Assembly (NCBI GenBank): GCA_036172665.1
Contig: CM069872.1
Span: 20,439,001 to 20,503,000, forward strand
Direction: 5' to 3'
Source: Prosopocoilus inquinatus
Lineage: Eukaryota; Arthropoda; Insecta; Coleoptera; Lucanidae
Length of the DNA: 64,000 nucleotides
The notes beneath the pieces were generated by a model. The model saw only the letters and a list, made by a program, of their open reading frames with translations. It searched no databases and was not told the DNA's origin. The stretch's first letter is position 1; each line of letters opens with the position of its first letter. Shown piece by piece: positions 1-64,000 of this stretch. Position numbers and translations under genes: made by a program.

Positions 1-375
1 CGCATAATTAAATTTATTTGCAGGCTCCAGCAGCCGTAAAACACGTTCCGCTCGCTCGCTCCACTCCGACACGCAAAAAATAGCTCGAAGATAACAGACT
101 GAAGCCTGGTGTTATACAGGCTGTCCCAAGGCAAGAAAATAATTTAGACCCGTAACAAAACTTAAACGTTAATTTTATTCTCGGATTAGTTGCATTTTTG
201 ACGCGGAAAATTCTAGGCATTGCAAGTCTCTTATTACTGTGTGAGAATAAAATCCCCCGGTAATTCGAGTGCAAATGTAATAATTCCTGAAGTGAACAAA
301 ACTTTTTAATCCGATGGTACATAGACATCGTTCAATTCGCTTTTATTTTTAAACTGTACTCCTCCTGTGCGTTAG

Positions 376-513
376 GCTTAACGACGAAGGAAACGGCTTT
401 AGGTTTGCACTCCCCCAGGATAAGCAACTACATGGAAAACTCGGTACTTTCACCTCAAGTTGCCATAGTCGGGCCGGGCGTCGAAAGTCTTTTAACATCA
501 CCCAGCCCTCCCA
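376..513 (+). CDS. tweek: tweek exon 1 of window
   Basis: Bounded by acceptor gcgttag and donor gtaagt. It enters with one carried base and leaves with one. It encodes a Ser/Pro-rich linker containing LGLHSPRISNYM and ending LLTSPSPP, which resembles the low-complexity linker of KIAA1109. The upstream 375 bp show no coding sense with a usable donor, so an intron is assumed there. Confidence 0.8.
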
Positions 514-3500
514 GTAAGTCATAAGATCATAAAGTGTATGTTGTGTTAGCATTTCTGACATCTTGCAGTTTCGCAGAAGAAAAGAAAAAGAAGTTTACAA
601 CACAGCCAAGTTCCTTCGAGCAGTAGGGCGAGCATCGTGTTACCGTTGCTGAACAGCACGAATCCTTTTGCGCAGAAAAAAATCCACGACGATAACATCG
701 GCAAGTACTGTCGGTTGGTAAAATATGTGTTGCTGATTGGCCAATCAATTGTTTAAAGGTTATGGTACTCTCCGTGAAGACCGTGTTGCTGTAAATTTGG
801 GGTCGGACCCGAGCATTTGCAGTCACTCAAGTCCAGATTTACCGTCGAGTCCTTCCCACAGGACCGTAGGTCGGATGCACTCATCAGAGGACCTTTATAG
901 TTGGATGGCGAAGCAAGATACCATCGGAACTTTAGAAGGCAGGCATTCATATCACGACTCTTTTAGGACTCCTCATCTGTCATTTCTGTTTTTGCTTTTT
1001 TCTTAGGCTGCATGGAGTCGAAGATAGATACTTTGCAGACCGAATCATCCGGTGAAGGGCCGTACGTGAGAGAAAACCAAGCAATTTCGATGCCCCTGTA
1101 TCACTTGAATGACTCGTGGAGACTCCTCGATGCAAACTTAATTTTTCAACCTCTGCTCTCTAGCTTGGGGGTCATGCCTCAGCAATTGAAGTTGACTGCA
1201 ATGGCCGAAAGTAATGATCTTTATTAATTTGTTTTTCATTTGCCGTTTTGAATTTCGCTCTTTTGTTTAGACTCTGGGAACGATGTGACTTCATTAGACG
1301 CCCTTGGCTCGAACTTATCCCTCATTGGGAACATGGAGACGATGAAAATTGATATAGTTGTATCCGAACACGGGAAGGTGGACAAGAAACGGGCGAAGAG
1401 CAAGAGCAAAGCGAGACTGTTTCTTGATATTAACGCAGGTGAGCTACCGCATGAATTTAAAACAAACAAAAAATTATTCTTGATAAAAAAAAATTTGTTT
1501 TGTTTGCAGACGAATGCCCTGCTTTCGTTTGCGAAAAAATCTCCATCGAATTAGAGTTGGATAGAATGACGGACATGGCCGTGAATGACATGATAAAAAC
1601 CAAGAACGTTCTTTACATATCTAGAGGACAACTTAAGAATCACACCAGCACCGTGTTACATTTCAATGTCGGTGAGTTTCCAAGTATTAACGTGTTTTTA
1701 ATCCGAGTTCAAAACTGAATACATCACACAGGTGTCCGCTATATATCTCAAAGAGTTAACATGCCTTTGCTCCGGCTCTTACATCAGATAAGCAACATGT
1801 ATCAAAATGTGAAAGACACGCAGAACGAATTGCGCGAACAACAGCCGGTTGAAATTCGACGACCGAAAACAAGCGACAGTGATCACGTGGATGTTAAACA
1901 TCATTCAACATCGAGTGAGTTTCTCTCGCGGTTATCTGAAGGAGCAAATAGGAAGTAAAGATTTGTTTTTTTTTTTTTTTTAGCGTCTGATTTGCAAGAT
2001 GTTAACGCAACGGGCGATGGCAAGCAGCTCACGCTGAAAATATCCGATCCAAGTTCCATTCTGTCACAGCCGAAACCTATAATCTCTCCATCTCCAAGTG
2101 TGAGGTCTCGGCCCCAAAGCTTTGCACAGAAACTTCGTTCTACGGGGAAAAGTGTTAAAGGTATGTTGTTTAAATTATAAATTGAACGGTACATTCTCGG
2201 TATATTTTTCAATTCATTGGGTGCGTTTAGCGAATGAAACATGTTTAGTTGCTAAGGTCGCTGTATTCGCTGAACACCGTGCGCTGTAAGGTAAGCATAG
2301 CCAGTAGCGGCTCAAACTTGGAAGCGTAAAATTTGTGTGCTGATCGCGCAGCGATTAAAGTCGTTGAGAATTTCGAACCTAAAAAGTGTCAGTACAAAGT
2401 TTTTATAATCTCAAACCGGACAGAAAAATGAAGGGAAAACACTCAACGTTTCTTCTCTATATTTCATATCTAAATTTATTTTATAAAAAAATCTGTTGAA
2501 CTCGTAGAAAAATTAAAACAAATAACTGTACAAAATAATTGCATTATAATTTCTTTAGATATTATTTCTTTATTTATTAACATTCCTAAAGATTTAGCTT
2601 CAAAAAGTATTAATGATAGGTGGTTAGAGATTAAAGATTTTACTGATATTTCCAAAGGTAGGTTTTTAAAAATATTTGATTTATAGTTTGAAACATCTTA
2701 TTTTGCTTTCAATGATAAATTTTATAAACAGATTTTTGGTACAGCAATGGGTTCTCCTTTATCTCCGGCTTTAGCTGAAATTGTTATGTAAGAACTAGAA
2801 AAATCTGTTATTAATTCTTTATCATACGATTTAACGTTATATTTTCTTTATGTAGACGACATTTTACTGATTTTGCGTTCTGATAAGGTAGATTTTGTTT
2901 TAAATAAATTTAATTGTTTTCATAATATATTACAATTTACAATAGAAAAGAAAATAATAATTCATTGAGTTTTCTTGATGTAAATATTATCAGACAGAAT
3001 GATAAATTAATTACTAATTGGTTTAATAAACCTACCTGGTCAGGTAGATACATAAATTTTCACTCGTACACACCCAAAAATTATAAAATTGCAACTATTA
3101 TTTCGATCGAGCTATTTTACTTTCTGATAAACTTTTCATTTATGATAATTTAAATTTAATAAAGAAAACTCTTATTCAAAATTCTTATCCAATAAATCTT
3201 ATTGAATTAGTAATTAAAAATCGTATTAAATACTTACAAAATTCAAATGTCTCTAATAACATTAGACAAACTTCGACCCATAAATACCTATCTTTGCCTT
3301 TTATTGAACCATTACACAATACATTTAAATGCATTTTCAAAAAACATAATTTAATTTTAGCCAGTAAATCTGTGAATAATTTAAATTTAATTTTTTCGAA
3401 TTTAAAAACCAAAATACCGAAATTAAAACAACCTAACGTGGTTCATAAAATCAAATATTCAAATTGTAATTCTGTTTATATAGGTGAAACGAGCCAAAAT

Positions 3501-6500
3501 TAAAAAAAAAAAAAACGTTTAGACCAGGCCTGGGCATAAAATACGAGAAGAGCCACGTTGTAGTATCTCCCACTATTCGATAGTTGTCAATGAAACGTCA
3601 GTGAGAATGAGCCAGCCTGCCAGCCGATCGTGTATCAACAGAAGTTATAAAACGTGTGGCTCTCGTCAAATACAAACATGAACCAAAATTATGAATTTAA
3701 GTATCTGTGTTTTATAAACAGTACAGGTAATGCAGAATGTATTATTTGCGGTAAACTGTTGAGCGTAAAACGATATAATATTGCTCGTCACTACAACATT
3801 TTCCATAAAGAATGTTATCTACATAAGTTTTGTATTTCGTTGGTTGTTGAAATTGAAGCGACTGAGCGTCAAGCGGGAACCGGCACTGCCTGTGCGATGG
3901 TAGAAGGAGAATATACCCCGACATATTCCCCTCGCATGATTAGGCCTAGTCTATTATATGACAAAGCCCAGTACTGCAACTGTGACCGCGTCTAAAACCT
4001 GATTGCTCTGCTGGTAGGATGTTGTTATTTAACACAGTCACTCATTTGCTTCTCAATTAACATCGATATCAGATGTTGGAATGGATTCAATTCCTGCTGC
4101 TATTTGATTCCTCTCTTCTGCTTTTGGCTATTGAATATACCGTTCTTGAAGTTGAATTAATGCTCTCAGAATGTTTTTGAAAATATAATGACCTGTACCT
4201 CTTCAAAATCCAAAACCTATCACTAACAAATAAGTAACTTTCTTGTTTAGCAAGTAACCACATGAAAAAACACATTTTTTTCTCTAAACTGATATACAAA
4301 TGGCGTTGATTAAGTAGTGGCGCTGCAATTTCACATAAAGAGTTTATCCCCATTCTACTCATACGAAAGTGATTTTTAAAATCATCAACTGTATATTGTG
4401 GCACAATATTTTCTAGAGATGGGCATCACGGAATGCACCCATAATGCACCCGGTGCATTGGATGAATTGCCTACATTTACTTAAGACGTAAAAAATGCTT
4501 CAAAATGACACCAAATATAATATATTTTGTACGGACTATCGCTCGACAATTGTTTTGTAACGGTCATTTCAAAGACTTACTCATTTTGTTTAGATTTTAA
4601 GCTACAAAGCTTCCGGTTAAACTTAAAAGTTTACTGAACAGATAAAATAGCGACATATTACTATTGCAGTAGGATAGACAAATTGAAGCGGGATTTGCTC
4701 CTAATAAGTCCCCCATGCAAGGCGGCCATGCTTGCTGTCAAAGCATAAAGAAAGTTTTTAGAAAAATTTTGTGCAAATCGTTTTTGGTTGCAGCGAGGAC
4801 TTCGAGCAGCCTCTGGACAGCTGTTTCAGCCCTGCTTGGGGCTTCTTCAGCAGAGACGTAGCTCGATATTCCCACTGCAGACCAAAAACGACTTGTCCAA
4901 TTTATTCGCATTTGCGATGTAAGAGTGATGAACAGATAAAATAGCGACATCTTACTATCGCTTTTTGACAATTTGTCTATCCTACTACAATGTATGGTCA
5001 AAAAGCGATAGTAAGTTGTCGCTATTTTATCTGGTTCATCACTCTTACATCGCAATTGCGAATAAATTGGACAAGTCGTTTTTGTTTGCAGTGGGAATGT
5101 CGAGCTACGTCTCTGCTGAAGAAGCCCCAAGCGGGGCTGAAACAGCTGTCCAGACGCTGCTCGAGGTCCTCGCTGCAACCAAAAACGATTTGCACAAAAT
5201 TTTTCTAAAAGTTTACTATTCAGTTATTCACCATACACTATGAAACATTAAACCTGTAAATCACCTGCAAACAATTAAATAACATCAAGAAAAGATTATT
5301 TCTCGTTCGATTTGCGCGGGAAATTTAAATTTTTGAATGCACCCGGTACATTCATCTATGCACCCTGCTGAATGCACCCATGCGGGTGCTTTTAATGCAC
5401 CGCGTTCATTCCCTAGCCCATCTCTAATCTCTAATAAGCTCTGAGAACTAGAGATGGGATTCCACCCGGTGCAATTGTTTGCACCGGTGGAATCACGGAA
5501 TGCACTCACAATGGGCCCGGTGCATTGGATGCATTGCCCGGTTCCTACATTTACATATGACATAAAAAAATGCTTCAAAATGACACCAAAAATAATATAT
5601 TTTGTATGGACTAGTATTGTAAAATAACCAGCTATTTATATAAACAGCAAAAATAGCCGGATATTTTGCATTTGAAAATATCCTGCTAAATTTGCGGCAT
5701 ATTTGAATTTGATAACCTTTAATTCAAAACAGAAAACTCAATTGTAAGTAAAATAATTAAATGTGTAAAGATTACTCACTTTGTATTAAAGTAGGTACTA
5801 CTTACACCTAAATTCCAATTAGGTAGTAATAACAATGACAAATAAATTAAAACAGGATAACACAAAATACTGCTCCCGGTCGTACCGGCCACAAAAGTAA
5901 CCTTAAAAATGAATTATTCGGCGGCAAATTTGAAATAATTAGCTGCTCGGCTATTCATATTTATAGCCGTGGATATATATCCGGATAAATATCCAGATAT
6001 TTATAATGGCTATTTTCTACTCACAACACTAGTATGGACTATCGCTAAACAATTATTTTGTAACGTTAATTTCAAAAACTTACTCATTTTGTTCAGATTT
6101 TAAGCTACAAAGCTTCCGGTTAAACTTAAAAGTTTATTATTCAGATTTTCACCATACACTATGAAACATTAAACCCTGTAAACCACCTGCAAATAATTAA
6201 ATAACATCAAGAAAAGATTATCTCTTTCGATTTGCGCGGGAAATTTAAATTTTTGAATGCACCCGGTACATTCATGTATGCACCCTGGTGAATGCACCCA
6301 TGTGGGTGCTTTCAATGCACCGGGTTCATTCCCTGGCCCATCTCTAATATTTTCCAAATAATTTTTTTAATATACTGGACCATTTCTAACTGGAATTATA
6401 TCGTGATCGCCAATTAACTCCACACCAACTTCATTTGCAACAACATCTAAGACATTGTTCCAGTCGAAATCATCTTCTAATAACTCTTCAATTAGAAGGA

Positions 6501-9500
6501 AATTATCCATGTTTTAGAGTACGGTTTGCGGTCGTTTCTAAACATAACCTATTTACATGTTTACTCTGATTAATGCAAATGACTGCTCTTTCCGTTTAGC
6601 GAATGACGTTGCGCTAATCTATCAGCGTTGTCATCACTGCTTAGCGCTAACTGCAAGCTGTTGTGTTCGCGAAATGTGACGGAAATGTCATAGAATTCTT
6701 CTGTTTTTTTTATGAACCTTATCGTAGCCAGGAGTAGATTGACATTTTTTTTAACGCTATTATTGTTTTAGGGTATGTTAATTTAAGTGAAGGAGGTGGC
6801 ACACCGCTCACAATGAGCAGTCCATCCGGATCCGCACTTGAACATGGCACAGTTACATCCGATAAAAGCATAGGCCGGTGTTGGAAGACCATCTACCATT
6901 TACTAGAACTATACGCAAACATGCCAGACACAAAAACCATCAAACATAGGTGAGGTATTCACCTAATAACTGCGATAATTAATTAGACGTTTGTTTGTTT
7001 TAGATTTTCTGTTGGAGCTGTTGATATTTCCGAGCATTACAAAGGCAACAGAAAGTACGATATACTAACCGAGGTACGCTCCTCTGAGAACATCGAAAAA
7101 GTTGAGAATTCAACTCCGTTGCCTCGTCGTGATTACAGTGAGTGCTTTGCGCGTGCTGTTTTTTTTTCCTTTGCCTCAAAAAATTAATTTCAGGCACTCA
7201 CTCTAAAGACCAAATAAAACTTGTGGTGTTCGGCGTTGCACGCATTCACAGAACAAGACTATTGGCAACCCTGTCGGGGCTGAAGTTAGAAGCGGAGATC
7301 ACCAGTTTGCATTCGAGTTTGACCTGCCGCAAGAAATCCTCTCCCATGTCCCTAGAGTGCTCGCTCACGGGACAAGTGGGCCGAACGATGATCGTTCTCC
7401 TAGAGGGCGTTGCACCCAACCAACAGTAAACTATTAGTACCCCCAGAAATTCTGGTGTTTGTGAGCATTTTCTTTTTAGGACAATCGTAAAAATAACCGT
7501 TGGTAAATCACAGGCTTTATACTCGAGCGTGAGTAAAAAATCAAAGGATAAGAACTCAGGGTTGTTGACTGTTGGCGCGGTGAACATTGATATTCCTCAG
7601 CATCCGGTTGCGTTGCACGGCATGGTAACTAGAGGGAGCAAACAACTGAGCTCAACGTTGCAGGTAAATAAAAAATTACAGGTTTTTTCTTTTTTCCTTT
7701 TGAGTTGGGCTGCGCTTCTGTGGTTCATCATTTAACTTCATGCTTTCTAAACTCAACATTTTTTTTTTGCTGCGAGTTTTTACAAATTTAAGTTCAAATT
7801 AGACTCTGTGAAATACTTGAATAATTTGTGGTTAAATAAAAATAATAAATAAAATATATGTACTGGGTATCTCAAGATGGGCGGCGACCGCCGGTATGTA
7901 TCCAGTGTAGGGCATTAATTAATTAAAATTTCAGTTAATTTTCAATTGATTAAGAAATTAGTTGATTAATGTTTAATTTAAATTAAATGTGATTGCAGTT
8001 AATATTAACTGTAATTTACAATTGAATTTAATTGCAATTAATTGATTTTATTGTAGGCCACAATTAAATTTAATTGCAACTGAAATTTTAATCGCAATTG
8101 AATTTTTAGTTGCAATTAAATTTTTAATTACAATTAAATTTAATAGATTGATAATTAATAGATTTAATTGTAGGTCACAATTAAATTTTATTGCAATTAA
8201 TTGGTTTAATTCAATTAAATTTAATGCAATTAAATTTTTAATCGCAATTAAATTTTTAGTTGCAATTAAATTAATTAAATTTTTAATTATAGTTAAATTT
8301 AATAGATTGAGATAATTAATTGGTTTAATTGCAGGCCACAATTAAATTTAATTGCATTTAATTGGTTTAATTGCAGGTTATAATTAAATTTAATTGCAAT
8401 GAAATTTTTAATCGCAATTAAATTTTCGGTATAGATATTTGTATCTTTACATCCACCCAGCCCTAATTATTATCTCAATCTATTAAATTTAATCGTATTT
8501 AAAAATTTAATTGCAATTAAAAGTTTAATTTAATGCAATTAAATCAAAAATTAAAAATTTAATTGCAATTAAAATTTAATTTAGTCACGTTACGACATAA
8601 TTAAGTGCATTATTATGAACGCATATAAACCATTGTATTTTCATAGACTGCTAAGAATTTATCAATAAAAATAAAAATTATTTTGAACACGTCAATTGTA
8701 AAAAATTCTTTTTCTCAATAATTTAATGAAAAAATAATATAATATACAGTCCATTCAATCGCCATCACATTGCAATTAAATTTTTAATCGCAATTAAATT
8801 TCGAAAAACAAGTTGAACATCCGGATACGCTGAATAATTAAAATTTTGTCAATGAATGAAGTATTTATAAAGTAAATCGTAATTTTTGTTTTAAACATGT
8901 GCCCGATACGAAACATCGATTCGATATTTAAATACGTATCGGTAACCGATACTCAAATACAGAAATCGTATCGAAAATCGATACACAATTTCCCGTATCA
9001 CTCACTTCTACTAATTACAGATAATAATTTACGTAATGGACGGGTCATTCTAGGATTGTCCTGTCCGTTACGCAAATTAGTGTCCTTCTTTCTTAATTAA
9101 AGACAATAATTTGCGTAAAGGACAGGACAATCCTGGAATGTCCCGTCCATTACATCGACGCTCACTTGTAATAATAATTAAAGACAATAATTTACGTAAC
9201 GGACGGGACATTCCAGGATTGACCTGTCCGTTTCGCGAATTATTGCTTTTTATCAAGGCAGAAAAATTAAAGACAATAATTTGCATTACGAACAGGACAG
9301 TCCTGGAATGTCTCGTCCGTTACATCGACATCCGGTACATCGACATCCGTTACATCCCGTATCGCCCACCTTTAATAATAAATTGAAGTTGGTTATTGTC
9401 CGATGAAAATTGTTTAAAAAACTTTGTCTTCTAATAATAAAGACAATAATTTACGTAACGGACGAGACATTCCAGGATTGTCCCGTCCGTTACGCAAATT

Positions 9501-12500
9501 ATTGTCTTTCATTAAGAAAGAATCATCAAAGACAATAATGTTCGTAACGGGCCGGACAATCCCGGAATGTCCCGTTCGTTACGTAAATTATTTTCTGTAA
9601 TTATCATTAGAGGTGGGTGATACGGGGAATTGTGTGTCGATTTTCGATAAGTATCGAGTATCGGTTAACATATACGTATTGAAATATCGTTTTGATACGT
9701 TTCGAAATATTTGGACACGGGTTTAAATTAAGAATTTTGATTTTTTTTTAAAGTGTACTTTAAATTTGTTCACGGGTAAAATTATCTTCAGTTTACTTAG
9801 TATTTTCAAATTTGATGAAAATGTTTGAATGTTCGTTTGCGTAGAATGACTGTTAATTAATAGTTAATTGCGAGTTTGTACAATTATAATTAATTGTTAA
9901 TTGCGAGTCTCTACGATTACAATTAATTAATTGTTAATTGCCAGTTTCTACGATTACAATTAACTAATTGTCAATTGTTGAATGCCAATGTAATTTAATT
10001 GTGCCGAACAGTGTATGTAGCTAACCGTGATACCTACACTTTCTGAAGAAAAAAATTATAGTCAAAGTGACCAAGAGAAATTCAAAGAAAATACTTTTAA
10101 GTATCTGAGTTGGCCGCAAGGGGACGCAATCAATGAGCTCAACAATAAAAATTAATAGAAAAATTTTGTGCAAATCGTTTTTGATTGCAGTGAAAACCTC
10201 GAACAGCCTCTGTACAGCTGTTTCAGCCCTGCTTGGGGCTTCTTCAGCAGAGACGTAGCTCGACATTCCCACTGCAAACAAAAACGACTTGTCCAATTTA
10301 TTCGCAATTGCGATGTAAGAGTGATGAACAGATGTCGCTATTTTATCTGTTAATAAAAATTAATTTTACTAACAAAAGTTGTTACGTTTTTGTTATTTTA
10401 TTGTGTCCTGGTTTTTCCAGGCGTTTCTTTTGTTAGTTTATGCACGCACCTGCTGCTGCTCCGAAGACGCCGCTGATGAAACAGGAGTACCGATAAGATT
10501 TTTTTTTAAGGCTGTATGCTCGCTTACAGCTGAACTCGATTTCAAATGGGCGTATCACTATTTTTCGCATATATTTAGAAGAAACATACGTTCAACATGT
10601 GTTCCTGCATTTTTACACACAAACGAAAAGAACAGAGAACAGAATTACCACCTAAACATTTTCCTTGTAATTTATGACTCTGCTGTCACTGATCTTTATT
10701 TTTGATTGGTTTACGTGTCAGTTTGACACACCCACAAGAGAATATTCCGATAAGGCCTCATTCACATGGCTACCGCCCGCGGCCTCCTGCAAATTCTAAG
10801 GTCGAGCGCACACTCAGATGAGTAAATTTTTTTATGTAAAAGTGATGTAAATAAAAACGGCGACCTGATCTAACACAGAAACTATGTAAAACTCGGAAAA
10901 TAAAACTACGTCTGTCGGAAAGTGAAAGTTTATCAGAATTGAAACGACACAAAAAAAAACGCATAGCATGTTCCTCTGTAAATCAATAACGTCATTTTGT
11001 TGTTTCATTACCGTTATTATTACCCCTATAAAATTGTTTTTTTTTTTTTAATTTTACGTGGATTGCTTTTTTATCTAGACTACACTAGACTAGATCCTGC
11101 ACTAAAATTAGGCACAATGAAGTATTGCGGTTTAAAGTGGACGTAAAGAAAAAATATACATTATACAGAATAATTGTGCTTATGATTATTGGAATAGGAA
11201 TTAATACTGCTCTAATGTACCGACGCTCATAGAGCAAGTTAATGCGTTAAAAAAGGACATAATTCATTGCCCTAAGCACGTAATCGGCGATCATTCTGAT
11301 TGTGACGTTTATTTTTGCACCGGGTTCAAAGATAATGAAATTAATTCAGTTCCAGACTTAGTAGAATGTGGATGACTTCATGATATTATTGCTTGCTGCA
11401 ATCATTTGACGCATAATGCACAGTTTACTTTTAAATATGAACATTAATGCAGCGGAGACGTACATTCCAATTGTTTCAAAATTTGTTGGTGGAAAAAGAG
11501 TTAACTTCTCTTTGAAAAATAACTACGAAGTGAAATGCCACGCTGCGAGCCTTTCTTAAAATTTCAGTGAGCAATATCACCACCGCATTTATAAGAGAAT
11601 GATCGGGAAAAGTCCAGGCAAATATACCAAAGTATACAGTGTGCCCGGATACGTAGGGATAGCATGGGTAACTTCTGTCTTTGAAGAGATAGAGAGATGA
11701 TTAAAGTAGCAAAAAGATGCAGGTTCGAGAGCTCATTAAGGCTCAGTTTTACAATGACGGTTTAACTTTGAGCCGAAGCTTAAACCCTTCGCAACAATTG
11801 TTGAAATAATCGTTGCTAAGGGTTTAAGCCTCAGCTCAAAGTTGAGCCCCATTTGTAAAACTGGACCTTAGAATCCATTTTCAAACTTACTTGTCATGGC
11901 CAACTTGGTTAAAATTTTACTAAAACCAATATCTCCTCATTTCTTTTATTTGCCGTAACTTTTTTGTTATTTAAGATATTGAGATGCGGTTTGAACTAGT
12001 TTGCATGATAATTTAAGTACTTTTATGGGCACTTAATAAAACTAATCTCATTTTTACAAATTTTCAATAATCTAACCTAACCTTAAAATTTTAAATTGGT
12101 ACTCCCTAATTTTCTTGGCCTTTATAAGAGAAAATTTATTTCTGAATGCAATGATGTAGCACACGATATGGAGACTTCTTCAAAATTTTAAAAAACCGAA
12201 CTTATTCTTTTTACGAACAGAAATCGCTAGTGCCATGATCACAGAAATTTTGCTTTTTGTTTATCAAGTTATTCTGCAGTGGCACTGATCGATTGCAGCC
12301 AATGGTGAGCGAGCCATTAAAATTTTAAACCAATATCACATCAGCTAGGGGTATGATGTGCCAAAAAGATAAGAATTTCATTGGTCTAAAATTTTAATCG
12401 CTTGTACACGATTGTCCACGAACGATCAGTGGCATTGCAGCTTCATCTGTGTAGCCTTTTCTGGATACTGAGCTTCGTATATTTCACGAGTAAGTTCTAC

Positions 12501-15500
12501 GTTCTTGTAGCACTTGGTATACGTATAGTCGCAATCAAGTGAATCGAGACCTATTTAAAGTTCTGCAATCCTTAAGGAGTGCTTATATTACATACATGTC
12601 TTCAATAAATTCAAAAACAAATCTTTACAAAACTGTCGACTTGTCGCGTACAAATCCTGATGAATCTTTAGCACAAGTCTTCGACAAATACTAGCACAGG
12701 ACATCGTTTACACTATGTGACCTGTTCGCTACATATCTAGTATTTAATAATAAGAAAAAGTATCGCTCGTGAAAGATGACAATCAATTTTTGTTTTTGGC
12801 CGCGGCAGCATAATATTACTATGCTCTTTTTGGATCACTCCATCGTCACAAACCATCAGATCGCTTAATAGTTTAAAACAGCTAACTATTCTGCACGTGC
12901 GTAAAGTACCTTTGTATGGTCTGCGGTCGCTGTGTTTTCCATTAATTTGGAATACAAATCTGTCTGGTAAAACATGTCGGATACATGTCAAATACATGAA
13001 AAATGTAATAGTAGTATGAAACAAATTTCAGATTCATTCCAGACTTGTCAAACAATATGTAGGACACATGTATAATACAAATATGTATGTAATGTAAACG
13101 CCCGTTTATTACCAACGTTAACAAGGGCGCGGTTAGCTTGCAACAGTCTCGATAACAAAGTTTTGTGATCATGGCACTAGCGATTTCTATTCATAAAAAG
13201 AATAAGTTCTGTTTCCCAAAATTTTGAAGAAGTTTCCATATCATGTGATACATCACTGCATTTAGAAAAAAAGTGTCTCTTAAAAGGGCCAACAAAATCA
13301 CCAATTTAAAATTTTAAGGTTAGGTTAGATTATTGAAAATTTGTAAAAATGGGATTAGTTTTATTAAGTGCCCATAAAAGTACTTAAATTATCGTGCAAA
13401 CCGCATCTCAATATAAACAAGTTGGCCATGACAAGTAATATTTGAAAATGGATTCTTAATAAGCTCTCGAACCTGCACCTTTTGCTAATTTAATCATCTT
13501 TCTATCCGGGTACACTGTATACGTCAAAGTTGCGTAGGAGACGTTTTTACCGAAAATGCAGAGCACGACTATTTCTTGGGCAAGGTAGAAAAGAAAACAG
13601 GCAGCCGAAGCTGAGGGTGACTACGGACTAATAGAAGAGGTGATCCCTCTTAAAAACTTAGAAGAAAATGAATCATCTTTAATGAACTACTTGAGCAGGA
13701 CCCAGGTAGAGTTAGAATCGTTAGAGGGAAACACTGTTGGCCAAAACACCAAAGTGAAATGGCATAAAGAGCGAAGACTAACAGCAACGAAATTTGGTAT
13801 TGTCTGTAAAAGAAGTCAAACAACTGATGCCAAAAAATTGGCGTAAAAATTAATTTCCTCTAATTTTTCGAAAGTATAGCTACAAATTGGTGCCGTAACC
13901 ATGAAGAAATTGCGAGAAAACAATTTTCACAGGAATTTGGACATAAAGTTGAACGGCGGATTATTTATATCTAAAGAAATGCCGTATCTTGGAGCTAGTC
14001 CTGATGGACTAGTTGGTGAGGATGCTATAATTGAGATCAAGTGTCCCTATAAGTTAGCGAAGTTCAAAATAACTCCTCAGGAAGCAGCAAAGATGAAAGT
14101 TATGCCCTATTTCTTTTTGGATGGCAATACTGTTAAACTGAAGAAAACACATATCTACTATTATCGGATTCAAGGGCAGTTGGCTTTAACGAATAGTTGT
14201 ATTCGTTGTATGGACACCTTTGGGAATGATATGTGAACAAGTAATGTTATTTACATAAACGTCAAGAAAGTTCTGAATTCATCATAATACATTATTTTTT
14301 TCTGAAATCTTATAGATTATTTTTGTAATAGTTTCAACTTTTAAGCACACGAAAGCTATAATTTTGACAATAAAAATAAGTAAAACCGATTTGGTTTTGA
14401 AGACTAGTGTATAAAATAGAAATTATAGACGATTTTAGAAAAAATAACAAGCAATTTACATTTACAACACACCTGTAATACGTTTTCTTTTTCAGATTAA
14501 AAAAGATGACAATTATTGGCATAAAATGAAGCCGAAGTTAAAATATTTTCATTTAGAACATATGCTGCCTATACTGGCTTTAAAAGAAAATTAAAATAAC
14601 GATCCTGATCGATCTGCACAGTTGAAACCTCTTTCTGATAATCTGGTGACAATTCTGAAATAGATCTGTATTTGAAATCTGCTCTGCAAGATTCCATATT
14701 ATATAATGCCATATAATATCTAACTGTACTATGTCCACTAAAAAAAAATTGAGACAATTGTTGTGCATACATATTTGAGTTATTTTATTATAGCGTTTTC
14801 TGCTGGCTGCACCGGTATGCACTGAGTGTATCTCCATCTCATTACATAAAGCTGAAACGAGTTGGAAATACACTCAGTGCGCACTAGTGCAGCCAGTGGA
14901 AAACGCTATTAGTTTGAATGCAATCTTAAACTTGTTTCTAGAGAAACTTAAAAAACACGGAAATAAACAAACGGACGAATACATGATAGCAACAATAATT
15001 AACTCCTCGTATTTACAACAGAACGTATTACGTGTTCCAGATTTTTTTAGTGTGTAGTACAATATGATTCAAAATGGCCGCACTATTATCACCAGAACGT
15101 TAATATTAACAGGATCAAAAACAAGCTTTTAATTTTTTTTTTTTTGAGATGCTTGACGAATGTTTAAAAATATCGTATAATGCAGATGAACTTACAAATT
15201 TGAAACCGTGGTTGTAGATTAGGTTACAGTTGATGAGATCTGAATCCTCGTATTCATCAAGTATTTATATTTTATTCAATTAGTTGTGTAGAAACAAAAA
15301 TTATTTGACGCAGTTCCGTTTCACTATTTGGGTGAACTTGATATTCAAAATGTTACATCACCAACCCATTTTACTTATTGTTTATTCCTGTGTTATCACA
15401 TAATATTAATTACATGCATTAACAGACATTTTTAATGATGTCAAGGTAAATGTGTACACAAATAAATAACAAAATATTGAGCAAAATATTGAACATCCCC

Positions 15501-18500
15501 TTTTTAAAACTAATTAAGTGCATCACTACCAGATTTGCAGAAGTTTATTATGACAAAAATGTTTCTTTCAATGTACCGTAAAAAAATTTACCAAAAAGCA
15601 CGACTCTGAAAAGAGAAATCTTTGTAGAATTATTTTCTGGCAGCGCTCGGTAGCGTTCGTGTGTTTACGGTGCGTGTATTCTGTGTTTCACTCATACACG
15701 CACTGAAACGCATTCGCTCTCACTCATACTCTTCATCTGTCACTAAATCGGGAGAATGAATGTGCGAATTCGCCCCTCTTGCACTAGGCCCGAAGGCGGA
15801 GCTAGCGTGTATCACATACCACATATGATTTCAGCGATTTCATTCCGAAAATTTCAAATTTGTTTCCCATTTCCTGACCTTATTTTTAAAAATAAAAAAT
15901 AAAACTAAACGGTTTATTATTATTGAATACTGCGAAATTTCGGCTAAAGGCTTACATTTTCGAATTTTTTTAATTTTAATTTTTTTTTAAGGCCTTTTTG
16001 GCAATTCTCGAAAAACGAGCCTTTAGCCGCCTAACAGAATCTATTTAAAAATTTTTCGCGAAAAATTGGTACGATTTTAATGAAAAATAAGCCCAGGAAA
16101 TGGGAAAAACGATTTTGGGGCCGAGCAAACAGCCTTAATGTTCTTTTCTTCCACATCGAAATATTACTTTTGCGTGTTTCACCGTAATCTACTACCCGTC
16201 AATATTTTTTTTTACTTTCTTAAATAAAAAAAAACTGAAAGTTTAAATATTTCAAATTGTAATTATTTCGTTTGACTTTTAATGTTTTGTTCAATTCCAT
16301 TTCATTTAGTCACATTTTAGCTTTGCGCCCAGTTTTTCTTTATTTTGATTGAAATTGTAAATTTTGTTGTACGGCGAACGCGTGGATCCATCGCGAGAGC
16401 AGAAACCTGTTGTTTGTTTGTGAGCGTGTTCAGGAGAGAGAGCCAAGTGCAATGTAAATTTTTTGTCCACGTAATATGACGTAGTAGTACTTAGTAACGT
16501 ATTTATCTGTTGCGATGGCGCCACTATTCTACGCGCGCTTTTTTACGCGCCTTTTTAATTTAAATAATTCTTTAGGTTTTCTTCTCCATACATTCATTTA
16601 AGTAATACGTTATATTTTATATTGTTACGTTTCTAGGGTTTTAATTTATTTATTTAGACGAATAAAACACTCCGTAAAAACTTAACCGTAATTTAATAAA
16701 GCTTAAAAACTAATTTATTTGTAACAATTTATTTACACACTAAAAGTCTAACTTTGACGATCGCTGTTCGAATTCGACTGACTGGTGAGTCAACTCCGGG
16801 CGATTTTATATCATTTGCTGCCGTCTGGAATTCTCTACGCTGGAAGATTCGAGTTTGTTCCGTCGCCGGAAAAGTCTAGTCTGTTCGATGTAGACCCCGG
16901 TGGCGTGGCAGCCAATGACGCATAACGAACCGACTTCTTGACGCCTTGAACTAAGCCGGGTGGCGCGCCACAATATTCTGCAAAGACTCTAATATACTGC
17001 AATATACATTACAAGTCTTTACAGAACATAACGTATTACCTAAATGAATGCATGGAAAAGAAAACGTAGAGAAACGGAAAATCATGCTTAAATTATGATA
17101 TTTACTAGATTTTAAGCTAATAAAACAAACCACATATTATTCTCAAATTACTATATTTAACTGCAAGTAATAACACATTATTTGTATACAAACCACATAT
17201 TATTCTCAAATTACTATATTTAACTGCAAGTAATAACACATTATTTGTATATTATTATTCATGAAGTTCATAATTTATGGAAATGCTTTCAAAATTGCAA
17301 TTCAATACATTCTTTCTTTATCCGTACACATTATTTTTGACTTTAAGTGTGAATATTTTCAAAATTACTGCAAATTAAACTTTTTTTTAACAATTTTTAT
17401 TCAGAATACTGTACTTTGACCACCTTTAAATTTTATAAATCAGCTAATCACTCACATATAATAATACTTGTTACACTTTAATAAAATTATTTAAAGTGAT
17501 TGTTTCATAATTGTAGCTCCTACCTTCTGCACTTTCATTTCTATTAAAATGATGAATTGCCTCGGTAGGGAATACGATGTGGGATACAGGTTAAGTCTCC
17601 GTATTAATTTAATCTTCCTGCATTCATGTCCTGGATACACAAATCTGTAACAATTTATATTTTACTGCCATTCTTAACTTGGTAAAATAAAAACCTTATT
17701 ATGGATTGTTATGATGCTAACTGTAATGCTAACCTTTCATCAGTGTGACGCATACACTTCTTCTTGCATCGAAATTGTCACAGGGCTTCGTTGCCTAAAT
17801 TAGCAGCCCCAATTCCAAATTGAAGGAAATTAGGTCTGATTGGAACTTGAATTGCGTCCAATAACTACACATTTAAATCTTCTTTTGCAGATCTTGCGAG
17901 GTCATTTTTCTCAAACTCCGTTTATAGTAGAGACTATTCTCTGGTCACACAAAAATAATCATCAACAATGTTTACTTAACGGACAATTTGATTTAATCCA
18001 TTATATTTGTGCCAGTACGATCACGATCACCGCCATCACTAAAGCAATTGACATTGACAACATGTGACATTTCATTCGCGCCAGATTTACAATTACTCCT
18101 GGCGCCATCTCTGCGGATAAATACGTTACTACAACAGCTTGGACAAAAATTTTAAATTGCCAATAAACATCTTTCCTGAGCGTGTTGCTGTTGATATTAA
18201 CCGTATGTAAATTTGTGCCTGGCGGTTTTAAACTGTTTTATTTTGCTAAAATTAAGTATTTTGCTGCGCAAACGCTTGTTCTTCTTTACGTACGTAATTT
18301 ACTGTTTAATTCATCTTGCTTTTGAAAAGACTGTTGTCGTGGCCAATATTTATCATATTAAAGATACTGTCTATAATTTCGGGTTGGTCTTTTTTTGGTT
18401 ATGTGAGCTCCTTTGTTGTGTATGAATGTCCGGAAATTCTCGTCCTCGCAAAGCGACACTAGGTGGCGCCCTTTTGTTGTCACGGCTACCTCGCCGCGAA

Positions 18501-21500
18501 TCTCTGTACCCCGCGACCGCCACCCTGAGCTGGGCGATTCCTTTGCTAGCGTTATCCTTCGACCGTCCCTTTGCTGCGTATCATCAAAAGCGAAAGATAG
18601 CAAAGTGTTTCTTTTTGACGTAACAAAGTCTCAGAATAAGATGCCGCTTAGAAAGCACCATTAAGAACTGAATTAATTCTGCGCAATTTTGATTTTAGAC
18701 TTACTATCGTATCCCCATTAATATGGGTGAGAAAACAGATGAATTATTTACTTTAAAAAATATTTTTTAGAAAAATTTTGTGCAAATCGTTTTTGATTGC
18801 AGTGAGAACCTCGAGCAGCCTCTGAAACAGCTGTCCAGAGGCTGCTCGAGGTTCTCACTGCAATCAAAAACGATTTGGACAAAATTTTTCTAAAAACTTT
18901 CATTATGCTTTGACAGCAAGCATGGCCGCCTTGCATGGGGGACTTATTAGGAGCAAATCCCGCTTTAATTTGTCTATCCTACTGCAATGTCAGGTCAAAA
19001 AGCGATAGTAAGATGTCGCTATTTTATATGTTTAAAAAATATCTTAACTTCTGTAGTCTTTATCAGAAACTAACGAACTTCGGCTTATTTGAAAAGGAAT
19101 TTTAAGCTGATTTAAAGTTTCTCTTCAATGACTCCAGTAACTTTGTTACAAAGTAGTTAGAGGGCGCTACTTGCAAAAGTAATAGTTTTTCACAGTTTTC
19201 CAAAAACATTTAAATGGGAAGGCGTATCTGTTCTCCAGTGATTTCAAGGCATCTAATCAGGAGAACATTTTGGTAAAAACTCGAAATTGTATTGTAACTA
19301 TTGCACCTTTCCACTTAATGTTTTTGGAAAACTGTGAGAAACTATTGCTCTCGCAAATAGCGCCCTCTAGCTACTTTATAACAAAGTAGCCGTAGTCGTT
19401 GAATAGAAACTTTAAATCGGCTTAAAATTCTCTTTCAAATGAGCGGAAGTTCGTTAATATCTGATGCCTGATGCCTAGAGTGCCGAAGTTATAATATTTT
19501 TTAAAGAAAATTTCTCCATCCTTATTAACGGTGATACGATAATAAGCCTAAAATAAAAGTTGTGCAGAATTAGAATTAGAATTAGAAACTCAGATACTTA
19601 AAAATATTTTGTAAAACAATAATGAATTTTCAGTTACACAGCCTAATTATGATTTTTTTGTAAACGTTTCTTAGCATATTCGCCACTTCTTCAGTATAAT
19701 CTAAAAAACAAATAAATGTGTTTACGAACCAGGAATTTACAATCAGTTATTAAACATCATCTTACCTAAATGTAAAAGGAGACAAAACAAACACTTTAAA
19801 AATTTGTTACGACAAATTACATTAGGAAAACGTTAAGGGAAGCGAGCGACAAGTTAACAAGCACATATTGTCGAACATGGTTTGAGCCTTGAAAACAATA
19901 GCCCAATAACTAGTTTTTCTATATTTAAAAGAACAATGAATGCGTGAAGGAGGAAAAATACCTGTAAGCAGCAAGCCAACACCATCTATTTATTTATCTG
20001 TATAAACAATAAAGGGAACTATTTAATTAGGTCATGAGTGTAATTTTATTTTAATACAATACAGTTGTCGAAATCAAAGCTATGATTGTGGTTTATTGAA
20101 CGTTGTACTAACACACTATGATTAGGGTTACCTTTATTAATATGATAATTATGTTGATAAAGTCTGGTTTTTAAATATTGCGAAGTTTCACTTATACCTA
20201 TAAGTGAAACTTCGCAATATTTAAGTAAATAGATGGTGTTGGCTTGCTGCTTACAGGTATTTTTCTTCCTTCACACATTCATTGTTCTTTTAAATATAGA
20301 AAAACTAGATATTGCGTTATTATTTTCAAGGCTCAAACCATGTTCGACAATCTGTGCTTGTTAACTTGTCGCTCGCTTCCCTTAACGTTTTCATAATGTA
20401 ATTTGTTGTACCAAATTTTTAAAGTGTTTGTTTTGTCTCCTTTTAGATTTAGGCAAGACGATGTTTAAGTAACTAATTGTAAATTTCTGGTTCCTAAACA
20501 CATTTATTTGTTTTTTAGATTATACTGAAGAAGCGGCGAATATGCTGTGAAACGTTTACAAAAAAATTAATAAATAGGCTGTGTAACTGAACATTCATTA
20601 TTGTTTTACAATTTATCCCAACCAACAAACATCGCTCAAATTTAAAAATATTTTCTTTGAATTTCTCTTGGTCACTTTGACTATAATTTTTTTTCTCCCG
20701 AAGCTATAGGTATTAGGGTTAGCTATATGTATACCGCTGATCGCCACCCATCTTGAAACACCCGGTATATTAGGAATTAAACATTGGAAAATTATGACAA
20801 GCAGAAACTTAAAAACAATGAGAGCTTAAACAAGTTTTGAACTTAAACGTTTTCCTTTGATTTTAGGAACTGCGAGTTACAAGAACATCCAGTAGATTAT
20901 CTCGTTTGCAAAACGAAGATGAGCAAGCCCAGACGTACTCACCAAACCATCACGCAAAGAACTTACCGCACATGTCCCCGGCTTTCGTTAGAAACAACAT
21001 CGGAGGTAAAGGCCTACTGCAGCCGTTGGTTATGCAATTCTCTGTAATACTGCAGAGTCTAAGTATTACGGCAGCCCTGCTACCCTCGCTGCAAGCTCAG
21101 TACAAAATGGATCAAGTGAACAGCATGGGTACCACAGGAAGTAAAGCCAAATTTACGGTGGATTTACCCCATCACACTTTGAGTTTCACCACCAAGTTAC
21201 AAGTAAGATGCATACGAAGGAGAGTAAACGGTTTTTTTTTTTATTAAAATAATCGTTGCAGGTGACTGAAGCAAATTTGCCGTCGGAGGCCAGCATTGCT
21301 TTGCCGGCCGTACACGTTTCTGCAGAGTACATTCCTGAAGGCACGTCCAGTGCTTTGAGAAACGACTTGCACGGGGGTCCCGAGGGGGTCGTTTTTATGC
21401 AGGGAGGTTATTTAAGTGCTAACGCTGACATCGGCGTGTTCGAGCACAGCCTCACCACTGACCTATTGAATCACCTCGTTTTCGTGCAGAAAGTATTCAT

Positions 21501-24500
21501 GAAGGTTTGTCAGATACAATCGCAAATATAATTTTCTGTTATGTATTGTTTTGCTCTAGGAAGTGAACGAAGTTGTACAGAAGGTTTACGGGGGTGAAAG
21601 ACCTGTTCCACTTTGGCTTGAAGACAGTGAGGAGCCGTCGACGTTGAACAGAATTTTATTTTCACTTGTGATACGTATACAGAGAATTCAGTTGACTGCT
21701 ACGACAGCTGGAAGTTCAGCTGTGCGACTAGAAACGGGAAAGAGTAAGATGACAAAAGAGTACCTAAGTGTTATTTGCGTAAATCGATTTTCATCTTATC
21801 TGTCTCAGATCCAGTTGTATTGGAATTGTCAAATCGAGTGCAGAATGTATCAGGGCCCACAAAAAGCAACACAGCGTCTCGTCTGTTTGGTAAAGCACAA
21901 GTCGACTTGAACTTGTCTTTGGGGCAGTTAATACGAAATGCTTTGTTCGAGGAAGCCGAAGCCGAGTTTCAACAGTTCGCTTTCTTTGATACGAGAATCG
22001 GACTCCGAAATGCTTTCCAGGTTAGTAAATTAAACAAAAAACACAAACAAAATTTTTCTAAAATATCTCCTTTGACATGAGAAACTATGATGATCTTCAA
22101 TATATCTACTGCCACCTGCCTAATGACCGATTTCTGCTCCTCCTGATAAATTTATTTGCCAGGTATTATCCTTGCAAACCATTGTATCGCTAATTCCGAG
22201 GATATTACCTAGCAGATAAATTTATCAAGAGGTGAAGAAATCGGGCCTGAGTCATAATAAGATTGTGCTGAGGAAATTAACGTACAGCACGGCCAGAAAC
22301 TCAATCATTAAGGGCATGGAGTTTTACTTAAACGCAAAAAAATAATTGAGTGCCATCTATCTTAACCAAAGACAAGGAGAGGACGAAAGAAAATCACTCA
22401 ATTTATGCAAGTCGTCCATTGTCAGCAAAACATTCACACACGTGTAAATGCTGCTAAGATACAAAATAAACCGGTTGTATACAGGATTATAACTAATTAA
22501 AGGTCCACCATGGGAATCTCTCGTAAACTATGAGAGACACAAAGATGGTTAAATTACAAAAAAGTTGCGCTATTAATTGATTACTAATTATTTAAATTTT
22601 TTCTTCATTGAAAATAGTTATATTACGTTGAAATATACATGAAAAATATAAAAATTCGAAAAGTACTTTTTCGTTTTTGGAACGATAAGACAATACATAA
22701 AATGTGAAGAAAAGTCTGGTAAAGTAAATATTTTCGAAAATATTTTCTTTTTGCAAAAATGCTCGGACAGAAAAGTTATTACTATAAATCTACATTTCAG
22801 TTCATTTATTTGCACAGTGGCACACCATTAAGATACTAAAACAACTTTATTTTTTTTAATGGAAACCTCTATTTTTATTACGAATTCCAAGCCGGCATAT
22901 TTTTCTACGTACAACTACAAAAAAAATATAGTCACATAAGAATCTTTTTGAAATAAATGTTCAAGTATTAATAAAGAAACAAAACAAATAGATGAAGTAA
23001 TATTTTGAATGCAGATTATCACATCAACGCTCATTATCATGAAATGTGAGAAAATTTTCGCTGTCTCTTCAAAGGAAATTATTAAAGATAAATGCAGGTG
23101 CACTGTGACTAACAAAATATTAGACTAAAATGTCAATGTCATTAACAATGTCAAAAATGCATCGTTTCATTGTTTAATAGTGAACGGGCCGTAATTTTAT
23201 ATTTATTTAATTTACTTCATTCAAAATTAAATATTTATTAAAACACTAGGTAAATGAAAATGGAGATTTATTAAGAAAAAAGAAATTTATATTGTACCCC
23301 AATGATTGCTGAAAATAAATAACCTGAAATGTAGGAATCGAGTTCGAGCGTTCTTGTAAAAACAAAATACTTTAGCAGATATTTAGGGTGTTCCAGACTT
23401 TTATCCTCAGTCTATAATAGAATTTATTTTACACTCCGTATAGAAAGTAGCAGGAAAAGGATAAACTACTGCTGCAACTTCCAATTCCTGAATGTGTATG
23501 TATTTATCTCACATGTTTGATCGGAGAAGTTTTATCAATTCTTCTTCTGTAATTATGACTCCTCTGTTGAAAGAAATGTTCCATATTTTTTTGTTTTTTT
23601 AAATTTGACACAATTACTAAAATTTTCTAGTTTGTTTAAATTCTTTAAAATTAATTTTTCGTTGATTTTTTGAAAAATATGATTTTCATGTCGAGAAAAT
23701 TCCACGAAGTAACCTACAACAAATAATAAATAAAAAGTCAGAGTGACGCAAAAACGCGCAAGTTTTTAAGTTTTATTATGAAAACACAAAGTGCATAGAA
23801 CATTTAAACATAGGTCTCCAACAGGTGATATTCGGAATTACTAAACAAAAAGTGAAAGATATAACAGGTGTAAAATATTTGTATGATTTGTACGATTATT
23901 TCTAAACTATAAACACAAAAATAATAATAATAGGTGAAACGATTAATTAAACATACCTTCCATATTTGATTACACAGTTCAGTTTTGAACAAACTCATTC
24001 AGAAGGAAAATATAATTAACAATGTTGCGATAAATTTATGGCGGGTATAATGCCATAACAATTAATATTGTAACGTTTTCTTATTGGTAATCTGGTTTTT
24101 ACCAAGAAGTAACGTATTAGGGGTTGCGTAGCTGAATTAATATAGGACAAAAAACATCAAGTACATTTATTAAAAGTACAAGATACACTTACATGTCAGA
24201 AGCACTATTACGGACGACATACATAGTTCTCGCACTATAATCAGATATCGATGACTTCTCTCTTGTTATCGGAAAATCTCTCGGTATATATGCCTGGAGT
24301 TGACCTACTTTCTGCTGCGTGGGCGATTGACGTGTAGCTCCGTGTTCTTGAAGCTTTCGATGATTCATTTTTCTCTATTGCCGGATTATTATGTAATTAC
24401 GTGCAAAGTTATCGATCAAGGTTTTTGTTTACACTGTATGGATCTCAAATAATTATTTAGATAATTATTTCTTCTGTTACAATATGACACGTTGTCTAGC

Positions 24501-27500
24501 ACTTACTCGATAATTTCAAAAGGTATTTACCCTCTTTTTACGACAAATAATTAATTAACTCCTGAATATTTATTAAGTTTCTTTTCGTCTACCTTCATTT
24601 AAAATTTTGTTTTTTGCCGTATCTTGGCCACAGTGTGCGCCGTTGTAAAATGCAAAAAAATGCCGAAATAAAAAACATCAAAAGAAATGCGAAACTGCGA
24701 CTTTATCGAACGCATGCGAGAGTACTTTAAGATATTAATAAATTTGTAAATTAATTAAAAATGCTTTACTTGGCCGAATTTCATAATTGAATTATAAAAT
24801 TGTAAATTTAATGTCAGTCGTATTGGTAGTGAGCACGTATCAGTTTTAACAGCTATTTTATTCTGCCTAGTGTGATTATGTAATGCGGCCGATTTTAAAC
24901 TGTAGGTACAAACAGTAGATAAATTACAACATTATTTTAAAGTTTCTTTATTCAAGTAAAGAAATCTTAATCTATTAATTAGAAATGGAAAGACAATTTA
25001 TTACTTGTGAGGGTAAATATCTGGAAATAAAATGATGAATGACGTTGATGTCATTATTTAACTCATCCGCATTTTTGTGCAGTAATTATAATCGTCGGTT
25101 TATAATTTGAAAATACCTAAAATTGTAATTACTTGGAGCGAAGTGGCACTTGTTTTAATTAACCCAGGCGCTTTGTGAACGCGTTTAAAATGTTTCGAAT
25201 CAAATAGATGTTCGTTTACGACATCGTAAAACGCTGATCTATATTAAAGTGACACAGACAAGGCGGCGTAGTTCTGAAACGCTTTGGTGAAAATCTTCCA
25301 ATGCATTTTTCTCGAAAACTATTAACTTCATGTTAAGGGTACATAAGCTTAATCGTTGCCATTTATGGCGATCTATTACAGGTTTAAATATTTGCACACA
25401 GTAAAAGAACACCCTGTACAAAAAAATATATTTTCTACCTCCATTCGTTTCTGAAATATCTTTAAAAAACCGAAAATTTTAATTTCCGAAAATATCGAAT
25501 ATCGTCCTTATTTATTAAAATAGAATCTTACTCAATTATGGTACTTATTTATATTTTTAGATAAAGAAAAATATTTTTTAACAAAAATTCTTAGTAACCT
25601 AATATTTTGTTTCAAAACAAAAGCATAAATATTCATATATGGTTGTACTAAAAAATTATTTCTGCATCACGTGCTATGAATATGTAAGGTAGTGTCCATA
25701 AGAAAAAAAGACAGTTGACAGTAGTATCTATGAAAAATTGTCAAACCTAACCTATGTATTTCTTCGAACTGCATTAGGTTGCCCATCGAATTTAATATGA
25801 AAACATAGAATTTTATGATTTTATCTTAAGAAACAAAGAAGATATTCGAGATTTTCGAAAACGAGAATTTGAAGATATTTCAAAAACGAATGAAAATAGA
25901 AAAGATTTTTTGCATATTTTCTTAGACCTCAAGGTAGCGCAACTTTTCTATAATTTAACCATCTTTGTATCTCTTATAGTTTACGAGGTCCCCATAGTGG
26001 CCCTTTAATTAGTTGTAACCCTGTGTACATACAGGGTGTCTCACTTAAGGCGGATTCTTTCATTCATTGACGTACTGCAAGTGATAATTTTTTTTTAAAG
26101 TTGAATAACGCGAAAACAGTTTAGATTAGACCCTGTGTATGGTACACAAAGTGACATTAAAATCCAATCCAGAACCCGAAAATGTAAACATATATAGGAT
26201 GTTCCACTTGAAATAACGAAGTGACCTAACGCCCAGGCTAAACGGAACACTCTGTATACGTCAAACTAATTTTAAAATATGCTCCACATGATCCTGTGAA
26301 ACTTTAATTTGAAACATTTTTTCGTAAAATTAATAACTAGAGAGGTATGAAAGAATCCGCCTTAAGTGGGACAGCCTGTATATCGGGTGTAATATGAAAT
26401 GCCTTCGATGCTGTAACGTCCTTATTTCTTATCCGATTTTAATAACTGATACGTCAACCAAAATTACTTAAAAAAAGGCACAATTTGAATCGATTTAACA
26501 TTTTTTTTTGAGTTCCATTTTTGACAGAAGACAGTCTGCTTTTGTTTTTCAAATCGCACTACTATTTCTTTCTTACTCATTTTTATAGAAATGTTTTGCC
26601 TGAATTTGAAAATCTAAACAATTATATCCATGCATGGAAAAAGAACGAGAATTTAAGGAAGTAATTAAGAAATTTTTAAAATTAAACAATCACATTAAAT
26701 AAGACTAATGGCCGGTTTCACAAAGCTTCGTTAAATATGTATGTTCCGATTAACTCTGTAACGAATGAATAAATAGGAAAACAACTGCGTTTAACGATGA
26801 TTAAATTAACGATGATTACTAAACGGCTCGCTCTGTAATCGGTCGTCAGTCTAAATGCTCCGTTAAGTGTTTCACAAAGCTCGATGAAGAGATAACGCTT
26901 TATTTACTTCTGTCTAATCAGGCGTTAGATTAATCGATAGAATTCCAGCGATTAAAAAGTAACGAATGAATTTTCCACAGTTATTATGAAGCTTTTTTCA
27001 TATAAAAATTCCACACATATATCTAAAAAATAATTATAAATTTATTTAAAAATGTAACGTACCTTAAATACGAAAAATAATGACATTTCTGTACTTTTTA
27101 CTTACTTGGTTTATTAATTAATTTTTGCGACACTATTTCGGAAATTATTTTCAACAACAAACAAGTCAAAATTATTTCAAAATGTCTACAACCTCACTTT
27201 CTTCTCTGATGATAAAGAAATGCCTCTTTAAGGTAGGATTCATTTTATAAGAGACAGAAATAATCGTTTTAATGATTTGGATGGTAATGAATTTAACGTT
27301 TCGCTTTTTCAACTCTTTGGTTCCACATTAGAACCTGCAACAAGCAAAAATAAATTTATTTTATGGTACAAATCAGTTGCTGATAAACTTACGTTATTAT
27401 CCACTGAAATATTTCAACAGCTGATTCCTGATACTTTCAGAAACCATCGATACGTAGAATAATTCATCGTGTCACTCATCTTATTGCAAGGCACAGCAAA

Positions 27501-30500
27501 CATTAATTAAATTGCCAATAGAAGAAGCTCCGCAAGTTAACATTAGACTTTTCTCATGTCATTGACACCACAGATTGTACCCCATGTTAAAATTATTTCA
27601 CCTGGTGGTAATCCCGCTGAGCTGTACCACAACAGAAAATGTGTCTTTGCCATATACGTGGGCTGCTGGAAAAGTTTCTGGAAACGGTATGAAAAAACGC
27701 TTATGAAATTTGGTAAACGGTATCATTGTTTTTCGAAGTATTCGTCTTTGACGTCAATACACTTTTGCATACGCTCGAACCAATTTCTAAAGCACGTTTT
27801 CCACTCTAAAGATGGTACCTCAGAAACCAGTGTCCGGAATGTTTCAACCGCTGCTTCAGCCGACGAAAATCGCTCACCACGCATTTTATTTTTCATATTT
27901 GGGAACAAAAAGAAATCATTAGGTGATAAATTAGGTGAATACGGACAATGAGTCATTAATTAAACATTTTTGTTGGACAAAAAATCAACTGTTTGACGGG
28001 CTGAGTGAGAGCTGGCGTTGTTATGATGGAGAATAATTCGTCGATTTCGATTGTTTCTTCTTATTTGATCGATGACTTCCGGCAAACAAATTGTAATATA
28101 CCGATCAGCATTCACGGTTTTTCGATCCTCTAAAGTCACGGTTGCTACATGTCCAGTTAAACCAAAGAAACAAGCAATCATTTCCTTCGCAGCACTGCGT
28201 GAACGGACAACTTTTGTTGGTTTTGGTTCATTTTGAAATACCCAAACGGTAGATTGTTGTTTACTTTCTCGCTCGTACGAATAGATCCACGTTTCGTCAC
28301 CAGTAACGATGTTATAAACTAAATTTGAACGACCTCCATTGAATTTCTTGAGCATTTCTTCGCACCATTTGACACGACCCTGCTTTAGCGCTTCTGTTAA
28401 ATTGTGTGGGATCCAACGACTGCAAAGCTTTCGTACGTTCAAATGATCAAGCAAAATCCGGTGTATTGTTTTCATGTCAATGCGTAAGGATGCTTGAATC
28501 TCACGGTATGTCACAAGTCGATCTCGCTCGAGCATTTCACGCACAGCATCTACATTAGTGGCAACAACAGATGTTGATGGACGACCTTCACGAAATTCGT
28601 CACTGAGAGAGGTACGTCTACTCTTGAATTCGACAAACCAATTATAAACACTGCTCTTTGATGGTGGTTCATCTCCAAAAGCCAAATGAAGCCGATCGAA
28701 GCATTGTTTTGGCGTTAAACCACATTTGAAATCGTAAAAAATCATGGCACGAAAATTTTCACGCGAGAATTCCATGTTTACACAAAATTGCTTTTTCTCA
28801 AATGCTGTACAAACAAAACAAGTTCACGTGGATAGAAACTGTCAATAGAATTATATGCGAAAAACGTCAAATTTTTAAAATATGACAGGTGATAAGCGGT
28901 AACAATTCTAGACCTACTAGATTCCAGAAAATTTTCCAGCCGCCCACGTATGTTGAAGTAATTCAACTGCACGAAAGTTTCCTTCCTCCCTTTCTTTTTT
29001 CCTTTTTCATTTTTAAAAATCACTAACTGCACTAATGCGAAGAATTTAAGATGTATTTATATATTTTGAGTTTCTAACCTTACACCACCTGACGCCATGC
29101 CGGACAGATGGTGTGAAAGTGGCAATTTTTCCATGTTGCCAAACGTAAACTCCAATTAGTTAATCAGAGATTAGCAGAATAGTTTTTTGTTTTGTGAAAC
29201 AGCATCAAATTTTTAACACTGATTAAACTTAACGGTTGATTAGTTAATCAACGCTTAGACAAAGCTTTGTGAAACCCGCCCTAAGTGGGCTGTGTATGTC
29301 TTATATGTCAGTCGCGCATTTTACTAAAATTAGTTTCAAAAATTTTCATGTTTTGTAATTAAAAAAAAAATTAAAATGGATAACCAGAATTATGTGGACA
29401 TCATTGAAGCATATTTTGAATGTGGAAGGAATGCTGCAGCTGCCTTGAGACTTTACAGAAATCGGTTTCTTAACAAATTACAACCAAGTGCTGATAAATA
29501 AATAAATAAAAATAATAAAAAAATTAAAAAAGTAAATAAATTGTAATGTAGATGTATTCAGAAGTAAAATTTGTAATAGAAAAAGCACATAAATATAGAG
29601 TGCAATTAAAAAAAAAAATAAGTTTGATGCGATCTGTTAAAAAATAGGCGTTGAAAATAAATTTATTGCAGGTCAGGTTAAACTGTTTTTAAAGCGATTT
29701 TGTTTGACGTATCATTTCTTAAAATAGGATAAAAAGTAAGGAAGTTACAGTATCAAAGGTTTTTCATATTCCACCTGGTGTAAACCAAGCATTAGTTACC
29801 TTGTATAAGTAATTACATTATTATTTGATATCGATTTTAATCCACGGCTGTATAAATTTGCTTCGATTAATTATTTGTAACTATGACATTTAGGATGAAA
29901 TTGTGGAAGGTGAAGACAAAGACGTCGTTCTCATAACTCTGAAAAGACCACTAATCTACATCCAGCCCCTCGCTGTCGACAAAGCCATTCTGGTCTGGCT
30001 GAACTACAAAAACGCTTACGATTACTGGAACGAAAAGCGTGCCAACTTAAACAAAGAGGTCCTAACCGCAACCCAGCAGGTCTACGAGAAATTCCAATTC
30101 GGCCAAATCACGAGCCAACTGGGCTCGCCGCACACCGGAACATTGTTTCTGCAATTAACAGTGGAAGATATGGGAATTTGCCTGCCTTTGCATCCGCTTC
30201 CGCTGGGTTCGTGGGGGCAGAGGAATATGTACGAGGAGAGCAGAGGTGCTGTCGTCGTTACTTTGGAGAACACCAGCATTGCGGCGTGCAGTTCGGGTTC
30301 ACTTGTAAGCAAAGGCAAGTTCTCGAACTTATGCTTGCGGTTCGCTGATGATTTTGAAACGTCACTCGATGATTGGAAGCCTGCAAGAGATGACACCACG
30401 AACCCGATGAACCTTTGCATCGTGAGCGACGGCACTTACGAGGTTTGCAGCCGGACTATTACAGGGAAACAACCTAACGGTAAACAGGTATTTGTTTTTA

Positions 30501-33500
30501 TTAACGTTTTTTGGTCTCATATGCGTTTTGCAGAAAACGCCAAGTGGTTTTTGAACGTGCAATGGCAAATGGAGGGCGTTGACATTCACTTAGATGTCAA
30601 TGTTGGGAAACAGTTGTCTGCTTTGGGGCACACATTAACACAATTGACAGGAGCAGAAGACACCCCGTTCAATGTAGACTACGACAGTGATGACAACGAA
30701 CAAGTCGATGGCACCCGTGCGTCTCAAGAGAGTATCCTGCCCGCGTACATGTTTGACCCGAACTTAAACCACAAGATGCGCTCCAAGTTAATCGAAAGGG
30801 AAATGAACGAGCAAGCGAAAGTCATAAACGACCTCCGGTCACTGGGTGCATCGCATGGAACGATCGAACTCGAACTCAAGAAATTACACGAGCTCGAGGC
30901 GCTCGTGTACAAGGATTTCCGAAGGTGAGAGAAATTGCTTCGCTGCTTTCGCTTTTATGTCTTTTTGGTCTTCTAGGGATATGATACAGAAATTACGCAG
31001 GCAGAGCGTGAGGGCATCGTCAATAAAGAGCAAGCTCGGGCTTGGATCGAAACCGAGCACGTATCGCTCTCGTTCCTTCATAGTTCCCAGCCCAATGTTA
31101 GAAAATCAAGGAAGGTTTGTCTCAACTTTAGAAATCAACCATTGTACCTTTGCAAACATAATATCGTCTTTACAGCCCGGAAGATGGACATGGAGGGACC
31201 ACTTCTGCAAGTTACGAAAGCTCCCCCAGGTCAGGACCTTCGCGCTCGGCATCTCTGCGAGTGCGAGGCACCGATGGCCCTCGTGTTACGTTTTCCGACG
31301 TGCAGAACATCGGAAGGCAATCGTCTCTTCCGAGTGCGAGCTCTGACCTGAGCTTGCCCGAAACAAACCTGGATTGGGCCGAGCACGTAAACATGGACGG
31401 CGAGAAAGTCGAGCTTAGAAAAAAAATGCCCGTGTCTTTCGAATTCGGCAACGGGTAAGTCAATTTGATTAATCTAACACATCACAGTCAATTTTAATAG
31501 GTGCTTTCTGTCACTTGAAAGTTTTAATCGTGTTTGGAATAGTTTGGACCTGAATTTCGTAGTTGTTGCAACAAAACACATTGAATTTTTGATTAAGGCT
31601 GAGTTGCACCGACATCTGAAATTAAATGCCTTAATCCATGTTAGTTAATCTGTGATTAAAATTTATTTTATGTTAAAACATCACCGACGCATTTTTAATT
31701 CGAATTAGTTGATTTGCAACGTCACTAATATAGCATCAAAACTGTGACGTTTAGCGTTATGATTGGCCATTTATCTAGTCCGTTTGTATTCAGATGTGTC
31801 ACTTGAGGCAGTTTCTATTTTGTGTGCGTTTAAAAATTGAAAAGAGAGAACGTAGATCTAATATCACGGATATTATTTTCACATGCGTATAGTCGCTGGC
31901 GCCAATCACTCTGGGAAATCGTCGTATTTGATGAAATACACCAATAATTTTGTTAATTTCCATTGATGTCTGGGCCACATAAGTATATAAATTCTCTGGA
32001 ATTTGCATCAATTTGCTTTGTAACACGTGGAAATATCCTACTGAGCTGAAAGCCCGCAAAAACATGGATATAGTAGTAAAAGATACGCCTTGCCCTATAA
32101 GTCCACAGAAAACATATCACCATCACCGGTACATCTCTCTATTTCACTCGAAACAATGTCAATGTCTCTTTCTTGCTTATTATTCATATGTGAATACGAA
32201 GTTTGGAATATCAAGATGGAGGTATAACTTCCAGCATGAAAACCCGGTGCAATTTTTCAAACCACCATTTTACAGAAGGACTAAACGAACTTTTTCAGCA
32301 CATGGCCGGCACTCGGCATCGAAATTAATAATATTATTTATTACACTCATCAGAGTGTCGCATTGAAAGTTGTTTTCTGATATTTTTAGGACCAGTAATG
32401 TAAATAAGAGAAGAGCAGGTACCTAAACTTGTATTTTAGCAATCAATTAGCAATCTCTATTTTGCCCATGTCCAATTATTGAATATTTAGAGTTAGCAAA
32501 TCTTATAGTTAAAGTTTTGAACTTTTTTGACAAAGTTAATCGTTACTGTTCCCGGATAATTCTATAAGAGTCTTAACAACTGAAACGTTTCTCCGAATCT
32601 AGATTCGAATCTGTCCACGATAGCTACTTTCCAATTCAAGTTGTGACGCCCCAGGTCTTAAATCCTGGAGCCGCTCAAAGTTAGTTGTTCAATGGAAAAC
32701 TGTTTTGTGAAAACGAATACAGAGCTTGAAGTCCCTGAAGAGTTTGGAGCAGCTCCTTTGTGTAAAAAGAAAAAATCTGATGCATATAATTCCTGCGGAT
32801 TCTGACCTGTGAACCCGGTTATCAAGAGTGAGCGAACGGTTGGTCCCTGGGTTCAGAGAAGAAACGGTTAAGAACATCTGCACTCTAAAGTTAATCTACT
32901 TTCAATGACTGACTTGTTGTACAGCAAAAAGTTCGTGAAGGGATAATGCATATAAATTCATTAAAAATATTGCTACACATATATTCGTTGAAGCCTAAAA
33001 AGAAAATGGCTTTTCAGATTCAATACAAACACCCTGCTTAAGTTTGCCAGACGTCCTTTGTTTTAAAGGACGACACCATTTTTAGACTCAAAAATATATC
33101 TTGTCCCATATTTTAATATCAAGACTAGAGGACAATAATAGCTATTTTTATTCTTGTTCATAATTAAATAACTAAGTACTTACTATTGGCTTCAATTAAT
33201 GACTACGATACGTTGCATATTAAAATCGTTCTTATTATTGCATACAAAATAAAGTAAAAAGCAGTATTTAGGTACCTACGGAACCCTCAGTGCTCGAGTC
33301 TGATTTGCATTTAACCAGGTTTTTATTAATGTCGTTACCGATACCATAAAAAATAATTTTTTTGAAAAAAACTATGTCTCTTATTTTCATCCTTGGTTCT
33401 TATTTTTATTTTATCAAATCCTCTAAAATACAAAACTGGGAACTGGAAACCCTAACCACACTTTATGTAAACGTCCAAGCATTAAAAGCTAACATTTCCT

Positions 33501-36500
33501 AATTTCTCGCACACACACATGCTAAAATACAAGATTACTCGTTTTTATAAAATTTATTTAATTATTTGACCTTATAAAAATATCCACGTTAAACTGCAGA
33601 CGTTTAAACAATTTTATTATTTACGCTACTGCCATAGATAAAAGATATATTAGATGTCAAAGCCAACGTTGTATATGTGGAGCAACAAAATGCCCGCCTC
33701 ACGCGGCCTGGGGTGAATTAAAATAAAAAGGGCGCGTAATTTAAAAATATTTCTGCGTTAACGGTTTAAGGATTGTTCAAGAAATTAAATATTATAATAC
33801 ATACAAGCTGCATTCTTGCCCAATATACTATTCCAGAAGAATGAACGGACAATTTGTGATTTTCTTTCTATAAATTATTACCACGTTTGCTCGGATCGTT
33901 TTTCGCTCTGGCGTTTAATAAGGCCGCGCGGCCGTGAAAGCCGAAAAAATGCACTTTTCGCTTATCATTCCCTCTTGCCTTATTTTTATCACAAATTGTC
34001 CTGTTCGTTCGCCTGGAATGGCCGCAAACGAAATTTAAACATTTAATTAAAGAAGATATCGAATTAATACTTTGGCTTCTGACAACCGATTCCAAACTTT
34101 TCAAAATCAATAAAAAAGTAACCATGGTAACTTAAAAATATGCTAAGGATTACAGATTACTGTAAATAGAATGTCATCATGCCATCCCAGCGACCTGGGG
34201 GGAATTATAATTGCGTTTAAAACTGTGGCAACAGACATAAACCCCCGTGGCTACTGCCGCCGTTGCCCAATAAATATGTATAAGATACAACGTGCTGTTT
34301 TTGCAAACGAGAAAGAGGGGAAATGCATCGAAATAATATCGAGTGAAATGGAGAGATCAACGGTATTCTATGATATGTTTTCCCAATATATATCTGTGTA
34401 TAAAAATATACCGTCAATGTTTAGAATTAAAAAAAATGTTAGTTCTGGCTTAATTAAAAGAGCATTTTGTAACTGAGGTAAGTACTTAAGACCGTTAAAA
34501 ACTATCGTGAAATTTGTAGGGTAAAACTTGCTTAATTTGTACTAACGCTTAAATGGTGTCTCCACAATTTTTGGTAAGGGTGAAAAGCATCTCTAGCCGC
34601 AGAAACTATAAATGACAATGAACTATATGGTTTAAGCTTAACCATGGTATTGTGATATGCCCTCCAGTTTTCATAATGCTTTAGTTTCAGTTTTGGTTAA
34701 GATAAAGAATGAAGTAAGTTTTTAGTTAAGAGTATAATTTCATAAAGTTCTTGCTCGTTGGTAATTAATTAAATGATGTGAAAAATAAAAGACTTTAGAA
34801 ACAAGCTGAAAATATCATGACATATCCTAAACTGGTTGTTTGCTTTCGACAAAGCTGCTTGTTTGTAAAGTCTTTTATTTTTCAAATAAATTCTGTTAAT
34901 ATACTTCTCCGCATTTATTTTTGTTGGTTGTTGAACGCTTGACCAAACGATTAGGCGGGGGTTTGAATCGTTTCCTGGTATGTGTGGATTCTATGTGAGA
35001 AAAACAATTTTCATGTGTCGGTGAGTGTTCGGATTCTGACCGGCTCCTTGGAATTGGATTTTCTGCGTTTCTCCGGGTTATAAGTTGAATGCCGGAAGAG
35101 TTATAAACATCTGTAAGTCGGTCGCAGTCGCCATGGGCAATATTAGTAACTAGCCAGCCACCTCCTCAAAGGAATGGCGTTCTCGAATTACTTGATCGCA
35201 TTAGAACGAAAATACATGATTTATAACTTTGAAAAAAAAAGAAACAAAATAATTTCGTTGTCGTGGAAACCAAAATTACCAAGTCCCACGTATTCGGACT
35301 CACAGTGACCTGTAGATTCTAAATATGTGAAAATGTAAAAGCCGTTCCAATCAGAATAAGAAAGTTGATGTAATTTCCGGTGAAACCCGGAAGTCGTACG
35401 GTGGCCGGTGCTATGTCAGAAAATTTTTATTTCATTTATTTGTCCCAAATTTTATGTAAAAAATTAAAATTCTAGAAGAGTGAACATATAGCATGGACAC
35501 TCTGTATTGTGTATTGGATATGAGTTTATTAGAATCTTTTTCTTGTTTTGAACTCTCCTATCACCTGCCAAACTTTGTCCAGGTTTTTTTTATTAACACC
35601 CTGTATATTTTATGAATTTGCGTTATTTGTTAATTTTTAACGAGAAATTTGTATTGTTTTCAAATTATGTTAGTTCAACTACTAATTTCTTCGTGTTAAA
35701 CAAACCACCGCTACTTCTTCCAATATAATAATAATTTATTATTGATTTTTAATACATTTTCGATTATAATCGTTCACGATAATGCACGATTTACGCTCCT
35801 GTACGCTTCAGAAATTTATAATATATCCGTTTAACTCGTGTTAAACATTCTAATCAAACAATAATGCCGAATTAACTAATTCAGATTTACTAATTATGAT
35901 TAGGACAAATTACGATCGGTGCAACTCGAAAGTCTCTAATTCACATTAGATAATCTGCGTTAACGTTAATTAAGGTCGGTGCAACTCAGCCTAACAGTTC
36001 ATTTGTAAATAACCATAATTCAATCCAAACAAGTTTTAAAAATAGAGAGATTCAAAGAAAAGAATGTCTGTTTTTGAATCAAAACACGTTTGGATTACGA
36101 TTTTGTGAACGAAAGAACGCACCTAATAGCAACGAGATGGATCAGAACTGATCAAATGAAAGAGTCAGCTAAGGATTAATTTTTTTATTTGCAGTTCAAA
36201 CATGTTGGATTCATGTCCAAGTGATCACCTCGTCTCGAGTCCTTTGCAGACGACCAGTAGCAACGTCTCCCAATCGGGGATCTCGCAGAAACCCCAAGAG
36301 CCTAACATCGACTTAGAACTTGATGTTAAGGTCTTTATTAACAGCGGAAAATGTGCGTTGCATACGAAGGATAGCATACGCGAAGAAGAAAATAAACTGT
36401 AAGTTTTCTTTCTTTTCACCGCGGTTTCTTTTCTCCTTATGGAGATGAGACGAATGTGAATCGACCTGTTTTTGTTTAATGGAGCGTTACAGTGGTCGCC

Positions 36501-39500
36501 ATTATGCCACTTTCGTAATTCAAGAATTACATTAAAATTATTGATCTGGTTATCAAACAGTTTTATTAACATTTTCTTTTTGTTTTTAATAAGGAATTTG
36601 GGAAAGCCATTTTTAATATCTTTTAATAATTTTTATAATTTTTATTCCTAATAGAAGTCAATTTTCAACTTAAAATTAACTTTCCCAAATAGACCAACTA
36701 ATTTCATAACGATGTGCAGCAATAGAAACTTAATCGGAACCATAATATTTAAATAAAACATGAGTTACGAAATTGTATAATAAGTAAGTAGTTGCACACT
36801 GCTGCCCTCTATCGAAAGCAATCGGAGATGCCACAGAAGGCGGGGTTTATTTTTGTTTTACATTTCAAGGCTGGGGAATTTCCATTATGCGTAAAATTCT
36901 CCGACCTGGGGGCTCGTTCGGAAACTGAAAAAAAGCGCGCTTTGGGTAACATTCTTTCTCTCGTGTAAGTGATTTTGTTTACTTTTCTTTTGGTTTTAAA
37001 TGCCCAAAGTGCTCTTTCGTTACAGTTTTTGAACGCAACACTACTGTATAGGTAAACTGAGTGGTACTTGTAAGTACCACTCAGTTTAAAGATTGTCTTT
37101 TGAATGTATTCGAGAAACTCGGAAGGCGCGAGCAGTCATATTTACCACGATGTTTACATTTTTACTCTTTTGAAGTCGTGTTAACTTCCAATAAATCAGA
37201 GACAACCATGAGACGGATAACTCTCCTAGCGAATTTATCAGAGTTTATCAGATGTGCGTTATTTTTGTTTGTCACATATCTCTCTGGTATGCGTTGTTTT
37301 TGTCTTACGAAATAAAAGGTAGACGTAGGTGGCGCAGCTATAACATTTTTCGTAAGGCACTCGATCTCTGTCTAAGGACACAGGTACTGCCAACATATGG
37401 TTTTGACACTTGACAGTGGGTATTTGACCTTGAACAAGTGGGTTGTTAAAAATGACAAGCTGAATATTTTATGGAAATCAGTACGCAATTGTAACGAAAA
37501 TCATTTTAATTTCTGTTTTATTAACGACAAGAATAAGTTATATAATAAACAAGGAACAATTTTACAATAAATCTAAACGTTAACGGTGCGAATATGACAC
37601 AATAAACCGAAAAGTAACCAAAAAGCTTACGTAAGTATATTAGAAGCTTTCCAGGTAAAATATTAAGTTTACTTAAATCCTGAAACTATTTCAAGGCATA
37701 AATCTTTAAACGGTTGACCATATTAACAGAAGTTTACAGTAATTTAGCCGTTAACTTTGAAATTGAAAATTGTGGACTGATTGTAATTTTCCATCATGTT
37801 CCATGGGTAAGCTATTAGGTTCTGGATAATGGGACTTGGATAATAATTGGATTAAGAGAATTCCAAAAACATTTAGGATAAATATGAGGTTTAGGATTCA
37901 GTCCAGAAACCATAGGTAATACCTGACAAAAAAGTTACTTTTTAGGCAAAACTTTCCCATTTATTATGTCATACCGCTTCGTAGTCGCTTAACTTTACTA
38001 TAAATTTATAAACAGATAAAATAGCGACATCTTACAATCGCTTTTTGACCTGACATTGCAGTAGGATAGACAAATTGAAGCGGGATTTGCTCCTAATAAG
38101 TCCCTCATGCAAGGCGGCCATGCTTGCTGTCAAAGCATAATGAACGTTTTTAGAAAAATGTGCAAATTGTTTTTGATTGCAGTGAAAACCTCGAGCAGCC
38201 TGACTTGTTTTGTACTTGTGAAACATTGACACTTAGATATATTAATAACGCGGGCAGTCGGGGGGGGGGGGGGGGGGGGGGGGGCTCCGGGGTCGGAAGG
38301 GAGGGCGCGCCGGAACGTAATCTAAAACCGACGCGTTCGAACAGGGCGAGTCGAACACAATTTTGACCGTACGCGAGCGGAGGTAAATAGGTAATTAAAT
38401 GAATAAACGAGACTTAGGGTGTCAAAAAAATTGAGTTTTGTCGTGGCTCTTATAAACAATTGTAAAGTTAAATTTGGTAATATATTGAGTGTTTTTTCTG
38501 TAACTATATTCATATTGTGCAATGTATTATTATGGCATTGTCATATTTACATACAATCGCCCTCTACTTTCATCTTTCACTTTACAGTAAACAAATTCGT
38601 TTGAGCGAATAGAATTTTACCATTGAGTCGTACATACACTTCTATTGCATTTTTTAACTATTACACATATCATTCTATATTCTAGGAGTTTAATACTATA
38701 TTTGTTAAGTTTCCTAAATTTGTATGAATCTGAATAATTTTAATGAGTTAATTATTCGATCAATTATCATCAGTAAACTTATTATTTAAATGAAATTAAG
38801 TTATTTTAAATTTATTTCACTGTAAATTCTTACAATATTATATGATACCGTATAAAAAAGAATAACATACATTCATAACTGACATTAACATCATATTTGT
38901 TTTATTGAAACTTGTTTGCATATTCTGCCATGCATTGACATGTTTTTTTTTTATAACTGAACCTGGGAATATTTACCTTTTATGTTTAGAGTTAATAAAA
39001 TAAGTCACGGTATGTATAGATGCTTCATTTTAGGATCCGCAGAGAAACATAACACCATAAAAGTCATAGGTGTTTATACGTGATATCTCTTTATCACAAA
39101 GAACAAAAGGGTATCATAAAACAGAGATTCGGTAAAATGAAACATAATTTTTCTTGATGTCGAAAATATTTTACATGAATAGGTTTCTTGACATGTGAAC
39201 AAGACGTGTATGATAAAATTGAATTGAAAATATCAATATATTAACATTTATAAAACAAAGATGACGTGAAAAAATGTAAAATATAACGGAAATGCTTAAA
39301 TAGCATAATAGAAACCGCTTAAATAGCGACATCCTGCGATCGCTTCTGCTGACGAAGCCCCAAATAGGACTGAAACAGCTGTACAGAGGAACGGGACAAA
39401 ATAATTAGAATCAAAATTGTGAGGTCTTCTATTTACTTAAAAATAAATAAAATCGAACATATGTCCTAATTGTTATTATTTTCTTAAAATTATGTGAGCT

Positions 39501-42500
39501 TTCCGTATGGCAAAGCTTGTCGGTGAGCTAATAAATCACCCTGTATTTCATATTTACTAAAAATCTATTTATGTATTTCTCGTAATGAAAATTTTAGAAT
39601 CCACAGAAAACAAACTACAAACGAATAAAATTTTTGTGAAGTCAAACAAACCAGAAGTGTATAAAGGCAGAAATTTGGTATAATTATAATTTTTCAGATT
39701 AATTAACATCATCGATCCTTTATAGCAATTTAACATTTATATGTCTTTATAATATGATCTGAAATCCTGTTATTTAACAATATAAAATATTCTAATTAAA
39801 AAAAAACATTTTTTGTTCAATTTTTAAGTTAAAGCAAAAGAGAACAAACAAATTCGCCACCGCGTCCGCGTTCGCAACCGCGCGTCGCCTCAATAAATAC
39901 TCGGAACCAAATACTGGCAACGAAATTCAACAAACCATAAACATCTGCACCGGCCGGGGTTTAATAGGACCTAAGTAAACAACCCTCCTATCGGAGTGCG
40001 GAGAAAGTGTCTCTGTTCCTTAAGGTTCGAAATATATTAGGCCCGTTTCAATAAGGTTCAAATTCGAACCTTTTTATTGCTTTTCATTTCGAAACTTTTA
40101 AACATTAGTGTACGTCTCAGTGGTTGTCTCTGCTGTGGACCTTTCAGTTTTCGAAACTTCTTAAACCTCGTATATCAGATCCTCCGAGTGTCAATCTAAT
40201 GTATTTACTGTTTCCTATCTCTAAACTTTAAAAACTGAACAAACAAATTTTCTCTTCGCTGCGTGTTATACGTTATTTTTCTAAAAGCTAACATATCTTA
40301 ACAGCTAAGCATGACGATTCCTTTACAAAGCTGGAGCCAATACAAAAGGAAAAATTCTAAAATAACTGCTTTGAGGGGGCTATTGTGCTCGGGTCAGAAT
40401 TTATGACTCTTGCTAAGGCCCTCTGTGCAACTTTGAAAAGACGGCAATAACTCGGACGTTCCCCTTTCCGGTTAACATTTACTATCTTAAAATTCTAATG
40501 GCCGGTTGCACAAAGCTTCGTTCAATATTTAAGTTCCGATTAACTGTAATGAATGATTAAGGTCCGGTTTCACCATCACACTTTAACTTTAAACTTCGCT
40601 TTATTCCCATGGCAACAATTGCAAGGATAATTGTTTCCATAGGAATAAAAGTGGGCTTAAAGTTAAACTGTAATGGAGAAACCGGACCTAAATAGGAAAA
40701 CAACGGCATTTAACGACGATTAACTTAACGATGATTGATTACTAAACGGCTCGCTCTCTAATCGGTCGTCAAATAGTCTTAATGCTCCGTTAAATGTTTC
40801 ACAAAGCTCGATTAAGAGATAACGCTTTGTTTACTTCTGTCTAATCAGGCTTTAGATTAATCGATAAAATTCCAGCGATTAAAAAGTAACGAGTGAATTT
40901 TCCATAGTTATTATCAAGCTTTTTTGATATAAAAATTCCGCACATATATCTAAAAAATAATTATAATTTTATTTACAAATGTAACGTACCTTAAATATGA
41001 AAAATAATGACATTTCTGTACTTTTTACTCATTTGGTTTATTGATTAATTTTTATGACACTATGGAAATTATTTTCAAGAACAAACAATTCGAAATTAAT
41101 TCAAAATGTCTGCAACCTCACTTTCTTCTCTGACGATAAAGAAATGCCTCCTTAAGGTAGGATTCATTTTATAAGAGACAGAAATAATCCTTTTATGCCC
41201 GTTAGCGCCACTTTCACTTAAAATTGTAAGTCCCACTTAAATGGTTAATTGACACTTTTTCAATGACAGAAAGTGTCACTTAACCACTTAAGTAGGACTT
41301 AAAATTTTAAGTGAAAGTGGTGCAAACAGGCATTAATGATTTGGATGATAATGAATTTAAAGTTTCGTTTTTCCAAAGGAGTTATGGAACTCTTTGGTCC
41401 CACACTAGAACCTGCAACAAGCAAAAATAAATTTATTTTATGGTACAAATCAGTTGCTGATAAACTTACGTTATTATCTACTGAAATATTTCAACAGCTG
41501 ATTCCTGATACTTTCAGAAACCATCGATCCGTAGAATAATTCATCGTGTCACTCATTTTATTGCAAGGCAAAGCAAACAGTTAATTAAACTGCCAATAGA
41601 AGAAGCTCCGCAAGTTAACATTAGGCTTTTCTCATGTCATTGGCACCAAAGATTGTACCCCATGTTAAAATTATTTCACCTGATGGTTATCCCGCTGAGC
41701 TGTACCACAACAGAAAATGTGTCTGAGTTATGGAACTCTTTGGTCCCACACTAGAACCTGCAACAAGCAAAAATAAATTTATTTTATGGTACAAATCAGT
41801 TGCTGATAAACTTACGTTATTATCTACTGAAATATTTCAACAGCTGATTCCTGATACTTTCAGAAACCATCGATCCGTAGAATAATTCATCGTGTCACTC
41901 ATTTTATTGCAAGGCAAAGCAAACAGTTAATTAAACTGCCAATAGAAGAAGCTCCGCAAGTTAACATTAGGCTTTTCTCATGTCATTGGCACCAAAGATT
42001 GTACCCCATGTTAAAATTATTTCACCTGATGGTTATCCCGCTGAGCTGTACCACAACAGAAAATGTGTCTTTGCCACATATGTTCAAGTAATTCAACTGC
42101 ACTAAAGTTTCCTTCCTCCCTTTCTTTTTTCCTTTTTCATTTTTAAAAATCATTAACTGCACTAATGAGAAGAATTTAAGATGTATTTATTTATTTTGAG
42201 TTTCTAACCTCACACTACCTGATTGCAGACCTGACGCCATGCCGGACAGATTACTTTAAAGCGGTGTCAAAGTGGCAATTTTTCGATGTTGCCAAACGTA
42301 AACTCCAATTAATTAATCAGAGATTAACATAATAGTTTTTTGTTTTGTGAAACAGCATCAAATTTTTAACACTGATTAAACTTAACGGCTGATTAGTTAA
42401 TCAACGCTTTAACAAAGCTTTGCGAAACCGGCCATAAGAGTCTAGCATTGTTTAATATTTACAATCAAACAACAAGCAGAAACACGATTTTATTTACAAG

Positions 42501-44550
42501 CAAGCAAATTCGCGACCGTTTCAAAATCCACGTAGGGTCATTTTTTTAATTTATTTTATTCGTTATTAATAAAAATAATAAAGGGGGTTCTCATTAATAA
42601 AACTAACCCTGCGTACAGTCAGGGAAATAGAAAGCGGGACAGTAAACTTTCGTTAGTTTAAACCTTACTTCTAAATTTCGGTAACTATGGTAATTTATCA
42701 ACCTTCATATTAAGTTAAATGATTAATTATTCCGTTTAGAATTAAAAATTAAAACGAACAAATAGCTTATACAAATAAATCATACTAGTGTAATAGTTAT
42801 TTTTTATTTTACTTACAATTATTGCCATGCGAAATATGCGAAATAAAATGAAACAAAATAACAGTCATGCAGCCTTTCGATTAATTATTGAAAGCAAATG
42901 TCATTGAACATTGACTGAATTAAGATTTCTAATATACATATTTCACATCCAAAATGTCACATAGTTCTTCCAAAGGCTTCAGTAATTCCATTTGATTCAC
43001 TGGTCGAAAATTTTCACTTACATTTCCCTTAGAAAGACGATACATTCTTAAGAACTCAATTTGACAAGTTAAAATTCTGACGTTCACTGACGGTAATAAA
43101 TTAATTAGAAAGGTCACGACCGTCACCAAGGAAACTTCACACTATCAAAATAATCGGTAATTTCGTTATAAGACTTGTCCCACTTTATGTTTCCGCAGCT
43201 GTACATGCCATACCAAGAAAGGTATAAAAAATTGAAAGTAAAGTGCAGTTACCCTATTAAATCAATACAGTATTCCTTTGCTCAACTCAAAGTTTTATTA
43301 GGAATCGAATGCGTAAAGACAGAAGCTGTTCGGCTGGACTTTTGGAATTCCCTTCGAACTCCGGCAGTCCTGACACGGTGCGAAAGAACAAGGAGAAGTT
43401 CACCGGCCAAAACAGTAGCACTCGACTGCGCAACACCCCTCACGCAACCCTACTCGATCAAACGATCTTTCACATTCCGGGGATGGATGTTAAACTGCAT
43501 TATCAATCAAAGGTATTTCAATCTTGACCAATAACATACAGGCTGTCCATTTTTCGAGCCCAAGCATGGGGATCTATAGACTAGGGATCGACCGATTTTG
43601 TTCGCCGATACCGATAACACTAGCCTGCGAAGGTTTTGCGGATGACATAAAACTAGTTGTATGTAGTAGATTTGGTGTTCCTGAGTTCGAGAAAAATTTA
43701 ATAAATTTTTCATCACGTACCACTTTTTTTAAGTAACAATATTTCAAAGTAGGTTTTTCAACCATAATTTTCGATAAGCCAACTGTTACTCACTTGTGTG
43801 CACATTTCCACTTGTTATTATTGACAGATTTGTGCTTAAGTGTTTATACGTTTCATGCTATACAAAATATTAGTTCGTACTATACCGTGTGTTCCCGTTT
43901 AAGCAAATATTGAGAAAAAATTAATGATAAGGTAAATGTTACTAAAAGACGTTGTCTAAATGATTCTAACAGTTTTGCCACATTTGTAGTTGAACCCAAA
44001 AAAACACCAAAATAGGTTTCCAAAGTTCATTATAACCGGTAAATAAAAACGAAGTATGAATTTAGTAGGGTTATAACCGAGAGTTTTCTACAAACGGATT
44101 CACTATAGCCGACCTTCACTGTAGAGGGCCTTTGATAGACAAACTACAATCGAACCTCCATAACTCAAATTTCAAGGGACCGGAAAATTACGAGTTGTAG
44201 AGATTTCCAGTTAAAGAAATAGATAGCAGTTACATATAATGTGCAAGGACCATTACTAAATTTCGACTTATAGAAAACGTCGATTTGTGGAGGTTCGAGT
44301 TAAAGAGGTGCGACTGTATATATTTTTGGAAGTAAAAAGAGAAACTTTTGTTAATTCGAGAAAAATTTACTGAATTCTTAATCTAAAATATCAAAGAAAA
44401 TAGTTCTTAAAACTTTAACTGGACAGTTTTAAAATTGGACAAAATTCGACTTCAATTAGAATAACAAAGTTGATTCTCATTTCCAATCGTCACTTGTTTT
44501 TTTCTTTTTTTTAGTAAATTCTGGCGGTTCAGGTAAATCTCTACAAGTAC

Positions 44551-44584
<34 letters not shown>

Positions 44585-47500
44585 CTTTATTTGCAATAAT
44601 GGTGAACAGCAATATAATAATGGTGAACAGCCTTTTGCATCGTCAATAAAAAAAAACATACCTTGACAAATTTCAGGTACTAATATAACATTACAAACAT
44701 ATTAAAAAATATTTAAAAAGGACATTATAAAAACATATTAAAATTTGAAACAGTCGTCATGCAAATGGAAGAATTCATCTACAGAGTATATGACATTTTT
44801 GATAAAAAGTTTCTTTATAGTTTTTTTTAAAACAGTATTGATTCATATTTTTAATCAAGGGTGGAAGTTTGTTAAACATTTTAATACACAAGTGGTTGGT
44901 ACTTAATTGGGAAGCTTTTACACGATGATAAGGTATTATAAAAGTGTCCTGATTTCTTGTGTTATAAGAATGGACGTCCTTGTTGGAGGTGAATTGATTT
45001 TCTGAAGCTTTCATATACATCAAACAGTTTATTATAAATACACTGGGGATTGTTAATATTTCGTTTTGTTTGAAGAGTTCTCTGCAGCTAGTCCGCCTCG
45101 ATGCACCGGATAAAATTCGCACTGCTTGTTTTTGTTGTAAGAAGATTTTCTGAGCGTCGCTTGCATTGCCCCACAAAAGGATACCGTACGTGGCCCGAGA
45201 ATGGAAGTTGGCATAGTAGGATATTTTGACTGCTTCATACGAAGCACATTGTTTTATTTTCCGTATTGTGTAGATCGCAGTTGCTAGTTGCTTTTGTAAT
45301 TGCATAATCTGATAATCCCATCGTGTTTTATTATCAAAGTGGAGTCCTAAAAATTTTATATGAGCTTTATCAGTCTGTGTATGGGTTGATAAAAGAAGAG
45401 TTTGAGTTTTCTTGTCGTTAAGTTTTAAGGAGTTGCTGCTAAACCATTGTTTTGCTTCAGCGATTGCTTGATCTGATTTTCTTATTGTTTCTTCTTTGGT
45501 TTTTGAAATAGATAATAAAGTTGTGTCGTCTGCAAATAAACAGATTTTTTCTACGGATACATTTCTTGGCAAATCATTTATATAAATTAGGAATAGAATT
45601 GGCCCTAATATGGATCCTTGCGGAACTCCTTTCGTGTTTGGGACGCTATCGCCGTCTTTTTGATTCCAACTGTACAAAATGTAAACAAAAACTCTCTAAA
45701 AAATTTAATTTTTTTTTTGGAATCCTGACGTGATAGAAAAAAACTAATAACAGATTCTTTTTTATAATGTTGAAATCTTTGAAGAGCACATAGTCTTATC
45801 TCATCCGCAAAAAAATATATATTTTTTCGCAGGCTAGTGTAATCGGCCGATACCGATATACATACCGATACATACGGTATCGGCCGATATTATATCGGTA
45901 AGTAACTCTCATAGCATATCTCAATAAAGAAGGTGTACATCTCACAGGAGTAGTTACAATGAAACATGAATTAAAGACGAACTTGAAAAATCGTTTCAAA
46001 GACATGTTTTCCAACGATTACTTGACGTTTGCAACATTCCTTGATCCACGCTTCAAAGTAGTTTTTTTAACGATGATATTTACAACAAAATATGCGTAGG
46101 TCTTAAGCTTGCTATAATTGAAAAATCACGGCATTTAGTAGTAACATCTCATTTAGAACACGAACACATGCCTGTTATAAGTGACGATAGTGATGATAAT
46201 GATGATGTGCCATTAGCGAAACTTTCTGGAATAGACATGGATTTTATATCTACCGTAAATGAAAGTAATAGTCATCAATTATTCTGGAAATTATATGAAG
46301 ACGTAGTTGGGGAAGACACTAGTAAATATTTAAATACAAATACAAATGTCACATTAAATGAAGAACCGTTATCGGTTAAAAAAAAAAGAAATCAATTGCT
46401 ACAAGGAGATTCCAGTAATTTCCAGAACAGACAATCCTTTTCAGTGGTGGGCTAATAAGAGAGACATTTTTCCTTTATTGTATTCACAAGCGATGATTTA
46501 CTTAACTGCTCCAGCAGGAAGCATATGCAGTGAACAATTATTTTCCCAAGCAGGAAATGTATACCAAGCAACCCGCAATAGACTTACTCCAGATAGAGCA
46601 GAAAATTTAATATTTCTGCACTTTAATTTGCCAAAATTAAAATACAATTATTAATAAAAAAAAACAATCAGTTGTGTTTAAACTGTTTAGAAATATGTCT
46701 AAAGTGTTTATAAATGATCCCCTATTAGGTCCATACTACATTCTTCATTCTCACATTTCTTGTTTCAAATTAAACTGTTATTATCTGTAAAAACCAATGT
46801 GAATATTTTAATAAAAATTATAGTTACTAATATTTTTTTATCTATTAGTTATTATTTATTATATCAGTCATATCGGCAAACGCAGTGGCCGATAAGAATT
46901 ATCGGTTTCCTGGCCGATATGGCCGATATACTGATAGATTTATCGGTATCGGTCGATCCCTAGTATAGACTTATCAAGACATCATTTCTGCACCTCACAC
47001 AAACAGATTGTTTCATTGATATTAAAAAAAAGTCGTAGACAGGATATTAAATGAAAATAAAAATGAAACAAGTAATATGTAATGCCATGCTCAATTAAAA
47101 TGAGTACACTCAGTAGTTTCAAGGCCCTTTTAACAGTTGTGTGGAAATAACTGACTTTGGGGTAGATTATATTCATAAGGATGAAGTTTGCAATGCAGGA
47201 GTGTCGTTTTTATTGAGCATGATAGTAGATACAATTGAAAATTGTAAAAATTAATTATTTCAAGGTAATAAGCGATGACAGCCCTCTCCAGTCGGGGCAG
47301 GAATCGCCAGGAAATTTCAACGAGTCAACCGAATTTCCCTTGCTGTACAACCCCACACTCGACGAAAGTTTTTACAGTAGATCTTTCGAGAAATCAGAAG
47401 AATCCCGCATCGACAAGGCCTTTAAACGACAGGACAGCAAACCCGAGGCTTTCTTAACCAATGTCCCCCAAGCCGGTGACTTCACCAACGATTTCATCTC

Positions 47501-50500
47501 GATGGAAATCAAGAACTCCACGTCGTTGCACGGAATAACGAACCCCAATTACGGGAGCACCCCCACATCAAGCAAAACCAGCTTGGACAACATCCCGTTC
47601 CAGATGAACGTGACTCCGCCTCATGAACCTCACAAGTACGCCGGTGTGAATTATCGCAAGCCCGGTATTAAGAAGGCGTCGTTGTTTGCGTGGATGACAT
47701 TACAGAGCGTACCGGAAGAGACGATTATAAGTCCTCATATTCTGGAGTTCTTAGAGCAGACTTTGGAACCTATACCTCCCAAGACCAATTTCAATACGAC
47801 AGGTTTGTAAGCTGAGGGGTAAAGTCAAAGAGATAAAATAAAATTTCGGTCATTCCTTTTGCTTTAGCAGCGGGAGCTTCGCTTGTCTCATCCGACCAAG
47901 ATGCCATCAATTATGGGAATTACGTGTACGCCAGTTTTCCAGTAGATGTCATCGTTTACTTCCACATGCAGCCGAGCACTTTCAGATTTAGTTGTTTGCC
48001 GGTATCACGAGTCGAGTGCATGCTTCAACTGCCCTCTCTCGACATAGTTTTTAGTTCCAAACGAGCTGAAGATGAATTACTTTATAGGTATTGACTTATT
48101 GAATATTCTTGAGTCTCTTCGAAAAAGTTTTTTTCTAGTTCTCATATCATACAATCTCAATCTTTTTCTCTTTCAGTGAATTTGGTGATGGTGCCCCAAA
48201 CACAGCAGCAACAGCCGTGGGAGGCCTAAGTGTTACCGGTTGCTTGTCCGACTTCTCTGTTTACATCTTCCATCCGTACGGTGGTAAAAAGTCGGCTTTA
48301 AAAGAGGCACAGTGGTCGCCTCTCTCCGACAGCGAGCGAAAGGATTCACTTTCAATCAACGTTGAGTTCGTCAAGTTCCACCTTTCCCGCTCTAGAATGC
48401 TGAACTTTAAACAAGAGGCGATGTCGAAGGGAAAACCGGATCAAAGCAGAAACGTCATTCGATTTTCAAGTATGCAACAAAATCATTGCTTGCCGATTTG
48501 TTTTGCTAATAAAAAAAGGACACAATTTCAGCAATAACCGACATTGGTTCCGCCTCGTTTAAGTACGACATGCGAAGATTAACTGAGATTTTGGCGTTCC
48601 CGAAAGCCTGGTATCGAAGGTCAATTGTTCGCAGGATGTTCTTGGGAGACCTCAGCATGTCGGCACCAAATAACGAAGACGACGACTTCGCCAACAGAGA
48701 TCTCACTGCGAGTGCAAACAGAAATGTCGATGGACGGTGAGTAGTTCGTTAATAATTCAAGTAAATAGTTTTTAAAACTTTAACCACACCGAGGGGGTAA
48801 TCATTGATGTTTTTTTTTTCGTACACCAACTTCAAACGTTCAGAGTTCTCAAGAATTCTAAGAGTGCTGTTTGAATTCAAGAAATACTCTACTTTACGTA
48901 AGTTCAGGAGTCCTGACGAAGCTATTAATCGTTAGCAAAACGTTGAGTGTTTTTCCAATCATAATTCGGTCTGGTTCAAGATTAAAAAAAAAACTTTACT
49001 TACAATTTTCATCGGACCAGAATCGACTTCATTTATAACTATTTATTGTTTAAACCTCAAAATCGTGTTCTTAACCTCAAATATCAAACTTAAATAATAT
49101 TTCAGTACAATTTTTTAGTACATTTACAAACAAAATGACTGCGTTATTATCATTCAAATAAAATCAGAATAGAACATTAATTGTCTTATATCAATGGTAA
49201 GGATACGGAATTATTTGAATTGAGCAGGCAGGGTGACGTAATTCCCGCGTCCAATATCAGATGCTGATTGGTCGAATGCTAGTAGACGACCTATTTAAGT
49301 ATACCGGGCGTCTCAAGATGGGCGGCGACCGGTGGTATATAGTTAACCCTAATATCTACAGCTTCGGGAGAAAAAAAAATTATAGTCAACATCACCGAGA
49401 GAAATTCAAAGAAAACATTTTTAAGTATCTATGTTGACCGCAAGGGGGTGCAATAAATAGTGCCATCAATGAGAATTAATTTTACTAGCAAAAGTCTCAG
49501 AATAAGCTTCAGCTTTGATAGCGTCATTAGAAAGCTGAATTAATTCTGTTAAATTAAATTAATTAAATTACGAAACCAGTGGTTTTAAAATGTGTGACTG
49601 CTCAAAAAAGTTGGGAAACACTTTTTAGAGTATAAAATAATTCGTTTATTATCACTGTATACTTTACATTTCTTGAAAATTTGTTTCATTACGAAAAAGA
49701 ACTATTTAAGTAGAAGTCATAATTATTTCGCGCTAAAACTGCAATCCGGACCACTGGCGCCGGTCGCCTCCCATTTTTAGACACTCAGTATAACAATCTG
49801 GCAGTTCGCAGCTATAAAAAAAATATAAGATTTATTGTTCGAATATTAATAAAAACATGCACGCAGACGCACTCTGTAGTAATACCGAAAATATTTAGAG
49901 GGTGGCCCTCAAAACTGGATTGCGCCTGGGGCATCTCAAGTACTAAATCCGCCACTGTCTGCGTGTCACTATCACTTGTTGATAGATCGTCAGGAGTGAA
50001 AAAAGATAAATGAACCACTCCTGAGGAAGCCATCAGGCGATAGTTAAACGTAGAAAGTTCCGTCCAATTCAGTTAAAGTTCTAAAAACTATTTAATTACT
50101 TGCAAGTTTCATCGGACAAGAGTCGACTTCGACAATTGTTTAATAATACACAATACGGCTTCCCTATTACAAGATTCCAAATTGTAGGCAAACGAAGTCT
50201 GAGAAGTCTCCACAATTGAACAAAGAAAGACTGAAACTTTCATTGGACTCGGAAACGGTTCGCCAGCCCAAATTTAAAGACACCGGGAGAACGGTCAGCA
50301 GTGAATCGGGGAACACCATCAGTCCGAGTCCGTCGGATCACAAAAATATGACCGCCTGGGAAACGTTGGTGCTGTTTGCCGTGAATTTCAAGAAGCTGAA
50401 CGTGCACATGAACATGGGAAACGTCATGGGGAACGTTTCGTAAGTAATCGGTAACAAAAAAAAAATTATAATTAAAAAAAAAACAAATTTGCAGGTGGTT

Positions 50501-53500
50501 AACGAAGGACTTTCACAGCGAAGGTCGGCTCAGCATTGGTTCTACCGGCCACAAGAACTTATATATTGGTGTAGGTCTGGGCGGCTCGGGTTTGGATGCG
50601 AAAGGGGGCATCGTTGGTGGAAATATAGAAATTGCAAACATTGATACGTACAGTAAGTACATATTAATTTTTTCCTGACGAAGCTGTTAATCGGTATTGA
50701 AACGTACTTTTCCGTTTTATTTAAAAACTTAAAACCATTTTCATAATCAGACTTTAAGGACCGTTTTCATAAGCAGATTTTAAATTTAACGCTATTTTAA
50801 CCTAAAAAAAATACATTTGTTTCCCTATTCTTAAAGTGACTTTAAATTAAAGCTTCCTTAAAGTCTGATTATGAAAACGGCCATAAGCAAGGTTTAGTTT
50901 AAAGTCACTTTAAGAATAGGGAAACAAATGTATTTTTTTAGGTTAAAGTAACTTTAGATCTAAAGTCCTATTATGAAATCGGCCCTTAGGAATTTTATTA
51001 TAAAATACAGAGTGATTCACGGAACTCGTTCGTTAGAAGTTTAAGAACTTGCCCTTTGAATTTCTATATCATATTTTGCTGGTATATGTTAACGATAATG
51101 GTCTGCTTAAATATAATGTTCTCAACTTTCGGTCACTTCCGCTTATACCGGAAGTTGTTGCCAACTTTCTTATTTTTATATGGAATATTCCATTTTCTTA
51201 TTGCATTTTTAAATTCCTGATGAAATTCTAAAAATATTTTATCTAACAGGGGATACAAGAAGAATTAACCGGTTCAGACGCTTTCTTACTTGCAGTATTA
51301 CCTTTTTTATGATACTGCCATCTGTCTGCAATAAAAACCATGATGTCAATATTTTTTAACCTGTAGCAGGCGACAGTAACGTGCTTTTCAGATCATGCCT
51401 AGTTTTACACTTAATTGTCTACCGGCTGGTTAAAAACTAACTTCTGTTCAAACTAATTTCAACCGTCGAAAAGTCATCAGTTTTTTAACTAGAATACCCA
51501 GTATATTTTTAAACCATGGGAATCAGAATTAAATATTCGTTCGAATTGTATTAGCATTCCTTACGCCCATCTCTTTCCTTTCTGTTTCTATTCATGATTT
51601 TCTCTTTGACACATCATTTTTTCACTTTTTGGTATCATTCCTGAATGATATGATATGAAAATTTAATAAACTAATGGCCGGTTTCACAAAGCTTCGTTAA
51701 ATATGTAAGTTCCGATTAACTCTGTAACGAATGATTAAATGGGAAAACAATTGCATTTAACGATGCTTAAATTAACGATGATTACTAAACGGCTCGCTCT
51801 GTAATCGGTCGTTAAATAGTCTAAATGCTCCGTTAAGTTTTTCACAAAGCTCGATTAAGAGATAACGCTTCGTTTACTTCTGTCTAATCAGGCGTTAGAT
51901 TAATCGATAGAATTCCAGCGATTAAAAGTAACGAATGAATTTTCCATAGTTATTATGAAGCTTTTTTGATATAAAAATTCCACACATATATCTAAAAAAT
52001 AATTATAATTTTATTTAAAAATGTAACGTACCTTAAATATGAAAAATAATGACATTTCTGTACTTTTTACTCACTTGGTTTATTGATTAATTTTTATGAC
52101 AATATTTCAGAAATTATTTTCAACAACTAACAATTCAAAATTATTTCAGAATGTCTGCAACCTCACTTTCTTCTCTGACGATAACGAAATGCCTTCTTAA
52201 GGTAGAATTCATTTTATAAGAGACAGAAATAATCTTTGTAATGATTTGGATGATAATGAATTTAACGTTTCGCTTTTCCAAAGGAGTTATGGAACTCTTT
52301 GGTCCCACACTAGAACCTGCAACAAGCAAAAATAAATTTATTTTATGGTACAAATCAGTTGCTGATAAACTTACGTTGTTATCCACTGAAATATTTCAAC
52401 AGCTGATTCTTGATACTTTCAGAAACCATCGATACTTAGAATAATTCATCGTGTCACTCATTTTATTGCAAGGCAAAGCAAACAGTTAATTAAACTGCCA
52501 ATAGAAGAAGCTCCGCAAATTAACGTTAGGCTTTTCTCATATCATTGGCACCACAGATTGTACCCCATGTTAAAATTATTTCACCTGGTGGTAATCCCGC
52601 TGAGCTGTACTACAACAGAAACTGTGTCTTTGCCATATGTGTTCAAGTAATTCAACTACACTAAAGTTTCCTTCCTCCCTTTCCTTTTTCCTTTTTCATT
52701 TTTAAAAATCATTAACTGCACTAATGCGAAGAATTTAAGATGTATTTATTTATTATGAGTTTCTAACCTCACACTACCTGACTGCAGGCCAGACGCCATG
52801 CCGGACAGATTACTTTAAAGCGGTGTCAAAGTGACAATTTTTAGATGTTGCCAAACGTAAACTCCAATTAGTTAATCAGAGATTAACGTAATAGATTTTT
52901 GTTTTGTGAAACAGCATCAAATTTTTAACACTGATTAAACTTAACGGTTGATTAGTTAATCAACGCTTTAACAAAGCTTTGTGAAACCGGCCAATAGTCT
53001 TTTAGTGGACACTACAACTGACAGTTCTATTTTTTATTGGGAACAAATGGTACATGCAAAATTATAAAACTTTTTTTAATGTCAAAACATACCTCCTTAA
53101 CGATAGGAAAAACAATTGAATAAAAAAAATCATACGTTGGCCGTGGACCGTACGGATCACACGAATTCGCAAATACTTGGTTAATAAAATATTGTGATCT
53201 ATCTTAACGAATGCATTAGAAAAATTGTATATAGGGTGTTGAAAAATTCGTTTGCCAAAATTCTAGGGCAAGTAAAGGAGGCCAAAATAAGACTTTTTTG
53301 TTATATAACATAGGGTCGGAAATTAATAATTACTTTTTGAGACTGTAAAAATAACTTAATATGACAGAATACTGAAGAAATTATTAACGTACCTAAACGA
53401 GGTAATTAAATAAATAATTTTTTTGTTAAAATATTAAAGGAGACTGGTTTAAGAGATAATTGAAATTAACCTCCGCCCACAATAATTTTTATATACGTAG

Positions 53501-56500
53501 ATACGTATTTCGGTAGCTAAGCTGCCATCTTCAGCACGCTACCAACTTAAAAGCACTAAGAAATGTTTAAAAACAACCTAATCACACTGACAAAATCATA
53601 AAAATGTTAAACCTAACATTTTCTGTTCACACACAACGACCATAAGTGGTTTACCCGAATTATAAATGAAAAAATGAATCTGTTGCTAACACGTTTCGGG
53701 GAATGAGAGAAAAGAAACCAGCGAGGAAAAAGAGATAGAATAAAATTATCCAATCTGGCGAAATGTGACATAAGCCTCTTCGTATCAGATTTGAATGTTT
53801 TGGGGTCATGGGAGCGATCACCGAAACGAACAAGAAATGTCGCAACACGCTTGGAAAGAGTGACAAAAAATAAATTCATACAGACTGGCGCGGCGTCTCC
53901 CCGGAATAAACCAGAATGCAATAAAATGCCCTTAACTTTTATGAAAATAAAACGAGCGTATTTCTGACTCGAATCGATACTAGGAGAAATTCATAAGAAA
54001 GAAATATTTAAAATAGAATTCCGGATAATTACATTTTTAATTGTGTGCGTTTCCAGCTTGAGGCGGTAATAAAAGACGATACGCTCCAGTTTCGGACGCG
54101 GTGTAATCACCCGTCAGTAAAAGAAAGATTCGACTCCGGTAAATGCGCTGTACAGGGTGGGCCAAATTTGACACTTAAAGGGAAACACCTGTTTTAAGAA
54201 GAGTTAGACAAAAACCGACCTCGGTGTCTGGAGCTCGATTTTTATGACAAGTTCAATGGTAAAAACCGCATTTCGATATCTTGAACCGTTTAGGCGCTAG
54301 GGGGCGTTTTTCAAAATTCTGCGATTTCTAAAAACCTTTATAACTTTTTTGTTTATTAAGATTTTTAATTTCTGTGAAAACTTCTTTAAGGCACTTTTTT
54401 TATGCAGAATTCACTGCCCTAAATTACTTTTTTCTAGAGTGTTCATTATTTGAGATATAAGCCAGAACTTTAATTTTTTATATGGAACACCTTTATATTT
54501 TGACATTTTTGAAAAGAGCAAAAAATTCTGTTTACGAAAACATAAAACACTTGATATTTTAATCAAACAGTTTTTGAGATACATGGCATTCAAGTTTTAA
54601 TTAAAAGTTTAATGTTTTTTGCAACAATCAAGTAGGCTACGAATGACAATAAATATGTTTTATATTTAAAGGGCTATGAACAAATATTGTTTTGTTATTA
54701 ACAAATATGTTTAATTAATTAACGATAAATTAAAAGTGTTCAAATTGTCCACCATTTTGCTGCAAACATAATCGGCACCGTTTTCTTACAGCTTGAACTG
54801 AGTTTACCAATTCAAGGGCACGCAGAGAATCAAAAGCTTGTAGCACCGCTGCCTCTAATTCCTCTCTTGAATTGGGAGACCGTTTGAAAACCAAATCCTT
54901 TATCCTTCCCCACAAGAAAAAATCCATTGGCGTAAGGTACGTTATAAATATAGGTACCAATAATTCTGCCTCGGAAAATGCCTGCCCATACATTGAAACT
55001 GTAACGCCCTTGGTTTCTCCTTTCAACAGTAATATGAGGGTTTTGTCTAGACCAAGTATAACAATTATATCTATTACAGACCCCTGCACTGCTTATGTTG
55101 GCTTCATCGGTCCAAATACAATTTAGGAAAAAATCATCATATTCTTCGCACTTTCTCAAGAACCACTGAGAAAATTCCACACGATCATTAAAATCTTCGG
55201 GATGGAGGTGTTGCATTTTTCTTGTGCGGTAAGGATGGAATTTTTCTCTCTTTAAAATCCGTCTTGCAGAAGTTCTTGCTAAGCCAGATGTTTCTTCCAA
55301 CTGTCGCGTGGAAAGGTTTGGATTATTTTCGATTAGTCCCAAAACTACGATCTTCTCTAATTCTTTACATCTTCTTTGAGATTCGTAATTTTTGGGTGTT
55401 GGTCGTTTAAATGACCCAAAATTTATTAAATTGTTTTTCAACCTGAAGAAAATATCTCGAAAGGGTTGTCTTCTTTCAGGATATTGCTCGTAGTAAAGAT
55501 TACATGCTTCTTCTATATTCTCACCAACTTCTATAAAACACTTTAACATGTCGTACTTTTCGTAGTTTTCGTACATTTTTACTTATTTTCATACCTTGCA
55601 CAAGTGTATCTTTAGAAACGCTGCAGTACAAAATAAATGCAAATGCATGGTCAAATTTTAACGGCAGCCTACCAAAATTACATAAAAAAACTTAAATTGT
55701 TTAACATATAAAATAGCGACATCTTACTATCGCTTTTTGACCTAACATTGCAGTAGGATAGACAAATTGAAGCGGGATTTGCTACTGCAATGTTAGGTCA
55801 AAAAGCGATAGTAAGATGTCGCTATTTTATATGTTCATCACTCTTACATCGCAATTGCGAATAAATTGGGCAAGTCGTTTTTGGTCTGCAGTGGGAATGT
55901 CGAGCTACGTTTCTGCTGAAGAAGCCCCAAGCAGGGCTGAAACAGCTGTCCAGAGGCTGCTCGAGGTTCTCACTGCAATCAAAAACGATTTGCACAAAAT
56001 TTTTCTAAAATCTTTCATTATGCTTTGACAGCAAGCATGGCCGCCTTGCATGGGGGACTCATTAGGAGCAAATCCCGCTTCAATTTGTCTATCCTACTGC
56101 AATGTTAGGTCAAAAAGCGATAGTAAGATGTCGCTATTTTATATGTTCATCACTCTTACATCGCAATTGCGAATAAATTGGGCAAGTCGTTTTTGGTCTG
56201 CAGTGGGAATGTCGAGCTACGTTTCTGCTGAAGAAGCCCCAAGCAGGGCTGAAACAGCTGTCCAGAGGCTGCTCGAGGTTCTCACTGCAATCAAAAACGA
56301 TTTGCACAAAAAATTTTTTTAAATTGTTTAGTTATTGTCATCCATAGCCTACTTGATTGTTGCAAAAAACATTAAACTTTTAATTAAAACTTGAATGCCA
56401 TGCATCTCAAAAACTGTTTGATTAAAATATCAAGTGTTTTATGTTTTCGTAAACAGAATTTTTTGCTCTTTTCAAAAATGTAAAAATATAAAGGGTGTTC

Positions 56501-59500
56501 CACATAAAAAATTAAAGTTCTGGCTTATATCTCAAATAATGAACACTCTAGAAAAAAGTAATTTAGGGCAGTGAATTCTGCATAAAAAGAGTGCCTTAAA
56601 GAAGTTTTCACAGAAATTAAAAATCTTAATAAACAAAAAAGTTATAAAGGTTTTTAGAAATCGCAGAATTTTGAAAAACGCCCCCTAGCGCCTAAACGGT
56701 TCAAGATATCGAAATGCGGTTTTTACCATTGAACTTGTCATAAAAATCGAGCTCCAGACACCGAGGTCGGTTTTTGGCTAACTCTTCTAAAAACAGGTGT
56801 TTCCCTTTAAAAGTGTCAAATTTGGCCCACCCTGTACAGGGCGTCCCAAAATAAAAGATAAATTTGAAACTGTAACAAGTTTTACAGCATATGAAATTAG
56901 GTGATAATTTAATTTTTCAAAATGGAACTCCTTACTACCTAATGAAAATATCATATGCTGTCAAAATGTTGCTAGTTGTCTTGCTGTTGCTTCTCGTTAG
57001 TCGTCGAGTCGAGTAGAGTCGTCAGTCTGGACTTGTTAACGAGAAGCAATAAAAGAAATCCGAATGACGCGGTTCCAACCGGAAGCAAAAAACAAAACGA
57101 TATAATTTTAAAGATTTTGCAGTATTACTAATTTCTACAGATTTCTCTAATTTATCGGTAATGTTTTAAAGTTTTACGTTGAAGGTGTTATTATCAGACA
57201 GCACGGTTTTTACAGTGAAATGACAAATTTTTCAAAAATTTTATTTTAGTAAAACATTATAAAAGTGTGGGCTACTTCTGTTATCCATTTCAGTTCATAT
57301 TAGAGAAGAACCCGACATCGAACCTGACCACACAGTCGGCTTGCGCTTGTACGCTTTGGAGCTACGGTTGGATTACATGGCCACTTCGGTGTTAATGTGC
57401 AGAGTGAGCGATCTTAATGTCAACCTACGAGATGAGTGGCGCTTATATAGGGCAACCACAAATGCTTCGGTCACCCGGAGGTGATTCAATTTCAATTTAA
57501 ATACCTCGCATTGAATTCTCCATTACAGACCTGCCAGCATCTTCATACACGGCGATCTAACCTGGAATCAACTGCAGATAATGATGTCGAAGTCATCGAC
57601 GGCTGATCTACTGAAGATGTTCAACAAGCTCGAAGAATTTTTCTCGCAGCAGTTCAACAACAGCAAGCGAGCTTTCAGTGGGTTCTCCCAGGGGCATCGC
57701 CCTCCGAGGGTCACCCCACAAAAAAGTGCGCTGTTTTTTATTTGGTTTGAAGCAGTAAAACTGGATGGTCGTTTTGTTTTAGGTAAGGACTCAAAAATTG
57801 AATTGCAGGCTAGCAGCTTGCAGGACGCGCGACATCACAGGCACTGGCAGAAAGACTTGGCACAAGTTGCGGGGTTACAATTGACCACGATGCATGTGCC
57901 GTTGCCACAGTTTGGAACTGTTCTGGGAGGAACCATGGAGTTGCACGGAAATAACATTTCGCTAGCCTGCTTTCATGGTATTAATTTCAAGAGCAAGTCG
58001 TGGGCTCTTTTTAGTTTACGAGAGCCATCTATTACTTTCAATACCGAAGCTCAGGAAATACCATCAACCACAGGTATGACTCTAAAAGCCAAATACAGGG
58101 TGTTCTTTAAATCTGTAACGTATCGCCATAAATGGCAACGATTGAACTCATATGTCCTTAACAGAGAGTTAATAATATTCGAGAAAAATGCATTGGTAAA
58201 TTTTCGCCAAACCATTTCAGAACTGCTGGCATACCTAAGGAGTGTAAGTGGCTAAGCTCTCGCGGACGCGACTGCCTGTTTGAACGACGACACGAAAATA
58301 GGTCAGTCGGTCAGTGTTTATCGTGGTATAACCTTGTGCCTGAACCCTGTCGTGAACAAACATATGTTTGATTCGTATGATGACCTGCCGGAAGTCTCAC
58401 AGCCATTTGGTAAATTTCTGCGTGCGGAAGGAAACGAATTTTGAAAACTTTCGGTTTACATGATTTCATATTCTTCTTCACGAAATATTAAAAAAGAATC
58501 GATCGAACAAATAACAGATTCAATTACTTCGATTACGAAATCTTCCGGTCAATCAACATTTTAAACCCGCCTGGATTTATTAAAAGAATATAACCTCACT
58601 CCAAGTAATTACATTTTTAAGTATTTTCAAATTGCAGGCCGACGATTACAATTACTGTACGAAAAATGCGCCTTATAATTGCGGATGAGTTAAATAATCT
58701 CATCACCGTCGTCCATTAATTTTTTGTGCAAATCGTTTTTGATTGCAGTGAAAACCTCGAGCAACCTCTAGACACCTGTTTCAGCCCTGCTTGAGGCTTC
58801 TTCAGCAGAGACGTAGCTCGACATTTCCACTGCAAACAAAAACGACTTGTGCAATTTATTTGCAATTGCGATGTAAGAGTGATGAACAGATAAAATAGCG
58901 ATATCTTACTATCGCTTTTTGACCTGACATTGCAGTAGGATAGACAAATTGAAGCGGGATTTGCTCCTAATAAGTCCCCCATGCAAGGCGGCCATGCTCT
59001 GTACAGAGGCTGCTCGAGGTTTTCACTGCAATCAAAAACGATTTGCACAAAAAATTTTTCTATATAATTTTTTTCTTCAGAAAGTGTAAGTATCACGGTT
59101 AGCTACATACACTGTTCGGCACAATTAAATTACATTGGCATTTAACAATTGACAATTAGTTAATTGTAGTAATCGTAGAAACTCGCAATTAACAATTAAT
59201 TAATTGGAATCGTAGAGACTCGTAATTAACAATTAATTCTAATAGTACAAACTCGCAATTAATTATTAATTAGCGGTCATTCTACCATTCCACGCGAACG
59301 GACATTCAAACATTTTCATCAAATTTGAAAATGCTACGTAAACTGAAGATTACTTTACCTGTGAACAAATTTAAAGTACGCTTTAAAAAATGAATCAAAG
59401 TTCTTGATTAAAATCCGTGTCCAATATTTCGAAACGTATCAATACGATATTTCAGTACGTAACGGTAACCGATACTCGACACTTATCGAAAATCGGATAC

Positions 59501-61138: not shown

Positions 61139-61339
61139 GTAAGTTAACAATGCTTCAGATTTTTTCTCAATATGTCTGATTTTTTTTTGTTGATATCACA
61201 GAGGAATTTAATACAATGCGTTCGGAATGATTGGTAAGTCGACGTATTCCTCTGAGTAGAGATCTCATCAAATGGAATAGTTTGAGATATTTTAATGTTT
61301 GTGTTTTTCTTAGAAATACGCTCCCTACTGCACTACCAT

Positions 61340-63160
61340 TTATCTAGAATTTAAAAAAAAAAGCTTATTAACAGTAAAAATAAGCCATCTCTTCCTGCGG
61401 AACTTGATCATGTACATGACATAAATAAACATTTTATGAACAAGGCTGTACTACCTGAAGGAGATTTGGATAGTATAATCAGTTCTTATAATATTATTAG
61501 TTCAGAATTCAGTGAAAGTTTTTCATTTACTGGAGTTACTGAGCATATAGTTGCCAAGATTTAGCTTAAATTTTCTAGTACAGCTTACGGGGCTGATAAT
61601 TTCAATATTGATTTATTGCGTTTTTGCTGTCCTTTTCTTTTGCCAGTATTTACTCACATAATTAATCATTGGATAATTTACGGTGTCTTTCCGAAAATCT
61701 GGAAAGAGGCACCATTATCCAAAATTAAAAATCCTAAATCTTTTAATGATATCCGACCTATCAGTATACTGGCAGTTCTCTCTAAACTGTTGGAAAGGAT
61801 CATTTATAATCAACTCAACTATTATCTCAGTTCACGATTTGATTCCTGGAAAACAGTCAGGTTCTCGGCAGCATTCCTGTTGTGCGAGTGCACTGACCAC
61901 CATAACTGACGACATTGTAGCAGCTCTTGATGACAATAAATACGTATTATTGATTTTACTAGACTATTCAAAAGCTTTTGACCTAATTAATCACAAAATA
62001 ATGCTAGCAATTCTAAAATGTATCGGCTTAAGTCAGAGTGCTTTGAATTTTTTTAATAATTATCTGGTGGGTAGATTCCAGAGAGTGTTTTACAATGGTG
62101 TGCTTTCTAAACGTCTCGAAATTCATCGAGGCGTACCTCAACGGTCAATTTTAGGTCCATTGTTATTCTGTTTATATACCTTTAGGTTGCCTAAAGTTCT
62201 TAAACATTGTTGTTATCACTTGTATGCGGATGACACACAGTTGAATTACGCTTTTAATGCCGATGCAGTTGGTAATGCTTGCTCATATATAAATGAAGAC
62301 TTAAAAAACTTAGTTAACATTTCAAAACAACACTGTCTGCAACTAAATCCAGCAAAAACTCAAGTTATGTTATTTGGGGGCAAAGGTTCTCGCGTGGATG
62401 TTGCTACTGTAGTGAATTTACGATTGGGAAATCACTCTTTGTCACTGACTGATTGTTCAAAGAATTTAGGTTTGTTCATGGCCGTGGATATCAAATTTAC
62501 TCGACATGTTACTTAGAACTGATTAAAAGGGCTTTTGCCAGTATTAAGTTGATTTATGTAAATAGACACCTTCTCTCAAAAAACGCTAAATATATGTTGT
62601 GTGAATCTTTAGTGTCATCCCACTTTAATTACTGTGACACTGTATATGGCCCGTTTTTAAATTATTCTGATGTCACTAGAATACAGACAGTCCAAAATGT
62701 ATCCGACGCAGACAACATATTTCTCATAAACTTATTGAATGAAGATGGCTAAATATGAAAGAAAGAAGATACTTACACTCTGCGCAATTTTACCATAAAA
62801 TTTGTTATATAAAAGTCCGCCATACTTATACAATAAGATCACATTCCGGACGGATGTTCATAACATTAATATTCGCTATCGAGGTCTGCTGTCTATACCA
62901 AAACATAGAGTTCTTTAAGTGCTCCTTTAGCTATAGGATAGTTAATGTTATGAATGCCCTGCCGAGAGAGTTTTTAAAACTGAAACCATCAAAATTTGTG
63001 AAAGAATTAAAGCAAAAGCTTCTTCGTGACCATAACGACCGCAGCAATCAAATTACATATTAATTGCTGTAATGTAAACTGCTGCATAAGTGTAAATTTA
63101 GTACACCATAGATTACTTTAGTATACCTTTAGGTTAGTATGTTTGGTGAAATGGAGTAGA
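61340..63160 (+). mobile_element. 5'-truncated LINE (CR1/L2/Jockey-like) in the last intron
   Basis: Plus-strand RT copy without an endonuclease domain. Reads from about 61390 to a stop near 63064, then about 100 bp of 3' tail. Different family from the LINE at 44552-45680. Confidence 0.85.
61616..63063 (+). pseudogene. LINE reverse transcriptase with frameshifts
   Basis: Pieces in order: IKNPKSFNDIRPISILAVLS (fingers), DNKYVLLILLDYSKAFDLIN, RGVPQRSILGPLLFCLY, YHLYADDTQLNYAFN (catalytic YADD), LQLNPAKTQVMLFG, SLVSSHFNYCDTVYGPFL, and a C-terminal end NVMNALPREFLKLKPSKFVK. At least three frame changes (near 61850, 62480 and 62752), so a dead copy. Confidence 0.9.
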
Positions 63161-63625
63161 TCAGGGTATTTACTTTGTTAATGCATCTAACCCTTCTCCA
63201 TTTAAGCACAGAATTTTCGGTAAATATTATACACTGAGAATCTTATAAGATTGCACATAGTATTCATCAGTGGAAGCTTTATTACATTATTATTTCCAAA
63301 TTTATTTTCTTCGCCATGGTTACCGTGCGTTTTTAGTAATGACACTACTGATTTTGAATTGTCAGATTGAATTAAATTGTTTTCTTGATTTATTGTAAAA
63401 TGCATACAACCTCCGAAAAAGTAAAAATGTAGGTGCACATTATTTTCAGATGAAGTTCATTGACAGAGGTATTTGCTTTATTTGCCGCCAAATTTCCGGA
63501 TAGATCAATTATTCCCTTCCTTAACACTTCCTATGTGCAATTTTTAAATGATTCAGCATTGAGAATTGAGTAGTAACTATAGCAACGTAATGTTAAAACC
63601 TCTACGTGCAATTTTATATGACTCA
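63160..63625. other. Intronic sequence, no gene recognised
   Basis: AT-rich; no repeat ends. Confidence 0.35.
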
Positions 63626-63753
63626 TGTCCGATTTCTTCACCTCCTGATAAATTTATCTGCCAGGTATTATCCTCGAAAACCATTGTGTCGATAATAGTT
63701 TCCGAGGATACTACCCGGAAGATAAATTTATCCGTAGGTGAAGAAATCGGGCC
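63626..63753. mobile_element. Small palindromic MITE (copy 2)
   Basis: ccgatttcttcacctcctga and inverse taggtgaagaaatcggg, flanked by TCA. The homologous copy is at 22134-22247. Confidence 0.7.
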
Positions 63754-63756
63754 TCA

Positions 63757-64000
63757 GAAATGTATTATCTGATCATGTAATTTTCGTCTATGTGCAGCGT
63801 TACAAGATTCTCATTGTATATTCGAATATGTACAATTATTATCTTGTGCTTACTAAACTTATTATTATTATTATACTCTGAATAATTCTAGGTAAATGGT
63901 AATAGGGGGCGTATTTCTAAGAAAATCATAAAAATCAAAATATCTCAGAAACTATTGCATTTGAAGAGTTCTACTAACACCCTCAAAGAAATACGTCAAC
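63757..64000. other. Intronic sequence to window end
   Basis: No coding sense; the next tweek exon was not found before 64000. Confidence 0.4.

Follow-up and report, generated by a model that had tools for sequence, protein, structure and literature searches.

The systems most closely comparable to the repeat family analysed here are the metazoan retrozymes and the Penelope-like elements. Metazoan retrozymes, as characterized in PMC7229834, carry a type I hammerhead in tandem units of 170-400 nt, have a GC content under 45-50%, are flanked by target duplications of more than 4 bp where these occur and count insects among their hosts. The same account covers the axolotl ribozyme HHR_Amex1, which has a helix III of one bp with a palindromic tetraloop and cuts well only as a dimer, and it leaves the inserter of animal retrozymes open, naming Penelope-like elements just as a strong candidate (PMC7229834); their role as retrozyme helpers is proposed both there and in the review PMC7761336. 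Penelope hammerheads are described in that review as minimal, without helix III or loop contacts. For the Penelope-like enzyme of Anolis, PMC11167929 reports that both strands of AT-rich targets are cut and extended from two internal RNA starts non-homologous to the cut DNA, that in vitro mainly unprocessed RNA is used and ribozyme cleavage is dispensable, and that the element carries its hammerhead at the junction of pseudo-LTR (pLTR) and ORF. Rotifer Penelope elements may end in an inverted pLTR and have 8-10-bp duplications, according to PMC3846280, where some Penelope families are described as having mostly direct pLTRs only, solo pLTRs and pLTRs around unrelated sequence are reported, and palindromes at inverted joins are read as self-priming on an antisense template.

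The family described here resembles the non-LTR retrozymes of metazoans (Cervera and de la Pena 2020) in its type I hammerhead, its unit size of 312 nt and its low GC content (0.436), and also in its tandem units (one of eight insertions), self-paired predicted circle and target duplications. Likened by description, its helix III is of the same type as that of HHR_Amex1, whose unit measures 330 nt. With Penelope-like elements it shares an inverted front unit (five of seven insertions), tandem units, a hammerhead, AT-rich targets, target duplications, extension of both strands and two internal starts (12 of 12 copies, as judged from DNA ends). Unlike the metazoan retrozymes portrayed in PMC7229834, it has head-to-head inverts in five of seven insertions, two fixed starts and a helix I of about 40 bp. 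Unlike Penelope-like elements, it lacks a GIY-YIG or reverse-transcriptase gene, its duplications measure 12-13 rather than 8-10 bp, and its start sites lie about 140 nt apart where Penelope-like elements have a 30-40-nt tail. The pDo500 satellite of Dolichopoda cave crickets is likewise an insect repeat with a hammerhead, but it is a satellite of 463-505 bp and is not described as short duplicated inserts in the accounts consulted (PMC2837043, PMC2808323). By analogy with both retrozymes and Penelope-like elements, we infer, with a probability of roughly 0.6, that the family is a non-autonomous retrozyme of the metazoan type, with a 312-nt unit, inserted by a Penelope-like reverse transcriptase with two-ended copying. 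Retrozymes of this kind are already known; the insertion anatomy may be new for them, as a limited search of the retrozyme literature, in which the mentions of inverted repeats consulted relate to back-splicing and viroids, yielded no account of two-start, head-to-head insertion. Exact patterns gave no match in viral_contigs and genome_contigs, and blastn with the unit gave none in plasmids or phages, but as these collections are not animal genomes, such an absence of homologues says little about novelty.

Throughout, the window refers to the whole 64-kb stretch of DNA that was analysed. The initial annotation had reported two direct hammerhead copies exactly 312 bp apart within it, and this proved correct: the arrangement CTGAAGA - AGCCC(CAAGCA)GGGCT - GAAA - C(AGCT)G - TC occurs twice at precisely that spacing, starting at 55916 and 56228, and the two cores (55916-55950 and 56228-56262, both inside 55704-56318) are identical. 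The core pattern CTGANGA-N16-GAAAC-N4-GTH, whose spacing was fitted to these two copies, has seven matches in the 64-kb window, found by pattern search, and none in 100 shuffles:

4816-4850, minus strand: core pattern match 1
5116-5150, plus strand: core pattern match 2
10213-10247, minus strand: core pattern match 3
39349-39383, plus strand: core pattern match 4
55916-55950, plus strand: core pattern match 5
56228-56262, plus strand: core pattern match 6
58771-58805, minus strand: core pattern match 7

The 312-nt unit contains what defines a type I hammerhead, namely the core CUGANGA / GAAA / NUH, helices I-III and an open helix I. The annotation had proposed a search with the Rfam type I model (Hammerhead_1, RF00163), the outcome of which was mixed: the whole model can be aligned at two places (23.8 and 25.0 bits), but both scores, the best obtained, fall below the gathering score of 34 bits, at which no hammerhead is found anywhere in the window. 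When 81 isolated bases are searched, Hammerhead_1 is recovered at 55910-55956 (23.8 bits, E 3e-4), while a permissive search of all 64 kb lists 39343-39389 as its sole hammerhead (25.0 bits, E 0.1) and a search of 615 bases lists the two units at 55.7 kb only as HH9 (14.5 bits, E 1.7). The alignment at 55.9 kb matches the model in its core bases, and the free position of CUGANGA is occupied by A; in that at 39.35 kb, A stands as the cut-site base. The core of this decayed copy at 39343-39389 (CTGACGA, loop CAAATA) is nearer the Rfam type I consensus than those of the young copies, and the copy perhaps represents an older subfamily. Apart from these hammerheads, the best of the 40 and 18 Rfam matches listed in the 64-kb and 615-base searches were mostly sub-threshold ones in which long inverted repeats resemble miRNA families, and they were disregarded.

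The long helix I that had been claimed for the ribozyme is present in the predicted fold, where the 129-nt segment reaches -73.1 kcal/mol (z -9.6) and none of 200 shuffles is equally stable. Helix I extends by way of an internal loop, the loop CAAGCA caps a stem II of 5 bp (AGCCC/GGGCU), and helix III consists of one C-G pair closed by the palindromic AGCU. In nearest-neighbour terms the lowest-energy fold is nevertheless one with GCUG/CAGC pairing across the core, favoured over the hammerhead form by about 5-7 kcal/mol, which either counts against the hammerhead or gives reason to expect it to act as a dimer. Covariation was dropped as proof of the fold, the copies being too few and too alike: among six ribozyme copies (five distinct), one of 47 stem pairs shows a double change (G-C to A-U), 205 of 500 shuffles do as well, and pairing stands at 97.0% against 96.7% when shuffled. 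Folded as a circle, the 312-nt unit at 55.7 kb, the only one so modelled, has a predicted energy of -112.1 kcal/mol (z -7.4 over 60 shuffles), and its sole unpaired runs of at least 8 nt, at unit positions 48-69 and 186-210, contain both of the start clusters discussed below; by comparison, 8.7% of 12-nt arcs on the predicted circle are equally open. The unit length is a multiple of three, and when the circle is read in sense, one frame has a single stop, leaving 103 codons open. A 161-aa open frame over the copy at 5.2 kb (4738-5223, minus strand) contains SSYVSAEEAPSRAETAVQRL, which we take to be a shadow of the ribozyme.

Eight insertions of the family, occupying about 2.5 of the 64 kb, are identified in the window by nhmmer, and all counts given here rest on these eight insertions of a single window. 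With the unit numbered from the expected cut (position 1 = 55951, position 312 = 56262), seven of them can be dissected cleanly, yielding 12 copies of the 312-nt RNA that were primed antisense, the eighth, at 39.35 kb, being decayed. The insertions and their parts are as follows, with stretches of the unit given in unit positions:

4636-5205, no strand assigned: copy at 5.2 kb; antisense 199-1-312-about 160, sense 131-312-1-60; two hammerheads in opposite orientations; 12-bp duplication TAAAAGTTTACT
10157-10351, minus strand: copy at 10.2 kb; antisense 200-176, sense 191-312-1-57; one hammerhead; 13-bp duplication AATAAAAATTAAT
18764-19030, minus strand: copy at 18.7 kb; antisense 197-1-312-299, sense 1-60; 12-bp duplication TTTAAAAAATAT
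38008-38201, no strand assigned: copy at 38.0 kb; single antisense copy 200-4
39321-39389, plus strand: decayed copy at 39.35 kb; antisense 189-165, sense 270-6; core CTGACGA, loop CAAATA, cut-site base A
55692-55703, no strand assigned: left target-site duplication TTAAATTGTTTA of the insertion at 55.7 kb, from flank comparison
55704-56318: insertion at 55.7 kb as a whole; antisense 197-114, sense 144-312-1-312-1-54
55704-55786, minus strand: its inverted head, about the first 80 bases; antisense unit 197 to about 114, from dissection
55782-56318, plus strand: its sense part, unit 144-312, 1-312 and 1 to 54, with two direct ribozyme units; 99.6% over 537
55870-55993, plus strand: hammerhead 1 with long helix I; core 55916-55950, expected cut after 55950
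56182-56305, plus strand: hammerhead 2 with long helix I; core 56228-56262, expected cut after 56262
56319-56330, no strand assigned: right target-site duplication TTAAATTGTTTA, from flank comparison
58720-59064, minus strand: copy at 58.7 kb; antisense 57-1-312-308 joined to sense 84-312-1-49 (join 84/308); one hammerhead
60253-60456, minus strand: copy at 60.25 kb; single antisense copy 200-1-312-302

The limits first given for the element, 55704 and 56318, are exact, with TTAAATTGTTTA flanking both sides, and every place named as holding a related copy does hold a family member, except that the copies near 18.8, 38.0 and 60.25 kb (E 7e-63, 8e-49 and 3e-50) are partial and lack the full ribozyme. 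The term tandem element fits the insertion at 55.7 kb, the only one of the eight with two direct units, but in five of the seven insertions that could be dissected cleanly, two copies are joined head to head, one of them inverted. These inversions, together with the inverted head of about 80 bases at 55.7 kb, emerged from the dissection and go beyond the initial annotation, whose broader claim of a dispersed, hammerhead-bearing retroelement family is well supported by the motif, the fold, the dispersed copies and the target duplications. Adjoining copies overlap by 0-4 nt at their joins, as judged by eye, and the join at 18.7 kb coincides with the expected cut site. Three weak blastn matches to the unit, at 22047-22072 (26 bp, E 0.003), 10864-10834 (E 0.11) and 57242-57219 (E 0.40), were not taken as copies.

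One of the key features of the insertions is the constancy of their starts. All 12 copies in the seven insertions start, as read from DNA ends, at unit positions 49-60 or 197-200 (199, 60, 200, 57, 197, 60, 197, 54, 49, 57, 200 and 200), and these starts of cDNA on sense RNA account for each outer end where two copies are joined (five inserts) and for one of the two outer ends where an insert consists of a single copy. Two points with a radius of 6 nt on the 312-nt circle cover the 12 starts, something that the best of 100 random sets achieved only with a radius of 27. The site at 49-60 serves both ends of the insertion at 58.7 kb. The decayed insertion was left out of this count; its start would be 189. 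Next to each start the flank overlaps the unit by at most a few bases, again by eye, and the same kind of inspection shows AUUUU-(A)-UCU immediately ahead of both start sites in the RNA. The longest exact matches between the flanks of the same seven insertions, the one at 39.35 kb having been left out here as well, are 12 bp at 5.2 kb, 13 at 10.2 kb, 12 at 18.7 kb, 12 at 55.7 kb, 9 at 58.7 kb, 7 at 60.25 kb and 4 at 38.0 kb. Among 2000 random pairs, two matched over at least 11 bp and 12 over at least 9 bp, and 42 mispaired flanks gave 9 bp at most. Target duplications of 12-13 bp are thus firm in four of seven insertions, and a convincing one is missing from the three at 38.0 kb, at 58.7 kb, where 9 bp is within the range of mispaired flanks, and at 60.25 kb, where 7 bp is at chance level.

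A second informative feature is the behaviour of the copies at the expected cut site, which ten of the 12 reach; eight of these ten continue past it, and two end at positions 1 and 4. In three cases the read-through amounts to only 5, 11 and 14 nt, but in five it exceeds 100 nt, which is possible on a circle or an uncut multimer but not on a linear monomer that was cut at both ends. Most of the RNA that served as template thus appears to have been either circular or a multimer left uncut. Either form accounts equally well for the read-through, and the multimer is favoured by the behaviour of the Anolis enzyme, which works in vitro mainly on uncut RNA and does not need the ribozyme. One copy at 5.2 kb exceeds the unit length, and one at 55.7 kb runs for about 540 nt. 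The two direct units at 55.7 kb show no difference at the 126 positions of the ribozyme segment and differ at two of 222 aligned bases, both near the changing tail, while between insertions (the four with a full segment) the ribozyme segment differs at 6-13 of 125-126 positions. This identity favours a single template molecule going round, but tandem transcripts from a single young locus would explain it equally well. For the insertion at 5.2 kb a single template cannot be claimed, since its arms differ at five of 127 positions. There is a hint only that copies halt at the ribozyme cut site: five of 12 copy ends lie no more than 14 nt away (binomial p 0.003), but this width was picked post hoc, and an unbiased scan for copy ends near the site gives p 0.11.

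The fixed starts, head-to-head joins, target duplications and cut-site read-through, all of which, like the ribozyme core, can be read off the DNA itself, suggest copying in the Penelope manner, begun at two fixed points of an RNA that was closed or repeated. Several steps can be envisaged. Transcripts of tandem units would arise, for example, from the host intron in which the copy at 55.7 kb lies in sense orientation. The type I hammerheads would then cleave these transcripts; since helix III consists of one bp and a palindromic AGCU loop, they would probably act as dimers, and a host ligase would presumably close the cut units into 312-nt circles. A Penelope-like reverse transcriptase may then make cuts 12-13 bp apart in the two strands of an AT-rich target, whereupon either cut end could prime on the RNA at an open loop adjoining the ribozyme rod, at unit 49-60 or 197-200. 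From there a copy would extend for 25 to about 540 nt along the RNA, and two copies would be joined head to head with an overlap of 0-4 nt. Whether circles are themselves the template is a more tentative matter, and we regard it as possible, though doubtful, that 312-nt ribozyme circles serve directly, with both cut ends of the target annealing to the two open loops and cDNAs running round, in some cases more than once, before they join head to head. If so, the family would preserve in the genome the traces of circular-RNA retrotransposition carried out by a Penelope-like enzyme, in which the RNA fold sets the starts. The copy ends and joins provide a countable signature (two starts, head-to-head joins, 12-13-bp duplications and read-through of the cut site), which is checkable both genome-wide and in vitro.

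Twin priming yields target duplications, short overlaps and inserts whose front part is inverted, much as seen here, and two RVT_1 fragments lie in the window; the ribozyme could accordingly be real and the element nevertheless moved by a LINE, its inversions being those of ordinary twin priming. We consider this improbable, as LINE inversions are a minority of inserts, whereas all five two-copy inserts are inverted; moreover, there are two fixed internal starts, one of which is used at both ends at 58.7 kb, and a poly-A tail is absent from the insert ends inspected. Unlikely, but deserving of more weight, is the proposal that the unit is the pseudo-LTR of a deleted Penelope-like element, which lost its gene and kept its own hammerhead, making this a family of solo pLTRs and no retrozyme at all. 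Penelope elements do have inverted ends and target duplications according to PMC3846280, which also reports pLTRs that stand alone or surround unrelated sequence, and the Anolis element has its hammerhead at the pLTR-ORF junction (PMC11167929). However, the Penelope hammerheads surveyed in PMC7761336 are minimal, whereas that of the 312-nt unit combines a 5-bp stem II with a long helix I containing an internal loop, although its helix III is minimal too, and an enzyme fragment was not found in the 37 of 45 window frames scanned.

The inversions could conceivably also stem from self-priming or template switching of a single cDNA, as proposed for the palindromic joins of rotifer Penelope elements (PMC3846280), and the join at 18.7 kb does adjoin the palindrome CAGCTG. 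Such an origin has little to recommend it, since it leaves unexplained why both outer ends fall at two fixed sites in all five two-copy inserts, and since the sense arm passes the start of the antisense arm at 55.7, 5.2 and 10.2 kb. The chance is similarly slight that the 312-bp tandem at 55.7 kb, with no difference between its units in the ribozyme segment, is one unit duplicated erroneously during assembly, a notion compatible with any of the other readings: there is another exact tandem in the window (346 bp, 41379-42070), but the inverted head, changed tail and duplication at 55.7 kb are as an insert predicts, and the insertion at 5.2 kb independently has one copy longer than a unit. Scarcely credible is a fold-back, MITE-like DNA transposon with a mere resemblance to a hammerhead; inverted repeats, short dispersed copies and further hairpin elements in the window (e.g. 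41208-41320) would suit it, but the outer ends are of both kinds (60 and 200), each insert has a different inner join and the ribozyme core is kept at all seven places.

With respect to their genomic setting, frames matching a bridge-like lipid transfer protein 1 (BLTP1) gene, with Pfam BLTP1_M and BLTP1_C, extend over 7430-58255 on the plus strand; their best named match is to Choristoneura fumiferana (66%), and the homology points to an arthropod, probably an insect. Five of the eight insertions (10.2, 18.7, 38.0, 39.35 and 55.7 kb) are probably intronic, because they lie inside the BLTP1 span yet outside its frames, and the insertion at 55.7 kb is in the sense orientation with the gene. Those at 5.2, 58.7 and 60.25 kb lie just beyond the span. 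A Penelope-like gene (GIY-YIG or telomerase-like RT) was not found among the 37 of 45 stop-to-stop window frames of at least 100 aa that were scanned, and the 615-bp insert at 55.7 kb is too small to hold one.

The window contains a variety of other repeats as well. The exact 346-bp tandem duplication at 41379-42070 (100%) is either very recent or an assembly artefact. MITE-like long hairpins at 41208-41320 (113 bp) and 50812-50932 (121 bp) attract sub-threshold matches to miRNA families, some of which are also attracted by stretches at 59533-59861 and by hairpin-rich repeats with TCCGTTACG units at 9012-9603. The copy at 38.0 kb ends about 60 bp away from a run of 25 G (38260-38284). Further remains include a mariner-like element with a Mos1 HTH (27960-28823, minus strand), a DUF4817 region with a sub-threshold Tc3-type HTH (54830-55582, minus strand), RVT_1 fragments at 44775-45695 (minus strand) and 61677-62516 (plus strand), and a YqaJ-domain fragment at 13880-14236 (plus strand).
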